Below, piece by piece: positions 1-64,000 of a DNA stretch of 64,000 nt. This DNA is from an uncultured Eubacteriales bacterium (GTDB taxonomy: Bacteria; Bacillota; Clostridia; Peptostreptococcales; Anaerovoracaceae), in assembly GCA_902775345.1 (NCBI GenBank), contig CACYLW010000013.1:1-64000 (forward strand). Direction: 5' to 3'. Position 1 is the first letter of the stretch; every line of letters starts with the position of its first letter. The notes under the pieces were generated by a model. That model worked only from the letters and a program-made list of their open reading frames with translations, was not told the DNA's origin and did no database searches. Position numbers and translations under genes: made by a program.

Positions 1-29
1 ATAATTGCTTTGAGAAAGGGGGCACATTA

Positions 30-428
30 ATGAAGAAATTAATTATCGGTGTGATGCTTACCATTGCAGTGTTATGTCTTGCAGCTTGTGGGGGCTCGTC
101 TGTAAAGGTGGGCTCGTTCTCATCTCGCTACTTTAACGGGGATGATTATGATAACGCTGTACAGGAAGTCTTTACTTATTTCAGCGACTGGGAAGGCTGC
201 ACTATGACAGAAATCGGATATGCCGGAGATGACGCTGTCAAGGCAGAAGCGGAAATCCGTGGGTTGGCGCCCGAGCAGGTTATGGTACTGACATCCACCT
301 TTACTACGGACGGGGAAGACCACCAGAACGGCCTCGAACCAAATTACACATATGAGGATTACAAGTGGATCCTGACAAGAAACACTACGGCGGAGCCATG
401 GAACCATGAAGATCATGGTTACGGCTAA
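30..428 (+). CDS. Small secreted lipoprotein, unknown function
   Basis: The 132-residue product begins with a lysine pair and a hydrophobic stretch ending in the lipobox LAAC (Cys at about residue 20), so it should be exported and lipid-anchored outside the membrane. The remainder is an acidic, aromatic-rich domain of about 110 residues that I do not recognise with certainty; its shape resembles small DUF4829-like lipoproteins. The ATG at 30 follows a GAAAGGGGG ribosome site. It stands alone, followed by the first copy of the 92-nt repeat. Function is not inferred. Confidence 0.75.
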   Translation: MKKLIIGVMLTIAVLCLAACGGSSVKVGSFSSRYFNGDDYDNAVQEVFTYFSDWEGCTMTEIGYAGDDAVKAEAEIRGLAPEQVMVLTSTFTTDGEDHQNGLEPNYTYEDYKWILTRNTTAEPWNHEDHGYG

Positions 429-448
429 ACCGGTTAAGAAGGTGCTAA

Positions 449-581
449 GTGGTTGGATGAAAAGAGATGGCGTGCTGTCCTCCTTTCATTTCAATGTGTT
501 CAGAAATAGCGTCTAAATTCGAGCCTCGTACGCTCCACCATCGAAAAACCCGAAGATTTCAACGTCTTCGGGCTTTTTCTT
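449..581 (+). repeat. 92-nt conserved element, copy 1, with terminator hairpin
   Basis: The core at 449-540 is nearly identical, without indels, to 2158-2249 and 9672-9763. It contains GTCCTCCTTTCATTTCAA, which resembles the 3' end of 16S rRNA (anti-Shine-Dalgarno), and ends in a tRNA-like TTCGAGCC...CTCCACCA. It is followed by a hairpin with stem CCCGAAGA (549-556) / TCTTCGGG (565-572) and CTTTTT. The hairpin stem differs between copies although the core does not. The most likely reading is a multicopy small RNA or a tRNA-derived repeat. No clear promoter is seen. Confidence 0.75.
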
Positions 582-662
582 GTCTCGAGTGATCCGAGCT
601 ATTATCCCAAAAAGGAGCACATTAGGAGCACAAATTCAAAAAAATTCTGTTTTTACTGTCGA

Positions 663-1058
663 TTAACTGTCGAAAGTGTCTCCCTGATCGAGTCGATCCT
701 GAACCATCCGGAGAGCTCGATCGTGTATTCTGAAAACTCCTGTCCACGAATAGTGGATCCCTTCACAGATCTCCTCCCAGTTCTCTCTATGCACATAGCG
801 ACGAGTCAGGACTTCTCCCTCGAGTCCCGGGATCTCTGTGATCAGGTCGAGGATCTTCTTCCTTGTGTCTGACACTTCGACGAGTCTCTTCTCCCAGACA
901 GTCAGCTTCTCTTCGATGTTAGCTCGATCTTTTTTCATCTTTGGAGTTGTCTGTGTGGTTATACGATCCAGAGAGTCGAGCTTGTTCCTCGTCCACAGGA
1001 TCTCCGACTTCAGTCTCTCTTCCTGTCGATCATAGTTGTCATATTGAAGTAATGGTAT
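663..1058 (-). pseudogene. Phage sigma-70-like HTH activator, start codon lost
   Basis: The minus-strand frame from 1058 down to 663 is open. An ATG at 938 exists, but family-like sequence continues upstream of it (coiled coil rich in Glu/Arg, then Ser-Leu-Asp-Arg-Ile) with no start codon before an in-frame stop at 1059-1061. The C-terminal third (TRRYVHRENWEEICEGIHYS, then IHDRAL) matches sigma-70 region-4-like proteins of Firmicute phages (DUF1492 / late-gene activator type). I read it as a 5'-truncated prophage remnant; a product starting at 938 is possible but lacks a ribosome site. A further short minus-strand frame at 1143-1196 may belong to the same remnant. Confidence 0.55.
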
Positions 1059-1255
1059 TTATCCTATGTGATATTTGTATGCCTAGAAGAGGGATTTTCT
1101 GTAGTAGGTTAGGCATGTGCGTAGAAAAACAACCTCTATAAGCTAGCCGTCATAGAGACGCAGGATCTCGTCGGCGAGCTTTTCTTGTGACCTCATAAGG
1201 CAAACTTTGTTTTAATTGATTTATAAAAAAATTATCGTAAAACATTAAAAAACTG
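1059..1255. other. Gene-poor stretch with short remnant frames
   Basis: Between the phage remnant and the next promoter only short frames are visible. One minus-strand piece (1143-1196) reads as the last 17 residues of a helical protein, and the segment from 1200 is AT-rich. No RNA gene or repeat is recognised. Confidence 0.4.
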
Positions 1256-1283
1256 TTGACATACATTAATTCATATGTATAAT
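1256..1283 (+). promoter_or_regulatory. Strong sigma-A promoter with internal dyad
   Basis: TTGACA at 1256-1261 and TATAAT at 1278-1283 are separated by 16 bp, upstream of the DUF2975/HTH pair. ATACAT (1261-1266) and ATGTAT (1275-1280) form an inverted repeat spanning the spacer, a plausible operator for the HTH protein encoded by the second gene. Operator assignment is inference. Confidence 0.75.
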
Positions 1284-1351
1284 GGGCATTGTAAGGATCC
1301 TAAATAACATATTTCACAGATCAAAACAACAAACACAGAAAGGACATTATC

Positions 1352-1852
1352 ATGAATAAAGATACCAAGTTAGCAAATCTTCAGAAAACAAGCAAAGTCT
1401 TCGCAGTGATCGCAAAGATCATTGAGCTCGTAAACTATGTAGGAGCTGCGATCTGCGCAGCTGCCATTCCGGTGCTCTTCATAAACCAGGACAAGCTGAA
1501 ATACTTCATAAGCGGACAGGAAGACGATCAGTTCTTCCAGATGCTTTCAGAGAACATGGAATTCAGGAGCGCTATGACAGTCTTTCTCGTGTTCCTGATC
1601 GTGCTCACACTCGCCAGCGCTTATCTTTTCAGAAAGATCGGTACGCTCTTCAGAAACATCAACGAAGACTATTCACCTTTCATTCCTGAGAATGTAAAAC
1701 TCATCAAGATCATAGCAGTATTCGTCGCAGTGTTCATGCTGCTTGAAACAAGTATAGTCCCTGCTGTTATGAGTGGATTGATGATCTGGGCTGTGGCTCT
1801 TCTCTTTGACTATGGCTGCGAGCTCCAGACCGAATCCGACGAGATACTATAA
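1352..1852 (+). CDS. DUF2975-type membrane protein
   Basis: The 166-residue protein has four hydrophobic segments, at about residues 15-42, 72-92, 118-135 and 137-152, with an extramembrane loop between the first two. Size, topology and the partner gene match the DUF2975 family, usually co-encoded with a small Cro/C1-type regulator. It starts at ATG 1352 after AGAAAGGA and lies 11 bp before the HTH gene, so the two are one transcript. The biochemical role of the family is not known to me. Confidence 0.75.
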   Translation: MNKDTKLANLQKTSKVFAVIAKIIELVNYVGAAICAAAIPVLFINQDKLKYFISGQEDDQFFQMLSENMEFRSAMTVFLVFLIVLTLASAYLFRKIGTLFRNINEDYSPFIPENVKLIKIIAVFVAVFMLLETSIVPAVMSGLMIWAVALLFDYGCELQTESDEIL

Positions 1853-1863
1853 AGGAGGGCACT

Positions 1864-2076
1864 ATGGCGATAATACTCAGACTCGACAGAATGATGGCTG
1901 ACCGCAAGATGTCCCTGAACGAGCTTGCAGAAAAAGTCGGCATCTCCAATGTCAATCTCTCAAAAATAAAGACCGGTAAGGTAAACGGGGTGAGGTTCTC
2001 CACACTGGATGGCATTTGCAAAGCGCTGGATTGCCAGCCTGGAGATATTCTGGAATACAGAAAAGACGAAGAATAA
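1864..2076 (+). CDS. YozG-family Cro/C1-type HTH regulator
   Basis: The 70-residue product is essentially one helix-turn-helix domain. The recognition region is MSLNELAEKVGISNVNLSKI and the C-terminus (TLDGICKALDCQPGDILEY) is characteristic of the YozG group, which accompanies DUF2975 membrane proteins. AAAGGAGG sits just before the ATG. It probably autoregulates the pair through the dyad in the 1256-1283 promoter; this is inferred from position and family habit. Confidence 0.88.
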   Translation: MAIILRLDRMMADRKMSLNELAEKVGISNVNLSKIKTGKVNGVRFSTLDGICKALDCQPGDILEYRKDEE

Positions 2077-2157
2077 TCGGAATTTAAGCTATACTACGAG
2101 CAGAAAAAGCCGTACAGTATAACATAACACAACCAGTACGAGCGAGTGATTGGATGA

Positions 2158-2285
2158 GTGGTTGGATGGAAAAAGATGGCGTGCTGTCCTCCTTTCATTT
2201 CAACGTGTTCAGGATTAGCGTCTAAATTTGAGCCTCGTACGCTCCACCAAGAAAACCGTTGAGATTTCAGCGGTTTTATTTTTTT
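2158..2285 (+). repeat. 92-nt conserved element, copy 2, with terminator hairpin
   Basis: The core at 2158-2249 matches copies 1 and 3. Its terminator has an 11-bp stem 2252-2262 / 2267-2277 (AAAACCGTTGA with TCAGCGGTTTT, one G-U pair), loop GATT, and a T-rich tail. Short GGTTGGATGA-like motifs occur just before (2146-2157) and after (2288-2315) the element, as if its 5' leader were tandemly repeated. Confidence 0.75.
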
Positions 2286-2420
2286 GGGTGGTTGGACCTG
2301 ATTGGATGAACTTGGATAAATCCTCCTTGGACTGGTTATAGAGCAAAACATCTTGGCAGCATTTTATTCCTCGCTTACAGCGAATACATGTTGTCAGATC
2401 GTTTCATATAAAAATATATG
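2286..2420. other. Intergenic stretch with degenerate TTGGA motifs
   Basis: After copy 2 there are several TTGGAT/TTGGAC motifs, then AT-rich sequence leading into the tetR promoter. No gene is seen; the minus-strand frame here is tRNA-like repeat read backwards. Confidence 0.4.
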
Positions 2421-2449
2421 TTGACTAACGACCGAACGGTAGGTAAAAT
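2421..2449 (+). promoter_or_regulatory. tetR promoter with operator between -35 and -10
   Basis: TTGACT (2421-2426) and TAAAAT (2444-2449) are 17 bp apart. The spacer contains the dyad ACCGAACGGT (2431-2440). The 19-mer 2426-2444 recurs at 3191-3209 upstream of the next gene with only four differences, which marks it as the TetR operator and implies autorepression. Confidence 0.75.
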
Positions 2450-2495
2450 AGAGACGTCAATTATAGAAAATACGGTTGCTGCTGGAAGGAGTACT

Positions 2496-3113
2496 ATGGA
2501 AAAGGCCAATACAAGAGACGAAATACTGAAAGTTGCGCTCGATCTGTTTTCAGTAAACGGGTATGAAGCGACGAGCATTTCACAGATCGCGGATGCTGTC
2601 GGAATACGCAAAGCGTCTCTTTACAGCCACTTCAGCAGCAAACAGGAGATACTCGATAATGTTGTAGCAGCAGTACTGACTGGTTATGATAATCATTCAG
2701 TATTTGCCAATACAAACTGGGATGATCCTGAGTTCACCAAGGATAAGCAGAAAATGACTGCAGAAGATGCTGCCGGCATGATACAGAGTCAGGTCAGACG
2801 TATACTCCATGATCCTGCAATCAGCAAGGGCAGAAAGATGCTCATGATCGAGCAGTTCCGAAACAAAGAACTCGCCGAACTGCAGACCAGAGTGAATTAC
2901 GAAGATATCATGAAATATTTTGAAGGGATGCTCAGATTCCGTGTCCGCATGAATTCGCTGAAGGATTCAGATACTGAGATCATGGCAGCGCAGCTTTCAT
3001 CGCCAATCACTGTATGGATCAACCTATGCGACAGGGAACCTGCCAGAGAGGAAGAAGTAATGGAACTAGTTCACAATCACGTGCTGCAGTTCTTCGAGGT
3101 ATACGCAAAGTAG
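2496..3113 (+). CDS. TetR/AcrR family repressor
   Basis: The 205-residue product has a TetR N-terminal DNA-binding domain at residues 8-55, ending with the typical [14 protein letters not shown], and an all-helical ligand domain whose inducer cannot be predicted. An in-frame ATG at 2418 overlaps the promoter, so the start is the ATG at 2496 preceded by GGAAGGAG. Matching operators upstream of this gene and at 3191 suggest it represses itself and the hydrolase/CPBP operon that follows. Confidence 0.9.
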
Positions 3114-3190
3114 AACGATACAAGCAATCAATTGTATAGAATATAAATACCGGCCGGCCATTGCGGCTGACCGGTAAAAAAATACACTCC

Positions 3191-3209
3191 TAACTACCGA
3201 ACGATAGGA
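3191..3209 (+). promoter_or_regulatory. Probable TetR operator upstream of the Ntn hydrolase operon
   Basis: The sequence carries ACCGAACGAT inside a 19-mer that repeats the tetR promoter operator (2426-2444). It lies 22 bp before the ATG at 3231. No strong -35/-10 pair is obvious around it. Joint regulation is an inference from the repeated motif. Confidence 0.6.
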
Positions 3210-3230
3210 AGTGAAAGGAAGGAGTCAATA

Positions 3231-3917
3231 ATGTGTACAAGCATTGTAGTAAATAAGAATAAGACGATCGTAGGATGGAATCTGGATCTTCTGGATATGG
3301 AGTACAGAGTAAGGCCTGCAGATGAAGGAGTATACATAGAGGTCAATGACGCGAAGGAAGGGTGGATGCCGCTGTTTGGCGCGAGCTCCCGTGGAGATTT
3401 TGTCGGAATGCCTACATGCTGGCCTGCTGACAGAAGAAGTGATCCTTCAGGAGACGGAGAGAACGTCATAATGCTTGACATCGATCTTTTACTGCAGAAG
3501 AAGACGCTGCAGGAGATCCGGGATATAGCGGCCGAAAGGCCAGTTTACAGTATACCTGGGCTGACCTTTATGTCTGCTCTGTCAGATGCTGAAGGCAACG
3601 TGCTTCATATCGTGCCGGGGCAGGGTTCCAGCTATTATGAAAAACCTGAATACAAGATATTAACTAACTTCTCACCATACAAGCAGAACTCGGAGACACA
3701 TCCGTGGATGGGCTGGGACAGATATCACATAGCAAAAGACATGCTGAAAAAATCGTCAGATGATTTTGATGTGGATGATTGCTTTGATGTACTCAAAGAG
3801 GTCTCTCAGGAAGTCTGCCCGACAGTTGTATCCATGGTATACGACGTGACAGACAGGACTGTTTACTGGTGTGAGAACAGAGACTGGGATAAGAGAGAAC
3901 TGTGGAGGTGGAAATAG
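3231..3917 (+). CDS. Choloylglycine hydrolase-like Ntn amidohydrolase
   Basis: The 228-residue protein begins MCTSIVV, with Cys2 placed to become the N-terminal nucleophile after Met removal, as in linear amide C-N hydrolases (penicillin V acylase / bile salt hydrolase superfamily). GWNLDL and the later LTNFSPY segment fit the fold. It is shorter than bile salt hydrolases (about 320 residues), so the substrate may be another amide such as an N-acyl amino acid. AAGGAAGGAG precedes the start. First gene of a four-gene set under the presumed TetR operator. Confidence 0.75.
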   Translation: MCTSIVVNKNKTIVGWNLDLLDMEYRVRPADEGVYIEVNDAKEGWMPLFGASSRGDFVGMPTCWPADRRSDPSGDGENVIMLDIDLLLQKKTLQEIRDIAAERPVYSIPGLTFMSALSDAEGNVLHIVPGQGSSYYEKPEYKILTNFSPYKQNSETHPWMGWDRYHIAKDMLKKSSDDFDVDDCFDVLKEVSQEVCPTVVSMVYDVTDRTVYWCENRDWDKRELWRWK

Positions 3918-3919
3918 TC

Positions 3920-4165
3920 ATGAAGACGAACATAGAAAAATACATTATTGGAAACCGCAAATTGATGAGAATGCTGACCGTTACGGCAACACTGTTCTTT
4001 GCCGGTGCGGTGTTCAAGCTCACAGCAGACAAGTGGCCGGAGGGAGTAATATACTTCGTGACGGCAGCTTGCTTCGCATCGCTTGAAAGAGCATGTGTCA
4101 GGAGAGCAGGCGAGGCAAGAAACAATAATGAGACAACTTATCACGAGGAAGATGACAATGAGTAA
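3920..4165 (+). CDS. Small two-helix membrane protein
   Basis: The product is 81 residues if started at ATG 3920, which has GGAGG at 3904-3908; a GTG at 3902 would add six residues. Two hydrophobic stretches (about residues 19-37 and 43-57) are followed by a charged tail. No family is recognised. It starts just after the hydrolase stop and overlaps the CPBP gene, so the three are translationally linked. Confidence 0.6.
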   Translation: MKTNIEKYIIGNRKLMRMLTVTATLFFAGAVFKLTADKWPEGVIYFVTAACFASLERACVRRAGEARNNNETTYHEEDDNE

Positions 4166-5012
4166 TACTGATGCTACCAGATATGACAATATAGCGCTGA
4201 TCACATTCTTCACTTTAGTGATAATACTGTCGCTGGCGGCAGAGGCATTTATAGTAAAGGACGGCCCACTCTGGATGTATTTTGTGCTGATGTGGATCCC
4301 GGCATTTTCAGCGATCATTTCAAGCGCGGTTTCGCTTAAAGGAGATAAGGAGAAGTTTTCTCTGAAGAGCTTTCTTTCCGGGCTTGGGATAAGAAAATGC
4401 AGGATTCGTTACATATTGCTCGCAACCCTCATTCCTTTGGCCTATCTGTTGATCCCATATATGTTCTACTGGAAAACACACCCTGATAATTTCGGCTATA
4501 CAGGTGTAGCTATTCAGTTAGTATTAAAAGATTGTCTTCCGATGATGGTCATTGGAATTTTCCCCAACATAATTTCCGCAATGGGTGAGGAGATAGGCTG
4601 GCGGGGGTACATGCTTCCTGCTCTCACGGAAAGAAGCGGTCTGAAGAAAGCACTGATTATAACGAGCCTGTTCTGGGCATGCTGGCATTTGCCGCTGCTC
4701 GCTTTCGGAGACTACATGGTGGGGGCACCTGTGTGGTATAAACTGCCTGCATTTGCACTTTGCATATTACCGGTCGGGATTATCATTGGCGGGCTGACAT
4801 ATTTGAGCAAGAGCGTCTGGCCTGCTGCATTTCTACATGCGGCACATAACAATTATGATCAGGCAGTGTTCGGCGTAATAACAAGAGGCGATGACATGAT
4901 GTATTACGTCAGCGAGACCGGGTTTCTCACAATAATATGCGCATGGGTGATCGCACTAATAATGATTGTCAAAATCAAGAATACTGCAGCAAAAGAGGAG
5001 AAACAGATATGA
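4158..5012 (+). CDS. CPBP family intramembrane metalloprotease
   Basis: The 284-residue polytopic protein has the CPBP (Abi/CAAX) signature: EEIGWRGYMLPAL with the Glu pair, later FWACWHLP with its His, and HAAHNNYDQ near the end. It is expected to act within the membrane as a glutamate-type protease; in Firmicutes such proteins serve prenyl-protein processing or bacteriocin self-immunity. The start at ATG 4158 follows CGAGGAAG and overlaps the upstream stop; an in-frame ATG at 4152 is the alternative. The substrate is unknown. Confidence 0.85.
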   Translation: MSNTDATRYDNIALITFFTLVIILSLAAEAFIVKDGPLWMYFVLMWIPAFSAIISSAVSLKGDKEKFSLKSFLSGLGIRKCRIRYILLATLIPLAYLLIPYMFYWKTHPDNFGYTGVAIQLVLKDCLPMMVIGIFPNIISAMGEEIGWRGYMLPALTERSGLKKALIITSLFWACWHLPLLAFGDYMVGAPVWYKLPAFALCILPVGIIIGGLTYLSKSVWPAAFLHAAHNNYDQAVFGVITRGDDMMYYVSETGFLTIICAWVIALIMIVKIKNTAAKEEKQI

Positions 5013-5272
5013 GCAGTTTTTACGAGTTTGCCGGCGCTGCATTACCATGGGTCACGTTAGGTATCTTAATGGCTGTGTTTTGTGCAAGAGCGGCAAGCAG
5101 AAAAAAGACGCAGAAAAAGAAAGACGACTATAGTTCTGAAGGAATGTCCATTGGGATGTGCTTCGGAGTTGCAATCGCAACAGCACTGCATATCAATGTT
5201 GGCATCGGAATGACGCTGGGTCTGTTACTGGGACTTGTGATAGGTTCTTCAAAAGAGAAGGAGGATGACTAG
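5009..5272 (+). CDS. Small membrane protein with glycine-zipper helix
   Basis: The 87-residue product has one N-terminal helix (about 5-26), a very basic linker (SRKKTQKKK), and a second region with GxxxG-like spacing, such as in GIGMTLGLLLGL. AGAGGAG precedes ATG 5009, which overlaps the CPBP stop (ATGA). It closes the TetR-controlled group. A small helix-packing protein next to a CPBP protease could be its partner or target; that is speculation. Confidence 0.6.
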   Translation: MSSFYEFAGAALPWVTLGILMAVFCARAASRKKTQKKKDDYSSEGMSIGMCFGVAIATALHINVGIGMTLGLLLGLVIGSSKEKEDD

Positions 5273-5274
5273 AG

Positions 5275-5611
5275 ATGACTCTGACAGATAATATGATCCA
5301 AATACGAAGGTTGTCTGATCCTGAAATCCCTGCAGCACTGGATCTGGCCTGGAGGGTGTTTTCCGAATACGAATCTCCTGATTATTCAACAGAGGGGACT
5401 GAGGAGTTCCGTAAGTGCCTGCGTGATAAGGAATATCTGTACTAAGATGTTCGATCACCTTCTGGAGAATTATAAAGGCAATTTCATAACGGTCAATTCT
5501 TCGCCGTACGGCCTGGGCTTCTATAAAAAACTGGGATTTGTTCCGACTGAAGAAGAAAAGACCATAAACGGTATTAGATTCACACCGATGATATATAGGA
5601 GGAATACCAGA
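5275..5611 (+). pseudogene. GNAT acetyltransferase with internal deletion
   Basis: The first 56 codons (5275-5445) read as a GNAT N-terminus (MIQIRRLSDPEIPAALDLAW) and then hit a stop. A different frame supplies the C-terminal part from about 5449: KMFDHLLENYK, then the acetyl-CoA domain end GLGFYKKLGFVPTEEEKTI. Intact relatives have about 60-70 residues between these blocks, including the CoA-binding loop, so the centre is missing and the frame is shifted. It begins 2 bp after the upstream operon. Confidence 0.75.
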
Positions 5612-5816
5612 ATGAAGGATTACATAGCATACTGTGGACTGGACTGCGAGATATGGGATTAAAACACCGTTCTGCTATTCACTTTGCCAGATAAGGCAGT
5701 GTGCGCTTAGCAAAGACATTGAAACCTGCGGAGGCTGCAGCGAAATGAGCACCTGTGAAAAGCTGAAAATGGTAACAGGAAACAACGAGGAAGCTCTCAT
5801 GAGGCTAAAAGGATAA
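5612..5816 (+). pseudogene. DUF3795 cysteine-rich protein with internal deletion
   Basis: AGGAGG at 5597-5602 precedes ATG 5612, which encodes MKDYIAYCGLDCE, the standard DUF3795 start; the frame stops at 5662. The C-terminal half (TPFCYSLCQIRQCALSKDIE, TCGGCSEMSTCEKL, GNNEEAL) continues in another frame to 5816. The missing middle is about 35-40 residues in intact relatives as I recall them. The preserved cysteines suggest a metal site in the intact ancestor. Same style of damage as its neighbours. Confidence 0.72.
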
Positions 5817-5818
5817 GC

Positions 5819-6143
5819 ATGGAAAGAAAACTAATCAATTGGATAGGATTATTGGGTATCATATCGCTGATATCTTATGCGCTGGCAGTGATCATATCGC
5901 CGATGGCTTATCCAGGGTATAACTGGATGGAGCAGGCTGTCAGCGATTTGTCTGCTGATAATGCATCGTCAAAAGCATTGTGGAATCAGCTGTCGTCCAG
6001 GCATATCCCCTCTGCAATACTTCGGAATAGTTGAAAGATGCAGTGTATTCGCTGCAACAGGCTTCAATGCTGTACTTGGCTGGTGCCTGTTCAGAGGCTT
6101 TGGATCACCGGATAAATACAAAAATAAAGGAGTTAAGAAATGA
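5819..6143 (+). pseudogene. DUF998 membrane protein with internal deletion
   Basis: The N-terminal part from ATG 5819 reads as a DUF998-type start (first membrane helix, then AYPGYNWMEQAVSDLSADNA and LWNQLSS). Translation then leaves the family and stops at 6034. A second frame contains FGIVERCSVFAATGFNAVLG, the last helix of DUF998 proteins, and ends at 6143. Most of the central helices, roughly 100 residues, are missing. The stop at 6141-6143 overlaps the next start (ATGA). Confidence 0.7.
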
Positions 6144-6655
6144 ACATCATTTATGAGAAGAAAGTTGCCATGACCTTTATTGGTTTTCACACAGAGATTT
6201 GTCCGGAGGAGGGCTATCAGAAATGCCCTGAATTCTGGGATAGGGAATACGCTGCAAAGTATGCCCGGCTCTGGCAGACAATGAAGCCGGAAAATCCGGT
6301 TGAGGCAGCGATCCTTTCGAATGGAATCGGCATGTTCGCCATCTGCTCAGAGTCCGGGAACGGATTCGAATACTGGATCGCGGGGCTGTATCAGGGTGGA
6401 AAAGTGCCGGAAGGACTGGAGCTTTACACTTTTCCGGCAAGCGACTGGGCATTGTTCACAACTAAAGGGCCTATTCCAGACTCTATACAGGCACTGAACA
6501 CCTATGTCTGGCAGGAATGGTTTCCTTCTGAAGGAATTAAACGTCGCGCAAACGGCAAAGCAACGATCGAAGTGTACTCCGCAGGCGATCCACAGTCACC
6601 GGATTACGAGAGCGGCATCTGGGTCCCGCTGCAAGAAGCAAAAATGTCGTTATAA
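6140..6655 (+). CDS. GyrI-like effector-binding domain protein
   Basis: The 171-residue single-domain protein resembles the C-terminal ligand-binding (SOUL/GyrI) domain of AraC and MerR regulators, without an attached HTH. Blocks FWDREYAAKYARLWQ, GIGMFAICSE, FEYWIAGLYQGGKVPEGLEL and WVPLQEA fit. It probably binds a small hydrophobic or cationic ligand. AAAGGAG precedes the ATG. Unlike the genes on either side it appears full length. Regulatory partner unknown. Confidence 0.75.
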   Translation: MNIIYEKKVAMTFIGFHTEICPEEGYQKCPEFWDREYAAKYARLWQTMKPENPVEAAILSNGIGMFAICSESGNGFEYWIAGLYQGGKVPEGLELYTFPASDWALFTTKGPIPDSIQALNTYVWQEWFPSEGIKRRANGKATIEVYSAGDPQSPDYESGIWVPLQEAKMSL

Positions 6656-6656
6656 C

Positions 6657-7145
6657 ATGGCAAATATCATCACAGTTATCAGGATCATCTGCTCCATTGT
6701 ATTACTATTCTGTCAATTCCCCTCCACAGCCTTTTATATTCTGTATGTAACCGCGGGGATCACAGATACAATTGACGGAGCGGTTGCGCGAAAAACAAAT
6801 ACAGTCAGCGAGTTCGGTGCAAAGCTGGATACCGCTGCCGATTTTGTGCTTGTTGTTGTATGCATGAAAACGCTGATTCCTATACTCGATATTCCTAAAT
6901 GGCTATACGTTTGGATCGCCGTTATAGCTTTGGTCAAAGTGATCAATGTCGTGTCCGGATATGTGATGAGGAAAGAATTTATCACAGCACATACCGTTAT
7001 GAACAAGGTCACGGGTATTCTTTTGTTCATTCTGCCGCTGACCCTGCGAACACTTGACTTAAAATACACTGGGGCTGCTGTCTGCACAGTGGCTGCATTT
7101 GCCGCAGCACAGGAAGGACATTACATCAGGACGGGGAAAGTTTAA
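6657..7145 (+). CDS. CDP-alcohol phosphatidyltransferase family protein
   Basis: The 162-residue membrane protein carries the CDP-alcohol motif D-x2-D-G-x2-A-R-x8-G-x3-D-x3-D, seen as DTIDGAVARKTNTVSEFGAK followed by LDTAAD, at about residues 34-59. Four or more hydrophobic segments follow. Such enzymes move a phosphatidyl group from a CDP-diacylglycerol onto an alcohol headgroup in the cytoplasmic membrane. It starts at ATG 6657, just after the upstream stop. It is somewhat short (usual 170-200) but the active site looks intact. It is a second-type paralogue rather than an obvious pgsA. Confidence 0.8.
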   Translation: MANIITVIRIICSIVLLFCQFPSTAFYILYVTAGITDTIDGAVARKTNTVSEFGAKLDTAADFVLVVVCMKTLIPILDIPKWLYVWIAVIALVKVINVVSGYVMRKEFITAHTVMNKVTGILLFILPLTLRTLDLKYTGAAVCTVAAFAAAQEGHYIRTGKV

Positions 7146-7153
7146 GAGATGAC

Positions 7154-7700
7154 ATGAGTACAGCCGAAATTGAGACCAGATTAACAGAGCTATATGAAAA
7201 GGAAGCAGAGAAGCTCTTGACAGCTATTTTGCAAAGCGTCAGGCTGAGCTGAAAGAAATAGCGGATACGGCGCACTATCAGATGCGGCTTCTGGATACAG
7301 CCAGAAACAGGCTGAGAAAGGAGCAGAACATGAGTTACGATGTTTCAATCAAAACGATACCTGAACGTTATGCTGCAACAGTACATATGACTATACCGCG
7401 TTACGAGGATGAAGGCATGGTGTGGCAGATCCTCAATGAAGAGACAGGCCCGCTGAATGTGATTCCTGCGGAGCCATGCCTCGTAGCAGCAGAATATCTG
7501 GACGATGAGTATAGGGAAGAGGATGTGGAACTGATCGCATGGAAGACGGTCAGGGGAAAGTATACGGCGCAGTGATTGCATGGGTCAATGAGAACGGTTA
7601 TGAATGCGCCGGCCCTATGTTCAATATCTATCATGTCAGTCCACACGAGACGCAGAATCCTGACGAATTCGTTACGGAAGTGTGCTACGCAGTAAGATAA
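7154..7700 (+). pseudogene. MerR/GyrI-type regulator remnant with internal deletions
   Basis: No MerR HTH is present. A frame from 7154 gives a helical fragment; another gives AKRQAELKEIADTAHYQMRL, the linker typical of BltR-like MerR regulators. It runs into an effector domain (NMSYDVSIKTIPERYAATVH, EDEGMVWQIL) and stops at 7575. The final block (WVNENGYECAGPMFNIYHVS, FVTEVCYAVR) continues in a third frame to 7700. The HTH and about 40 residues of the effector domain are therefore missing. A partial product from 7282 or 7330 could still be made, but is unlikely to fold. Confidence 0.7.
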
Positions 7701-7767
7701 CACAATATCAGGAGGGGACTGGTGCTTCCGGATCAAACATCAGTCTCCTCTTTGGGAGGAAAATGAC

Positions 7768-8226
7768 ATGAACCATAAAGCCCTTGTTGTCATCGATATA
7801 CAGAATGATATCACCAAGCACTACAGGGACATCATTGACAGACTGAATACTGCCATCGAATGGGCGGTGGAAAGCGGCATGGAAATTGTGTATATTCAAC
7901 ATAATAACCTGTCCGCCGGTACGCGCACATTCAAGCCCGGCACAAAAGGAGCAGAACTTGCGCCGGAGCTCAGGATCGTCTCGGATCATATCTTCGTTAA
8001 GACAAAGGCCAACGCTTTGACCAGCGAGGCGTTTTCAGAATTCATCCGGTCAAAGGATATCAGAGAGTTTTACATTACCGGTGCTGATGCCACTGCCTGT
8101 GTGAAATCCACCTGTTTCAACATGACTGACCAGCTATGACTTAAAGAAGATGCTGGAAATGCTTGTCTACTACACGGACAAGGGCTGTGAAGTCAAAAAT
8201 CTTGCCATTTATATGGGGGTGAAATA
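7768..8226 (+). pseudogene. Isochorismatase-type cysteine hydrolase with short internal deletion
   Basis: From ATG 7768 the sequence is a cysteine hydrolase (ALVVIDIQNDITKHY with the catalytic Asp, Lys in VKTKANAL, Cys in GADATACVKSTCFNM). At FNMT the frame breaks and stops at 8139. The remaining C-terminus (TSYDLKKMLEMLVYYTDKGC) lies in another frame ending at 8226. About a dozen residues (usually KAGY...VISD) are missing. The stop overlaps the next start (TAATG). All catalytic residues precede the break, but the lost strand probably destroys the fold. Confidence 0.72.
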
Positions 8227-8829
8227 ATGCGTATCTATGTTGATTTTGACGATTGCCTGTGCGAGACAGCAAGGGCCTTCTCAAAGCTTGCGCTGGAAAT
8301 GTTCAATAAGCATGTTCCTTATGACCAGATTCATTATTTTGAACTGGACAGGTCTTTTGATCTGGATGAGGAACAATACGAGCGGTTTATGCTTCGGGGT
8401 CACGAGCCGGAAATACTGTTGTCGTTTGATGCAACGCCGGGAGCTGCGGAGACCATAAACGAATGGATTTCCTGCGGGCACGAGGTATCGATCATTACCG
8501 GCCGCCCATCAAGCGTTTATGAGCCATCCCGTATATGGCTGGATGAGCATGGACTTAAGAACACCAGACTGTACTGTCTCAATAAGTATGGAAGGGATCA
8601 CTTTATCAAAAACAGTAACAGCACTCTTGAACTTGAAGACTATTACAGGATGAAGTTTGATTATGCAGTTGAGGATTCTCCAAAGGCGTTCAGGTTTTTT
8701 GAACATCTGCCGGAACTAAAGGTTCTGGTGTTTGACAGACCATGGAACAGAGAATGTGCTTTTCCGAATGGAAATTATCAAAGATGCGCCGATTGGGAGA
8801 TCATTCGCAAGATCGTTACAGGCGAGTGA
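8227..8829 (+). CDS. HAD-superfamily 5'-nucleotidase-like phosphatase
   Basis: The 200-residue product begins MRIYVDFDDCLCET, with HAD motif I (DxD), has a motif II-like Thr in SIITGRP, and a late acidic motif in DYAVEDSP. Length and order match the YqfW/NT5C-like putative nucleotidases that hydrolyse nucleoside monophosphates or related phosphate esters. It appears intact, in contrast to the genes before it, and starts directly on the upstream stop codon. Substrate not predictable. Confidence 0.8.
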   Translation: MRIYVDFDDCLCETARAFSKLALEMFNKHVPYDQIHYFELDRSFDLDEEQYERFMLRGHEPEILLSFDATPGAAETINEWISCGHEVSIITGRPSSVYEPSRIWLDEHGLKNTRLYCLNKYGRDHFIKNSNSTLELEDYYRMKFDYAVEDSPKAFRFFEHLPELKVLVFDRPWNRECAFPNGNYQRCADWEIIRKIVTGE

Positions 8830-8874
8830 GAAAGAGACGTGCAATAAGAAATCTCATTTGCAGAGGTGATTTCA

Positions 8875-9630
8875 GTGAACAATATCTTTTATGAAATGAT
8901 ATTTAGGAGGAAGTCATTTCATACTTTCAGAAATGTTGGGAACGAATCAATCAGCGAAAACGAACTTAATGATATGCAAAATGCATATTCGGAGCTTGCT
9001 CCTCTGAATCCTGAAATCAAAACCGCCATTCGTATTGTTCCCGAAAAAGAAACTAATTGTAAAAGAGGCGGAGAATACTGCATTCTGTTTTATAGCGAAA
9101 AGAAAGACGGCTATTTACAAAACATAGGTTATATCGGTGAACAACTCGATCTTTATCTGGTATCCAGAAATATCGGAACGCTCTGGTTCGGAATAGGCAA
9201 AACAAAAGAGGAACACTTTGAGAATATGGAATTCGTCATTATGTTTTCCATCCGAAAGATCAGTGATAGCTCTAAGTACCGCAAGGATATGTTTAAGAGC
9301 AAAAGAAAGAGCGTTGAGGAAATATGGGAAGGAAAACAAATCCTGTGTGTGAGTGATATTGTCAGGTTTGCACCGAGTGCCTGTAATTCTCAGCCGTGGC
9401 ATGTAAAGAACGACGGTGAGCTTTCGGTTTACAGATACAAGAAGCCCGGTAAAAGAGGAATAATGCCTGCAGAAAAGGTTTCATTCTACAATTGCATTGA
9501 TATAGGTATTTTTATTTGCTTTCTGGATATTTGCCTTGGGCATAGCGGTATTGATTTTAACAAAAAACTATATCCGGATCCCGGCGAAGATAAAGAATAT
9601 GTTCTGAATGTAAAATATAGACTTGATTGA
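8875..9630 (+). CDS. Nitroreductase-family flavoprotein (TM1586-like)
   Basis: The protein is about 251 residues. An N-terminal block FRRKSFHTFRNVG and a central APSACNSQPWHVK are the FMN-binding signatures of nitroreductases, arranged as in the putative TM nitroreductase group in which one chain forms both halves. It would reduce small electrophiles with NAD(P)H. The start is uncertain: GTG 8875 has AGAGGTG in front; GTG 8866 adds three residues. It is the last gene before copy 3 of the 92-nt element. Confidence 0.72.
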   Translation: MNNIFYEMIFRRKSFHTFRNVGNESISENELNDMQNAYSELAPLNPEIKTAIRIVPEKETNCKRGGEYCILFYSEKKDGYLQNIGYIGEQLDLYLVSRNIGTLWFGIGKTKEEHFENMEFVIMFSIRKISDSSKYRKDMFKSKRKSVEEIWEGKQILCVSDIVRFAPSACNSQPWHVKNDGELSVYRYKKPGKRGIMPAEKVSFYNCIDIGIFICFLDICLGHSGIDFNKKLYPDPGEDKEYVLNVKYRLD

Positions 9631-9671
9631 TAAATACGAAGTTTGTTGATGAACAGCAGGTGGTTGGATGA

Positions 9672-9802
9672 GCGGTTGGATGGAAAAAGATGGCGTGCTG
9701 TCCTCCTTTCATTTCAACGTGTTCAGAAATAACGTCTAAATTCGAGCCTCGTACGCTCCACCATTAAAGCCGTTGGAATTCCAACGGCTTTTCATTATTT
9801 TG
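9672..9802 (+). repeat. 92-nt conserved element, copy 3, with terminator hairpin
   Basis: The core at 9672-9763 is nearly identical to copies 1 and 2. Its terminator is a perfect 11-bp stem 9766-9776 / 9781-9791 (AAAGCCGTTGG / CCAACGGCTTT), loop AATT, with a T-rich tail. An extra GGTTGGATGA unit precedes it at 9662-9671. Stem bases differ from copy 1 entirely and from copy 2 in part, while pairing is kept. Confidence 0.75.
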
Positions 9803-9933
9803 GCGCTTGTATCCATGCCATCAGTCAGAAGAGTTTTACATATGGTATAATCTTTTCAGTGTCAGGCATTAAGGCTCGTATGGCTGGAGCAATGATAATA
9901 AGAAATGGTAAGCCCGACGGAGGATCGTAAAAA
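9803..9933 (+). promoter_or_regulatory. Extended -10 promoter and leader
   Basis: TGGTATAAT (9843-9851) is an extended -10 with no good -35. It leads into an 80-nt leader with a CGGAGGATCG site before the ATG at 9934. Nothing else is recognised in this gap. Confidence 0.5.
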
Positions 9934-10491
9934 ATGAAAAACCTGCAATGGTGCATTTACACATACCGGCATAGAAAAGCGTTTGAATACTGCGCCCGCA
10001 AACTCATCAGGGATCCGGGATTGCGTGACGTAATGCTGCGCAGGGCAAGGGTGCATGACATGGACAAGATGATAATGTACCTGTTCCTTGACCAGAAGGA
10101 GGCGCAGGAGATACACGTGAAAACCCAGCCTCATCATCTTGAGAATCAATTGCCGAGAACCTATGAGGACTTCGTGGAGACCGTAATCGACTATGAATGC
10201 GCGCCATATACAAAGCCTGACAAGCCGCTTAATGCCTACGATTTTACAAGGGTGCTCGTAGACTGGAAGGCGCTCGATGAAGAAACGGGAGACAAGCTGA
10301 TCGGCATCATGGAAGAGCTGGGCATAGCGAATTCGGACTCATACGCGGAGGATGCTGAGGGGCAGGCATATATAAACGGGATAGGCGAAGTCACCGAAGA
10401 GATGATATACGAAGAGATACTTAGGTATGTCAATGAGAACCCGGATAATGAGTTGAACGAAATACTGGAGTATGTGAATAATAATAAATGA
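9934..10491 (+). CDS. DUF5662-like protein
   Basis: The 185-residue soluble protein is rich in Tyr, His and acidic residues. VHDMDKM near residue 41 and the HHLEN that follows resemble the HDxxK...HH..Y pattern of the DUF5662 protein at 24728, so it is probably a distant paralogue, possibly a metal-dependent HD-type enzyme. The C-terminal third is very acidic. It is monocistronic between its own promoter and a strong terminator. Enzyme activity is unproven. Confidence 0.55.
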   Translation: MKNLQWCIYTYRHRKAFEYCARKLIRDPGLRDVMLRRARVHDMDKMIMYLFLDQKEAQEIHVKTQPHHLENQLPRTYEDFVETVIDYECAPYTKPDKPLNAYDFTRVLVDWKALDEETGDKLIGIMEELGIANSDSYAEDAEGQAYINGIGEVTEEMIYEEILRYVNENPDNELNEILEYVNNNK

Positions 10492-10515
10492 GTCTTGAAG
10501 GGACTCATTTTTTTT
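10489..10515 (+). terminator. Rho-independent terminator
   Basis: TGAGTC (10489-10494) pairs with GACTCA (10502-10507) and is followed by eight T. The stem begins inside the stop codon of the DUF5662-like gene. Confidence 0.8.
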
Positions 10516-10661
10516 GCTTTCTGTATTTTCCTTCCGGACTGCACACATATGAGGATCTGATAAAGATGTTCCCTGAACCTGCTTTCGGGGAGAAAACAGC
10601 AGATATAAATCACATTGGGGGCATCCCGGCAATCATTGAGAAGATAGCCGTGAGAATGTAA
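10516..10661 (+). pseudogene. C-terminal gene fragment, unidentified
   Basis: A plus-strand frame without a start encodes HTYEDLIKMFPEPAFGEKTA, then a Gly-Gly-Ile-Pro helix and a stop at 10661. The amino acid composition looks protein-like, but there is no initiator or ribosome site and the upstream part is the preceding terminator. I do not recognise the parent family. Confidence 0.35.
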
Positions 10662-10774
10662 TGATATTGGATGTACACATGGTATATGCTAGAATTCATA
10701 TAATAGTGAGATAATTCTTCTTGCCGATCCGTCGATCGGATAGGTGTGATCTATATGGTTAAAGGAGAGGAATC

Positions 10775-11134
10775 ATGAAAAAAATCCTTTCAATTGTACT
10801 GATTTTGGTTTTTGCAGCACTTGCACTTACCGCATGCGGAGGCGGCGGAGGCAGTGATAAAGATCTTGCTGACAGCAAGTATGTCGGAACATGGAAGAAT
10901 ATAAGCATATCACTTGGTGAAGAAAGCGGAGAGCTTGACGGTGAGTTCACTATTGTTCTTAATGATGACGGAACAGGACAGCTTATTTCGGACGGTGAGG
11001 CCGGAGATTTCACATGGGAGCTGACAAGCGACGGCTTCAAGACAAGCGGTGATATGAAGCTGACATTTAAGGATGACGGCGATAACATCAAGACCAAACT
11101 GCTCGGAGCTGACTTAGTCTTCGAAAAACAGTAA
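10775..11134 (+). CDS. Small lipoprotein with beta-rich domain
   Basis: The 119-residue lipoprotein has a signal peptide ending in the lipobox LTAC (Cys about residue 21) and a Gly linker. Its globular part (YVGTWKNISI, FTIVLNDDGTGQLI, FTWELTSDGFK) has the alternating pattern of small lipocalin-like or DUF-type beta barrels. AAAGGAGAGG precedes the ATG. It is monocistronic with its own terminator. Role unknown. Confidence 0.75.
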   Translation: MKKILSIVLILVFAALALTACGGGGGSDKDLADSKYVGTWKNISISLGEESGELDGEFTIVLNDDGTGQLISDGEAGDFTWELTSDGFKTSGDMKLTFKDDGDNIKTKLLGADLVFEKQ

Positions 11135-11157
11135 TATGTGAGTCGGTGACTGCTCAT

Positions 11158-11194
11158 GACCCGCCGGGTTCCGTGAATCCGGCGGTCTTTTCTT
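11158..11194 (+). terminator. Rho-independent terminator
   Basis: A GC-rich stem, CCGCCGG-type left arm from 11158 and CCGGCGGTC at 11179-11187, is followed by TTTTCTTTG, just after the lipoprotein gene. Confidence 0.75.
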
Positions 11195-11291
11195 TGTTTG
11201 GGCTGAAAAAACTTTTTCCATGAAAGAGAATTTGATACACTTAACATAGTATTTACTGAAAATAAAAACGGCGCGAAACGGACGGGAACTC

Positions 11292-14150
11292 ATGAGCAAA
11301 AGCAACGATAAACCAAATATGGTAAAAGAAACAAATACCCGGGATATAACAGGGAAAGCTCTGTTAGCGTGCTTTATTGCAGCCGTGCTGATTATCTGTG
11401 TACAGGCAGCCGGTACTTATATGAATCTTCAGTCGTTCCTGAGACGCGAGACTTCTTATCCCAGCCTCGAAGCCGGGATAAAAGGATCGATCGAGGAACT
11501 GTCGGCTTCGATAGACAGCCATTACGAAATGGATAAAAAGAAGGCGCTGACTGATACATATTTCCGGGCTCTTGCCCTCAGGGATAAGATGAACCGCAGC
11601 GACTTCCTGGACAGCACTGTTGAAGACTACGGAAAATCCTATGTTGTAAGAGTCAGGGACGGAAAACTGACAGTTCCTGACGAAGCTCAAAACCTTCCGG
11701 GAATAACAGCAGATGACATTAAAGGCGAGCAGGGAATAATAGATACATCGAGAGATACTGACTGGCGATGCTTTACTGCATACAGCGCTATAGGCAATGG
11801 CTATTATGCAATGCAGGAAGTAAACGCGAGTGATGGCGCTGATAATATGGCATCAATTGCGCTCTACGAGATCGAGACTGCGTTTGACGGAAAGGCCATT
11901 CTTCTGGACGAAAACGGGAGATTCGTTTATTACAGTTTTGATCTGAAAATCCCTGAACTGCGTAATGAAAACGGACTGGATGAGGAAGCTCTTGATAAGT
12001 TCCTTAAAAAACACGCACCTTATTACGTCATGGCAAGGTCTGCAGATGAGAGGTATACACTTATACTTCTCCTTTCAAAATATGAGATACTGATTGACTC
12101 ACTGAGCATAGACCTTCTGGTTGCACTGGTGGCGCTGATTCTTTCAGTGGTACTGATCGTCTGGATATCGGAGATAAAGAGGCTGCTTAAAAGCGGAAAG
12201 GCAGATAAGAAAAAGCTTGGTGATTATGAACCTTTGCATATAAAAAACAAGATAAGGACATTCTGCATACTCGCTGTCGTGATCGTCTTCCTTGCCGGGT
12301 TGTTCTCGAGCGCCGTAGGGTCATTGTACAGTGTCACCTGGGACGCGCAGAACACCCTCTCAGCTGTTCAGAGTATGGACGAAGATCTCAGGAGCGTTAC
12401 TGAATTCAGAATCAGTGAAATGAAAGAAAATGATGCTGAGCATGCAAAAATAATCGCTGATGCCCTCTACCGCAACCCCGACCTTCGCACAAAGAAACAG
12501 CTTGGAGTTTATAAAGATATGCTTTCAGCTAACTACATCATGCTGTATGATTCGGAAGGCAGAGAGTTCCTGACGGATTCTCCGTATATCAACATGAACA
12601 TAGGCGGCCTGAGTTCTTCAGACATGCGTGCTTTCAGACGGGTGCTGAACGGCGGATCGGAAGCTTATCTTGAAAATGTAACGGATAATGTGACAGGGGC
12701 AAAGAGCAATCTTGTAGGTGTGCGCATGCCTGACATCACCGGAGACAATGGCAGCGGCTACAACCTGCTTGTGATTTCTTATCCTCCGTCATCTGAAAAG
12801 GGAGTTACATTCCTCGCGACCCCGGATGATATGGCGTCATCACTGGTTTCTTCATACAATGGATACTTGCTCCTTGATAAGGACAAAAAAATCAGGTTTC
12901 TCTCCAATAAGTCTTTATATGGAAGGGATCCGCTGGAACTGGGCATGAAAGAAGACGAGATCCGGGACAATTTCCTTGGAGAGTTTTATCTGGATAACGA
13001 CCATTATTATGGAGCTTCCAATGAGATGAACGGCGAACTGTTCTATTACATCACTAAAGCCTCGGTCATGAGGGAAGGAATGTTCACTTTCGGATTGCTG
13101 GAGGCTGTGGGGTTCCTGCTGGTATTGCTGATAATACTCCGTATCCTGATGAAGGATTATGATCTGATCTATGATAAAAGTACTGCAGGGGAATACGATG
13201 ATCAGGATCCTGAAAGCAGCAGGGAATGGGCATCACGGTTCCCGTGGATAAAAAGAGCCAGCTCTCCTGAAGCAAGGGCAAGGGTCGCGCTCAACATAAT
13301 GGCGGGACTGTGTATCTTCGTTATCGGGGTACTGGCCATCACTTCTGCAGGTGCAGACAAAAGGGACAGCCTCATTCCGTACATTTTCAGCGATAGCTGG
13401 AACAGAGGGCTTAACCTGTTTGCCATTGCTAGAGTTGCTTTCATGATATGCGGAGTAGCAGTCATATGGAGCATCGTTGCATTCATTGTCGGCATTGCAG
13501 TTGCTTTTCTTGATACAAGGGGGGCATCAGTTGTCAGACTCATAAAAAGCGTTCTGAGCTATGCCGTTGTTCTGATCGTATTGTATTATTCGGCATTGTA
13601 TCTTGGCTTTGATCCGGCAACACTTCTGGCTTCAGTCGGAATCATAGGACTGGCGATCTCGCTTGGCGTAAAAGATATAGTCGCGGATGTCTTCTCCGGC
13701 GTATCGCTGATCTTCGAAAAAGCGTTCCAGGTAGGAGACATAGTGGAGATCGACGGCCTTGTCAGAGGAACGGTACAGGAGCTGGGTGTAAGAACATTAA
13801 AACTCTTTGGTGACGATAATAATCTTAAGGTCATCAGATACAGTGATATTCACAAGGTCAATAATCTCTCGAGAAGCAACTCGTGGTGTATTGCGGAATT
13901 TACCGTTAAGAACAATGTAAATACTGAAGAACTGAAAAAGATGCTCTGGGCGGAACTTCCTGAAATACGGGAAAGACATAAAGAGATACTCAGCGATCCG
14001 GTATTTACCGGTATAAGCACCATAAACATAGGAAGCATCACATTCGGTGTGAGGGCAGAATGTAAGGAAACAAAAATGCGCAAGGTCCGCAGCATACTGA
14101 ACTACGAGATCAGGGACATGCTCAACCGGAACGGTATAGAGATGCTTTAG
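11292..14150 (+). CDS. MscS-family channel with two extracellular sensor segments
   Basis: The 952-residue protein has a C-terminal MscS core: pore helix and beta domain at about residues 775-870 (GLAISLGVKDIVADVFSGVS, VGDIVEIDGLVRGTVQELGV) and the alpha-beta end domain after it. Ahead of it are seven further hydrophobic segments, near residues 23-43, 272-292, 320-343, 598-619, 663-687, 710-740 and 750-772. The first two and the third and fourth bracket soluble extracellular regions of about 230 and 255 residues, rich in Asp/Tyr like Cache-type sensors. It probably releases osmolytes under tension; ligand gating is inference. Confidence 0.85.
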   Translation: MSKSNDKPNMVKETNTRDITGKALLACFIAAVLIICVQAAGTYMNLQSFLRRETSYPSLEAGIKGSIEELSASIDSHYEMDKKKALTDTYFRALALRDKMNRSDFLDSTVEDYGKSYVVRVRDGKLTVPDEAQNLPGITADDIKGEQGIIDTSRDTDWRCFTAYSAIGNGYYAMQEVNASDGADNMASIALYEIETAFDGKAILLDENGRFVYYSFDLKIPELRNENGLDEEALDKFLKKHAPYYVMARSADERYTLILLLSKYEILIDSLSIDLLVALVALILSVVLIVWISEIKRLLKSGKADKKKLGDYEPLHIKNKIRTFCILAVVIVFLAGLFSSAVGSLYSVTWDAQNTLSAVQSMDEDLRSVTEFRISEMKENDAEHAKIIADALYRNPDLRTKKQLGVYKDMLSANYIMLYDSEGREFLTDSPYINMNIGGLSSSDMRAFRRVLNGGSEAYLENVTDNVTGAKSNLVGVRMPDITGDNGSGYNLLVISYPPSSEKGVTFLATPDDMASSLVSSYNGYLLLDKDKKIRFLSNKSLYGRDPLELGMKEDEIRDNFLGEFYLDNDHYYGASNEMNGELFYYITKASVMREGMFTFGLLEAVGFLLVLLIILRILMKDYDLIYDKSTAGEYDDQDPESSREWASRFPWIKRASSPEARARVALNIMAGLCIFVIGVLAITSAGADKRDSLIPYIFSDSWNRGLNLFAIARVAFMICGVAVIWSIVAFIVGIAVAFLDTRGASVVRLIKSVLSYAVVLIVLYYSALYLGFDPATLLASVGIIGLAISLGVKDIVADVFSGVSLIFEKAFQVGDIVEIDGLVRGTVQELGVRTLKLFGDDNNLKVIRYSDIHKVNNLSRSNSWCIAEFTVKNNVNTEELKKMLWAELPEIRERHKEILSDPVFTGISTINIGSITFGVRAECKETKMRKVRSILNYEIRDMLNRNGIEML

Positions 14151-14185
14151 TAATTGTAAAACCACAACTTTAACAATGTATAAAA

Positions 14186-14216
14186 AGAGGCGCAGTGCAG
14201 AACGCACTGCGCCTCT
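14186..14216 (-). terminator. Terminator for the OYE reductase gene
   Basis: A 13-bp inverted repeat, AGAGGCGCAGTGC / GCACTGCGCCTCT, lies between convergent genes. On the minus strand it is followed by TTTTTAT, so it serves mainly the minus-strand gene ending at 14246; it may stop read-through from the channel gene too. Confidence 0.8.
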
Positions 14217-14245
14217 TCTGACTTTATTTGATCATAAGTGATGTG

Positions 14246-16240
14246 TTAGTCAATGAATCCCTTCTTTTCGAGAACCTTGACAATGCCACGGGCTTCTTCC
14301 GTACCTTCGATGATTCTTCTCTGTCTCTTGGAGTCACCGATGTTCATGATCTCAACATCGGAGAATTCTTCCTTCAGCATGTCGAGAACAGGGTTGTTTG
14401 ACTTGAGTCCCATGCAGATGCATCCATAGTCGAATTCGACCTCTTCCATGCTTCCGTCCGGATTCTTGACCACGAAGCTGTCAGGCTTTACTTCCTGAAG
14501 AGCTGTGGACGGTCTCTGGTGTACGTTGTACTTATTCATCAGATCAACGATGCTGACCTTTGTGATAGGATCGAGTGCCGGTCCGACGATATACGGTAGC
14601 ATCTCGATTACCGTGGTGTCCGCTCCTCTAGGCGCGAAGAACTCCACTACATCGAGTCCTACGGCGCCGGCGCCGATAACAACGACCTTCTTGCCCGTGC
14701 AGTCTTCCGGATAGTTAGGCAGGTTGTTGATAACGCCGAGTACAGTCTGTACTTTGCCTTTTCCTACGTTCTCCTTGAGTCCAGGGATAGGGAGGATCAG
14801 AGGCAGCGAACCTGTGGAGTTTACGATTATGTCCGGGTTGAGTGTCCTGATGAACTCAGGAGTAGCCTCGGTGTTCAGGAATACGTGCAGGTTGTGGAGC
14901 TTCTTGATCCTTCTCTCGAGGTAATCAGGGAAGTCTCTGAGTCTGCTCTTGTCAGGGAACTTCGAGATCTCGTAAGCGAGTCCGCCGAGGTGGTCTGCCT
15001 TCTCGATCAGGAATGCCGTGCAGCCGACTTCAGCAGCCGTGCATGCAGCTTCCATACCGGCTGTGCCGCCGCCGATAACGACAACGTTGCATGGCTTGTT
15101 GACCTTGAGCTTCTTGTACTCTTCGCCCTCGATGACAGCCGGGTTGACAGTACATCTGATAGGTCTGTTGCTCTGGATACGGTTGCCTGCGCATCCGATG
15201 TTGCAGCTGATGCATTTTCTGATGTCGCACTCTTCACCGAATTCAACTTTGTTTACCCAGTCAGGATCAGCGATCAGTCCTCTGCCGATGCCGATGAAGT
15301 CAGCGTCGCCTCTCTCGAGGATGTCGTTTGCTACCTTAGGGCTTCTGATGTTGCCCATGGTTACTACCGGCTTGCCGAATCTTTCCTTGACAGCCTTTGC
15401 GAGATAAGCTCTCCAGCCGTCAGGATAGCAGTTGCTGTCGATCTGATACTGCAGGGAAGGGTTGAGAGCTGCAGATACGTTATAAACGTCAACTTCGTCT
15501 CCGAAGTACTGCAGATACTCAAGGCAGTCGTCGAGGTTGTTGCCGCCCTCGAGGAATTCGTCTGCACTGATTCTTGCGAGGATAGGAATGAAAGGTCCTA
15601 CCTGCTTTCTGACTTCGTCGATGACCATTCTCGCAAGACGTGCTCTGTTCTCTGCGCTTCCGCCGAATTCATCAGTCCTCTTGTTATAGATAGGGGAGAG
15701 GAACTGGCTGATGAGATATGAATGTCCGCAGTGAACTTCGATTGCGTCGAATCCTGCCTGAACGGCACGCTTTGCAGCTTCGCCGTACTTCTTGACTATT
15801 GCTTCGATCTCATCCTTCTCAAGCGGACGAGGTGCTTCGCCGCCGAGCTTTGAAGGTACTGTCGAAGATGATACAGTAGGAACTCCCGTACGTGCGGATG
15901 AAGCAGATGCTCCTGCGTGGTTGATCTGTACGGCAATGAGTCCGCCCTCGTCATGAACTGTTTCTGTCAGCTTGTAAAGCTTCGGCATGAACATGTCATG
16001 GTCGAGTCTGAGCTGGCTTGTTCCGTTGGAGCCGGTAGGGAAGTCTACGCAGACGTTCTCTACGATGATGAGGCCTGTGCCTCCTCTGGCTCTGAGTTTG
16101 TAATAATTGATGTGATCATCGTTGATGCCGCCATCCGGGTCAGCGTAGTTGGTGCCCATTGGGGTCATCACTACTCTGTTCTTGAAAACAGTTTTTCTGA
16201 CTGTGATCGGTTCAAATATTCTTGGATAATCCTTCTTCAT
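14246..16240 (-). CDS. Old Yellow Enzyme / 2-enoate reductase-type FMN-FeS-FAD oxidoreductase
   Basis: The 664-residue, three-part enzyme has an FMN TIM-barrel (residues 1-360; QINHAGASAS, HCGHSYLISQFLSP), a 4Fe-4S cluster motif CISCNIGC with a further Cys in IRCTVNP, then an FAD-binding motif (VVVIGGGTAGMEAA) and an NAD(P)-binding motif (KVVVIGAGAVGLDVVEFF). This is the architecture of 2,4-dienoyl-CoA reductase, enoate reductase and BaiCD-like enzymes, which reduce activated C=C bonds with NAD(P)H. The usual HGAHGY is HCGHSY here. GGAGGGAG precedes the start. It lies directly downstream of a LysR gene and divergent from shikimate-pathway enzymes, suggesting an unsaturated cyclohexene carboxylate as substrate. 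Confidence 0.88.
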   Translation of the reverse strand: MKKDYPRIFEPITVRKTVFKNRVVMTPMGTNYADPDGGINDDHINYYKLRARGGTGLIIVENVCVDFPTGSNGTSQLRLDHDMFMPKLYKLTETVHDEGGLIAVQINHAGASASSARTGVPTVSSSTVPSKLGGEAPRPLEKDEIEAIVKKYGEAAKRAVQAGFDAIEVHCGHSYLISQFLSPIYNKRTDEFGGSAENRARLARMVIDEVRKQVGPFIPILARISADEFLEGGNNLDDCLEYLQYFGDEVDVYNVSAALNPSLQYQIDSNCYPDGWRAYLAKAVKERFGKPVVTMGNIRSPKVANDILERGDADFIGIGRGLIADPDWVNKVEFGEECDIRKCISCNIGCAGNRIQSNRPIRCTVNPAVIEGEEYKKLKVNKPCNVVVIGGGTAGMEAACTAAEVGCTAFLIEKADHLGGLAYEISKFPDKSRLRDFPDYLERRIKKLHNLHVFLNTEATPEFIRTLNPDIIVNSTGSLPLILPIPGLKENVGKGKVQTVLGVINNLPNYPEDCTGKKVVVIGAGAVGLDVVEFFAPRGADTTVIEMLPYIVGPALDPITKVSIVDLMNKYNVHQRPSTALQEVKPDSFVVKNPDGSMEEVEFDYGCICMGLKSNNPVLDMLKEEFSDVEIMNIGDSKRQRRIIEGTEEARGIVKVLEKKGFID

Positions 16241-16295
16241 TTTGTACTCCCTCCGGGTGGTTATCTGCTGCCTTGTGGTACCTTTATGATAAAAA

Positions 16296-16335
16296 AATAA
16301 CGGGCGGAAGTAAAATATCTTTACCGCCCGTTATT
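16296..16335 (-). terminator. Terminator of the minus-strand LysR gene
   Basis: AATAACGGGCGG (16296-16307) pairs with CCGCCCGTTATT (16324-16335). On the minus strand it is followed by a T run. It separates the LysR transcript from the reductase gene, so the reductase probably has its own promoter or depends on read-through. Confidence 0.75.
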
Positions 16336-16378
16336 GATAGCCTGAAGGTATCAGATAGAAAAAAACGATACCGCTGGT

Positions 16379-17287
16379 TTATGTTATAGTTTTTAACGTT
16401 GATGGCTCAAGGTCGGATCCGCTGATCATGAAATCAATGAAGCGCTTGGTAGCAGGCATCATGTAATGATTCTTAAGCCATGCAATGTTTATGTAGTGTA
16501 TGAGATCGACGTCAGAAACACTGTGTATCTTGAGATACTTCTCATTGAGGATATCTACCTTGGCAACAAGGGCTATCCCAAACTGCTCGCGTACCAGGGC
16601 CTGAATGGAATTCTCATCGGAGCATTCACACAGTATGTCCGGCTTTATACCCAGATTACGATACAGCCTGTTGGTATATCCGCCGAGACCTGAAATACGG
16701 TCATACCCGATCACCGGATAGCGCGCCAGCTCGTTTATCGAAAGCTCATCCTTATCAGCAAGAGGGTGCTCGTTTGAAGTGATGATCACCATTTCCTGCT
16801 TCAGTATCGGCACAAATTCAAGTTCTTCCTCGTTTTCTGAGTACGCGCAGAATCCGACATCAAGTTTTCCGCTTTTTATGTCCATTATTATTGAGGAGGT
16901 ACGGTTCTGCGTAAAACCGAAAGTAACGTGCTCGTTTCCCGGAGTATCCAGAAAGGAACGTACCTTATGAGGAATGTAGTAATTCGCAAGTGGGAATACG
17001 TAGCCTATATCGATGCGGCCGCCTGTGGTGGATATTTCCTTCATTTTATATACAGCGATATCGCACTCTTCGAGTATGCGGTTTGCATATTCGAGAAACA
17101 GCCTTCCGCTGCCGGTCAGGGCTATTCCTCTTCCGGCACGCTCAAAAAGTACTACTCCCAGTTCATCTTCAAGAGAATCTATGGATCTTGAAAGGGAAGG
17201 TTGCGAAATGTACAGCTGTTCTGCCGCCGCACGGAAATTCTGCAGTCTGGCTACAGCCTGAAAGTATCTCAACTGGTTTAGGGTCAT
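16379..17287 (-). CDS. LysR-type regulator, probable controller of the shikimate/quinate locus
   Basis: The 302-residue protein has an N-terminal winged HTH (LNQLRYFQAVARLQNFRAAA, then AEQLYISQPSLSRSIDSLE) and a C-terminal periplasmic-binding-protein-like effector domain. It is divergent from the dehydrogenase gene across a 288-bp region with two dyads (17372-17394 and 17417-17429), the standard arrangement for LysR control. The inducer is probably a substrate or intermediate of the pathway. ATG 17287 gives the family-typical start. Confidence 0.88.
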   Translation of the reverse strand: MTLNQLRYFQAVARLQNFRAAAEQLYISQPSLSRSIDSLEDELGVVLFERAGRGIALTGSGRLFLEYANRILEECDIAVYKMKEISTTGGRIDIGYVFPLANYYIPHKVRSFLDTPGNEHVTFGFTQNRTSSIIMDIKSGKLDVGFCAYSENEEELEFVPILKQEMVIITSNEHPLADKDELSINELARYPVIGYDRISGLGGYTNRLYRNLGIKPDILCECSDENSIQALVREQFGIALVAKVDILNEKYLKIHSVSDVDLIHYINIAWLKNHYMMPATKRFIDFMISGSDLEPSTLKTIT

Positions 17288-17371
17288 GATTACTCTCCTG
17301 TCTGATCAGGTGTCTGCGGGAATGTATCTATAGAAATACGGTTTAAAAAACTATATCACAGGAAAACGGTG

Positions 17372-17429
17372 AATGATAGCCGCACGCTATCATTTTTTGT
17401 TTTTTATGGCATTGGACTCTATCATAGAG
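17372..17429. promoter_or_regulatory. LysR operator region and divergent promoter
   Basis: A perfect dyad AATGATAGC-N5-GCTATCATT spans 17372-17394, and CTCTATCATAGAG spans 17417-17429; both contain CTATCAT. The second lies in the spacer of a plus-strand promoter, TTGGAC (17413-17418) to TAAAAT (17436-17441), 17 bp apart. The first dyad is followed by a T run and could also act as a terminator. Binding by the adjacent LysR is inference. Confidence 0.6.
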
Positions 17430-17575
17430 AATCGTTAAAATATAAACAACAAATAGTTATTGTTTTAACAAAGTTGTCTTCTGGCTTGTGGTGAATCAGA
17501 GACATTACCGGAAGAGGCATGCAAAAGTGCCTGAAAATAAATGATCATAGGAAACTCATAAAAAGGAGAAAAACA

Positions 17576-18454
17576 ATGGCAGAAAGAATCACAGGACACA
17601 CCGAACTCATCGGACTCATGGCTTATCCTATCCGTCACTCCAGCTCACCGGCTATGCAGAATGAAGCTTTTGCAGAGGTAGGAGCTGATTACGCATACCT
17701 TGCATTTGAGGTCGGCGCAGATGAGATAGAAGATGCCGTAAAGGCTATCCGCACACTCAAGATGAGAGGTTCCAACGTATCGATGCCTAACAAGACACTG
17801 GTAGGTCAGTACCTTGATGAGCTGGATCCTGCTGCTGAACTTTGCGGCGCAGTAAACACCATCGTAAATGATAACGGTCACCTCAAGGGATATATCACTG
17901 ACGGAATCGGCTTCATGGCTGCTATTAAGGACAATGACATTGATCCTATCGGCAAGAAGATGACTATCGTAGGAGCCGGCGGCGCTGCTACAGCAATCGA
18001 GATCCAGGCTGCTCTCGACGGAGTTGCTGAGATCTCAATCTTCAATATCAAGGACAAGTTCTATGAGGTCGGAGAAGACACGGTAAAGAAGATCAATGAA
18101 AACACAAACTGCAAGGCAAAGATGTTTGACCTCGCAGATACTGAGGCTCTCCGTGCAGAGATGGCAGACAGCTACCTCTTCGTAAATGCTACAGGCGCAG
18201 GCATGAAGCCGCTCGAAGACGTTTCCGTAGTTCCTGACAAGAGCTTCTTCAGACCTGAGCTCATCGTAGTAGACGTTCCTTACGGATGTCTCCTGACAAA
18301 GATGAGAAAGATGGCTAAGGAAGTCGGCTGCAAGACAATGAACGGTCTTGGAATGATGCTGTTCCAGGGTGCAGCAGGATTTGAACTCTGGACAGGCAAG
18401 CCGATGCCGATCGAGCACATGAAGGAAGTCCTCGGAATCAGCTACGACGACTAA
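17576..18454 (+). CDS. aroE: Shikimate/quinate dehydrogenase
   Basis: The 292-residue NAD(P)-dependent dehydrogenase interconverts shikimate and 3-dehydroshikimate (or quinate and 3-dehydroquinate). Substrate motifs HSSSPAMQNEAF and SNVSMPNKTL (catalytic Lys) are clear; the usual GYNTD reads GYITDG. The Rossmann motif is VGAGGAATAIEIQAA. It resembles the YdiB group in length. ATG 17576 has AAAAGGAG in front; an upstream in-frame ATG at 17519 is less likely. Its place next to a transporter and dehydroquinase rather than other aro genes points to catabolism. Confidence 0.88.
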   Translation: MAERITGHTELIGLMAYPIRHSSSPAMQNEAFAEVGADYAYLAFEVGADEIEDAVKAIRTLKMRGSNVSMPNKTLVGQYLDELDPAAELCGAVNTIVNDNGHLKGYITDGIGFMAAIKDNDIDPIGKKMTIVGAGGAATAIEIQAALDGVAEISIFNIKDKFYEVGEDTVKKINENTNCKAKMFDLADTEALRAEMADSYLFVNATGAGMKPLEDVSVVPDKSFFRPELIVVDVPYGCLLTKMRKMAKEVGCKTMNGLGMMLFQGAAGFELWTGKPMPIEHMKEVLGISYDD

Positions 18455-18506
18455 TCAGACATATAAAAAGTCAGATATGACAAATGGAAAATGAGAGGAA
18501 ACAAAA

Positions 18507-19718
18507 ATGACTAACAAAAAGTATTTACCAAGCGTAATAGTTCTTTATCTGAACTATTTCCTTCACGGAATTGGCTGCTCCGTTCTCGGACAGGCCGTAA
18601 TCAAAGACGCCCTTGCCGGAAGCTGGAACGTTGAGGCAATGGCTATCACAGCTATCGCAGCTGCACTCGGACTCGGAAGACTCATCGCTCTTCCTTTCGC
18701 GGGTCCTCTTTCGGACAAGCTCGGCCGCAGAGTGTCGACAGCTATCGGCGGATTCTCATACGCTGTATATCTGATCGGACTCGCCATGGCTTTCAACGCA
18801 GGCGGCGGTGCAGGATACAGGATCGCTTATGTTTGCGCTATCGTCGGCGGTATTGCCAACTCGTTCCTCGACACAGGCATTTATCCTGCTGTTGCTGAGA
18901 TCATCAACAAGGCTCCTGGCGTTGCGACAATGGGCATCAAGTTTGCCATCTCCGGTTCTCAGTTCCTGCTGCCTTTCTTCCTCGGAATCACAGTAGGCCA
19001 GACAGCAGGCGGAATGGTTACTTACAACAAGCTGTTCTACATCGTTGGAATCGCATATCTCGTACTGATGGCACTCATCCTCTTCTTCCCTCTGCCTGAT
19101 ACAGACAAGAAGGCTGAAGAGAAAAAGGAAGGACTTCTTCAGAGCATCAAGCATGCGAACTTCTCCGCAGGTTCCATCGCCATGATCCTCATCGGATTCA
19201 CATGCACAGGTACATTCCAGCTCTGGCTCAACTGCGCGCAGAACTTCGCGAAGGATGTTGTAGGCTGGGCTGAGCCGCAGGCCATGCAGTCATTCTACGC
19301 TATCGGAACAATGATAGGACTCGTTGTCACAGCTCTGCTGACAAGCAAGATCAAGGACGTAAGATTCGTAATGATCTATCCTGCAGTATGCGCACTCATG
19401 ATGGTTGCAGTACTTATGGCTCCTTCACAGGGAATACTCAAGATCGGCGCTTTCGTACTCGGGTGGTTCGGAGCAGGCGGACTTCTGCAGATCGCAACAT
19501 CCGTATGCAACATGCTCTTCCCTAAGATCAAGGGAACAGTCACCGCCCTCGTAATGATCGCTTCGTCTCTGTGCAACTACACACTCCTTACAGCTGCTGC
19601 ATCGATGACTCCGTCCGGAGTAATGATCATGAACATCGTGCTGACAGCAGTCGGAACTCTGCTCGGAGTATTCGTAAACATGAATTACAACAAGATGCTC
19701 GAGGCTGCAGAAAAATAG
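18507..19718 (+). CDS. MFS transporter, probably for shikimate or quinate
   Basis: The 403-residue protein has about twelve hydrophobic segments and the MFS motif A between helices 2 and 3 (GPLSDKLGRRVS). It starts at ATG 18507 behind AGAGGAAAC, 52 bp after the dehydrogenase and 34 bp before aroD, so it is cotranscribed. Substrate assignment rests on context only: a hydroaromatic acid, symported with protons, is the simplest guess. Confidence 0.82.
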   Translation: MTNKKYLPSVIVLYLNYFLHGIGCSVLGQAVIKDALAGSWNVEAMAITAIAAALGLGRLIALPFAGPLSDKLGRRVSTAIGGFSYAVYLIGLAMAFNAGGGAGYRIAYVCAIVGGIANSFLDTGIYPAVAEIINKAPGVATMGIKFAISGSQFLLPFFLGITVGQTAGGMVTYNKLFYIVGIAYLVLMALILFFPLPDTDKKAEEKKEGLLQSIKHANFSAGSIAMILIGFTCTGTFQLWLNCAQNFAKDVVGWAEPQAMQSFYAIGTMIGLVVTALLTSKIKDVRFVMIYPAVCALMMVAVLMAPSQGILKIGAFVLGWFGAGGLLQIATSVCNMLFPKIKGTVTALVMIASSLCNYTLLTAAASMTPSGVMIMNIVLTAVGTLLGVFVNMNYNKMLEAAEK

Positions 19719-19752
19719 TAACAACACTTGCTTAACAGAAAGGAAGGAAAAA

Positions 19753-20514
19753 ATGAACACTGTTAAGGTCAGAAATATTGTAATCGGCGAGGGAATGCCA
19801 AAGATCTGCGTACCTATCGTAGGAATTACAAAGGAAGCTATCCTCGACGAAGCAAAAGCCATCACAAAGCTCCCTGCAGATGTAGTGGAGTGGAGGATCG
19901 ACTGGTTTGAGAACGTATTCGACTTTGCTGCTCTTGAGGATGTAATGAAGAATCTCCGCGAGGTTCTCGGAGACATGCCGATCCTGATGACATTCCGTAC
20001 TTCGAAGGAAGGCGGAGAGAAGGCTATCGAAGATGAAGTATATGCAGACATCAACATCAAGGCAGCTCAGACAGGCTATGTTGACATGGTAGACGTTGAA
20101 GTCTTCACAGGTGACGAGATCGTAAAGAAGATCATCGACGGCGCGCATGCTGCCGGCGTAAAGGTCGTAGCATCCAATCACGACTTCTTCAAGACCCCTG
20201 ATAAGGATGACATCGTAGGCCGTCTCCGCAAGATGCAGGAACTCGGCGCAGACATCCCTAAGATCGCTGTCATGCCGCAGAACAAGAAAGACGTTCTTAC
20301 TCTGCTTGCTGCAACAGAAGAAATGGCAAACGAGTATGCTGACCGTCCGATCATCACAATGTCCATGGCAGGCACAGGCGTTATCAGCCGTCTTGCAGGT
20401 GAAGTGTTCGGTTCGGCACTGACTTTCGGAGCAGCAGCAAAGGCATCAGCCCCTGGACAGATGGGCGTGCAGGACCTCAAGCAGGTTCTCACACTTCTGC
20501 ACGGAGCGCTCTAA
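19753..20514 (+). CDS. aroD: Type I 3-dehydroquinate dehydratase
   Basis: The 253-residue class I dehydroquinase interconverts 3-dehydroquinate and 3-dehydroshikimate through a Schiff base. The Lys is in IPKIAVMPQ (about residue 171), the catalytic His in VASNHDF, and the substrate Arg in VVEWRIDWF. The C-terminal GSALTFGAA and APGQM blocks are standard. Paired with a dehydrogenase and a carrier, it can connect quinate and shikimate. AAGGAAGG precedes the ATG. Confidence 0.93.
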   Translation: MNTVKVRNIVIGEGMPKICVPIVGITKEAILDEAKAITKLPADVVEWRIDWFENVFDFAALEDVMKNLREVLGDMPILMTFRTSKEGGEKAIEDEVYADINIKAAQTGYVDMVDVEVFTGDEIVKKIIDGAHAAGVKVVASNHDFFKTPDKDDIVGRLRKMQELGADIPKIAVMPQNKKDVLTLLAATEEMANEYADRPIITMSMAGTGVISRLAGEVFGSALTFGAAAKASAPGQMGVQDLKQVLTLLHGAL

Positions 20515-20527
20515 ATAATGGTTCATT

Positions 20528-20572
20528 CATGCCCCGTTCCAGACGACATTCGTCCCTCCGGGGCGGGGCATG
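20528..20572 (+). promoter_or_regulatory. GC-rich hairpin between aroD and the TRAP genes
   Basis: CATGCCCCG (20528-20536) pairs with CGGGGCATG (20564-20572) around a 27-nt loop. There is no T run, so it is more likely an RNA processing or stability element, or a weak terminator, than a full stop. It may set different expression levels for the two halves of the cluster. Confidence 0.45.
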
Positions 20573-20593
20573 CTTTGAAGAAAGGAAGAAGCC

Positions 20594-21169
20594 ATGACAA
20601 AAGTTATTAAATGGCTTGATCACAACCTGGAGGAGTTCCTGCTGACACTGTTACTGCTTGCAATGGCGGTCATCATGGGTGTACAGGTGTTTTCCAGGTT
20701 TGCGCTGAAAGCTTCGCTGTCATGGACTGAGGAGCTCACGAGATATCTGTTCATATGGGCAGGTTTCATGAGCGTCAGTTACTGCAGCAAGAGGTGCATC
20801 TCGATCAAGATAGAACAGTTCGTGGCAAGATTCTCAAGGCGTACGAAGGCGATAATCAAACTTGTCAATCATACGATAGAGCTGGCGTTCTTTTTCTATA
20901 TGATTCCGTTTGCTTTTTCGTACATGATGTCGGCGGTCGAGAGCGGGCAGGTGAGCCCGGCGCTCGGGATCCCGATGTACTATATCCAGGCGGCGCCTTT
21001 CGTATCGTTCATACTGGTAGCTTTCAGGATAATCCAGAGATGGATCATAGAACTCAAGGTCTCACTTGGCATGAAAGTCTATGACCCGGCGCATCCTGAA
21101 CGCAATACTCCTGAATCATTTGTTGAGGCAGGTCAGCCGGTATCCGCGGCTGACGCCGGAAAGGAGTAG
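20594..21169 (+). CDS. dctQ: TRAP transporter small membrane subunit (DctQ)
   Basis: The 191-residue protein has four membrane helices and the DctQ hallmark SWTEELTRYLFIWAGFMS near residue 40. It forms the membrane unit with DctM for sodium-driven uptake of organic acids. GAAAGGAAG precedes ATG 20594. A polar C-terminal tail extends beyond the last helix. It is 3 bp from dctM. Confidence 0.92.
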   Translation: MTKVIKWLDHNLEEFLLTLLLLAMAVIMGVQVFSRFALKASLSWTEELTRYLFIWAGFMSVSYCSKRCISIKIEQFVARFSRRTKAIIKLVNHTIELAFFFYMIPFAFSYMMSAVESGQVSPALGIPMYYIQAAPFVSFILVAFRIIQRWIIELKVSLGMKVYDPAHPERNTPESFVEAGQPVSAADAGKE

Positions 21170-21171
21170 TC

Positions 21172-22461
21172 ATGCCGGTAGGATTATTGTTCATACTGTT
21201 CGTGGTATTCCTTATCATAGCAATACCTGTAGGCATTACGCTCGGTATTACGGCCGTATTGCCGCATATATTTGATCCGTCGTTCACCGTGGGAGCGAAG
21301 TATCTCATCAGAGCGATGTTCGGCGGACTTGACAGCTTCCCGCTGCTGGCGGTACCGATGTTTGTACTTTCCGGTATCATCATGGCCAAGGGAGGCATAT
21401 CACGCAAGATATTCGACATATTCGCTTACTTCTTCGGCAGATTCACTGCCGGAATGCCTTGCGCAGTCATAGTAACGTGCCTGTTCTACGGCGCGATCTC
21501 CGGCTCTGCTCCGGCGACCGTTGCTGCCGTAGGCAGCATGACCATCCCGATCCTGATCGGGCTGGGCTACGACAAGACATTCTCAACATCTGTCGTAGCG
21601 GTCGCCGGCGGACTGGGTGTGATCATCCCGCCGAGCATCCCGTTCATCATGTACGGAATGGCTTCCGGCGCTTCCGTAAGCGATCTGTTCCTTGCAGGAA
21701 TTATCCCGGGACTTGTGATCGCGGTGCTCCTGATGGGATTCTCAGTGTTCTACTGCAAAAAGAATGGTGAGGATAAGGTCAGGATAGAGGCTGAGATCGG
21801 AAAGCTCCACGAAAAGGGATTCGGCAAGGTGTTCAGGGAGAGCTTCTGGGCCATACTCAGCCCAGTGATAGTACTCGGATGCATCTATTCGGGAATCACT
21901 TCGCCGACAGAGGCGGCCGTAATATCTGTATATTATGCGCTGATAGTCAGCCTTTTCATCTACAGGGAGATAAAGTTCAAGGATCTGTGGGGCATTCTTG
22001 TTGAAGCCATCAAGACCTTCACGCCGATACTGTTCATTCTGGCGGCATCGACAGCTTTCTCAAGAGTGCTGACTCTCATGCAGGTACCTCAGACGGTAAG
22101 CTCATTCATACTGGGCAACTTCTCGAGCAAGGTCGTCATACTGCTTGTCATAAACGTGTTCCTGCTCATCGTGGGCATGGTCATGGATACGACACCTGCG
22201 ATCCTGATCCTTACACCGATCCTGCTGCCGATCGCGCAGGGCATCGGCATGGATCCGATCCAGTTCGGTGTGATCATGGTAGTAAATCTGGCTATTGGAT
22301 TCGTAACTCCGCCTATCGGAGTGAACCTCTTTGTTGCCAGTGCTCTGACGGATGTACCTGTAATGGAGATAGCGCGGAAGGCCATGCCTATGATCGGCCT
22401 GTTCCTTGTGGCGCTGCTGCTGTTCACATTCGTGCCGGCGTTCTCGCTGGCTCTGCTCTAG
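21172..22461 (+). CDS. dctM: TRAP transporter large permease (DctM)
   Basis: The 429-residue polytopic permease has TRAP-type motifs such as GISRKIFDIFAYFFGR, ISGSAPATVAAVGSMTIPIL and GVIIPPSIPFIMYG, and the C-terminal VNLAIGFVTPPIGVNLFVAS. It is the ion-coupled transport subunit. It starts immediately after dctQ and ends 10 bp before dctP. The substrate is set by DctP. Confidence 0.93.
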   Translation: MPVGLLFILFVVFLIIAIPVGITLGITAVLPHIFDPSFTVGAKYLIRAMFGGLDSFPLLAVPMFVLSGIIMAKGGISRKIFDIFAYFFGRFTAGMPCAVIVTCLFYGAISGSAPATVAAVGSMTIPILIGLGYDKTFSTSVVAVAGGLGVIIPPSIPFIMYGMASGASVSDLFLAGIIPGLVIAVLLMGFSVFYCKKNGEDKVRIEAEIGKLHEKGFGKVFRESFWAILSPVIVLGCIYSGITSPTEAAVISVYYALIVSLFIYREIKFKDLWGILVEAIKTFTPILFILAASTAFSRVLTLMQVPQTVSSFILGNFSSKVVILLVINVFLLIVGMVMDTTPAILILTPILLPIAQGIGMDPIQFGVIMVVNLAIGFVTPPIGVNLFVASALTDVPVMEIARKAMPMIGLFLVALLLFTFVPAFSLALL

Positions 22462-22471
22462 GAGGTGTGCC

Positions 22472-23521
22472 ATGAAAAGAATCAAAAGTCATAAACACCT
22501 TCAGCTTGCCGTCGTTTTCATCTGCATCTTCCTCATAGGTATGATGATGTCCGCATGCGGAAAGGATGACGGAGAGCAGAGATACGCTTATCCTCTTGCT
22601 ACAGCAAGCCCAGAGGATACCGTAACGCAGATATATGCCGAAAAGTTTGCGGAAGAAGTAGACCGGTTGTCTGACGGAAGCATAAAGATACAGGTATATG
22701 CCAACTCCACCCTCGGAGGCGACCGTGAGCTGCTTGAATCCTGCAAGGACGGAGACATCCCGTTCGTAGTACAGAATACTGCACCGCAGGTAACATTCAT
22801 GCCTGATCTTGCAATATTCGATGTACCGTGCGCGTTCGAAAACCTTGACGAGTGCAGAGAGGTGCTCGACGATAAGGAATTCAGCAGTCTGGTAAGCAAC
22901 ATATATGAAAAGGGCGGATATAAGCTGCTCGGCATCGCTGACCAGGGATTCCGTATCATGAGTACCAATAAGCCGGTAAAAGGAATAAGTGACTTCAAGG
23001 GTCAGAAGATCCGTACCATGGAGAACCCGTTCCACCTTGCGTTCTGGAAATCCATCGGAGCCAACCCGACTCCTATGAGTTTCGCCGAGGTATACATCGG
23101 CCTGCAGCAGCATACCATAGATGCTCAGGAAAATCCTTATGAGGTGATCGTGTCCAACAGGCTCTATGAGCAGCAGGATTATGTGGTTGAGACAAACCAC
23201 CTGCCGCACCTGATCACGCTGATAATGAACGATGAGTTCTTTAAGGGCATGCCTGAAGAGAATCAGCGTATTCTTAAGGAAGCAGCTGCTACGGCTACGG
23301 AATATGCTCGTCAGGCATCGGATGACAGGATAGCTGACAGAGTCAAAACCATCGAAGACAGCGGTACAGAGATACTTAAGATCGATGATGAAACTTATAA
23401 GGCCATCGTTGAGGCGAGTGCCGGAGTACGCGAAAGCATTCAGCAAAAAGTAGATTCCGAAGTCTACGACAAGTTTATCGAATGCATCGATAAATACCAA
23501 AAGAAAAACATTTCCAGATAA
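22472..23521 (+). CDS. dctP: TRAP solute-binding lipoprotein (DctP)
   Basis: The 349-residue protein starts at ATG 22472 with AGGAGG in front. The signal peptide ends in a lipobox MMSAC, so this Gram-positive DctP is membrane-anchored. Family blocks include KIQVYANSTLGGDRELLES, FKGQKIRTMENPFHL and the Arg that binds the ligand carboxylate (IRTMENP), then QENPYEVI. A carboxylate ligand is expected; the neighbourhood suggests quinate, shikimate or a related ring acid. Confidence 0.92.
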   Translation: MKRIKSHKHLQLAVVFICIFLIGMMMSACGKDDGEQRYAYPLATASPEDTVTQIYAEKFAEEVDRLSDGSIKIQVYANSTLGGDRELLESCKDGDIPFVVQNTAPQVTFMPDLAIFDVPCAFENLDECREVLDDKEFSSLVSNIYEKGGYKLLGIADQGFRIMSTNKPVKGISDFKGQKIRTMENPFHLAFWKSIGANPTPMSFAEVYIGLQQHTIDAQENPYEVIVSNRLYEQQDYVVETNHLPHLITLIMNDEFFKGMPEENQRILKEAAATATEYARQASDDRIADRVKTIEDSGTEILKIDDETYKAIVEASAGVRESIQQKVDSEVYDKFIECIDKYQKKNISR

Positions 23522-23522
23522 A

Positions 23523-23557
23523 CCGCCGGAGTGTCAAAAGCACCGGCGGTTTGCTTT
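23523..23557 (+). terminator. Rho-independent terminator after dctP
   Basis: CCGCCGG (23523-23529) pairs with CCGGCGG (23543-23549), then TTTGCTTTTTA. It ends the TRAP transcript. Confidence 0.8.
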
Positions 23558-23691
23558 TTATTACGTCGCCAGTCGGAGAATGTGATACAATCAAAAGAGT
23601 TAAGGGAAACTTAAAGACCATAACATGATACGGAATGATTCCGGTACAGGCATATAAAAAACAATAAACGCATCAAAAAGAAAGAGGAACG

Positions 23692-24573
23692 GTGAAAACA
23701 GAAATGGAAACTGCGAGACTCAGAGCCTTTATTGAGACAGCGAACAAGGGCAGTGTAAAGGCTGCCGCAGATTCGCTCGGTTATACGCCTTCAGCTATAA
23801 GCCAGCTGATCACGGCGCTTGAGAAGGAACTCGGGATCACTCTTTTCACGCGCTCGCAGAAAGGAATGAAACTGACATCAGAAGGCAGGGAGATGATGCC
23901 TCTTGTGAGGTCATATCTTACACATGAAAATGAGATATATACTTTCGCTGCAGAACTGAAAGGCATTACTAAGGGAAAACTTGTGATCGCGACATATCCG
24001 AGTATCGCGACTACATGGCTGCCTGAGATAGTAAGAAGTTTCAAGAATGACTATCCCGGCATACAGATAAACATAATGGAAAGCATCAAAACGGATGTTT
24101 TCCGCCACTTTGAGCAGAATGAAGCTGATCTGGCATTTCTGGCATATTCCGAACCTATGCCTTATGAGTGGATCCCGCTCACAAAGTCAGGTGTTATAGC
24201 TGCTGTTCCTGAGGACCACCGCTTTGCCGGAGCAGACAGGTTCCCGATAAAGGAATGCGAAAATGAAGATTTCATTCTGGGTTCCTGGGGTAAGGAAATG
24301 GAGATACTGGAGATCCTTGAGAAGAATGATGCTCATCCGGAGATCAAGTATACGACATATGATACTCCGGCAACTCTCGCAATGGTAAGGATGGGACTGG
24401 GAGTCAGCTTTGTAAATGAACTGTCTGCGCAATTCTGGAACGAACACCTCGTGAAGATGCCTCTTGATCCGCCTCAGACCATTACATTCGGCGTTGCTCT
24501 GCCTTCAAGGGAGCATATAACAGGCGCGGCTAAGAAGTTCCTTTCTTACACGCTCAGTTATTTCGGGAAATAA
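23692..24573 (+). CDS. LysR-type regulator
   Basis: The 293-residue protein has an N-terminal HTH (RLRAFIETANKGSVKAAADS and SAISQLITALEKELGITLF) and an effector-binding domain. It starts at GTG 23692 after AAAGAGGAAC; ATG 23704 is possible. It follows the TRAP terminator, so it is a separate transcript, and is the second LysR of the locus. It may control the transporter; there is no obvious repeated operator. Confidence 0.85.
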   Translation: MKTEMETARLRAFIETANKGSVKAAADSLGYTPSAISQLITALEKELGITLFTRSQKGMKLTSEGREMMPLVRSYLTHENEIYTFAAELKGITKGKLVIATYPSIATTWLPEIVRSFKNDYPGIQINIMESIKTDVFRHFEQNEADLAFLAYSEPMPYEWIPLTKSGVIAAVPEDHRFAGADRFPIKECENEDFILGSWGKEMEILEILEKNDAHPEIKYTTYDTPATLAMVRMGLGVSFVNELSAQFWNEHLVKMPLDPPQTITFGVALPSREHITGAAKKFLSYTLSYFGK

Positions 24574-24578
24574 AAAAG

Positions 24579-24615
24579 AAAACGCCTTCATAGAGAGGGA
24601 GGTTAAGGCGTTTTC
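24579..24615 (+). terminator. Rho-independent terminator
   Basis: GAAAACGCCTT pairs with AAGGCGTTTTC around a purine-rich loop, after the LysR stop. The T run is within the stem end. Confidence 0.75.
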
Positions 24616-24727
24616 CAAAGAGAATTATATGAATTGTGAAGTGTGTTGTTGACCATCTGTATTGTATCGACAGCAAATTGTTAAGTAAAGTTAAAGATAT
24701 TTATATTTAAGTTAAGTGTGGCTGAAT

Positions 24728-25273
24728 ATGCATCCATTGGAACATTTCAAAACCGTATGTGAGCACAGAAAACTGGTGAGAGGGTACTGCTTCAGGCTCG
24801 GTCTTTACAGGCAGGGTATGATGCATGATCTCAGCAAATATTCGCCTGTGGAGTTTTGGCGCGGCGCCAGATACTATCAGGGCAACCGCAGTCCTAACAA
24901 CAAGGAGAGGGAAGAGACCGGAAGGTCGATGGCCTGGCTCCATCATAAGGGGCGCAACAAGCATCATTTCGAATACTGGATTGACTACATCATAAATGAT
25001 GACGGCTCGGTCGGGTTCGGAGGCAACAGGATGCCTAAGCGGTATATCGCCGAGATGTTCTGTGACCGGATAGCTGCATGCAGAGTCTATCTGGGAGACA
25101 AGTATACTGATGCGTCCGCTTATGATTACTACATGAAAGGCACCGGCACAAGAGTCGGACCTCTGATCCACCCTGAGACAGCTGCTCAACTCGAAAAAAT
25201 GCTTCTTGTACTGAAGGAAGAAGGTGAGGAAGCTGCTTTCGAATATGTCAGGAAATGGCTGAAAGAAAAGTAA
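24728..25273 (+). CDS. DUF5662 family protein
   Basis: The protein is about 181 residues. The block MMHDLSKYSPVEF, followed by the His-rich WLHHKGRNKHHFEYWIDY, is typical of DUF5662, a small all-helical group with HD-domain-like conserved His/Asp that could hold metal. Start: ATG 24728 or GTG 24716; neither has a strong ribosome site. It is monocistronic with a terminator and a distant paralogue of the gene at 9934. Activity unknown. Confidence 0.75.
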   Translation: MHPLEHFKTVCEHRKLVRGYCFRLGLYRQGMMHDLSKYSPVEFWRGARYYQGNRSPNNKEREETGRSMAWLHHKGRNKHHFEYWIDYIINDDGSVGFGGNRMPKRYIAEMFCDRIAACRVYLGDKYTDASAYDYYMKGTGTRVGPLIHPETAAQLEKMLLVLKEEGEEAAFEYVRKWLKEK

Positions 25274-25280
25274 AAATAAA

Positions 25281-25310
25281 CGGGCCCGGACAATGTCCGG
25301 ACCCGTTTTT
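25281..25310 (+). terminator. Rho-independent terminator
   Basis: CGGGCCCGGAC pairs with GTCCGGACCCG (one bulge) around AAT, followed by TTTTT. Confidence 0.85.
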
Positions 25311-25358
25311 CTGATAAGTTTGAGGAATAATATAAGAGAGGTGGAGAGATTTTTTAAA

Positions 25359-25808
25359 TTAACCTTCGATCATGATGGTCTTCTTCTCAGGAAGTTCAGG
25401 CTCCTTTTCCTTAGGGAAGGTGAGACGAAGTACTCCGTCTTCGAATTTAGCCTTTACATCATTCTCGTTGATGCCTTCGCCTACGTAGAAGCTTCTCTGC
25501 ATCGCGCCTGAATAACGTTCCTGACGGAGGAGTTTGCCCTTGTCATCCTTTTCCTCCTCGTTGAGCATCTTGCGTGCTCCGACTACGAGGTAACCGTTGT
25601 CGAGAGTGAGGGAGATCTCATCTTTCTTGAAGCCCGGCAGATCGATGTCGAGTTCATAATTTCCGTCTTTATCGCGGATATCGGTCTTCATGAGGCCGGC
25701 CGCATGCTTTCCGTAGAGCTTGTGCTCTGCCTCTGCAGGCATCCTGAATCTTGGAAAGTCGAAAAAGTCATCAAAGATATCGTCGTTGAAAAGTTTAGGA
25801 TAGAACAT
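25359..25808 (-). CDS. Hsp20 family small heat-shock protein
   Basis: The 149-residue chaperone has an N-terminal arm containing FDDFFDFPRF and an alpha-crystallin domain with YELDIDLPGFKKDEI and, near the end, FEDGVLRLTFPK. It binds unfolding proteins without ATP. The start at 25808 follows GGAGGCAATACT; the longer frame upstream covers the promoter. The CIRCE element over its -35 places it under HrcA. Confidence 0.95.
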   Translation of the reverse strand: MFYPKLFNDDIFDDFFDFPRFRMPAEAEHKLYGKHAAGLMKTDIRDKDGNYELDIDLPGFKKDEISLTLDNGYLVVGARKMLNEEEKDDKGKLLRQERYSGAMQRSFYVGEGINENDVKAKFEDGVLRLTFPKEKEPELPEKKTIMIEG

Positions 25809-25890
25809 AGTATTGCCTCCTTTTATATGAATGTTATTTTTAACTTGTTCGGGTGCGGCTCTGTATCTGCCGCTCTCATCTGACAAGTAT

Positions 25891-25932
25891 GTTATAGCAC
25901 TTTTGTTAGCACTCGTCAATAGTGAGTGCTAA
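25891..25932 (-). promoter_or_regulatory. CIRCE operator and hsp20 promoter
   Basis: TTAGCACTC-N9-GAGTGCTAA at 25906-25932 is a perfect CIRCE. On the minus strand the promoter is TTGACG (25919-25914), 17 bp, TATAAC (25896-25891), so HrcA bound here would cover the -35. The element also lies 110 bp upstream of the divergent MBL RNase gene. Confidence 0.95.
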
Positions 25933-26042
25933 CATTTTTCAAAATTTTTTCACATTGTGATTTTGCTGTGAAGAGAGGGTATAAAAGAGGCATTTGTGAT
26001 ATTATATATCCGTATAATTATGTAATTTGCGGAGGTTTGGTC

Positions 26043-27677
26043 ATGAGAATAACCTTTATCGGGGCTGCACATGAAGTCACAGGTTCATGCTCGTTGCTCG
26101 AGGTATGCGGCAAGAACATAATAGTAGACTGTGGAATGGAACAGGGAGTCGATCTTTTCGAGAATATCGAGATCCCGGTAGCACCTTCGGACATAGACGC
26201 GATCGTTGTTACACATGCCCACATCGATCATACGGGAAAGCTGCCGTTCCTGGTGGCTAACGGCTACAGCGGTCCGATATATTCGACTGAGGCGACACGT
26301 CAGCTTTGCGATATCATGCTGAGAGATTCGGCCCATATCCAGGAGATGGAGGCTCAGTGGAGAAACAGAAAAGGTAAGCGTGCCGATGAGGACGGCGAGC
26401 ATGTTCCTCTGTACACCATGGAAGATGTTCTGAGGACAATGACCCTTTTCAAAACGGCAGGCTATAATACTGAGGTAGAGCTGTTTGACGGAATAAAGAT
26501 CAGATATACCGATGCCGGTCATCTGCTCGGATCAGCCAACGTTCTGTTTACCATGAACGAGGACGGTGTTGAAAGGACGCTGCTCTTCTCTGGCGATCTT
26601 GGAAATATAGATAAACCGCTCATCCGTTCTCCGCAGGATCCACCGCATGCGGACTATGTTGTCTGCGAATCCACATACGGTGACCGCACTCACCCTGAGT
26701 CACCTGATTATGTGGCACAGCTTACCAGGATCATACAGGCCACTCTGGACAGGGGCGGAAACGTTGTTGTACCGGCGTTCGCTGTCGGCAGAACACAGGA
26801 ATTCCTGTACTATCTCAGAATAATAAAGGATGAGGGACTCATCAAAGGCCATGACGGCTTCCCGGTAGTCGTAGACAGTCCGCTGGCCGTCGAGGCTACC
26901 AATATATACAGTACAGAGATGTACGAGTATTATGACGACGAAGCAATCGAACTTCTCAGATCGGGGATAAATCCTGTGACTTTCCCTGACCTTAAGATTT
27001 CCGTCACTACCGATGAATCCAAGGCCATCAACGATGACACGACTCCGAAGATCATCATCTCGGCGTCAGGCATGTGCGAGGCAGGCAGGATACGCCATCA
27101 CCTGAAACACAACCTCTGGAGACCTGAATGCACTATTCTGTTTGTCGGATATCAGAGCGCGGGCACTGTCGGTGCAAAGCTGCTTGCGGGCGACTCAAGC
27201 GTAAAGCTCTTCGGTGAAGAAATCGCAGTAAAGGCGGAGATACTCAGGATAGATTCATTCAGCAGCCATGCTGACAAGCCGCATCTACGCGCGTGGATAA
27301 AGAAGGTGAAACCCGGTACGAGGATATTCATCAATCACGGAGAGGACAAAGTTACTGACAGTCTTGCCGAGATCGCTTCGATAGATACGGGCAAGCCTGC
27401 AACAGCTCCGTACAGCGGAGAGGTCTGGGATTTGGCAGCTGACGAGCTTGTACACAGAGCTCAGGTCATTCCGGTCATCAGAAAACAGACCTTCAGTTCG
27501 GGAGACGACCACAGGGCTGCATCAAACTACTCGCCGGCATACAGAGATCTCAGAAGGTCAGGCGAAGAACTTATGAAACTCATAAACAATAGCGAGGGCG
27601 GCGCCAACAAGGACCTTAACAAAATGAGGAGAGAGATCGAAGCTATCCTCAATAAATATGGTTCTCAGGAGGTTTAG
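26043..27677 (+). CDS. MBL-fold beta-CASP ribonuclease
   Basis: The 544-residue protein has the metallo-beta-lactamase HAHIDHTG motif (about residue 60), DAGHLLGSA, a beta-CASP segment with SGMCEAGRIRHHL, and the terminal FSSHAD. This is the family of archaeal CPSF-like and bacterial RNA exonucleases/endonucleases. The start at ATG 26043 has GGAGGTTTGG in front. It is divergent from CIRCE-controlled hsp20 and overlaps murI spacing by 1 bp, so the two are cotranscribed. Role in RNA turnover is inferred from family. Confidence 0.88.
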   Translation: MRITFIGAAHEVTGSCSLLEVCGKNIIVDCGMEQGVDLFENIEIPVAPSDIDAIVVTHAHIDHTGKLPFLVANGYSGPIYSTEATRQLCDIMLRDSAHIQEMEAQWRNRKGKRADEDGEHVPLYTMEDVLRTMTLFKTAGYNTEVELFDGIKIRYTDAGHLLGSANVLFTMNEDGVERTLLFSGDLGNIDKPLIRSPQDPPHADYVVCESTYGDRTHPESPDYVAQLTRIIQATLDRGGNVVVPAFAVGRTQEFLYYLRIIKDEGLIKGHDGFPVVVDSPLAVEATNIYSTEMYEYYDDEAIELLRSGINPVTFPDLKISVTTDESKAINDDTTPKIIISASGMCEAGRIRHHLKHNLWRPECTILFVGYQSAGTVGAKLLAGDSSVKLFGEEIAVKAEILRIDSFSSHADKPHLRAWIKKVKPGTRIFINHGEDKVTDSLAEIASIDTGKPATAPYSGEVWDLAADELVHRAQVIPVIRKQTFSSGDDHRAASNYSPAYRDLRRSGEELMKLINNSEGGANKDLNKMRREIEAILNKYGSQEV

Positions 27678-27678
27678 C

Positions 27679-28479
27679 ATGGATAACAGACCTATCGGAG
27701 TTTTCGACTCGGGGCTTGGGGGCCTTACATCCGTACAGGAACTTCACCGGCAGCTGCCGGAGGAAAGAGTTATCTATCTGGGCGATACCGCCAGAACACC
27801 TTACGGATCGAAGTCTCCTGAGACGATAGTCAAGTTTGCCAAGCAAAATGTCGACTACCTGGTAGCGAGAAATACCAAGATGATAATAATCGCGTGCAAT
27901 ACCGTGACTGCAGTCGCGCTTGACGCTCTGAGAAAACGCTATCCGGGCACGCCTATAATCGGTGTAATAGAGCCGACGGTAAAAAAAGTAGTAGGTGACG
28001 GCTGTAAAAAGGTCGGGGTAATAGCGACTAAGGCAACCATAGGCAGCGATGTATACGGAAAGGAACTCAGGGCCCTGAATCCTGACATAGAAGTCTACAG
28101 CGAAGCATGTCCTGCGATAGTACCGCTGATCGAAGACGGACTTACTGACACTGAAATAATGAGGCTCACGGTCAGCCATTACATGGATGACTTCGTAAAA
28201 GAAGGCGGCTTTGACAACCTTATACTGGGATGCACCCATTATCCGCTTGTTACAAAGCATATCAGAAGTCTTTATCCGAATCTTCACATGTACAGTTCTT
28301 CAGCTGAGGTCATACGTGAGGCGGCAGAGATCCTCAGGGAAAGAGACATGCTGGCATCAGGTTCTGAATTTATTGACAGATATTACGCGAGCGACATGTC
28401 AGACAACTTCATTGCGATGACTGACAGGCTCTTTGCAGATACTGATTTCAAGATTCATCTGTTAAAACTTGAAGAATAA
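27679..28479 (+). CDS. murI: Glutamate racemase
   Basis: The 266-residue cofactor-free racemase makes D-glutamate for peptidoglycan. The two catalytic cysteines sit in IIIACNTVTA and ILGCTHYP, and the start reads PIGVFDSGLGGL. The ATG at 27679 lies 1 bp after the upstream stop with AGGAGG in front. Confidence 0.96.
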   Translation: MDNRPIGVFDSGLGGLTSVQELHRQLPEERVIYLGDTARTPYGSKSPETIVKFAKQNVDYLVARNTKMIIIACNTVTAVALDALRKRYPGTPIIGVIEPTVKKVVGDGCKKVGVIATKATIGSDVYGKELRALNPDIEVYSEACPAIVPLIEDGLTDTEIMRLTVSHYMDDFVKEGGFDNLILGCTHYPLVTKHIRSLYPNLHMYSSSAEVIREAAEILRERDMLASGSEFIDRYYASDMSDNFIAMTDRLFADTDFKIHLLKLEE

Positions 28480-28559
28480 AGAGTTTTCTAGTACAATCTA
28501 TAGGCTTGTGCGTTATGCGCTTCTGAAAGCATGAGAGCGCAGTGCGACGGAGGAGTTAT

Positions 28560-29171
28560 ATGGAGACAGAATTTAAATACCGCCTGGACGACACATCCGT
28601 ATTTGACAGCATAGTAGAAACAGCTGCAGCCAGAAATGTGGATATCGAGGAAGTTGAAACCATCGATATGCATGCGGCGTATTTTGATACGGAAGATTTT
28701 GATTTCAGGAAGAAGGGGATCGCATACAGGATCCGCCAGGAAGACGACAGGTGCACAGTCACCATCAAATGGGATGTCAATGTAAAGGAAGGACTTCACA
28801 GACGCGAAGAGTTCAATCTCGTCGTAAATGACGAGCGTTTTGCGCTGAATCCTGACATAGAGATTTTCATATCCAGTGACGCTTATGACGTGCTTCGCGA
28901 CGCTGCGGGAGACAAGCCGCTGAAGCCAACCATTTCCATGGACTACGAGAGAAAGCAGTTCAAAGTGGACACGGGCAGGTCAATAAGCTGCATTTCCGTT
29001 GACGAGGGAGTGATCCACCATATTGACGGGCATCTGATACCGGTATCCGAACTCGAAGTGGAGTGGTACTACGGCAATGAAGAAGACTTCATGGAGCTGG
29101 CGCACAGGATACAGAGCAAATACGGGCTGGAAGCGGAAGACAGATCCAAGCTCCAGAGAGCGTTTGAATAA
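28560..29171 (+). CDS. CYTH-domain phosphohydrolase
   Basis: The 203-residue protein starts METEFKYRL, the ExExK signature of CYTH enzymes, and carries alternating charged strands of the triphosphate tunnel (YFDTED, AYRIRQEDD, TIKWD, ELEVEWYYG). Most bacterial members are inorganic triphosphatases or thiamine-triphosphatase-like. ATG 28560 follows CGGAGGAG. It is placed just ahead of tig; a shared transcript is possible. Confidence 0.82.
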   Translation: METEFKYRLDDTSVFDSIVETAAARNVDIEEVETIDMHAAYFDTEDFDFRKKGIAYRIRQEDDRCTVTIKWDVNVKEGLHRREEFNLVVNDERFALNPDIEIFISSDAYDVLRDAAGDKPLKPTISMDYERKQFKVDTGRSISCISVDEGVIHHIDGHLIPVSELEVEWYYGNEEDFMELAHRIQSKYGLEAEDRSKLQRAFE

Positions 29172-29216
29172 ATAATGATAATAAAAAAGTAATATAAAAA
29201 CGGAGGAACAATTCAA

Positions 29217-30521
29217 ATGAAGGCTACAAAGGTTTCAAAGGAAAACGGAGTCGTAAAATTCAACATCGAATTCTCGGCAGAAGAGTTTAAGGAAGCTATC
29301 AATAAGGCATATCTGGCAAACAGAGGCAAATTCCAGATCGACGGATTCCGCAAGGGCAAGGCACCTAGGAAGATCATCGAGAGCCACTACGGCCACGACG
29401 TGTTCTGGGACGAAGCTCTCAACGAACTGCTCGAGAACGGATACTATGATGCTGTAAAGGAGATGGACATCGAAGTGATCTCCCAGCCGTCATTTGAATC
29501 CCCTGAAGTAAAGAACGGCGAGCCTGTCGTACTGTCCGGATCGGTACAGGTATTCCCTGAGTTCGAAGTTGAGAACTATAAGGGCCTCGAAATCGAGAAG
29601 GTCGAGACAGAGATTGGCGACAAGGAAGTACAGGAAGAGCTCGAAAGAGTACAGAAGAGCCAGGCAAGGATGGAGATCGTTGAGGACCGCAAGTCCGAGA
29701 ACGGCGACACTGTTGTGATCGACTTTGACGGAACCGTCGACGGCGAAGCATTCAGCGGCGGACACGCAGATAACTATGAGCTCAAGCTCGGATCGGGACA
29801 GTTCATCCCTGGATTCGAAGAGCAGCTTGAAGGTAAGGAAGCAGGCGACGAAGTCGACGTTGAAGTCGTATTCCCTGGCGACTATCACGCTGAAGAACTC
29901 GCAGGAAAGCCTGCAGTATTCAAGTGCAAGGTACATGAAGTCAAGAAAGAGATCCTTCCGGAAATCGATGACGAACTCGCAAGCGATGTAAGCGAATTCG
30001 AGACACTTGCTGAGTACAAGGAAGACCTCAGGAAGAAACTCCAGGAGAAGGCAGCTGAGACAGATCTTTCAGTCATGAAGGACAGAGTGCTCGAGAAACT
30101 CTACACAATGAACGAGATCGAAGTTCCTGAAGTAATGATCAGGAACGAGATCGAGAACATGCTCTATGACATGGACAGAAGCCTTTCCGCACAGGGTCTC
30201 GGACTCAAGCAGTATGTTGAGTGGACAGGCCAGAGCATCGATGAACTCAGAGAGCAGAGCAAGCCTGAGGCTGAGAAGAGGATCAGAACAAGAGTCCTCC
30301 TCAAGAACGTTATCAGAATGGAAAACCTTGAGGTAGAGGATGAAGAGATCCGCGAGCTCATGGAAGACTTCGGCAAGCAGTACGGAATGGACGTTGATCA
30401 GGTCAAGGAAATGGTAGGATCTGAGACTGAGAACTACTTCAGAGAGGATGCTCAGACAAAGAAGGCTATCGACTGGCTGTTTGACAACGCAAAGCAGGTA
30501 GAAGCAAAGACTGAAGAGTAA
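29217..30521 (+). CDS. tig: Trigger factor
   Basis: The 434-residue ribosome-associated chaperone and prolyl isomerase has an N-terminal ribosome-binding domain with [13 protein letters not shown] (ribosome tail signature), a central FKBP-type PPIase domain ([33 protein letters not shown]), and a helical C-terminal domain. CGGAGGAAC precedes the ATG. First gene of a proteostasis operon with clpP, clpX and lon. Confidence 0.96.
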
Positions 30522-30543
30522 TCATACGAAAGGGCAGAACGGT

Positions 30544-31134
30544 ATGAATTATGTACCTTATGTAGTCGAGCAGACGGGCCAGGGAGAAAGGACTTATGAC
30601 ATATACTCCAGGCTTCTGATCGACAGGATCATATTCATAGACGAAGAAATAACGGAGCATACGGCAAGCGTCGTCGTTGCGCAGCTCCTGTTCCTTGAGG
30701 CACAGGATCCGGATAAGGATATCAATATATATATCAATTCTCCGGGCGGCATGGTAACGGCCGGACTGGCAATTTACGACACTATGAGGTTCATCAAGCC
30801 TGATATCAGCACGATATGCGTGGGAATGGCGGCCAGCATGGGCGCCGTTCTCCTTGCCGCAGGAACGAAGGGCAAGAGATACGCGCTTCCGAACGCAGAG
30901 ATCATGATCCACCAGCCTCTTGGAGGCTTTCAGGGACAGGCGTCGGATATCAAGATCAACGCTGACCATATCCTTGCGATCAAGGATAAGCTGAACCGCA
31001 TCCTTGCTGATGCTACGGGTCAGGAACTCTCTGTAATCGAAAAGGATACGGACAGAGACAACTACATGACCGCTGACGACGCCGCAGCATACGGGCTGGT
31101 CGACAAGGTCATCGAGAGGAGTACAAATGCCTAA
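30544..31134 (+). CDS. clpP: ATP-dependent Clp protease proteolytic subunit
   Basis: The 196-residue serine protease has catalytic Ser in [14 protein letters not shown], His in MIHQPLGG, and Asp in the [10 protein letters not shown] region. It forms the tetradecameric chamber fed by ClpX, encoded next. It overlaps clpX by 8 bp. AAAGGGCAG precedes the ATG. Confidence 0.97.
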
Positions 31135-32398
31135 TAACGAAGCAAAATGTTCATTTTGCGGAAAAACAACATCTCAGGTCCGGAGCATGATGGTCGGACC
31201 TGATGTCTATATTTGCAACGAATGCGTCGATCTCATCAAGTCCATGATGGATGAGGAGATCAAACCGGTACCGAGGAAGCGCTCAAAGAAACTGCCTACG
31301 CCTGCCGAGATAAAGGCAGAGCTCGATCAGTACGTAATCGAGCAGGATCCTGCAAAGAAGAGCCTGGCTGTAGCGGTGTATAACCACTACAAGAGGATCA
31401 GACATCTCGAGAGATATAAGAACAGCGACGTGGATAAGGTGGAGCTTCAGAAGAGCAACATCCTCATGCTGGGGCCTACGGGCTGCGGCAAGACTTTGCT
31501 TGCGCAGACCCTGGCACGCATACTTGATGTGCCGTTTGCCATAGTTGACGCCACATCACTGACTGAAGCAGGATATGTCGGAGAAGACGTAGAGAACATC
31601 CTGCTCAGACTCTATCAGGCTGCCGACGGCGACCTCGAAAGAGCGCAGAAAGGCATTATATATGTAGACGAGATCGACAAGATCGCCCGCAAGTCTGAGA
31701 ACACTTCGATCACAAGAGACGTGAGCGGAGAGGGCGTACAGCAGGCTCTCCTGAAGATCATCGAGGGTACTGTCGCAAACGTCCCGCCTCAGGGCGGCAG
31801 AAAGCATCCTAATCAGGAGTTCATCCACTTTGATACCAAGGATGTTCTGTTCATATGCGGAGGAGCGTTCACCGGGCTCGACAAGATAATCAAGGTAAGA
31901 CTCGGAAACAAGGTCATCGGCTTCAATAAAGAGGAAAAGAAAGTTGATCTTAATGAGGCTGACATCCTTCTGAATGCCCAGCCTGAGGATCTTCTGAAGT
32001 TCGGACTCATACCTGAACTCATCGGAAGACTGCCTGTAACGGTAGCTCTCAGCGAACTGAGCGAAGAAGCTCTTGTAAGGATAATCACTGAGCCTAAGAA
32101 CTCTCTTGTCAAGCAGTATCAGACTCTGTTCGCAATGGACGATGTTGATCTCATAGTTGAAGAAGACGCTGTACATGCCATAGCTGAAAAGGCGCTGGCG
32201 CTGAACACAGGAGCCAGGGGTCTCAGGGGCATCTTTGAGAAGATGATGACAGATATCATGTACGAACTTCCTTCGAGACCGGAGGTCGAAAAGTGCATGA
32301 TCACCGCAGATGTCGTGAAAGGCGAGGCAGAACCTGTACTTATCCTCAAGGGCGAGGCGAAGAACAGCGAACAAACAAAACAGGAAAAGGAAGCATAA
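31127..32398 (+). CDS. clpX: ATP-dependent Clp protease ATPase subunit
   Basis: The 423-residue AAA+ unfoldase has an N-terminal C4 zinc finger (CSFCGK and YICNECVDL), Walker A GPTGCGKT, Walker [12 protein letters not shown], and the [11 protein letters not shown]-type sensor region. The start overlaps clpP and the stop overlaps the lon start (TAATG), indicating coupled translation. Confidence 0.97.
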
Positions 32399-34719
32399 TG
32401 GGCGGAATGGAAAGCATAAAGAGAGTCCCGTATATCCCGCTTAGAGGGCAGACATTCTTCCCGGGGACTATAGTGGGATTCGATATTGGAAGAGATAAAT
32501 CACTTGCCGCCGTTGATCTAGCGATGAACGGCGACAAATATATTGTAGTGTCATCTCAGAGGGATCCGTCTGTAAGCGCGCCTAAAATGGATGACTGCTA
32601 CATGACGGGCGTAATAGTCCGCGTCAGACAGGTGGTAAAGAAGAATGAGGACTATGTCCGCATTCTCGTTGTCGTGGAGCAGAGGGTAAGGATCGAAGAC
32701 ATCTATGAAGCCGGAGACCTCCTGATGTGCGACTACACTGCCGCGGAAGATTACGACAACGATACGGATGACATAAGCATGCAGGCAAACATCAGGGTGC
32801 TCAGACAGCTCTACATGAAGTACCTTGAGCTGACGGGGCAGGGAGAGTCCGCCGGAAGGACTCTTATTGATGACATCGATGATCCTTCACTGCTCTGCAG
32901 CCTCATCGCGAATGAGATAGATGTTTCCTTCGATATCAAGCAGACTCTGCTGGAGATCGATTCGGTCAAGCTCAGAGTAGGCCACCTGGTCGATATAATC
33001 GGAAAGGAAAACAATATCCTTTCTATCGCGAAGAGGATAAACAACCGCGTAGTCAAGAACATGAACCGCGGTCAGAGGGAGTATTACCTCAGGGAACAGC
33101 TCCAGGTCATCAAGGAGGAACTCGGCGAAGACGAGGACACTGATGACGAGGCACGCCAGTGGAAGGAAAAGCTCGATGAGCTCAAACTCGATGAGAAGAC
33201 GGACACCAAGGTCCGCAAGGAGATCGACAAGTTCACCAAGATGAGCCCTATGAGCCCTGACGCGAATGTTTCGAGAACATATATCGAGACCATTCTTGAT
33301 TTGCCGTGGCACAAGGCCAATAAGATCAACCGCAATATCAACAAGGCCGAGAAGATCCTCAATGAAGATCACTACGGACTTGAAAAGGTAAAGGAGAGGA
33401 TACTCGAGTGCCTGGCGGTGCAGCACCTTACTAAAAACAACAAAGGCCCTATCATCTGCCTGGTAGGCCCTCCGGGAGTGGGAAAGACTTCCATAGCGAA
33501 ATCGATCGCAAGAGCCACCAACAGGGAGTTCGTAAGAATGTCCCTCGGCGGAGTCAGGGATGAGGCTGAGATAAGAGGTCACAGACGTACATACATCGGA
33601 GCCATCCCGGGCAGAGTGATCAACGGTATCAGTGAAAGCGGCACAAACAATCCGCTGTTCCTCTTCGACGAAGTGGACAAGATCGGAAGCGACTTCAGGG
33701 GTGACCCTGCTTCAGCGCTTCTTGAGGTACTTGATCCTGAGCAGAACAACACGTTCACGGATCATTATCTCGAGATACCTTTCGATCTTTCCGATGTCAT
33801 GTTCATCACTACGGCCAATACAACGGCAACGATACCTGCGCCGCTCCTCGACAGGATGGAAGTCATCGAACTTACCAGCTATACTGAAGAAGAGAAGGTT
33901 CATATCGCGACCGGATATCTGGTGCCGAAGAAGATGAAGGAGAACGGTCTTAAAAAGACACAGTTCAGCATCACTAGCGCAGCCATACGCGACATCATTG
34001 AGTACTATACACGCGAGGCGGGAGTCAGAAACCTCGAAAGAGAGATCGGCAACGCATGCCGCAAGGCAGCCCGCAATATTGTCAGCGGCAAGCAGAAGAA
34101 AAACAATGTAACTCCGAGGAACCTCAAGTCGTATCTCGGAAAGAGGATATTCATTGAGGATATAGGTTCTCTCGAGCCTGAGATCGGAGTCACGACGGGC
34201 ATGGCGTGGACTACCGTGGGAGGAGTCACGCTCACCATAGAGACAGTCAAGATGCCGGGAAGCGGAAAGCTCATACTTACAGGCCAGATGGGCGATGTCA
34301 TGAGGGAATCCGCTACGACAGCCCTCGGATACATCAAATCGATATCCGGGAAATACAGGATCGGCAAGGATGTATTCAAGGACTATGACATACAGATACA
34401 TATTCCTGAAGGAGCTACGCCTAAGGATGGTCCTTCTGCAGGCATAACCATGTGCAGCGCTCTGTTCTCGCTCCTGACTGACCGCAAGGCCGACAAGACG
34501 GTAGCGATGACCGGAGAGATCACGCTGAGAGGAAAGGTCCTCAGGATAGGCGGGCTCAAGGAGAAGTCGCTGGCGGCGTACAGACAGGGTATCCGCAGGA
34601 TCATCATCCCTAAGGAGAATGAGCCTGATCTCGAAGAGATACCTGCATCAGTGCGCAAAGAGATCGAATTCATACCGGTCACGGACTTCGAAGAAGTCAT
34701 TCCTATAGTGATAAAGTAA
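32398..34719 (+). CDS. lon: ATP-dependent Lon protease
   Basis: The 773-residue LonA protease has an N-terminal substrate domain (IPLRGQTFFPGTIV), central AAA+ module with GPPGVGKTS, and C-terminal protease with catalytic Ser in PKDGPSAGIT and Lys in GGLKEKSLAA. ATG 32398 shares its A with the clpX stop; ATG 32407 is an alternative. It lies in the tig-clpP-clpX operon with no CIRCE. A second, diverged lon follows dnaJ at 50017. Confidence 0.96.
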   Translation: MGGMESIKRVPYIPLRGQTFFPGTIVGFDIGRDKSLAAVDLAMNGDKYIVVSSQRDPSVSAPKMDDCYMTGVIVRVRQVVKKNEDYVRILVVVEQRVRIEDIYEAGDLLMCDYTAAEDYDNDTDDISMQANIRVLRQLYMKYLELTGQGESAGRTLIDDIDDPSLLCSLIANEIDVSFDIKQTLLEIDSVKLRVGHLVDIIGKENNILSIAKRINNRVVKNMNRGQREYYLREQLQVIKEELGEDEDTDDEARQWKEKLDELKLDEKTDTKVRKEIDKFTKMSPMSPDANVSRTYIETILDLPWHKANKINRNINKAEKILNEDHYGLEKVKERILECLAVQHLTKNNKGPIICLVGPPGVGKTSIAKSIARATNREFVRMSLGGVRDEAEIRGHRRTYIGAIPGRVINGISESGTNNPLFLFDEVDKIGSDFRGDPASALLEVLDPEQNNTFTDHYLEIPFDLSDVMFITTANTTATIPAPLLDRMEVIELTSYTEEEKVHIATGYLVPKKMKENGLKKTQFSITSAAIRDIIEYYTREAGVRNLEREIGNACRKAARNIVSGKQKKNNVTPRNLKSYLGKRIFIEDIGSLEPEIGVTTGMAWTTVGGVTLTIETVKMPGSGKLILTGQMGDVMRESATTALGYIKSISGKYRIGKDVFKDYDIQIHIPEGATPKDGPSAGITMCSALFSLLTDRKADKTVAMTGEITLRGKVLRIGGLKEKSLAAYRQGIRRIIIPKENEPDLEEIPASVRKEIEFIPVTDFEEVIPIVIK

Positions 34720-34723
34720 GAAC

Positions 34724-35305
34724 ATGAAGATAAACAAAGCCGAACTCGAAGCAGTCGCCGTAAAGGCGTCTCAATATCCGCCTGAAGACATCCCTGAGAT
34801 CGCGTTCGCCGGCAGATCGAACGTAGGAAAATCATCTCTTCTGAATCTCATCACGGGCAGAAAAGCTCTTGCAAGAGTCTCGGGAAGCCCGGGAAAGACA
34901 AGGACTATCAATTTCTACAGATGTGATGATATGTTCAGGATAGTTGACCTGCCCGGATACGGTTTCGCTAAGGTAAGCAGATCTGAGAGCGAAAAGTGGG
35001 GAGCCATGATAGAGGGCTATCTCGAGAACAGAAGCAATCTGCGCAAGGTAGTGCAGCTTGTTGACATAAGACACAAGCCGAGCGCGCAGGACGTGCAGAT
35101 GTATGAATATCTCAAATATTACGGCCTTGACGGCATAGTCGTTGCGACAAAGGCCGATAAGGTCGGAAACAATCAGAGAGCGGCCTGCATAAAGACGATA
35201 AGACAAACGCTTGGAATGAGCAGGGATGACAAGGTCATACCGGTATCGGCTCTGAAGAAGACCGGTGATGAAGAACTGCTCGAAGTGATTACTTCTCTGC
35301 TTTAG
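34724..35305 (+). CDS. ysxC: Ribosome biogenesis GTPase YsxC/EngB
   Basis: The 193-residue small GTPase has G1 GRSNVGKSSLLN, G3 VDLPGYGFAKV and G4 TKADK. It assists late 50S assembly. It starts 4 bp after lon and continues the operon, as is common in Firmicutes. Confidence 0.95.
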   Translation: MKINKAELEAVAVKASQYPPEDIPEIAFAGRSNVGKSSLLNLITGRKALARVSGSPGKTRTINFYRCDDMFRIVDLPGYGFAKVSRSESEKWGAMIEGYLENRSNLRKVVQLVDIRHKPSAQDVQMYEYLKYYGLDGIVVATKADKVGNNQRAACIKTIRQTLGMSRDDKVIPVSALKKTGDEELLEVITSLL

Positions 35306-35322
35306 GAGATAAAGGAGGAAAA

Positions 35323-35868
35323 ATGGCAGAAAACAAATTAGGAAAGATCCTTTATACTGAGGACCAGATCGTGAAAAGGGCAAAAGAGATCGCTGCACAG
35401 ATTGACAAGGACTTTGAGGGCGAAGAAGTCATCCTTCTCTGCACGCTGAAGGGCTCGATCCTCTGGATCGGAGATATCATGAAAAACCTCACGGTCAAGA
35501 CCAAACTGGACTTCATCTCCGCGAGCAGCTATGGCGCTTCCAAGACAAGCTCCGGCGTAGTAAAGATCAAATTCGATCCTGAGATCAACATGTATAACGC
35601 CAATATCATTGTTGTGGAAGACATCGTTGACACAGGCAACACTCTCAAGTACGTGCTTGCGAAGCTTCAGGAAAGAGGACCTAAATGCGTTAAGGTCTGC
35701 ACGATGCTCAACAAGGAGTCGCGCAGAACTGCTGACTTCCATGCTGATTATGTAGGATTTGAGATCGATGATCTCTTTGTCATAGGCTACGGACTGGATT
35801 TCGACCAGAAATACAGAGACCTTCCTTATATTTCATATCTTGAAGAGGATGACGTTGACTCACTGTAA
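35323..35868 (+). CDS. hpt: Hypoxanthine phosphoribosyltransferase
   Basis: The 181-residue purine salvage enzyme joins hypoxanthine or guanine to PRPP. The PRPP motif is VVEDIVDTGNTL (about residue 103), and CTLKGSILWIGD and FVIGYGLDF are typical. AAAGGAGG precedes the ATG. It is 17 bp after ysxC and overlaps the region before the PHP gene. Confidence 0.95.
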   Translation: MAENKLGKILYTEDQIVKRAKEIAAQIDKDFEGEEVILLCTLKGSILWIGDIMKNLTVKTKLDFISASSYGASKTSSGVVKIKFDPEINMYNANIIVVEDIVDTGNTLKYVLAKLQERGPKCVKVCTMLNKESRRTADFHADYVGFEIDDLFVIGYGLDFDQKYRDLPYISYLEEDDVDSL

Positions 35869-35896
35869 AATAACGGAAGAATTCAATAAGGACGAT

Positions 35897-36730
35897 ATGC
35901 GTGCGCTGATAGAGTCCGGACTGAAGAAGGACCTGCATATGCACACGCGCTTTTCCGATGGTGAACTGACACCTCAGGAGCTGATCGACATGCGCACGGC
36001 GGAAGGTTATGAGCTGCTTGCGATCACGGACCATGACGGAATCGGAGGGTCTGTGGCCGGAGCGCCTTACGCAGAATCTCTTGGGCTGCAGTTTATCTAT
36101 GGAATTGAATTTGACTCTGAGGATGTACTCGGCAAGGATCTCCACATACTTGGTTACGGTTTTGACCCTCATGATGAAAAGTTTATGGATACCCTGATCT
36201 ATGTAACCGAGGAAAGAAGGAACCGGAATGAAAAATTCAGGGACTGTCTGAACAAAAGAGGATATGGAATAACACCTGAAGAAATATGGAATGTAAACAA
36301 CGGCCGTTATGTGGGCAAACCTACTTTTGCAACAGTTCTGGTGCAGAAGGGCGTAGTAAAGGATGTAAAGGAAGCATTTGACACGATTTTCAGGGAGGAT
36401 GATCTCAGGGCTATAAAGAAGGTCACGCTGCCAACAAAAGAGGTCATACAGGTCATACATAATGCCGGAGGACTCGCTGTTCTGGCTCATCCTATGGAGC
36501 AGCGCCGCTCAAATGAAAGCTTCGAGGATTTCAGGCCGCGGCTGTATGAGCTGATGGACAGAATGCGCGAGTACGGTATCGATGGCCTTGAGTGTTTCCA
36601 TCCGTCAGCGAGCGCGGAACAATCGGAACTGTTTGTCGCATACGCAAAGGAACACGGGCTGATGATCACCCGGGGATCCGACTTCCATTCAAGGGAGAAC
36701 AGGAATTACGAAATATTTCACAGACCATAA
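35897..36730 (+). CDS. PHP-domain phosphoesterase
   Basis: The 277-residue protein has the metal-binding PHP motifs DLHMHTRFSDGE, ITDHDGIGG, a central GIEFDSE, LAHPME, and the terminal TRGSDFHS. It resembles the TrpH / RNase AM group, which acts on nucleotide or oligoribonucleotide phosphates. The start at ATG 35897 has AAGGA; upstream in-frame starts overlap hpt. Its terminator closes the operon. Confidence 0.85.
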   Translation: MRALIESGLKKDLHMHTRFSDGELTPQELIDMRTAEGYELLAITDHDGIGGSVAGAPYAESLGLQFIYGIEFDSEDVLGKDLHILGYGFDPHDEKFMDTLIYVTEERRNRNEKFRDCLNKRGYGITPEEIWNVNNGRYVGKPTFATVLVQKGVVKDVKEAFDTIFREDDLRAIKKVTLPTKEVIQVIHNAGGLAVLAHPMEQRRSNESFEDFRPRLYELMDRMREYGIDGLECFHPSASAEQSELFVAYAKEHGLMITRGSDFHSRENRNYEIFHRP

Positions 36731-36738
36731 GAAATCTG

Positions 36739-36761
36739 AGGACGCCGTGAGCGTCCTTTTT
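36739..36761 (+). terminator. Rho-independent terminator
   Basis: AGGACGC pairs with GCGTCCT around CGTGA, followed by a T run. Confidence 0.85.
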
Positions 36762-36789
36762 CGTTGCAGAAAAAATGAAATCCTGCAAA

Positions 36790-36820
36790 GAATGACCTCA
36801 TTTATACATTGAATGACCTC
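36790..36820 (+). promoter_or_regulatory. Direct repeat GAATGACCTC, two helical turns apart
   Basis: The same ten bases occur at 36790-36799 and 36811-36820 (21 bp start to start), flanking a TATACAT that could be a -10. This could be a binding site upstream of the gene at 36899. No regulator is identified. Confidence 0.4.
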
Positions 36821-36898
36821 CTCACAGAAGCGTCATATTCAGTCAGGCGCTTATCGGTAGAATGTGTTAGGACAGTTCGCGCTGAAAGGAGGCAGAAT

Positions 36899-37261
36899 AT
36901 GAAAAAGAATGAATACAGCGTGCCGAAGCCGGTCTATTATCAGTGCCTCTGGCTGATAAGGGACCTGGACAGACTCAGAAAGCTTGAAGCGGTCAGCAAC
37001 TATGCAGCGAAAGAGGATGAGCTCGTGTTCTTCATGGATGATGATGAGGTCATCAGAGATGCAGAGGTTCTCGATCATGCAAAATGGAGGCTCAACTGTT
37101 TGAGAAGAGCATTGATAAAGATCCCTGAGGAATACAGACAGGGAACACTTGACTGCATAAGCTACAACATACCATACAGCGATATGGCTCACGAGAATAC
37201 ATGGCGCAAATGGAGACAGGTTTTAATTTGGGAATTGGCAAAAAACCTGTTTCTGATATGA
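36899..37261 (+). CDS. Hypothetical protein, sigma-region-4-like
   Basis: The 120-residue basic protein starts at ATG 36899 with AAAGGAGG. Its middle (WRLNCLRRALIKIPEEYRQG) and end (YSDMAHENTWRKWRQVLIWE) have the spacing of phage-type sigma-like HTH proteins (RinA/ArpU-like), with a DNA-recognition helix near the C-terminus. There is no known family assignment with certainty. It is alone between terminator and nudF. Possibly a domesticated phage regulator. Confidence 0.55.
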   Translation: MKKNEYSVPKPVYYQCLWLIRDLDRLRKLEAVSNYAAKEDELVFFMDDDEVIRDAEVLDHAKWRLNCLRRALIKIPEEYRQGTLDCISYNIPYSDMAHENTWRKWRQVLIWELAKNLFLI

Positions 37262-37313
37262 CGATCTGGTGCTAAAATATAAATAGATAATAAGATTATT
37301 GTAAAGGTGTGCC

Positions 37314-37850
37314 ATGATTTTCGAAGAGAAGACGATAAGCAGTGAAATAGTATATGAGGGACCGGTGTTCAGGATCCGCAAACACCTTGTGGAAACTGTA
37401 AACGGCGGCGAATCCATAAGGGATATCGTTGAACACAGCGGAGGCTCGATTCTGGTGGCGATAACCGACGAAGGTAAAGTTGTAATGGAGCGCCAGTACA
37501 GAAAGGCTTTTGAGAAAGCGCTGTATGAACTCCCGGCAGGAAAGGCGGATCCGGGTGAAATACCTGAGGTCACCGCGGTCAGAGAGCTGAAGGAAGAAAC
37601 CGGATATACCGCCGGCTCAGTCAGGAAACTGCTTACGTTCTACCCGACCTGCGGGTATTCCGCAGAGACTCTGCATATTTACATTTGCAGGGATCTCGTT
37701 GCGGGTGAGAAACACTGGGACGACAATGAATGTATCGAGATCTATGAGTTTTACCCCGATGAGCTCATCGACATGATCATGAAAAACGAGATAAAGGACG
37801 CCAAGACTATAATCGGTCTGCTCTTCGCGAGGCAGGCAGGGGAGATATAG
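37314..37850 (+). CDS. nudF: ADP-ribose pyrophosphatase (Nudix)
   Basis: The 178-residue enzyme has a complete Nudix box G-x5-E-x7-RELxEExGY, at about residues 80-102. It resembles NudF, which splits ADP-ribose to AMP and ribose-5-phosphate. It is 12 bp upstream of the xerD-like gene, an arrangement also seen in bacilli. Confidence 0.87.
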   Translation: MIFEEKTISSEIVYEGPVFRIRKHLVETVNGGESIRDIVEHSGGSILVAITDEGKVVMERQYRKAFEKALYELPAGKADPGEIPEVTAVRELKEETGYTAGSVRKLLTFYPTCGYSAETLHIYICRDLVAGEKHWDDNECIEIYEFYPDELIDMIMKNEIKDAKTIIGLLFARQAGEI

Positions 37851-37862
37851 GAGGGACATGAG

Positions 37863-38741
37863 ATGCGTGGATTCATTGAATATATGAAGAACGAAAAACG
37901 TAAAGCTGCGAATACTCTCATAGCTTACGAAAGAGACCTGAAAGCATTTGAAAAATATCTGGCAGGACGCGGTACCGGCTCGCTGGAAAAATGCACTGAC
38001 AACGACGCCATATCTTATGTCATCCAGCTCAGTAACGAGAACAAATCCAAACCGACCATTAACCGCAAGGTGTCCGCTCTCAGGATGTATTACGAGTACC
38101 TGATCACAAAGGGCGTCATAAGCGAGAATCCATTTACCAGGATAAAAGCCATCAAGACCGATAAGAGACAAATCGATTATCTGACTGTCGAGGAAGCCGC
38201 TAAACTGATGGATCTGCCGGGCGATGATGCAAAGGGCCTTCGCGATAAGGCTCTGCTTGAGTTCATGTACGGTACAGGTGCCAGGGTAACGGAGGTAGTC
38301 AGGCTGAGATTCTGCGATGTCAATCTGAGGATGAATTTCGTCACGCTCAGAGATGTAAATGACGAGAGCAGGATAGTGCCGCTTGGCAGTTACGCTTCTG
38401 CTGCCATGAGGGAATATATAGAGAAGTCATATGATGTCATCAGAGGCAGGGAACACGGAGACGAGGATTTCGTATTCGTGAATTTCAGGGGAGAGCCGCT
38501 CACCAGACAGGGCATATGGAAGATCCTCAAGGACTATGGTCAGATGCTCGGTATCGAATCGCGCATGACTCCGCAGATCCTGCGTGACAGTTTTGCGGTG
38601 CATATCCTGCAGAACGGAGGCGACCTGAGAACGCTTCAGGAACTGATGGGCTTCGAAGACATGTCGGTGGGAATCGCCTATCTGTCGGTGATAGACATCC
38701 GTGTAAGAGAGGTGTTCAGAAGCTGTCATCCGCGCGCTTAG
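37863..38741 (+). CDS. xerD: XerD-like tyrosine recombinase with altered active site
   Basis: The 292-residue protein has an N-terminal SAM-like core-binding domain and a C-terminal catalytic domain. The first active-site Arg (GTGARVTEVVRL) and the final Tyr (GIAYLSV) are present. The usual HxLRHSF is QILRDSF and the usual LGH is MGF, so two conserved histidines are replaced by Gln and Phe. The locus next to nudF is that of xerD, but activity in strand exchange may be reduced or lost. GAGGGACATGAG precedes the start. Confidence 0.8.
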   Translation: MRGFIEYMKNEKRKAANTLIAYERDLKAFEKYLAGRGTGSLEKCTDNDAISYVIQLSNENKSKPTINRKVSALRMYYEYLITKGVISENPFTRIKAIKTDKRQIDYLTVEEAAKLMDLPGDDAKGLRDKALLEFMYGTGARVTEVVRLRFCDVNLRMNFVTLRDVNDESRIVPLGSYASAAMREYIEKSYDVIRGREHGDEDFVFVNFRGEPLTRQGIWKILKDYGQMLGIESRMTPQILRDSFAVHILQNGGDLRTLQELMGFEDMSVGIAYLSVIDIRVREVFRSCHPRA

Positions 38742-38769
38742 ATTATCGTGCAAATTCTCAAAAAAACGC

Positions 38770-38906
38770 TTGCAATGTAAGAATTCATATAGTATTCTAT
38801 TATGGCTGTCGGCTAACCGGCAGCCACTAGTTATTACGGGCGGTCCTCTGGAGACGGCAATAGGTCGGTAGCTCCAAGAACGTCTTGAGAGGAAGGAGAG
38901 AATAAC
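38770..38906 (+). ncRNA. rplS promoter and L19-type leader RNA
   Basis: Promoter TTGCAA (38770-38775), 17 bp, TATTCT (38793-38798). The transcript should begin near 38805 with a hairpin GGCTG...CAGCC (38804-38825). A second long-range stem can form between CCTCT-GG-AGACG (38845-38856) and CGTCTT-GAGAGG (38881-38892), which abuts the ribosome site GGAAGGAG. This matches the autoregulatory L19 leader known in Firmicutes in position and layout. I could not align it to the family model. Confidence 0.6.
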
Positions 38907-39248
38907 GTGAATATTTTAGATCAGATCACAATGGATTACAAAAAGGACGATATTCCTGAGTTCAAGGTCGGCGATACACTCAGAGTACACGTAAAGATCA
39001 TCGAGGGTCAGAGAGAAAGAATCCAGGTCTTCGAAGGTTATGTGCTCAAGAGACAGCACGGCGGCGTTAACGAGACATTCACAGTAAGAAAGCTGTCAAA
39101 CGGAATCGGCGTAGAGAAGACATTCCCGCTGCACTCGCCAAAGATCGAGAAGATCGAGGTAGTCAGAAGAGGCAGAGTCAGAAGAGCTAAGCTCAACTAC
39201 ATGCGTCAGAGAACCGGTAAAGCAGCCAGAATCAGAAGCGCTGAATAG
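38907..39248 (+). CDS. rplS: 50S ribosomal protein L19
   Basis: The 113-residue protein starts at GTG 38907. [31 protein letters not shown] and the C-terminal [10 protein letters not shown] are standard L19. It lies at the 30S-50S interface. Controlled by its own promoter and leader; ends at a terminator. Confidence 0.97.
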
Positions 39249-39258
39249 TGATCAATGG

Positions 39259-39298
39259 TGCATACCTGAAGCAAATGCGGACGGTATGCATTTTGTTT
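39259..39298 (+). terminator. Rho-independent terminator after rplS
   Basis: TGCATACC pairs with GGTATGCA, followed by TTTTGTTTTA. Confidence 0.8.
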
Positions 39299-39608
39299 TA
39301 TCAAAAAGCAGCCGGATACAGGCACATAGTCAGCATATAAGCAGGCATATAAACTGGTATTCAGCCGGTATGCAGCACACAAAAATGGCGAATTCACGCT
39401 TTTTGCAATATTTGATAAAAAATGCGTGAATGCGACAATAAAAAATGACACTTTGACTTGACGAATAATCAAAAAATATGATTATCAGACGGCAAAATGT
39501 AAAGAAGCCTTTACATATTTGTTGAAAGATCGCATTTTTTCCTTTAAAATAGTGAAATGAATCACGCAAAAGTTGGAAAAAATGTAAAAAAGCGTTAAAA
39601 GGTGTGAT
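39299..39608. other. AT-rich intergenic region upstream of rbgA
   Basis: About 310 bp without a convincing gene. It contains repeated GCATATAA-like motifs (39330-39355) and the dyad TGTAAAG-N4-CTTTACA at 39498-39515. TATTTGTTG and TTTAAAATAG stretches could hold the rbgA promoter, but no -35/-10 pair is clear. Confidence 0.5.
39498..39515. promoter_or_regulatory. Dyad TGTAAAG-AAGC-CTTTACA
   Basis: A perfect 7-bp inverted repeat with 4-bp centre, 94 bp before the rbgA start. The same arms recur at 40452-40467 (6 of 7 bp) and 40519-40536, around the rbgA-rnhB junction. Probably an operator for an unidentified regulator, or a short structured repeat. Confidence 0.6.
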
Positions 39609-40460
39609 ATGGGGAGCATAGACAACATCAACTGGTATCCGGGACACATGAAAAAGACCCGGGAGCTGATACAGGACAATCTTAAAGCCGTGGACATCGT
39701 GATCGAGATCGTCGACAGCCGTATTCCTGTGTCAAGCCGCAACCCGATTATTGACGAGCTCATCTCGGGCAAGCCGCGTATCATAGTGCTCGGGAAAGCA
39801 GATCTTGCAGATGCTGCGGAGACTGAAGCGTGGTCAGATAAACTGTCCGGAGGCAAGGGAATCAGGCGCGTCATGGCGCTCAACCTTCAGTCCGGAGAAA
39901 ACATAAAGAAACTGCTCAAGGCCCTGGAGGCTGAACAGCAGAGAAGAAATGAAGAACGGTCAGTAAAGAGGCCTCTCCGCATTATGATAGTCGGAGTACC
40001 GAACGTAGGGAAGTCCTCGCTCATCAACCGCCTTACGGGAAAGCGGTCTGCGCAGACAGGAGACAAGCCGGGCGTAACGAAGGGAAAGCAGTGGCTGACG
40101 CTTTCCAACGGTATGCAGCTGCTCGATACTCCGGGAATACTCTGGCCTAAGTTTGAGGATCCGAATGTTGGATTAAACCTCGCGTTCTGCGGAAGCATAA
40201 AGGATGACATCCTGGGTGTGCAGGATCTCGGCTTCGAGCTTATCAGAGTGCTCGGAGAGAATTATCCGGACCTTCTTAAGGAGAGATACAAGCTTGATGA
40301 TATCTCGGAAGAGGCGATAGAGAATATGGATAATATCGCCAGGAAGCGCGGCTTCATAATGTCGGGCGGAAGGATAGACTACGAAAGGACCGGACGCACC
40401 GTTCTGGATGAATTCAGAGGCGGAAAGATCGGAAGGATCACCTTGGAAAAGGTAAAGTAA
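39609..40460 (+). CDS. rbgA: Ribosome biogenesis GTPase RbgA (YlqF)
   Basis: The 283-residue circularly permuted GTPase shows G4 (LGKADL) before G1 (GVPNVGKSSLINRL) and G3 (LDTPG). It is needed for late 50S assembly in Firmicutes. The N-terminal INWYPGHMKKTRE is diagnostic. The ATG follows AAAAGGTGTGAT. It shares its locus with rnhB, as in bacilli. Confidence 0.95.
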   Translation: MGSIDNINWYPGHMKKTRELIQDNLKAVDIVIEIVDSRIPVSSRNPIIDELISGKPRIIVLGKADLADAAETEAWSDKLSGGKGIRRVMALNLQSGENIKKLLKALEAEQQRRNEERSVKRPLRIMIVGVPNVGKSSLINRLTGKRSAQTGDKPGVTKGKQWLTLSNGMQLLDTPGILWPKFEDPNVGLNLAFCGSIKDDILGVQDLGFELIRVLGENYPDLLKERYKLDDISEEAIENMDNIARKRGFIMSGGRIDYERTGRTVLDEFRGGKIGRITLEKVK

Positions 40461-40536
40461 ACTTTACGTAACAAAAGGACGATATAAAGTGTAGTTTACA
40501 TATAACAAGATGTATATATGTAAAGAAAACTTTACA
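40452..40536. promoter_or_regulatory. Paired TGTAAAG/CTTTACA dyads between rbgA and rnhB
   Basis: GTAAAG-TAAA-CTTTAC at 40452-40467 spans the rbgA stop codon and TGTAAAG-AAAA-CTTTACA lies at 40519-40536, just before rnhB. Their starts are 67 bp apart, near six helical turns. A half site GTTTACA is at 40494-40500. The region also includes TATAAC motifs that may be an rnhB promoter. Confidence 0.6.
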
Positions 40537-40546
40537 TGATGAAGGG

Positions 40547-41902
40547 ATGACTAAACAGGAAAGACTGGAAAGAGACATAGCAAAGCTGGCCGAGATGAAA
40601 GCACATGAGGATGAACTCAGGGCTGAAGGCTACAGGTATATCGCCGGGATCGATGAGGTCGGAAGAGGACCTCTTGCCGGACCTGTTTATGCTGCCTGTG
40701 TCATACTTCCTGAGGACTTCGACGTTCCGGGGATCAATGACTCAAAGAAACTCTCGGCAAAGAAGCGTGAAGAACTCTCTGACGTAATCAAAGACAGAGC
40801 AGTTGCCTGGGGCATCGGCATTGCGGACAATAACGAGATAGACGAGCTCAATATTCTTGAGGCTACGAAGACAGCTATGAAGAGGGCAATAGCAGCAGTC
40901 AGAGACATGCTCGCGGAGCGCGGACTGCTTACCTCTGAAAGCGAGACCCACGTTCAGGACATGCTCCTTATCGATGCGGTGAAACTTGACGCGGGAATGC
41001 CGAGCGAGTCGATCATCAAAGGTGATGAAAAGTGTCTGTGCATCGCAGCGGCTTCGATCGTTGCGAAAGTGGCCAGAGATGCCTTTATGACCGAGATGGA
41101 CAGCGTCTATCCGGGCTATGATTTCGCAGGCAACAAAGGCTATGGCACGGCGAAGCACTATGAGGGACTCAGGACTTTCGGCAAGACTCCGATCCACAGA
41201 AAGACTTTTCTTAAGAAATTCGATGAGAACCCTGAAACGGGGCACAAAGCGGCAAAGAAAGAAGAGAGCGGCAGGGAGGCCGCGGGTATGGCAAAAAAAG
41301 TATACGCGGTAAGAAAGGGCAGAACAACAGGACTCTTCATGAGCTGGGATGACTGCAAGGCACAGGTCGACGGATTTGCGGGAGCCGAGTACAAGAGCTT
41401 TGCTGATCCTGCGGAAGCGATGGCTTATCTGGGTCTTACGGGCAGACCGGAAGCTGCCGCTGATAAGTTCCCTGAAGGTGTGCGCGCTTATGTCGACGGA
41501 AGCTACGACAGCGCGAGCGGAAGGTTCTCGTGCGGAGTAGTCATAGTTGAGACCGACGCGGAAGGCAGCGTCGACACAACAGAGCTAAACGCGGCATTCG
41601 ACGATGCTGAGGCAGCCCTGCAGAGGAATGTTGCAGGTGAGATCATGGGATCGAAGCTTGCGATAGATCACTGCATGGCAAACGGCATAAAGTCGGTCGA
41701 GATATATCACGACTATGAGGGGATAGGAGCCTGGGCGGACAGACGCTGGAAGGCAAACAACCCGCTTACTCAGGGTTACAGGGACTTCGTAGCTGCGGCA
41801 AGAAATAGCATGGACATAAAGTTTGTGAAGGTCAAGGCGCATGCCGGGAACAAATATAACGAACTGGCAGACAAACTGGCAAAGAAGGCTCTTTCAGAAT
41901 AG
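40547..41902 (+). CDS. rnhB: RNase HII - RNase HI fusion protein
   Basis: One uninterrupted 451-residue frame. Residues 1-225 are RNase HII (IAGIDEVGRGPLAGPVYAAC with Asp-Glu; LLIDAVKL; AKVARDAF). Residues about 247-295 are the hybrid-binding domain usual at the N-terminus of RNase HI (KKVYAVRKGRTTGLFMSWDD). Residues 310-449 are an RNase HI domain with acidic residues in RAYVDGSYD, VAGEIMGSKLA, IYHDYEGI and ELADKLA. Both nucleases would remove RNA from RNA-DNA hybrids, HII also single ribonucleotides. The fusion is unusual; active-site residues look intact in both halves. Confidence 0.92.
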   Translation: MTKQERLERDIAKLAEMKAHEDELRAEGYRYIAGIDEVGRGPLAGPVYAACVILPEDFDVPGINDSKKLSAKKREELSDVIKDRAVAWGIGIADNNEIDELNILEATKTAMKRAIAAVRDMLAERGLLTSESETHVQDMLLIDAVKLDAGMPSESIIKGDEKCLCIAAASIVAKVARDAFMTEMDSVYPGYDFAGNKGYGTAKHYEGLRTFGKTPIHRKTFLKKFDENPETGHKAAKKEESGREAAGMAKKVYAVRKGRTTGLFMSWDDCKAQVDGFAGAEYKSFADPAEAMAYLGLTGRPEAAADKFPEGVRAYVDGSYDSASGRFSCGVVIVETDAEGSVDTTELNAAFDDAEAALQRNVAGEIMGSKLAIDHCMANGIKSVEIYHDYEGIGAWADRRWKANNPLTQGYRDFVAAARNSMDIKFVKVKAHAGNKYNELADKLAKKALSE

Positions 41903-41915
41903 TCAAAAATAGGGG

Positions 41916-41944
41916 TGGAAATCAAAGCTGTTCTTCGCTATAAT
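41916..41944 (+). promoter_or_regulatory. tRNA-Val promoter
   Basis: TATAAT at 41939-41944 with TGGAAA 17 bp upstream (41916-41921), 15 bp before the tRNA. Confidence 0.65.
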
Positions 41945-41959
41945 AGGGAACAGCGACAC

Positions 41960-42035
41960 GGTCCATTAGCTCAGTTGGGAGAGCGACAGGGTGACAACCT
42001 GTAGGTCATTGGTTCAAGTCCAATATGGGCCACCA
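41960..42035 (+). tRNA. tRNA-Val (GAC)
   Basis: A 76-nt cloverleaf. The acceptor GGTCCAT pairs with ATGGGCC (one G-U), D arm TAGCTCAGTTGGGAGAGC, anticodon stem ACAGG/CCTGT with loop GTGACAA (anticodon GAC), T arm ATTGG-TTCAAGT-CCAAT, and CCA encoded at 42033-42035. The reverse strand yields a spurious peptide frame. Confidence 0.96.
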
Positions 42036-42038
42036 TGA

Positions 42039-42072
42039 AAAAGCACTGAAACACAGAGTTCAGTGCTTTTTT
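42039..42072 (+). terminator. Rho-independent terminator after tRNA-Val
   Basis: AAAAGCACTGAA pairs with TTCAGTGCTTTT, followed by further T. Confidence 0.85.
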
Positions 42073-42143
42073 CTTTATGGCAAGGTGGGCACGGTTATTT
42101 TGTATGGCAATTGGTACAGAACCATAAAGTCCGACCCTTTTTA

Positions 42144-42172
42144 TTGAGAAACGGCACAAATACGGGTATAAT
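42144..42172 (+). promoter_or_regulatory. Promoter of the formate/nitrite transporter gene
   Basis: TTGAGA (42144-42149), 17 bp, TATAAT (42167-42172), 35 bp before the ATG. Confidence 0.75.
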
Positions 42173-42206
42173 AGACGGCATATAATAAAAAACGGAGCAG
42201 TAGGCA

Positions 42207-42971
42207 ATGTTCAGAAACGATTTCATCAAGACGTCCGACGGTGCTGCCGCGAAGGTCGCGTTCATGAATAGGGATCCGCTGGCATACTTTGTGGTATCGA
42301 TGCTTGCCGGCGCGTATATCGGAATAGGCGTACTTCTGGCATTCACATCAGGAGGTCTTCTTACAGGACTTCCATACGCCAGGATAGTGATGGGGCTGAC
42401 GTTTGGGGTTGCCCTGAGTCTCGTAGTCATGGCAGGAGCTGAGCTTTTCACCGGAAATAACCTTGCCATGGCAGCAGGCTTGCTTGATAAAAAGGTCAGC
42501 TGGAAGGACGCTATAAAGCTTTGGTGCATATGCTGGATAGGAAATCTCGCGGGAGGTATGCTTCTCGGAGCGATCTATCACCTGACAGGTCTCTGCACCG
42601 GTCCGGTCGGCGAATTCATGGTGTCCGCGGCGGGAGCCAAGATGGGTGCGGGAGCCGTGGCGCTGTTCGCCAGAGGCATCCTCTGCAACTTCCTGGTTTG
42701 TCTGGCGGTATGGTCCGCAGGCCGTGCGGCATCCGATGCCGGCAAACTGATAATGATATTCTGGTGCCTCTTCGCGTTCATCACGACAGGCTTCGAGCAC
42801 AGCATAGCAAATATGACGCTGTTCACAGTGGCACTTCTGCAGCCTGTTCATGAGGCGGTCAGCGCAGGAGGCTTCTTATATAATCTGGCAATAGTTACTT
42901 TTGGAAATATAGTCGGCGGGGCGCTGTTCGTTGCAGTGCCGTACTATCTTGCCGGCAGGAGAGATCAATAA
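42207..42971 (+). CDS. Formate/nitrite transporter family channel
   Basis: The 254-residue protein has six hydrophobic segments. FNT features include AGAELFTGNNLAMA in the second half-repeat, GNLAGGMLLG, a re-entrant helix GILCNFLVCLAVW, and FEHSIANMTLF before the last helix. It carries formate, nitrite or hydrosulfide across the membrane; in a fermenting anaerobe formate is most likely. It has its own promoter. Confidence 0.92.
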   Translation: MFRNDFIKTSDGAAAKVAFMNRDPLAYFVVSMLAGAYIGIGVLLAFTSGGLLTGLPYARIVMGLTFGVALSLVVMAGAELFTGNNLAMAAGLLDKKVSWKDAIKLWCICWIGNLAGGMLLGAIYHLTGLCTGPVGEFMVSAAGAKMGAGAVALFARGILCNFLVCLAVWSAGRAASDAGKLIMIFWCLFAFITTGFEHSIANMTLFTVALLQPVHEAVSAGGFLYNLAIVTFGNIVGGALFVAVPYYLAGRRDQ

Positions 42972-42989
42972 AGAAAGGGAAGGGGAACA

Positions 42990-44183
42990 ATGAATTTCAT
43001 CTTTGTATCACCGAATTTTCCACACACTTACTGGCAGTTCTGTGACAGGCTCAAAAGGAACGGCGTAAATGTGCTGGGCATAGGAGACGCTCCTTATGAT
43101 GATCTTGAGGAACCGCTGAAGGCGGCTCTGACGGAGTATTACAGGGTCGACAACATGGAGGATTACGACCAGATGTACCGTGCTGTTGCATATCTTGCGT
43201 TCAGACACGGAAAGATCGACTGGCTCGAATCCAACACGGAGTACTGGCTCGAGCAGGATGCAAGACTCAGGAAGGACTTCAATATCGGTTCAGGCGTACA
43301 GCCTGACGAACTCGCCATGTGGAAGAGCAAATCTGCCATGAAGCCGTTCTACAAGGAAGCAGGCGTTCCTACCGCGAGAAACCACAAGGTCACGACTATT
43401 GAAGCGGCCCGCGAGTTCCTTGATGAAATCGGAGGTTTCCCGGTTATAGTAAAGCCGGATATCGGAGTAGGAGCAGCAGACACATGGAAGCTCGAAAACG
43501 ATAAGGACCTTGAGTGGTTCTACAATAACCTTCCGGAGCATCCGTATGTAATGGAAGAGTTCGTCTATGGTTTCATCTATTCATATGATGCCATTGTGAA
43601 TGCACAGGGAGAGGTGCTCTTCGAGAGCTCAAATTGGTTCCCGCCATCGATCGCCGATCTCGTAAACAAGGGCCTTGAACTTACATATTACACGACTCCG
43701 GAAGTACCTGAGCAGCTCCGCAGATACGGACGCGCGACTATCAAGGCGTTCAAGGTAAGGAGCAGGTTCGTACACTTCGAGTTCTTCCGTCTCACACAGG
43801 CCAGGAAGAACCTCGGTGAAGTGGGAGAGTTCGTCGGCCTTGAGGTCAACATGAGACCTGCCGGCGGATATACACCGGACATGATGGATTACGCGCATAA
43901 TACAGATGTGTATGAGATCTGGGCTGAAATGGTATCTTACAATGAGCGCCGCCTTCCGGATATCGGAGGAGACCAGTACTGTGCTTACGCATCAAGAAAG
44001 GACATCCATCAGTACAAATACAGCCATGAAGAGGTGCTGAAGAAATACGGAGACTGCATGAAGATGTGCGAACGCATGCCGGATGTGCTGTCAGGAGCGA
44101 TGGGCAACCAGTTCTATACTGCAGTATTCAAGACATTCGAAGAGGTTGAGGAATTCAACAACTATGTAACTGAAAGAGCATAA
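42990..44183 (+). CDS. ATP-grasp ligase-like protein
   Basis: The 397-residue protein has a pre-ATP-grasp Rossmann-like start (FIFVSPNFPHTYWQFCDRLK), ATP-grasp lysines in PVIVKPDIGVGAAD, the adenine hinge YVMEEFVYG, and the metal site LEVNMRPAGGYTPDM. It would form an amide or thioester via an acyl phosphate. Substrate unknown. The gene is followed by an esterase gene, a recurrent pairing in my memory of such loci. AAAGGGAAGGGG precedes the ATG. Confidence 0.82.
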   Translation: MNFIFVSPNFPHTYWQFCDRLKRNGVNVLGIGDAPYDDLEEPLKAALTEYYRVDNMEDYDQMYRAVAYLAFRHGKIDWLESNTEYWLEQDARLRKDFNIGSGVQPDELAMWKSKSAMKPFYKEAGVPTARNHKVTTIEAAREFLDEIGGFPVIVKPDIGVGAADTWKLENDKDLEWFYNNLPEHPYVMEEFVYGFIYSYDAIVNAQGEVLFESSNWFPPSIADLVNKGLELTYYTTPEVPEQLRRYGRATIKAFKVRSRFVHFEFFRLTQARKNLGEVGEFVGLEVNMRPAGGYTPDMMDYAHNTDVYEIWAEMVSYNERRLPDIGGDQYCAYASRKDIHQYKYSHEEVLKKYGDCMKMCERMPDVLSGAMGNQFYTAVFKTFEEVEEFNNYVTERA

Positions 44184-44189
44184 AGAATA

Positions 44190-44235
44190 AAGAAGAAAAA
44201 GAAAAAGAAAAAGAAAAAGAACAAGAAAAAGAACA
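44190..44235 (+). repeat. AAAAAG hexanucleotide microsatellite
   Basis: Four or more tandem AAAAAG units, then slightly degenerate ones, lie in the 76-bp gap between the ATP-grasp stop and the esterase ribosome site. The tract is pure purine plus two C. It could vary in length by slippage and alter translation of the esterase. Confidence 0.75.
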
Positions 44236-44259
44236 ATATAAAGGTAAAGGGGAAAATTA

Positions 44260-44994
44260 ATGAACGATTATTACAAGAAAGAGTACAGCTGGATAATGGA
44301 TAGAGAGATGGAGCACGCGGTCTTCGGGGACAGCGGCAGGCTCTGTGTGGCTTTCGGACCGCAGAACGGTCACACATACGACTTCCGCAACTTCGGAATG
44401 ATCGATACCATAGCTCCGTGGATCGAAGCAGGAAAGCTCAGAGTACTCTGCGTTGACAGCATTGATGAAGAGACATGGTCGGCCGAGGGAAAGAACGAGC
44501 GCGAAAGACTCGAACTCCAGGAGAGATGGTTCCGCTATGTAACCGATGAACTCGTACCTCAGTATCTCGGAGATGAGCGCGCGATCACGACAGGCTGCAG
44601 CATGGGTGCCACACACGCCATGAACTTCTTCTGCCGCCGTCCTGATCTCTTCGGCGGAGTCATTGCACTGAGCGGACTTTACGACACAAACTACTTCTTC
44701 CATGCATATAAGGATGATCTCACATATGCGAATTCGCCGATCGAATTCATCCCTAACATGCCAGAGCATCATCCGTGGATGGATCTCTACAGACAGAGCA
44801 ACATCATCTTCTGCTCCGGCCAGGGTGCATGGGAAGACGAGATGAGGGTAGACCTGCAGAAACTGCACGAGGCATTCGAGATGAAGGGCATCCCTCACTG
44901 GGCTGATTACTGGGGCTATGATGTCAATCACGACTGGCCTTGGTGGAGAAAACAGCTCCCTTATTTCATGAGCAACATACTCGGTCAACCGTAA
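44260..44994 (+). CDS. Alpha/beta-hydrolase esterase
   Basis: The 244-residue protein has nucleophile elbow GCSMGATHAM (Ser at about residue 113), a following GGVIALSGLYD strand, a late acidic residue, and His in VNHDWPWW. It belongs to the COG4947-type esterases. It is separated from the ATP-grasp gene by a microsatellite but has no promoter of its own that I can see; the two probably act together. Substrate unknown. Confidence 0.82.
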   Translation: MNDYYKKEYSWIMDREMEHAVFGDSGRLCVAFGPQNGHTYDFRNFGMIDTIAPWIEAGKLRVLCVDSIDEETWSAEGKNERERLELQERWFRYVTDELVPQYLGDERAITTGCSMGATHAMNFFCRRPDLFGGVIALSGLYDTNYFFHAYKDDLTYANSPIEFIPNMPEHHPWMDLYRQSNIIFCSGQGAWEDEMRVDLQKLHEAFEMKGIPHWADYWGYDVNHDWPWWRKQLPYFMSNILGQP

Positions 44995-45001
44995 TAAAAA
45001 C

Positions 45002-45024
45002 AAGCGCCTCAGGGCGCTTTTTTT
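45002..45024 (+). terminator. Rho-independent terminator
   Basis: AGCGCC pairs with GGCGCT around TCAG, followed by seven T, after the esterase. Confidence 0.85.
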
Positions 45025-45039
45025 GTTGCAAAAAATGTA

Positions 45040-45106
45040 TTGACAACAGGCCTCGGTGCGAGTATATTATGTCTTGTGATTAGCACTCTCACTTGATGAG
45101 TGCTAA
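45040..45106 (+). promoter_or_regulatory. hrcA operon promoter with CIRCE
   Basis: TTGACA (45040-45045), 17 bp, TATATT (45063-45068). The CIRCE TTAGCACTC-N9-GAGTGCTAA at 45080-45106 lies just downstream, so HrcA blocks transcription near its start. Confidence 0.95.
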
Positions 45107-45134
45107 CAAAAGAAAAGACAAAGGGAGGCAGGAC

Positions 45135-46199
45135 ATGGATCTGAGCGAAAGACAATTACAGATACTGCAGGCGATCATAACAGATTATGTGGAGAACGCC
45201 GAGCCGGTCGGTTCGAGATCGATCGCTAAGAAATATGACCTGGGTGTCAGTCCGGCGACGATAAGAAACGAGATGTCTGATCTTGAAGAGATGGGTTATC
45301 TGACTCATCCGCACACATCTGCGGGCAGGGTTCCTTCAGACAAGGCATACAGGCTGTATGTAAATGACCTGATGAAGAAGAAGAACCTCAGCGCCAAGGA
45401 GAAGCGCATGATCAATGACAGACTGTCGGCGAGCAGAGACGAGTTCGACAGAACCATCAGACATGCTGCAGAACTCCTGTCAGAGATCACACATCTGGCA
45501 TCGTTCGCAATGACGCCTGCAACCAACGAAGAAACGATCAGTTTCATAAGACTTCTTCCTGTAGACGAGCGCACGATCATCCTCATGATAGTGAGCGAGA
45601 GCGGCAATGTGACCAATACGACACTGAGACTGAATGTACCGTACACACAGGAATCGCTTGATCTTCTGGGGAAGAACATGACGGTCAGCTACAAGGGCCG
45701 CACGCTCGATGATGTTCTCAAGAGCGAGATCATCCACGACGTAGGTTCGGATATCGAGGCGCTGAGCTCGCTGAAGGGCAATGTGATGCCGAGCTTCCTC
45801 AGGACGCTCGAAGACATGCTGAATGTCAATCTCTACATGGAGGGTATGACGAACATCTTCAATCTGCCTGAATACACCAGCATAGACAGGGCGAGGGATT
45901 TCATGGAACTCTTCGCAAGAAAAGACTGGTTCACGCAGAAGATGCTCGCAAGAGATAACGGAGTCGTAGTCACCATCGGTGATGAGAACGACACAATGAA
46001 AGACTGCACGCTTATCACGGCAACATACCATGTGGATGGCAAGCTCGTAGGAAAGATCGGAGTCATCGGACCGACAAGAATGAAATACGGCGAGATAACA
46101 TCCATCATGGAATATCTCACTAACAATCTCAGTGAGAGCTTCAGGCTGACGGGCAGCACCGGTGACGGAAACGCCGGCGGTAAGAAGCAGGATGAATAA
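45135..46199 (+). CDS. hrcA: Heat-inducible transcription repressor HrcA
   Basis: The 354-residue repressor starts at ATG 45135 with GGGAGG in front; the in-frame ATG at 45096 lies in the CIRCE. N-terminal winged HTH (SIAKKYDLGVSPATIRNEMS, GYLTHPHTSAGRVPSDKAY), then GAF-like and dimerisation domains. It binds both CIRCE sites in this window, and is stabilised by chaperonins in other Firmicutes. Confidence 0.96.
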   Translation: MDLSERQLQILQAIITDYVENAEPVGSRSIAKKYDLGVSPATIRNEMSDLEEMGYLTHPHTSAGRVPSDKAYRLYVNDLMKKKNLSAKEKRMINDRLSASRDEFDRTIRHAAELLSEITHLASFAMTPATNEETISFIRLLPVDERTIILMIVSESGNVTNTTLRLNVPYTQESLDLLGKNMTVSYKGRTLDDVLKSEIIHDVGSDIEALSSLKGNVMPSFLRTLEDMLNVNLYMEGMTNIFNLPEYTSIDRARDFMELFARKDWFTQKMLARDNGVVVTIGDENDTMKDCTLITATYHVDGKLVGKIGVIGPTRMKYGEITSIMEYLTNNLSESFRLTGSTGDGNAGGKKQDE

Positions 46200-46231
46200 A
46201 CCAATAAACCGCACGAAAGGAAATAATACTG

Positions 46232-46825
46232 ATGTCAGAAGACAAGAAAAAGCAGATCCCGGTCGAAGAAGGAGCGGATGAAGCTGAAAAAGTAAAAGCC
46301 GAAGAAGCAAAGACTGAAGAAGCCGAAGAAAAGGCTGAAAGCGAAACTGCTGAGGAACCGGCAAAAGAAGAAGAGGAAAAGAAGGCCGAAGAAGAAACGA
46401 AGACGGCTGAGGAAGCCGAATCGGAGCGTTACATGAGGCTGATGGCCGAGTTCCAGAACTTCAAGAAGAGAGTTGCCAAGGAAAAGTCAGACATCCACGC
46501 GTATGCCAATGAAAAGATAGTAGGAGACATCCTCCCGGTGCTTGACAATTTTGAGAGAGCGCTCGACGCGGAGGGCGGAGACCTCGAAGCATACGCCAAG
46601 GGCATGCAGCTCATATTTGAGCAGCTGAAGAAGGCGCTCGAAAATGCCGGCCTTGAAGAGATCAAGGCAATGGACGAAGAATTCGATCCGAATGTGCACA
46701 ATGCCGTTATGACAGACAACCTTGAAGAAAAAGAGGACGGCACCATCACGAAGGTCCTGCAGAAGGGCTATAAGCTCAAGGACAAGGTGATCAGACCGTC
46801 AATGGTAGCGGTCAATAAAAAATAA
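46232..46825 (+). CDS. grpE: Nucleotide exchange factor GrpE
   Basis: The 197-residue DnaK cofactor has an unusually long acidic Glu/Ala/Lys-rich N-terminus (about 65 residues) ahead of the coiled coil (RLMAEFQNFKKRVAKEK) and beta domain (VLQKGYKLKDKVIRPSMVAV). It lies 32 bp after hrcA. Confidence 0.95.
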   Translation: MSEDKKKQIPVEEGADEAEKVKAEEAKTEEAEEKAESETAEEPAKEEEEKKAEEETKTAEEAESERYMRLMAEFQNFKKRVAKEKSDIHAYANEKIVGDILPVLDNFERALDAEGGDLEAYAKGMQLIFEQLKKALENAGLEEIKAMDEEFDPNVHNAVMTDNLEEKEDGTITKVLQKGYKLKDKVIRPSMVAVNKK

Positions 46826-46864
46826 TTGAGTCAATAAACCTATTTGAATACAGGAGGAAATAAA

Positions 46865-48736
46865 ATGAGCAAAGTTATCGGAATCGACCTGGGCACCACC
46901 AACAGCTGCGTTGCAGTTCTTGAAGGCGGAGAGCCTACAGTTATCACAAACTCCGAGGGTATGAGAACAACACCTTCGGTAGTATCTTTCACAAAGAGCG
47001 GCGAGAGACTCGTCGGCGAAACAGCGAAGAGAATAGCTATCACAGAACCTGAGGGCACAGTTGCTTCCATCAAGAGGCACATGGGCGAGAACTATACAGT
47101 AAACCTTCGCGGAAAAGATTACACACCTCAGGAAATCTCGGCTATGATCCTGCAGAAGCTGAAAGCTGATGCAGAGGCATATCTCGGCGAGAAGGTCACA
47201 GAGGCAGTCATCACAGTTCCTGCTTACTTCAGCGATGCACAGAAGCAGGCTACGAAGGATGCAGGTAAGATCGCAGGTCTCGAGGTAAAGAGAATCATCA
47301 ACGAGCCTACAGCTGCATCACTGGCATACGGACTCGACAAGGATACAGGAAGCCACAAGATCCTGGTTTATGACCTGGGCGGCGGCACATTCGATGTATC
47401 CGTACTCGAACTCGGCGACGGAGTATTCGAAGTACTCGCTACAAACGGCGACACACATCTCGGCGGAGACGACTTCGACAACGCACTGATGAACTTCCTG
47501 GCAGACAGCTTCCAGAAGGAGAACGGAATTGACCTCAGACAGGACAAGATGGCTCTCCAGAGACTCAAAGAGGCTGCTGAAAAGGCTAAGAAGGAACTCT
47601 CGTCAGCGCAGACCACAAAGGTCAATCTGCCATTCATCGCTGCAAATGCATCCGGCCCGCTCCACATGGATATGGACGTAACAAGAGCAAGATTCGAGCA
47701 GCTGACAAAGCACCTCGTAGACAGGACTATCGAGCCTATGCACAAGGCAATGAAGGATGCCGGCGTTACATCTGCTGATCTCGAGAAGGTCATCCTGGTC
47801 GGCGGTTCCACAAGGATCCCGGCAGTTCAGGAAGCAGTAAGAAGCGTAACAGGCAAAGAGCCGTTCAAGGGCATCAACCCTGATGAGTGTGTAGCCATCG
47901 GAGCTGCTATCCAGGCAGGCGTACTTACTGGCGAAGTCAAGGACATCCTGCTCCTCGATGTAACACCGCTGTCACTGTCGATCGAGACACTCGGCGGAGT
48001 TGCTACAAAGCTTATCGAGAGAAATACTACGATCCCTACAAAGAAGAGCCAGATTTTCTCCACAGCAGCTGATAATCAGACTGCAGTAGATATCCACGTT
48101 ATGCAGGGTGAGAGAGAAATGGCTGCCGGAAACATCACTCTCGGCAGATTCCAGCTCACAGGCATCGCACCGGCTCCTCGCGGAATCCCTCAGATCGAGG
48201 TTACATTCGATATCGATGCCAACGGTATCGTAAATGTAAGCGCCAAGGATATGGCTACCGGTAAAGAGCAGAAGATCACCATCACATCCTCGACAAAGCT
48301 GTCTGAAGATGAGATCAACGCTAAGATCAAGGAAGCTGAGCAGTTCGCAGAGCAGGACAAGAAGCAGAAGGAAACAGTTGAAACAAAGAACCAGTCCGAG
48401 GGCATGATCTTCGAGATCGAGAAGCAGCTCAAGGAACTCGGCGACAAGGTCACCGATTCTGAGAAGGCAGCTGTAGAGGCAGCAAAGGACGAACTCCAGA
48501 AGGCAGTCGACGCCGGTAATGTTGACGACATGAAGGCAAAGATGGAAGCGCTCACAAACGCATTCTATCCGATCTCGACAAGGATCTATCAGGAAGCTCA
48601 GGCTGCACAGCAGGGAGCTGCAGGCGGACAGGGATTCAACCCTAACATGGGCGGTTTCGACCCTAACAACATGGGCGGAAACTCAGCTCCGAATGACGGA
48701 ACTGTAGACGCAGACTACGAGGTAGTTGACGACTAA
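46865..48736 (+). CDS. dnaK: Chaperone DnaK (Hsp70)
   Basis: The 623-residue ATP-dependent chaperone has the ATPase start [35 protein letters not shown], substrate domain from about residue 380, and the acidic [12 protein letters not shown] tail. ATG 46865 follows CAGGAGGAAA. Confidence 0.98.
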
Positions 48737-48769
48737 TCTCAAAAAATAATTTGAAAGGTAATAACCTAT

Positions 48770-49927
48770 ATGGCAGACAAGAGGGATTATTACGAGGTCC
48801 TCGGGGTCAATAAGGGATCATCGGATGCTGAAATAAAAAAGGCTTATCATAAGCTCGCCATGAAGTATCACCCTGACAAAAATCCCGGTGACAAAGAGGC
48901 GGAGGAGAAGTTCAAGGAAGTCAATGAGGCTTACGAGGTTCTTTCAGATCCCGATAAGAAGGACAAATATGACAGATTTGGATTTGCAGGCGTAGACCCG
49001 AACTTCGGAGCAGGCCAGGGCGGATTCGGCGGATTCGGCGGGTTCGGCAACTTCGGCGGAGGTTTTGGCGGAGCCGGAATGAATTTCGAGGACATATTCG
49101 ATATGTTCGGAGGAATGGGCGGCGCCAGAAGATCTTCAAGAAGAGGCGGCCCGCAGAAGGGCAGAGACCTGCAGAAAACGCTCACCATCGATTTCACTGA
49201 TGCGCTCTTCGGCTGCAGCAAGCAGATCGAGATCGTAAAGAACGTCAAGTGCAAGACCTGCGGCGGAACCGGAGCTAAGCCGGGCACGAGCAAGAAGACA
49301 TGCGATCAGTGCGGCGGAAGCGGCCAGATCTCACAGGTAAGCAACACGGCTTTCGGCAGGTTCCAGAATATTACTGCCTGCCCTAAGTGCGGAGGCACAG
49401 GCCAGATGATTGAGACTCCATGCACCGACTGCGGAGGCACGGGAGTCAACCGCAAGACCGTGAAGATCAAGGTAGACATCCCTGCGGGAGTCGATACTGA
49501 CAGCATCGTGACCATCAGAGGTCAGGGCGAGCCGGGCATAAACGGCGGACCGGACGGAGATCTTTACATCGTTGTCAACGTGAGACCGCACAGCACCTAC
49601 AAGAGAAGGGGCGACGACCTGTATCTCGACATGCCGATCACGTTCGACGTGGCGGCTCTTGGAGGCAAGGTGCAGGTGCCGGGATTCGGTGAGAGCTACA
49701 GCTACACCATTACTCCGGGCACTCAGACGGGATCGTCGTTCAGACTGAAAGGCAAGGGCGTGCCTAATGTAAGGACCGGCCGCAAGGGCGACCTGTACGT
49801 TAAGGTGATAGTCGAGGTCCCGACACATCTGAACCGCAAGGAGAAGAAAGCCATCGAGGAGATGGCGCAGAAGATCGGGAGCGAATCGTATCCGAAGAAG
49901 GAAAGGTTCAGCAAGCTGAAATTCTGA
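48770..49927 (+). CDS. dnaJ: Chaperone DnaJ (Hsp40)
   Basis: The 385-residue type I J-protein has a J domain with HPDKNPGD (HPD), a Gly/Phe-rich linker (residues 78-115), four CxxCxGxG zinc repeats from CKTCGGTG to CTDCGGTG, and C-terminal beta domains. It stimulates DnaK. Short gap to dnaK. Confidence 0.98.
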
Positions 49928-49950
49928 CCGATATCAACAATTACAGAAGA

Positions 49951-49984
49951 GGCGCATCGCAATTCTCTGTGATGCGCCATTCTT
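49951..49984 (+). terminator. Weak hairpin terminator between dnaJ and second lon
   Basis: GGCGCATC (49951-49958) pairs with GATGCGCC (49971-49978), followed by ATTCTTAT. The tail is poor, so partial read-through into lon is expected. Confidence 0.55.
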
Positions 49985-50016
49985 ATACCTGAAAAAGGGT
50001 AAAAAAAGGAGAAAAA

Positions 50017-52314
50017 ATGATAGTAGTACCTGTATATAACATGATACTCGCGCCTGACGCGAACATATATTTCAACATAAATCAGGTGCGAAGGAACGCG
50101 GGCGACAAGGGGCTCGCGGTGGGAGAGAGAGTGGTCCTCATAGTGGCCAGAGATAACGAGAGCTACAGGGACCTTACTCCTGAAAGTTTCTATCCGGTAG
50201 GGATCTCAGGAGAGATAAAGGAAATCAACAATCAGGGTTATGTAGTCATTCACACAGGCTACCGTGTCGATATCGATAATATCGAGATAGGACCGGATGA
50301 GTCCATCAGGCTCACCATGACCAGAAGAAACGACATAGACGATATGAGCAGAAGCGTCGAGAAGGAGAAACTCGACGGCATGCTTGATGAGATGCGCAGG
50401 TTCGCATCAGGATTTGAATGGGCCGATTCAGCCGAATACTGGCTCAGGCAGATCGATTCGCTCGAAAGGGCTGCGTGTGTCATGTCGCCGTGGATGGACA
50501 TTCCGAACGCGGAGAGATACGCGATACTTGCCGAAGACAGCCGCATAAAGAGGGCTGAGCTCATCGAGGAAGCCCTTTACGGATTCATGGAAGTGGGGCG
50601 CATCACAAACGAGGCGATGACATCGCAGCAGGAAGAGCATCAGAAGATGTACCGTGAACAGGCCATAAAGCGCCAGATGGAGCATCTGCAGAAGGAACTC
50701 GATGAGATGCATCCTGAAAATATCACGGACATACGCAAATTCGAGCAGAAGATAGCGGAGTCGGGCATGAACGAGACCGCCAGGAAGGAAGCCGAAAAGG
50801 TCCTGAACCGCCTGAAACAGGAGGGCAGCCAGAGTGCGGAATCCGGGATGCTTTACGATTATCTTGACTTCGTGACAGGACTCTCGTGGAAAAAGGAAGA
50901 GGCTGCATACATAGATCTTGACAAGGCACGCAAGGTGCTAGATGAAGACCACTACGGGCTCAACAAGGTAAAAGACCGTATAATTCAGCAAATAGCTGTA
51001 ATGGATCTGAAGAAAGAGCAGTCGGGATCGATACTTCTGTTCGTGGGAGCGCCGGGAACCGGAAAGACAAGCATAGGCAAGAGCATCGCGAGAGCTCTCG
51101 GACGCGAATATGTGAGAGTCAGCCTCGGCGGCGTTCATGACGAATCAGATATACGCGGGCACCGCAGGACATACATAGGCGCGATGCCTGGACGCATAAT
51201 GGACGGCATCCAGAAAAGCGGTGTATCAAATCCGGTAATGGTGCTGGATGAAGTAGATAAGCTTTCGGCGTCATATCACGGAAGCCCGGCAAGCGCTCTT
51301 CTGGAAGTGCTGGATCCTGAGCAGAACAACACGTTCACGGATCACTACATGAACGTTCCATATGATCTCTCGGACGTGATGTTCATCTGTACGGCAAACA
51401 CAACGGATACCATTCCTGAGCCGCTGCTGAACCGCATGGAAGTCATACAGTTCAGCGGGTATACACCAATAGAGAAGCTTTCCATAGCGCGTGAGCATCT
51501 GGTTCCGAAGTCGATGGAAGCCATGGGCATAGATCCGCGCATGATGGAGATCACTGATGATGCTCTCAGAAAGATCATTTCTGACTATACCATGGAAGCC
51601 GGCGTGCGCGGACTCAGAAAACGCATAGATACTCTCTGCCGCGTGCTCGCAGTCAAGGCCGCAAGTGAGCCTGACCGCAGGCTTACAGTCACCCCGGAAG
51701 TGGTCGATGAGGAGATCGACGCAAGACCGGTGCAGCACAGTAAGATACTGCCTGAACCGAAAGCGGGAGTCGTAACAGGACTTGCCTGGACGCCTGTCGG
51801 AGGGGAGATATTGTATATAGAGACCATGTTCACCAAGGGCAAGGGAGAGATAATCATAACAGGACAGCTTGGGGATGTCATGAAGGAGTCCGCAAGGATT
51901 GCGGTCAGCCTTGTGAAAACACTGTTCCCGGATAAAGCTGACAAGTTCAGTGAGAACGACCTGCATATCCATGTGCCTGAGGGAGCTGTGCCGAAGGACG
52001 GTCCATCTGCCGGAATAGCTCTGACCACGGCGCTTTCGTCGCTGGTGACCGGATGCGTGGTCGATCCGCACATAGCAATGACCGGAGAAGTCGCTCTGAG
52101 AGGCGCGGTGACTCCGATAGGCGGTCTTCCTGAGAAACTTATGGCTGCGGAAAGGGCAGGCATCACAAAGGTATTCATACCTGAGGAAAACGAATACGAT
52201 CTTAAGGATGTGGCTGACGAAGTCAAGGATAAGATCGAGATAAGAACGGTCTCAAAGGTCGGAGAAGTCCTCATGGAAGTCGGGATACTCGCCGCAGAAG
52301 GAAAACAGGCCTAG
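50017..52314 (+). CDS. Second Lon protease, heat-shock operon paralogue
   Basis: The 765-residue LonA-type protein has Walker A GAPGTGKTS, VLDEVDKL, catalytic Ser in PKDGPSAGIA and Lys in GGLPEKLMAAE. The N-terminal 200 residues differ strongly from the lon at 32398 and start with VPVYNMILAPDANIYFN instead of the IPLRG block, so substrate choice probably differs. AAAAAGGAG precedes the ATG. It is placed behind dnaJ with a weak hairpin, so likely part of the HrcA regulon. Confidence 0.93.
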   Translation: MIVVPVYNMILAPDANIYFNINQVRRNAGDKGLAVGERVVLIVARDNESYRDLTPESFYPVGISGEIKEINNQGYVVIHTGYRVDIDNIEIGPDESIRLTMTRRNDIDDMSRSVEKEKLDGMLDEMRRFASGFEWADSAEYWLRQIDSLERAACVMSPWMDIPNAERYAILAEDSRIKRAELIEEALYGFMEVGRITNEAMTSQQEEHQKMYREQAIKRQMEHLQKELDEMHPENITDIRKFEQKIAESGMNETARKEAEKVLNRLKQEGSQSAESGMLYDYLDFVTGLSWKKEEAAYIDLDKARKVLDEDHYGLNKVKDRIIQQIAVMDLKKEQSGSILLFVGAPGTGKTSIGKSIARALGREYVRVSLGGVHDESDIRGHRRTYIGAMPGRIMDGIQKSGVSNPVMVLDEVDKLSASYHGSPASALLEVLDPEQNNTFTDHYMNVPYDLSDVMFICTANTTDTIPEPLLNRMEVIQFSGYTPIEKLSIAREHLVPKSMEAMGIDPRMMEITDDALRKIISDYTMEAGVRGLRKRIDTLCRVLAVKAASEPDRRLTVTPEVVDEEIDARPVQHSKILPEPKAGVVTGLAWTPVGGEILYIETMFTKGKGEIIITGQLGDVMKESARIAVSLVKTLFPDKADKFSENDLHIHVPEGAVPKDGPSAGIALTTALSSLVTGCVVDPHIAMTGEVALRGAVTPIGGLPEKLMAAERAGITKVFIPEENEYDLKDVADEVKDKIEIRTVSKVGEVLMEVGILAAEGKQA

Positions 52315-52334
52315 AAAACCGAAAAGAACAAGAA

Positions 52335-52370
52335 AAAATGCCGGAGCGTAAAGCGCACCGGCATTTTTGA
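52335..52370. terminator. Bidirectional terminator
   Basis: AAAATGCCGG (52335-52344) pairs with CCGGCATTTT (52358-52367), T-rich on both strands, between convergent genes. Confidence 0.85.
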
Positions 52371-52396
52371 CGATAATATTATATAGGTAGAACAGA

Positions 52397-53590
52397 CTAT
52401 TTGCCGTATTTTTCAATCAGACGCTTGAATCCAGGCATTGAATTCTTGATAGTCTCATTGGATACGCAGTATGCAAGTCTCAGATAGCCCGGGCAGCCGA
52501 AGCCTGTGCCAGGAACGATCAGGATGTTTTCTTCAAGTTTTGCAGCTTCACTGAATGCCATGTCGTCGCCGTTAGGAGCCTTCATGAACAGATAGAATGC
52601 TCCGTCAGGTTTAGCGCATTCATAGCCCATCTCTGTCAGACCATTGTACAGGTCGTTTCTGTTCTCATCATACGCTACGAGGTCAGGCATGCAGTCAACG
52701 CATTCCTGTACGACTCTCTGAATGAGTGTCGGAGGGCAGACAGATCCGATTTCTCTGGCCGCACCGGCAACAGCGCTGAGCACTCCGTGCTGGTTGTGGC
52801 ACTTAGCAGGAACGTAAACATAACCGATACGCTCGCCAGGAAGTGACAGGCTCTTTGACCATGAATAGCAGACGATGGTATTGTCATATACCTCAGGGAT
52901 GAATGTCACGACAGCATCGCCGTAAACGAGTTCTCTGTAAGGCTCGTCAGCGATGATATAGATAGGATGGCCGTATTTGGCTTCTTTTTTCTTGAGGACT
53001 GCAGCGATCTTCTCAAGAGTCTCTCTTGTATAAACTACTCCGGAAGGATTGTTAGGGGAGTTGATCACGATAGCTACTGTGTCGTGATTGATTGTAGCGT
53101 CAAGCGCTTCCAGGTTGATCTGGAAATCAGGAATATCAGGATCGACGCGTCTTACTTTGCCGCCGCCGGCTTTGAAGAATATGTTGTATTCAGGGAAATA
53201 AGGTGCGATCACAACGAAGTTGTCATCCGGCTTGGTGGTGAGTGCACATGCTACGGAAACAAGTGCAGGTGCGCATCCGCATGTCATGAAGAGCTCGCTT
53301 GCCTGAGCGTTAGTGCTGAATCTTTCTCTGAGATTTGCTGCGATGGCTTCTCTTGTGCTCTCAAATCCCGGAGCCATTGAATAGCCGTGAAGCAGGATGG
53401 AGCTTTCTTCATCGACGAGTTTCTTGATAGTGTCATTTACCTTTTTAGGAGCAGGTATGCTCGGGTTGCCCAGCGAATAGTCATAGACTTTGTCTCTTCC
53501 GAGTTTCTTTGCCTGCTCCAGTCCGTAGGCGAAGAGTTCGCGGATGATGCTAGGCGCTGTGCCATAGCCATAATATTTTTCATTTACCAT
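52397..53590 (-). CDS. PLP-dependent class I aminotransferase
   Basis: The 397-residue enzyme has fold-type I landmarks: DYSLGNPSIPAP, VINSPNNPSGVVYTRE, YIIADEPYRELVYG, and the PLP lysine in CYSWSKSLSLPGERIGY. It resembles aspartate/aromatic aminotransferases of the AspB group; substrate not certain. It is divergent from the desulfhydrase-like gene across 150 bp. The ATG at 53590 reads MVNEKYYGYG. Confidence 0.88.
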   Translation of the reverse strand: MVNEKYYGYGTAPSIIRELFAYGLEQAKKLGRDKVYDYSLGNPSIPAPKKVNDTIKKLVDEESSILLHGYSMAPGFESTREAIAANLRERFSTNAQASELFMTCGCAPALVSVACALTTKPDDNFVVIAPYFPEYNIFFKAGGGKVRRVDPDIPDFQINLEALDATINHDTVAIVINSPNNPSGVVYTRETLEKIAAVLKKKEAKYGHPIYIIADEPYRELVYGDAVVTFIPEVYDNTIVCYSWSKSLSLPGERIGYVYVPAKCHNQHGVLSAVAGAAREIGSVCPPTLIQRVVQECVDCMPDLVAYDENRNDLYNGLTEMGYECAKPDGAFYLFMKAPNGDDMAFSEAAKLEENILIVPGTGFGCPGYLRLAYCVSNETIKNSMPGFKRLIEKYGK

Positions 53591-53740
53591 AACGATTTAA
53601 TAATTTATGCAAAAGGCTGTGTATACCTTTGTTACTATTGTAACACATTGAATTGTACCTGAATGTATTATTTTCGGCGAACAGCCCATTGTGCTACAAT
53701 GAGATGTCGGACAGAGATCATTCATGAAAAAGGAGACATT

Positions 53741-54787
53741 ATGTTATTCGGACACGAAAAGGTAGAAATACTGCATCTGCCGACTCCTCTGGAGCGCCTA
53801 AACAACGTGTCGGAGGATCTCGGCATCAATGTATATTGCAAGAGAGACGACCTGACAAACCTTGCCACGGGAGGAAACAAGCTGCGCAAACTTGAGTACT
53901 TCCTGAAGGATGCTCAGGATAAGGGCGCAACAATGCTTATTACAGAGGGCGGAGCCCAGACCAACCACGGCAGGCTGACTGCTGCTGTGGCCGCGAAATT
54001 TGGGCTTAAATGCGCAATAATCACAGAGGACGAATATCCGGGCGAAATAAGCGCAAATCTGCTCCTGGACGGAATGCTGGGCTGTCCTGTCTATTTTGTG
54101 AAGGACATGGAGACAGGCAGACAGGCAGTAATAGACAAGTACACAGCTGAAGGCGAAAAGGTCTATTATGTTCCGATGGGCGGCTCCAACGAGATAGGGA
54201 TGCTCGGCTATGTGGAGTGCGCGATCGAACTCGATAAGCAGGCAAGGGAAATGGGCATAGGCGACGCGACCGTTTATGTAACGGTAGGAAGCATGGGAAC
54301 ATATCTCGGAATGCTTATAGGACTGAAGGAGTGCGGATCTTCCCTGAAACTCGCCGGGATCAATGTACTTCCGTATGCTGAAAACGCAGCCGATGAAGCA
54401 GGCAACGAGACAGCTCTCCGTGAAGCCCTGATCGCGTACTACAATAAAGTGTGCGAGGCATTTGCGGATCACAGCGGCAGTTGGAACATCACGGATGATG
54501 ATTTCAATATCACGACGCATTACATCCATGGGGCGTACAACAACGCTGTTGAAGAGGTTCGCGACGTAATGTACTACCTTGCCCGCAAGGAGGCGATAAT
54601 CATAGACCCGTGCTACACGGGCAAGACCTTCGAGGCTGTAGTTGACGGAGCAAGAAACGGCAGCATCGAAAAGGGATCAAACGTTATATTCATGCACACT
54701 GGAGGACTTCCGGGCATTTATACAAAGCATCACAGGGTCGAGCTCGAGCGTGAGCTCATGCCGTACATGCATACAGACGAATTCTAG
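53741..54787 (+). CDS. D-cysteine desulfhydrase / ACC deaminase family enzyme
   Basis: The 348-residue fold-type II PLP enzyme has its lysine in LATGGNKLRKLEY, the phosphate-binding region VGSMGTYLGM, and the QTNHGRLTAA segment. DcyD-like enzymes turn D-cysteine into pyruvate, ammonia and sulfide; the family also includes ACC deaminases, and I cannot separate them by eye. ATG 53741 has AAGGAG; a longer frame covers the promoter. Confidence 0.82.
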   Translation: MLFGHEKVEILHLPTPLERLNNVSEDLGINVYCKRDDLTNLATGGNKLRKLEYFLKDAQDKGATMLITEGGAQTNHGRLTAAVAAKFGLKCAIITEDEYPGEISANLLLDGMLGCPVYFVKDMETGRQAVIDKYTAEGEKVYYVPMGGSNEIGMLGYVECAIELDKQAREMGIGDATVYVTVGSMGTYLGMLIGLKECGSSLKLAGINVLPYAENAADEAGNETALREALIAYYNKVCEAFADHSGSWNITDDDFNITTHYIHGAYNNAVEEVRDVMYYLARKEAIIIDPCYTGKTFEAVVDGARNGSIEKGSNVIFMHTGGLPGIYTKHHRVELERELMPYMHTDEF

Positions 54788-54796
54788 AGGCGCATT

Positions 54797-55909
54797 TTGG
54801 AAAAAGAAACAGTCACAAACGAAACTAAAAAAAGAGAAGTAAAACGAGTTAAAAAGCAAAAACGCTCATTCATGGTAAGGCTCAAGCTGCTGACGATCGC
54901 GGTGCTTCTGCTGATCGTGCTGATCGGCATACTGAAACTGGCGTCTTACATAGGAGGAATCTCCCGCATACACCTCAGTGACGAGGGACTGACTCATGCC
55001 GAACGCTTTAAGGACAGCGTGGTGGTGCACGGTATCGATGTTTCAGAGCATCAGGATGAGATAAAGTGGAAGAAGGTGAAGTCGAGCGAAGCGGATTTCG
55101 TGTTCATCCGGGCAGGATACAGAAGCGCCGAGTCCGGAGAACTTATGGAAGATGCGGACTTCAGGACCAACATGAAGAAGGCGAATAAGGCAGGGCTGAT
55201 GTGCGGAGCCTACTTCTTCTCTCAGGCACTTAATGAAGAGGAAGCCGTAGAGGAAGCGGAATACCTTCTGGATCTTGTGAAGCGCTATGACGTGGAAATG
55301 CCGCTTGTTATTGATTACGAGCTCTATGAAGGAGGCAGACTGCAGCAGGTGGTCGAAGCTGGAGAGATGCCGGCTTCATCCATGTATCACGATATAGTGC
55401 TCGCGTTCTGCCGCAGAGTCGAAAAAGCCGGATACGAATCCGCGGTCTATGCCAATTACGACATGCTGACAAATTACATGGACTCGACATTACTCGATGA
55501 CGAGGCTGTTATCTGGGTAGCCCAGTACGGAGGGGTCTGTGATGTAAAGGGCGGCTACCTCTACTGGCAGTGCGCTGAGGACGCGGCTGTTGCAGGCATA
55601 GAGGGCAATGTTGATCATGACATATGGTATATCGAACCGGGCAGGGTGTACAGCACCAGGGCAAAGGGCAAGAAGGATCCTGTGTCGATAGGTGACTGTG
55701 AGATCGCTTTCAAAGAGGAAAGCGTCAAGTTGAAAAATCACAGGGCGGAACCTGAAGTAACCGTGACCTTCGAAGGCAAGAAGCTCCGGAAGGGGAAGGA
55801 TTATGTGCTTTCGCTGGTAAAGAACACTGTTTCAGGAACAGGATACGCAGTGGTGCGCGGAAGGAGCAGGTATAAAGACTGGACTGCCGTGCCATTCACT
55901 ATAGAGTAG
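54797..55909 (+). CDS. Membrane-anchored GH25 lysozyme
   Basis: The 370-residue protein starts at TTG 54797 after AGAGG. A basic N-terminus precedes one membrane helix (about 28-48), then a GH25 muramidase domain with HGIDVSEHQ, VFIRAGYR, and the catalytic DxE in PLVIDYELYEG. The last 65 residues form a separate Ig-like or cell-wall domain. It would cut peptidoglycan from outside the membrane. Independent of neighbours. Confidence 0.88.
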   Translation: MEKETVTNETKKREVKRVKKQKRSFMVRLKLLTIAVLLLIVLIGILKLASYIGGISRIHLSDEGLTHAERFKDSVVVHGIDVSEHQDEIKWKKVKSSEADFVFIRAGYRSAESGELMEDADFRTNMKKANKAGLMCGAYFFSQALNEEEAVEEAEYLLDLVKRYDVEMPLVIDYELYEGGRLQQVVEAGEMPASSMYHDIVLAFCRRVEKAGYESAVYANYDMLTNYMDSTLLDDEAVIWVAQYGGVCDVKGGYLYWQCAEDAAVAGIEGNVDHDIWYIEPGRVYSTRAKGKKDPVSIGDCEIAFKEESVKLKNHRAEPEVTVTFEGKKLRKGKDYVLSLVKNTVSGTGYAVVRGRSRYKDWTAVPFTIE

Positions 55910-55928
55910 AAACGATCGGAGAAAGAGA

Positions 55929-56687
55929 ATGAGATTTGTAAGCTGGAATGTCAACGGCTTCAGGGCCGTTCTGAAAAAAGGATTCGAAGAGATTTTCAAT
56001 GAACTTGACGCCGACTTTTTCTGTCTGCAGGAAACAAAAATGCAGGAAGGTCAGGCCGATTTTCATCCGGAAGGCTATTTTGAATACTATAACTGCGCGG
56101 TGAAAAAGGGATATTCCGGTACCGCGGTATTCGTGAAGGAATCCATGGGAGAACCTCTCTCTGTCGCTTATGGGATAAAAGGAGAGCACGATGACGAGGG
56201 CAGAGTGATAACTCTGGAATACCCGGAGTTTTACCTGATCTGCTGCTATGTACCGAACGCCCAGGATGGCCTGGCGCGCATAGGATACAGATGCGAGTTC
56301 GAGGATGCCATGAGAGAGTATATGAGCGAGCTCGACAAAACCAGGCCGGTCATCTACTGCGGAGACCTGAACGTGGCCCATAATGAGATCGATCTGAAGA
56401 ACCCGGGGCCAAACAGGGGCAATGCCGGATTCTCTGATGAAGAGCGCGGCAAGATGAGCGAGCTCCTCGGAGCAGGCTTCACAGACACTTTCCGCTATCT
56501 CTATCCGGATACGGTTACCTATTCCTGGTGGTCATACCGCATGAAGGCCAGGGAAAGGAACGCCGGGTGGCGCATAGACTATTTCATCATTTCAGACCGT
56601 CTGACGGATAAACTTGCCGAAGCAGAAATACATACAGACATATACGGCAGCGACCACTGCCCGGTATCTGTGACAATGGAGTTTTGA
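55929..56687 (+). CDS. exoA: Exodeoxyribonuclease III
   Basis: The 252-residue AP endonuclease/3'-exonuclease has SWNVNGFRAV, FFCLQETKMQ, the catalytic YCGDLNVAHNEID, YTWWSYR-type SWWSYRMKAR and the terminal GSDHCPVSV. It repairs abasic sites. GGAGAAAGAG precedes ATG. Confidence 0.97.
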   Translation: MRFVSWNVNGFRAVLKKGFEEIFNELDADFFCLQETKMQEGQADFHPEGYFEYYNCAVKKGYSGTAVFVKESMGEPLSVAYGIKGEHDDEGRVITLEYPEFYLICCYVPNAQDGLARIGYRCEFEDAMREYMSELDKTRPVIYCGDLNVAHNEIDLKNPGPNRGNAGFSDEERGKMSELLGAGFTDTFRYLYPDTVTYSWWSYRMKARERNAGWRIDYFIISDRLTDKLAEAEIHTDIYGSDHCPVSVTMEF

Positions 56688-56939
56688 ATGAAAAAATTTG
56701 TGACACACGACGGACATAAAATATCGCTGGATGTGGATCCCGGGAACAGTGAGCTCATCAGTCTCCTGACTGATATAATACCAAGATTGTCCCTTGATGA
56801 GATCCTTGACGGAGAACTCGAAAAAAGACTGAACGAAGCCAATGTAGGCCCGATCAGACTGTCTGCCGGCGATGACATCAAACAGCTGATATTCAGCCTT
56901 GCGATGTTCAACACCATATCGAAACCGCCGGGGTTTTAG
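56688..56939 (+). CDS. Small hypothetical protein
   Basis: The 83-residue acidic protein (pattern LSLDEILDGELEKRLNEA) starts on the base after the exoA stop and shares its transcript. No family is recognised. There is no signal peptide or membrane helix. Confidence 0.6.
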   Translation: MKKFVTHDGHKISLDVDPGNSELISLLTDIIPRLSLDEILDGELEKRLNEANVGPIRLSAGDDIKQLIFSLAMFNTISKPPGF

Positions 56940-56989
56940 GCTCAGATCCGGGGTGCCTGAAAATATTTCGGATTATCTCTATTTTTTGC

Positions 56990-57018
56990 TTGTATTATAA
57001 ATTTCTATGTCATATAAT
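56990..57018 (+). promoter_or_regulatory. rpsT promoter
   Basis: TTGTAT (56990-56995), 17 bp, TATAAT (57013-57018), 46 bp before the ATG. Confidence 0.75.
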
Positions 57019-57064
57019 ACGCGTTGCGAATTAATGCATTACAAATGAAAGTGGGGTATAAATA

Positions 57065-57334
57065 ATGGCAAACATTAAATCCGCAAAGAAAAGAATCAAG
57101 GTTATCGACAAGAAGACAGCCCGCAACATCAGAGTAAAGAACCACATCAAGGAAGCTGAGAAGGCATTCCTCGCAGCGGTTGAGTCCGGTGATGCAGAAG
57201 AGGCTAAGAAGGCATTCCAGCACGCTGAAAAGAAGCTGATGCAGGCAGCCGCAAAGGGTACGTTCCACAAGAACGCAGTAGCTCGTAAGATTTCCAGATT
57301 CGAGAAGAAACTCAACGCGCTCAGCGCAAAGTAA
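57065..57334 (+). CDS. rpsT: 30S ribosomal protein S20
   Basis: The 89-residue basic helical protein begins MANIKSAKKRIKV and has KGTFHKNAVARKISRFEKKL near the end, both typical of S20. It binds 16S rRNA. Own promoter and terminator. GTGGGG-type ribosome site. Confidence 0.97.
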   Translation: MANIKSAKKRIKVIDKKTARNIRVKNHIKEAEKAFLAAVESGDAEEAKKAFQHAEKKLMQAAAKGTFHKNAVARKISRFEKKLNALSAK

Positions 57335-57376
57335 TTCTCACCCGTCCCCACACAGCGTATAAGTTAAATGCGCCTT

Positions 57377-57405
57377 CAGCCGGAGTGTCTCCCGGCTGTT
57401 TTTTT
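57377..57405 (+). terminator. Rho-independent terminator after rpsT
   Basis: CAGCCGG pairs with CCGGCTG, followed by seven T. Confidence 0.88.
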
Positions 57406-57491
57406 ACGCCCAAATCAGGGGAAACTATCGAAAAAGGCCCCGTTTTTCTTTATAATTAAATGGATAATGTTCTAAAAGGAATGAGAAAAAT

Positions 57492-59300
57492 ATGAGTTAT
57501 CTTGACAACATCAGAAATTTCAGCATAATCGCCCACATCGATCACGGCAAGTCGACCCTGGCTGACCGGCTTATAGAGAAGACAGGTCTGGTCGAGGCAC
57601 GCGACATGAAGGAGCAGTACCTCGATAACATGGACATCGAACGTGAGAGAGGGATCACCATCAAACTTCAGACGACCCGTCTGAAATACAAGGCAAATGA
57701 TGGTCAGGAGTATATCCTTAACCTGATCGACACTCCGGGACATGTGGACTTCAACTACGAAGTATCGCGCTCCCTCGCTGCATGCGACGGCGCCGTGCTT
57801 GTAGTGGATGCTACACAGGGCGTAGAGGCCCAGACACTCGGAAATGTTTATCTTGCGCTTGATGAGGACCTTGAGATCCTTCCTGTGCTAAATAAGATGG
57901 ACCTCGATTCCGCGCGCCCTGATGACGCGAGAGCCGAAATAGAGGACATAATAGGACTTGACGCGTCAGAGGCTCCAGAGATCTCCGCAAAGACGGGCAT
58001 GGGGATAGACGGGATGCTCGAGAAGCTGATCGAGGTGATACCGCCTCCTCAGGGCGATCCTGACGGCAGGCTCAAGGCGCTTATCTTCGACTCATACTAT
58101 GACAGTTATAAAGGAGTCATCATATATACACGCATCTTTGACGGCAGGGTCAAGAGGGGTGACACCATACGCATGATGAATACCGGCAAGAATTACGAAG
58201 TCACGGAAGTAGGGTACTGCATTCCGGGCACCGTTCCTGCCGACGAACTCAAGGCCGGCGAAGTAGGCTACATCTGCGGAAGCATCAAGCAGGTCGCAGA
58301 TGCCCGCGTCGGTGATACCATCACACTCGCGAATGCGCCTGCAGATGCACCGCTGAAGGGTTACAAAAAAGCGCAGTCGATGGTTTACTGCGGAATTTTC
58401 CCGGCAGAAGGCGAGAAGTATGAGAACGTAAAGGACGCTCTTGAAAAACTGCAGGTAAATGACGCTGCGTTCAATTTTGAACCTGAGAACTCCGCGGCTC
58501 TCGGCTACGGCTACAGGTGCGGCTTCCTCGGACTCCTGCACATGGATGTAATTACTGAAAGGCTTGCGAGGGAATTCGACCTCGACGTCATCACTACACT
58601 GCCTTCAGTTGTTTATAAGGTCGTGATGAAGGACGGACAGGTCCTCGACATCCAGAATCCGTCGAACCTGCCGGCTCCGGCGCTGATCGCGCATATAGAA
58701 GAGCCTATAGTCAAGGCGGATATCATGACGCCGAATGAATATGTCGGAAGCATAATGACGCTATGCCAGAACCGCCGCGGAAACATGATACACATGGAGT
58801 ATCTGACAAAGACAAGAGTACAGCTCCATTATGAGATGCCGCTCAACGAGGTCATATACGACTTCTTTGACGCACTGAAATCGCGCACCAGGGGATACGC
58901 TTCACTGGACTATGAATTCCTGAGATACCAGCCGGCAAAGCTCGTCAAGCTTGATATCCTTCTCAACCGCGAGCCTATAGACGCCCTGTCTACCATAGTG
59001 CCAGAGGAAGAGGCCATGGCGAAGGGAAGAGGAATTTGCGAAAAGCTCAAGGAGATAATCCCTCGCCATCAGTTTGAAGTTCCTATCCAGGCAGCAATAG
59101 GCCAGAAGATAATCGCCCGTGAGACCGTAAGAGCTTACCGTAAGGACGTGCTCGCCAAGTGCTACGGCGGAGATATCACAAGAAAGAAGAAACTTCTCGA
59201 AAAGCAGAAGGCAGGAAAGAAGAGAATGAGACAGTTCGGTTCAGTGACGGTCCCGCAGGAGGCGTTCACTGAGGTCCTGAAACTCGATGACGGCAGATAA
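57492..59300 (+). CDS. lepA: Elongation factor 4 (LepA)
   Basis: The 602-residue translational GTPase has G1 [15 protein letters not shown]2/G3 ERERGITI and DTPGHVDF, G4 NKMDL, and the LepA C-terminal domain ([20 protein letters not shown]). It back-translocates ribosomes. TATAAT at 57451-57456 is a likely -10. Confidence 0.97.
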
Positions 59301-59301
59301 T

Positions 59302-60552
59302 ATGGATAAAAAAAGAGGCATATACATCCACATGCCTTTCTGCGTACAGAAATGCAGATACTGCGCATTTCTTTCGTTCGGCGCGGAAGGCTCGCCGAGA
59401 AAGGAATATACGGACGCACTCGAGAAGGAGATAAAGCTTAGAGCAGCTCTTGAAAAGGAGAACGGTACGGACCGGCCTGCTGATACCATTTACATCGGAG
59501 GGGGAACTCCTTCGGTGATGGATATATCTTCAATGTCGGAGATGGTGAAGACCCTTAAGAGGTCATTCGGCGTATCACCTGACGCCGAGTTCACACTGGA
59601 GGCGAACCCGGCTACGCTGGGACGCAAGGACGGTGTGATGCTGGCAAAGCTGCAGGCGTATAAGTTCATGGGAGTCAACCGCCTTTCCATGGGGGTGCAG
59701 TCCATGGACAACGACAGGCTGCACTATCTGGGGCGCATACATACGGCTGAAAACGTAGGCCGTGACATGGAGATCATCCGCAGAAAGGGTTTCGATAATG
59801 TCAATCTGGACCTTATGTTTTCCGTTCCGGGAGAGAGCGGTGATGATGCCCTGAACGATCTGGAGAAGATCCTCGCGTTCAGCCCGGAACACATATCGTG
59901 TTACAGTCTGCAGATAGAAGAGGGCACCCCGTTCGGAAGAATGGCTGAGTCAGGCGAACTGACTGAAGTTCCCGATGAAGAGGACAGGGAAACCTATCAC
60001 AGGATATGCCGCAGACTCGAGGCGGCCGGATATGAGCACTATGAGATCAGCAACTTCGCGAAAAAAGGCGGTGATCCGGATGCGCCAAGTCCGTACAGAT
60101 CCAGGCACAACAGTCTTTACTGGAATATGGATGAATACATAGGCCTTGGTCTTGGGGCGAGCGGGTTCATAAACGGCGTACGATACAAAAATACATCGGA
60201 TCTTGATGAATACTTTGCAGCCCTCAGCGAGGGAAGACTTCCTGTAACAGAGGAGCATAAAAATACTGCTTTTGACAATATCAGCGAAGCCGTTTTCACG
60301 GGGCTAAGGAGGCGCGAGGGCATAATCTATGAAGACGCTGTCCGCGCATATCTGGAAACAGATGATGACGCGAAAAAAGTGTTCAGTGAAGCAGACAGCT
60401 GCAGTGAGATCTTCTGGGAAATCTTTGCTGACGCAAGGAAGGAAGCCTGCGACTATGCTGAAAGAGGCCTCCTGATCATTGATAATGAAGGCCTTAAGCT
60501 AACGGAGCAGGGCATCGATATAAGCAATTCAATAATGTCGCTTTTTGTTTAG
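59302..60552 (+). CDS. hemW: Radical SAM heme chaperone HemW
   Basis: The 416-residue protein has the radical SAM C-x3-C-x2-C motif in [11 protein letters not shown], then [10 protein letters not shown], and a C-terminal HemN-like domain. HemW-type proteins carry heme rather than oxidise coproporphyrinogen; the lepA-hemW order is the usual one. Start ATG 59302, or ATG 59287 overlapping lepA. Confidence 0.9.
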
Positions 60553-60565
60553 AAAGGATAGCAGC

Positions 60566-62050
60566 ATGGACAAATACATAATGGCGCTTGACCAGGGCAC
60601 GACCAGCTCGAGAACCATAATCTACGATAAGGCCGGCAATATCAAATCCGTTGTGCAGAGAGAGTTCACCCAGATATTCCCTCATGAGGGCTGGGTAGAG
60701 CACGACGCCATGGAGATCTGGGCGTCCCAGATGGGTACTGCTCAGGAGGCACTTCTGAAAGCAGGGCTTACATATAAGAACATAGCCGCGATCGGGATAA
60801 CAAACCAGAGAGAGACTACCGTGGTCTGGGATAAAAAGACCGGACGTCCGGTATATAACGCCATCGTGTGGCAGTGCCGCAGGACGGCTGACTATGCGGC
60901 TAAACTGAAACCGCACGAAGAGATGATCAAAATGAAGACAGGTCTTCTCGCTGACCCGTACTTCAGCGGCACGAAGCTAGCCTGGATACTTGAGAACGTT
61001 CCGGGTGTCAGAGCCAGGGCAGAGAAGGGAGAGCTCCTTTTCGGAACTATCGAATGCTGGCTCATATGGAAGCTGACCGGCGGAAAAGTACACGTATCTG
61101 ACTATTCCAATGCCTGCAGAACAATGCTCTTCGACATCAACACGCTTAAGTGGGATGAAGAACTCTGCGGCTTGCTCAATATTCCTATGTGCATGCTGCC
61201 TGAGCCTGTTGAGTGTTCGGCTCATTACGGGGATACGATCGACGAGATCTTCGGAGGCCCGATCCCTATCACAGGTTCGGCAGGCGACCAGCAGGCTGCT
61301 CTCTTCGGAGAGGCATGCTATAACGAAGGCGATGTTAAGAGCACATATGGAACGGGAAACTTCCTGCTCCTGAATACAGGCGACAAGCCGGTATACTCAA
61401 AGAATGGACTGCTTACCACTATTGCCTGGGGACTTGACGGTAGTGTCACATATGCCCTGGAGGGGTCTGTATTCGTATGCGGAGCGGCTGTTCAGTGGCT
61501 GAGAGACCAGCTTAGATTCTTCCGTGACGCATCAGAATCAGAGGACATCGCAAAGCAGGTCCCTGACGCGGGAGGAGTATTCGTGGTTCCTGCATTCGTA
61601 GGCCTGGGAGCTCCGTACTGGGATCCTGAGGCAAGAGGCGCAATGTTCGGTATCACCAGAGGTACCACACGCGAGCATATCGTAAGAGCGACTCTCCAGT
61701 CTCTTGTATACCAGAACGAAGACCTTCTTGAGGCTATGAAGGCGGATACCGGCAAGGAGATCACTGCACTTAAGGTAGACGGAGGCGCAGCTATGAACAA
61801 CCTCCTGATGCAGTTCCAGGCAGACATATCGGATGTGGATATCGTGAGATATGCATCGATCGAATCAACATCTCTCGGAGCGGCATATCTGGCAGGACTG
61901 GCAGTCGGTTATTACGACAGTCTTGCAGATATCGTGGCAAGCAAGGAGATAGCAAAGACATTCAGGCCTTCACTCGGCGAAAAGGAGAGAAGGGAAAAGC
62001 TGGATGGCTGGCACAGAGCGGTAAAGGCGACAATAGCATTCCGCGAATAA
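60566..62050 (+). CDS. glpK: Glycerol kinase
   Basis: The 494-residue FGGY kinase begins [16 protein letters not shown] and has [23 protein letters not shown] and [16 protein letters not shown]. It phosphorylates glycerol at position 3. AGAAAGGATAG precedes ATG 60566. It may be read with hemW. No glpF or glpD is adjacent. Confidence 0.96.
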
Positions 62051-62067
62051 CAGAAAGTAATAAAAAG

Positions 62068-62101
62068 GTTTCCGGGTGTCGCAGATCCGGAAACTTTTTT
62101 T
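62068..62101 (+). terminator. Rho-independent terminator after glpK
   Basis: GTTTCCGG (62068-62075) pairs with CCGGAAAC (62087-62094), followed by seven T. Confidence 0.88.
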
Positions 62102-62111
62102 AAATTAATTG

Positions 62112-62140
62112 TAGACAAGACGGTGTCTTTTGTTTATAAT
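62112..62140 (+). promoter_or_regulatory. tRNA-Glu promoter
   Basis: TAGACA (62112-62117), 17 bp, TATAAT (62135-62140). Confidence 0.7.
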
Positions 62141-62163
62141 ACTACTTGCGCATGTAAAAATGT

Positions 62164-62238
62164 GGCGCATTGGTCAAGAGGTCAAGACGTCGCCCTCTCA
62201 CGGCGGAATCCAGGGTTCGATTCCCTGATGCGCTACCA
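62164..62238 (+). tRNA. tRNA-Glu (CTC)
   Basis: A 75-nt cloverleaf. The acceptor GGCGCAT pairs with ATGCGCT (terminal G-U), anticodon stem TCGCC/GGCGG with loop CTCTCAC (anticodon CTC), T arm CAGGG-TTCGATT-CCCTG, CCA encoded at 62236-62238. Confidence 0.95.
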
Positions 62239-62250
62239 CGAAAACGTAAA

Positions 62251-62273
62251 GAACGGCTGAAGGCCGTTCTTTT
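62251..62273 (+). terminator. Rho-independent terminator after tRNA-Glu
   Basis: GAACGGC pairs with GCCGTTC around TGAAG, followed by TTTT. Confidence 0.8.
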
Positions 62274-62411
62274 CTATTGCTGTTTTATTACCGGATAATT
62301 AATGAGGCGATAAGAGACAGGCTGGGAGGTCTGCATTCTGCCAGAATGATTCTTTGCAGCGTTGATTGTGATGAGGCTGAAAAAAATAATAAAAAGGGTT
62401 GGATATAAAAA

Positions 62412-62434
62412 ACGGGTGCCCGGAAGGCACCCGT
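62412..62434 (-). terminator. Terminator of the Rrf2-family gene
   Basis: ACGGGTGCC pairs with GGCACCCGT around CGGAA. On the minus strand it is followed by TTTTTTAT. Confidence 0.82.
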
Positions 62435-62454
62435 TTTCAGTATGCGGTAAACAG

Positions 62455-62850
62455 TTAAAGAAGGTCGCTCAGCCGTTTGCCGGAGAAGAAATCACGTGTC
62501 AGCTGATAGTATTCTTTCCACATTGGCAGAGTATGACATCCGGGGGCAAGCGGACAGTTTCTGGCTTTTTCCTCCAGACATGCGACAGGAGCCAGAGTTC
62601 CTTCCATTACCTCGATTATTTCAAAAACGGTATATTCTTCAGCTTTACGGCAGAGCCTGTAGCCTCCGCCTTTTCCGCTTACACCTTCAAGCATGCCGCC
62701 TTTTACAAGGTCTCTGACAATGATCTCAAGGTATTTTTTTGAGATCTGCTGCCTTTCGGCTATATCCTTAAGCGCAACATTTCCGTTATCACCATGCTGA
62801 GCGAGATCTATCATAATTCTGAGGGCATAGCGGCCTTTTGTTGAAATCAC
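62455..62850 (-). CDS. Rrf2/IscR-family Fe-S regulator
   Basis: The 131-residue protein starts at GTG 62850 after GAAAGGAG. N-terminal winged HTH (MISTKGRYALRIMIDLA, ISKKYLEIIVRDLVKGGM) and three cysteines in ACLEEKARNCPLAPGC (Cys-x7-Cys-x5-Cys), as in 2Fe-2S IscR-type sensors. It is not next to isc/suf genes here, so its targets are open. Confidence 0.88.
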   Translation of the reverse strand: MISTKGRYALRIMIDLAQHGDNGNVALKDIAERQQISKKYLEIIVRDLVKGGMLEGVSGKGGGYRLCRKAEEYTVFEIIEVMEGTLAPVACLEEKARNCPLAPGCHTLPMWKEYYQLTRDFFSGKRLSDLL

Positions 62851-62987
62851 GGTCTTACTCCTTTCTGAACAGTAATAACGGTCATTTTTATTTTACTATT
62901 GGAGGTCATGGTGTTCAAGCCGTCAAAGGCATTCGCTTTTGTCTGAGAGACAGAGCAAAATGGATGTTCTTTTTGTGTAGCATACGC

Positions 62988-62993
62988 TATAAT
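62988..62993 (+). promoter_or_regulatory. Likely -10 of the restriction endonuclease gene
   Basis: TATAAT at 62988-62993, 70 bp before the ATG; the -35 is poor. Confidence 0.5.
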
Positions 62994-63062
62994 ATATACG
63001 GATGTATTCGGCCCTGAGGGCCGGCAGAAAATGCGTTTGATTTCCTGAAGGAGGAGTTAAAA

Positions 63063-64000
63063 ATGATAAATAAAATTCTTGTCGAAGCATGCGTCAAAGC
63101 ATTCAAAAATATTTTTGAGAGAGAAGGCGTGCCATATGTGATCCAGGATGACGAGGAATCCAGTTATTTCTTTCACCTTTGGGAGGAAACTGACGAAGAA
63201 AGGGATCTTGCTTACAGACAGGCTGCTCCTGCTATTGAGCGCATAGCAGCACATGAACCGTTTATATTCGAGACGGAAGGCGAGCCGCTTATAGTACGCC
63301 TGAATTATCTGGACCGGAAGCTTGAAAGAGACTCCTTCGGTGAGATCATGCTCGAGCGTACTGACCTTGACTGGCGCTTTGCCATATCTGTTAAGAGTGA
63401 TGCCAAGATCCTGTCTGCGCTTCCTGTAGCGGACAGAGAACTCGACATGAACAAAGACAGAATAATGAATTCGAACAACGCGATCGATGACTTCGGTGAC
63501 CGTATTTTCGGCATCCCTTGCTCAAATGAGTATTTTGATGACATGAACGAGATCCTCCTGAATATCGCGCCTCGTGATTCCGAGAACTGGGGAGAGCTTG
63601 TAAAGGACGAAAACTTTATATATGGTTCACTTGTCACGCCTATGCTCAGAGCGATCGGACGTGAATTTCCGCGCTTATTAAAGTTCCATCCTGAAGCACC
63701 TCAGAGACTCTTTGACTACTTCTACGGTAAGATCGATTATTATTTCATCAAGCCTATTGATGAGCTGAAGGTCACACGTATCGGCTGCGTTAACTCCCGC
63801 GGCTATCTCGGACGCATGCCTAACAACAGAAACCTTAAGACTCCTAAGACAGGATTCCCTTCGGAACTCCTTGATGTAAGGTTCGCTACAGGCAAATACG
63901 GCGAGATCTCAAGAGACACTCTGCAGCTTGCCTTTGACGGCGGCTGGTCACTGTGCATCACAATGTTCCCGGTATATGATACTTATGGAGAATTCGGATT
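63063..64000 (+). CDS. HaeIII-like restriction endonuclease, cut by window end
   Basis: Open from ATG 63063 (after GAAGGAGGAG) to the window edge, at least 312 residues. Blocks DWRFAISVKSDAK, DDFGDRIFGIPCSNEYFDDM, DYFYGKIDYYFIKPID, FPSELLDVRFA and LQLAFDGGWSLCITMF follow the order and wording I recall from HaeIII-type enzymes (RE_HaeIII family), including the acidic/Lys nuclease core in WRFAISVK. Sequence specificity (GGCC in HaeIII) is not assured. A partner methyltransferase would be expected to the right, outside the window. Confidence 0.65.
   Translation, partial: MINKILVEACVKAFKNIFEREGVPYVIQDDEESSYFFHLWEETDEERDLAYRQAAPAIERIAAHEPFIFETEGEPLIVRLNYLDRKLERDSFGEIMLERTDLDWRFAISVKSDAKILSALPVADRELDMNKDRIMNSNNAIDDFGDRIFGIPCSNEYFDDMNEILLNIAPRDSENWGELVKDENFIYGSLVTPMLRAIGREFPRLLKFHPEAPQRLFDYFYGKIDYYFIKPIDELKVTRIGCVNSRGYLGRMPNNRNLKTPKTGFPSELLDVRFATGKYGEISRDTLQLAFDGGWSLCITMFPVYDTYGEFG

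Follow-up and report, generated by a model that had tools for sequence, protein, structure and literature searches.

CIMEs are elements without genes for integration and transfer that retain attL and attR and share one site with further elements in a tandem array (excerpts of PMC5704250). The Dehalococcoides ssrA islands, as portrayed in part of PMC3146451, are arranged in tandem downstream of one RNA gene, are bounded by its 3' end and result from insertion in the T-loop; 15 of these 31 islands have no integration module. Additive flexible genomic islands are composed of cassettes at tRNA genes, bounded by partial-tRNA repeats, and the cassettes of Methylophilaceae range from 330 bp to 42 kb (PMC10872708, PMC7771536, PMC5217437, each in excerpt). 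Tycheposons measure 4-200 kb, reside at tRNA genes and encode a XerD-like recombinase (excerpt of PMC10872708). Islander, according to part of PMC4383910, keeps islands that carry an integrase inside and exceed 2 kb in length.

The window (the whole 64-kb stretch of DNA analysed here) harbors three repeats with cores of 92 nt each (449-540, 2158-2249, 9672-9763), which are interpreted, with a probability of about 0.88, as attR/attP-type attachment sites of small integrated cassettes targeting the tRNA-Ala 3' end. As the earlier note had described, the copies are equal in length and differ at few positions (6 mismatches between copies 1 and 2, 5 between 1 and 3, 5 between 2 and 3). Their last 23 nt, TTCGAGCCTCGTACGCTCCACCA, equal the 3' end of the tRNA-Ala(GGC) that this genome encodes, with one mismatch in copy 2. 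The tRNA gene is located on contig C3, in the same orientation and about 1 kb upstream; the end of C3 overlaps the window start by an exact 99 bp. The gaps holding the repeats are therefore not unrelated, as had been assumed, because all copies share one strand and lie 3' of the tRNA whose end they bear. The note itself had named membership in a known tRNA as a finding that would speak against its small-RNA reading, and the 3' 23 nt are part of one. ARAGORN gives no tRNA within the elements. The match of copies 2 and 3 to the att profile extends to 103 nt, because the upstream repeats are also part of the element. With up to three mismatches allowed, CTCGTACGCTCCACCA occurs three times in the 64 kb, every time exactly; shuffles yield 0.44 occurrences on average, and three are reached by 1 of 100.

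In sequence, each element consists of a P arm, made up of TGRTTRGAT repeats and a conserved spacer (CCTCCTTTCATTTCAACG), that is joined at the T-loop to a copy of the tRNA-Ala(GGC) 3' end; the part not derived from the tRNA is best interpreted as a P arm such as tyrosine-recombinase attachment sites have. A copy-specific terminator stands behind each element, confirming an earlier observation, and at e2 P'-arm repeats follow as well. The stems of these terminators comprise 9-11 pairs, the highest values among the 11 terminator-like sites at window positions 1-10000 (6.9 expected). The one at the left end of cassette 2 is taken as a substitute terminator serving the tRNA end upstream of it. In this arrangement, e1-e3 delimit three tandem cassettes behind tRNA-Ala(GGC) (Table 1).

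Table 1. Attachment sites, terminators, cassettes and genes of the row (window positions)
Feature	Position	Strand	Cassette	Remarks
Attachment site e1	444-540	+	right end of cassette 1	P arm 444-517 with a single arm repeat; exact core 518-540; att profile E 9.4e-30
Attachment site e2	2147-2249	+	right end of cassette 2	direct repeats 2146-2168; core 2227-2249, one mismatch
Attachment site e3	9661-9763	+	right end of cassette 3	direct repeats 9660-9682; core 9741-9763; final recognisable core of the window
Terminator	549-572	+	left end of cassette 2	same sequence directly 3' of tRNA-Ala(GGC) in relative G014
Terminator	2252-2277	+	left end of cassette 3	
Terminator	9766-9791	+		behind last core
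Cassette 1, 3' part	1-540	+		1119 bp in total; first 579 bp on C3 behind tRNA-Ala(GGC)
Lipoprotein-like ORF	30-428		cassette 1	
Cassette 2	541-2249	+		1709 bp; terminator, genes, att e2
ORF	663-938	-	cassette 2	
DUF2975-like gene	1352-1852		cassette 2	Pfam score under cut-off
HTH_26 gene	1864-2076		cassette 2	Pfam
Cassette 3	2250-9763	+		7514 bp; terminator at left, att e3 at right
P'-arm repeats	2289-2307		cassette 3	following e2
Rce1-like protease gene	4083-5012		cassette 3	
NT5C-like gene	8227-8829		cassette 3	
Nitroreductase-like gene	8866-9630		cassette 3	

Of 30 P arms, 28 carry two TGRTTRGAT repeats (shuffles: 0.12%); these 30 sites, also used for the fold comparison, were hand-picked from the loci then fetched. 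The 140 nt that follow contain at least two arm repeats at 17 of 25 tRNA-Ala genes and at 6 of 15 att sites (shuffles: 0.4%); the low count of P' repeats at the att sites argues against the attachment-site reading. In the window, the e1 P arm has one repeat rather than two, the P' side of cassette 1 has one and that of cassette 2 none, and these three arms may be defective because repeats are missing. Two proposals on the sequence left of the T-loop were dropped. It is not independent of tRNA type, as it varies with core type in the TGT subtype (AGCGT/AACGT before GGC cores, AGCTTG/AACATG before CGC cores), and a decayed whole tRNA (GGCGT/ACGCT stem, about tRNA length) was discarded since the left sequences are different at several Lys sites with one core. 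When fetched loci (a redundant set) were searched with a block-only profile of the Ala spacer, the best non-Ala matches were Lys sites (E 0.0033; first unrelated match E 1.1) and many Lys sites scored merely E 0.07-8, a faint hint at a spacer common to Ala and Lys sites. No link to phages emerged, the P-arm pattern giving 0 matches in viral_contigs.

Across the genus, the att profile finds 43 strong sites (at least 56 bits) in 22 of 47 genomes. In G014, cassette 2 is matched end to end (99.8% over 1709 bp) directly behind tRNA-Ala(GGC) and cassette 1 is exactly absent. L072 harbors cassette 1 unbroken at 96% identity; the order is 2-1-3-like in L072 and 1-3-like in G016. The MscS-like gene on the right flank of the row (11292-14150) is present in 6 of the 47 genomes, and no array-free site was found next to it among these six; G014, lacking cassette 1, served as reference instead. 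On fetched loci holding both, att sites lie downstream of tRNA-Ala on its strand. On contig G045:C19, a site lies about 68 kb 5' of a GGC-type core, which speaks against the attachment-site reading, although the core of that site belongs to the CGC type. Among the 26 cassettes with both ends on fetched loci, a sample and not the genus total, 18 show no trace of the tRNA-Ala-family integrase (tblastn with nine integrases, no match at E<=1e-5; PF00589 searched in 15 genomes) and four carry integrase fragments only. The sample includes two duplicates (G000_c2 = G014; G000_c1 = G050_1) and two imperfect ends (G047_C15b stops at a tRNA fragment of 46 nt and G050_2 at an incomplete att), and its smallest cassette measures 808 bp.

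Thirteen of 16 full-length members of one integrase family of the genus (IntA; 55-100% identity; domain PF00589) are encoded 86-179 nt 3' of tRNA-Ala in convergent orientation. The assembly to which the window belongs (90.5% complete) yielded no IntA-family gene at E<=1e-60, which counts against the attachment-site reading; the closest relative there (about 31% identity) lies at tRNA-Ser(GGA). PF00589 has no match in contig C13:1-9763, so that the window cassettes are devoid of this integrase domain. Pfam analysis of 8 of the 18 ORFs of at least 60 aa in these cassettes revealed no relaxase among the eight. Relatives L045, L121, L123 and G003 contain four complete units of tRNA, integrase and att (9.8-13.1 kb). 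A relaxase is present in all three examined, the candidates having been chosen by eye (MobA_MobL in L045, Mob_Pre in L121 and L123). It is these integrase-bearing relatives, and not the window cassettes, that combine integrase and relaxase as an IME does.

According to the attachment-site reading, recombination between a circular cassette and the tRNA end would take place in the T-loop and would be carried out by an integrase from the family whose genes adjoin tRNA-Ala in relatives. The P' end of the cassette would restore the acceptor strand and a terminator, the old tRNA end would be pushed to the far side of the incoming cassette, and repeated insertion would build up a row. Since the window cassettes carry no integrase, they would either be relics or depend on mobilizable elements with an integrase to move them in trans; such integron-like mobility is plausible. 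A wider proposal, which is possible at somewhat below even odds, envisages a genus-wide, still active integron-like tyrosine-recombinase cassette system. In it, the genes for Ala-CGC, Ala-GGC and Lys-CTT tRNAs would anchor tandem rows or, as also for Thr-CGT, Ser-CGA and Ser-GGA, adjoin a related integrase; minimal cassettes (at least 808 bp, one or two genes) would be moved in trans by integrases that mobilizable elements carry, and Ala and some Lys sites would have a spacer motif in common.

It is conceivable, if on the unlikely side, that the rows are relics, i.e. once-mobile islands that decayed in situ and change order by homologous recombination between the repeats of about 100 nt, independently of an integrase. 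The integrase-free own assembly, the four cassettes with integrase fragments and the repeats missing from several P' arms are in line with this, and accretion of decayed CIMEs has been published (PMC5704250, in part). Small P-arm cassettes are, however, found elsewhere at high identity, such as cassette 2 in G014 and a RelB/YafQ pair with 97-99% protein identity across three genomes, and P arms are alike across the 30 sites, a likeness that points to use. Whether an integrase or homologous recombination removes the cassette between two cores, the outcome would be the same.

The earlier note put first a transcribed, multicopy small RNA that ends at the terminator and perhaps acts on ribosome binding sites, with which it would pair via CCTCCTTTC. 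The terminator behind each copy and a CCTCC invariant over the 30 sites would fit, but this is very improbable: two-sided changes affect 0 of 13 consensus pairs (RNAalifold, 30 sites), no Rfam family matches the elements in a window scan, and folding of the 92-nt cores does not surpass that of shuffled sequences (z = +0.82, +0.56, +0.43). Element plus terminator folds better (z -1.74, -2.07, -2.69), for which the terminator can account, and a terminator also stands behind 23 of 25 tRNA-Ala genes themselves (64 places surveyed with a lenient stem finder of our own). CCTCCTTTC sits in the part unlike tRNA, and nothing in the analysis ties it to ribosomes; the P arm varies between integrase subtypes. 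The promoter scan listed no + strand sigma-70-like site in the 200 nt that precede each of the three elements. Of the alternative idea of a mobile tRNA-derived repeat, the tRNA derivation stands, in that the 3' end of tRNA-Ala has been displaced and joined to an integrase arm; the self-movement does not, for the element marks mobile cassettes. A SINE- or MITE-like repeat entering intergenic gaps would be multicopy with a tRNA-like 3' end, but the location of att sites downstream of tRNA-Ala on its strand, the G014 arrangement and the fact that the unit present or absent is the DNA between copies leave it hardly credible.

Under the attachment-site reading, what looked like an RNA becomes a boundary marker: the row represents exchangeable accessory genes of a gut bacterium, slotted one after another behind tRNA-Ala, and the accessory genes of Mogibacterium-like gut bacteria become divisible into exact cassettes. 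Such rows offer a clean test case for trans movement of integrase-less cassettes at tRNA genes. Literature on Mogibacterium and on rumen integrases and mobile elements disclosed no such system among the title and abstract matches listed.

Integron arrays start from a single anchor, are made up of exchangeable units with one or a few genes, mostly in one orientation, and have their integrase encoded elsewhere; they are not known to have a tRNA core. In outline the present rows are alike: small, exchangeable units stand in a row at an anchor, in the 18 cassettes that show no integrase trace 47 of the 54 ORFs with 85 aa or more (longest-ORF rule, no gene finder) point the same way, and the integrase is elsewhere. 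A true integron with attC-bearing cassettes and IntI nevertheless has only the faintest of chances: the core is a tRNA 3' end between arm repeats, each cassette brings a terminator, and two IntA members (P0001 and the L046 integrase) match neither TIGR02249 nor NF011946 at E<=0.01 and reach 45-50 bits with the broad XerA/integron-integrase model NF040815 (cut-off 220). An intact tRNA at one end and a displaced fragment in the same orientation at the other are shared with tRNA-integrated genomic islands. Islander, as far as the part of PMC4383910 used here describes it, discards units that lack an integrase or fall below 2 kb, and would therefore miss rows like these, where PF00589 is absent and two of three cassettes are shorter (1.1 and 1.7 kb; the third, 7.5 kb). 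These two sizes and the absence of a recombinase also separate the window cassettes from tycheposons as outlined in the excerpt of PMC10872708. Additive islands belong to other bacterial groups, and the excerpts of their reports do not describe an arm-type att anatomy or a dedicated integrase family; the Dehalococcoides islands, in the part of PMC3146451 cited, involve ssrA and a serine recombinase, whereas tRNA-Ala and a tyrosine recombinase are involved here. CIMEs resemble the window cassettes, which lack an integration gene and have an att or tRNA core on either side, and differ in that the units here are as small as the 808-bp cassette and mostly free of any integrase trace. The cassette rows are kin of CIMEs, additive genomic islands and the Dehalococcoides ssrA islands.

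The three 92-nt repeats e1, e2 and e3 are read as attachment (att) sites, of which the core is the 3' end of a tRNA gene and which bound three DNA cassettes on the right. The positions of the three cores given in the earlier note are borne out, with 5-6 mismatches between each pair; the 64-kb window holds three such cores, and the att profile match spans 103 nt in copies 2 and 3. When the genome of origin (90.5% complete, 26 contigs) was searched, 29 nt from the repeat's 3' part turned up again on contig C3, in a tRNA-Ala(GGC) gene behind tRNA-Leu(CAG) (ARAGORN). Both e1 and e3 match the 23-nt core TTCGAGCCTCGTACGCTCCACCA perfectly, and e2 has one mismatch to it. Contig C3 ends 678 nt past tRNA-Ala(GGC), and its final 99 bp are identical to window positions 1-99; therefore, the row starts with this tRNA gene, on the same strand, and the distance from the CCA of the gene to that of e1 across the join is 1119 bp. 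This join is supported by a relative (locus L072, isolate RGIG5865), in which cassette 1 is unbroken (96%, whole length).

Coordinates of the features discussed
Feature	Location	Strand	Basis
Repeat e1	window 449-540
Repeat e2	window 2158-2249
Repeat e3	window 9672-9763
Cassette 2	window 541-2249
Cassette 3	window 2250-9763
Match in tRNA-Ala(GGC)	C3:326224		ARAGORN
Direct repeat, P' side of cassette 2	window 613-632
Large MscS-like channel gene	window 11292-14150
XerD-like recombinase	window 37863-38741
RelB/YafQ toxin-antitoxin pair + att site, 808-bp cassette	L044:6151-6958		Pfam
Core-like motif	L048, after 4092
Core-like motif	L047, after 9626	-
Core-like motif	L121, after 19038
Displaced tRNA-Ala(GGC) 3' piece, 46 nt	L121:18993-19038
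tRNA-Lys(CTT)	G000:C17 (L130, L170), 26014-26089	-
Displaced tRNA-Lys 3' ends	G000:C17 (L130, L170), 17175, 10881, 2512	-

In an alignment of 30 att sites, two TGRTTRGAT repeats (at most one mismatch per repeat) precede the core in 28, compared with 0.12% with shuffled letters; e1 is one of the two single-repeat sites. Next comes a spacer, GATGGCGTGC..CCTCCTYTC.TTTCAA, that is conserved, and then a stretch of variable sequence reaching the T-loop. Beyond the core, at least two TGRTTRGAT repeats lie within 140 nt past the CCA of tRNA-Ala genes (17 of 25) and of att sites (6 of 15), against 0.4% with shuffled letters. This order of P arm, core and P' arm is the layout of a tyrosine-recombinase site, and the crossover would be located in the T-loop, since identity to the tRNA begins there. 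TGRTTRGAT is missing from the P' side of cassette 2; a direct repeat of other sequence, AGGAGCACATTAGGAGCACA, is present there and may be the arm type of a different integrase. Behind P' arms in three loci stands CCTCGTACGCACGAC or CCCCTACGCACGAC, resembling part of the tRNA-Ala core. The 46-nt tRNA piece in L121, which begins near the anticodon and stands ahead of an integrase in a tRNA-Ala(CGC) row, may reflect a different crossover point or a chimera.

Integration would part the tRNA from its own terminator, so each cassette should supply one on its P' side. The terminator claimed earlier for every copy is present in all three; by our own stem finder, terminators follow 23 of 25 tRNAs, 12 of 14 internal att sites and 20 of 25 last-seen sites. 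In genome G014, the terminator behind the tRNA is the one found behind e1 in the window.

The cassettes recur as units in different orders. Cassette 2 is present whole in G014 (99.8%), directly behind tRNA-Ala(GGC), with cassette 1 missing; in L072 cassette 2 comes first, cassette 1 second and cassette-3-like pieces last, and G016 has cassette 1 followed by a cassette-3-like stretch. Homologous recombination between the repeats could also have rearranged them. Among the 26 cassettes that could be delimited on the retrieved loci (two units counted twice), 18 are without trace of IntA, the integrase family encoded beside tRNA-Ala in relatives (808-7514 bp, median 2318), four carry a full-length integrase (9758-13105 bp) and four integrase fragments. 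Of the 54 ORFs of 85 aa or more in the 18 cassettes without IntA trace, 47 are oriented like the tRNA. Pfam assigns to the cargo a sigma factor with a zf-HC2 partner, an alpha-amylase, an EamA transporter and the RelB/YafQ pair, which recurs in cassettes of G045 and G056 at 97-99% identity. The window cassettes encode a TfoX_N protein (cassette 1), DUF2975 (below cut-off), HTH_26, Rce1-like, NT5C and nitroreductase proteins; of the seven cassette ORFs submitted to one Pfam search, two had no match. Just past the row lies the MscS-like gene, present in 6 of 47 genus genomes; in four of the five others its contig also bears these att sites.

PF00589 matches adjoin tRNA-Ala in several of 15 genomes searched. 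Eight such integrases (424-452 aa) share 56-100% identity among themselves, and a protein encoded on contig C12 of the genome of origin, the ninth, is 30-32% identical to them. LR..E, R-T, GH and a C-terminal Y are invariant across the nine aligned. Relatives at E<=1e-60 occur in 27 of 47 genus genomes, with 16 full-length members in 14 genomes, 55-100% identical to the reference member P0001 (one with an internal stop). Thirteen lie 86-179 nt 3' of a complete tRNA-Ala, convergently; the others are located behind the 46-nt displaced fragment, behind a core, either within a tRNA gene or displaced, and at a contig end. Because a relaxase is present in all three units tested of four complete integrase-bearing ones, these look like integrative mobilizable elements. 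The P-arm subtype tracks the integrase subtype in the four full units and one with a truncated integrase (GA/AA spacer in G017, G047, G056 and G052, TGT in G003). Since the window sites carry the TGT spacer and a G058 integrase beside tRNA-Ala(GGC) is 88% identical to the TGT type, this subtype is the candidate for the window. The window's XerD-like recombinase scores 275 bits, below the curated cut-off of 329.6, and reads QILRDSF and MGFED in place of the usual HxLRHS and GH; its catalytic site is possibly degenerate.

The small-RNA reading proposed earlier is not supported: there is no Rfam match in the elements, the cores fold no better than shuffles, none of 13 consensus pairs over 30 sites covaries, and no sigma-70-like + strand site is listed within 200 nt upstream of the elements. 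Present-day mobility of the cassettes is plausible; counted against it are the lack of an IntA-family integrase (E<=1e-60), TGT-type included, in the 90.5% complete assembly, and the state of the arm repeats, which are weak or absent at e1 as well as on the P' side of cassettes 1 and 2.

The att model finds 43 strong sites (>=56 bits) in 22 of 47 genus genomes; 29 of the 47 have a match at E<=1e-3. Two of 32 named matching stretches are labelled Lachnospiraceae, the rest Mogibacterium sp. or uncultured Clostridiales; in 18 the title mentions a goat, sheep, horse or red deer sample, and RUG isolates (rumen genomes) account for 14. The integrase was found at E<=1e-80 in one of 57 genera (119 genomes). 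An att site on G045:C19, located ~68 kb to the 5' side of a GGC-type core, was left out of the GGC row because its own core is CGC-type. Some of the weak att matches belong to a parallel system at tRNA-Lys(CTT), of which the core, within tRNA genes or displaced, occurs in 8 of 10 genomes searched, with seven on G012:C66. Contig C17 of the genome of origin carries a second row, with four Lys cores including the tRNA; its att sites fall into two or more arm types. Related integrases also adjoin tRNA-Thr(CGT), tRNA-Ser(CGA) and tRNA-Ser(GGA).

Islander discards units without an integrase or below 2 kb (PMC4383910). The text consulted on comparable islands, from open papers, describes neither this att anatomy nor rows running in parallel at several tRNAs of a single genus. 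In kind, these rows are the same as CIMEs and accretion (PMC5704250), the Dehalococcoides ssrA islands (PMC3146451) and the additive flexible islands bounded by tRNA-end repeats (PMC10872708, PMC7771536, PMC5217437).
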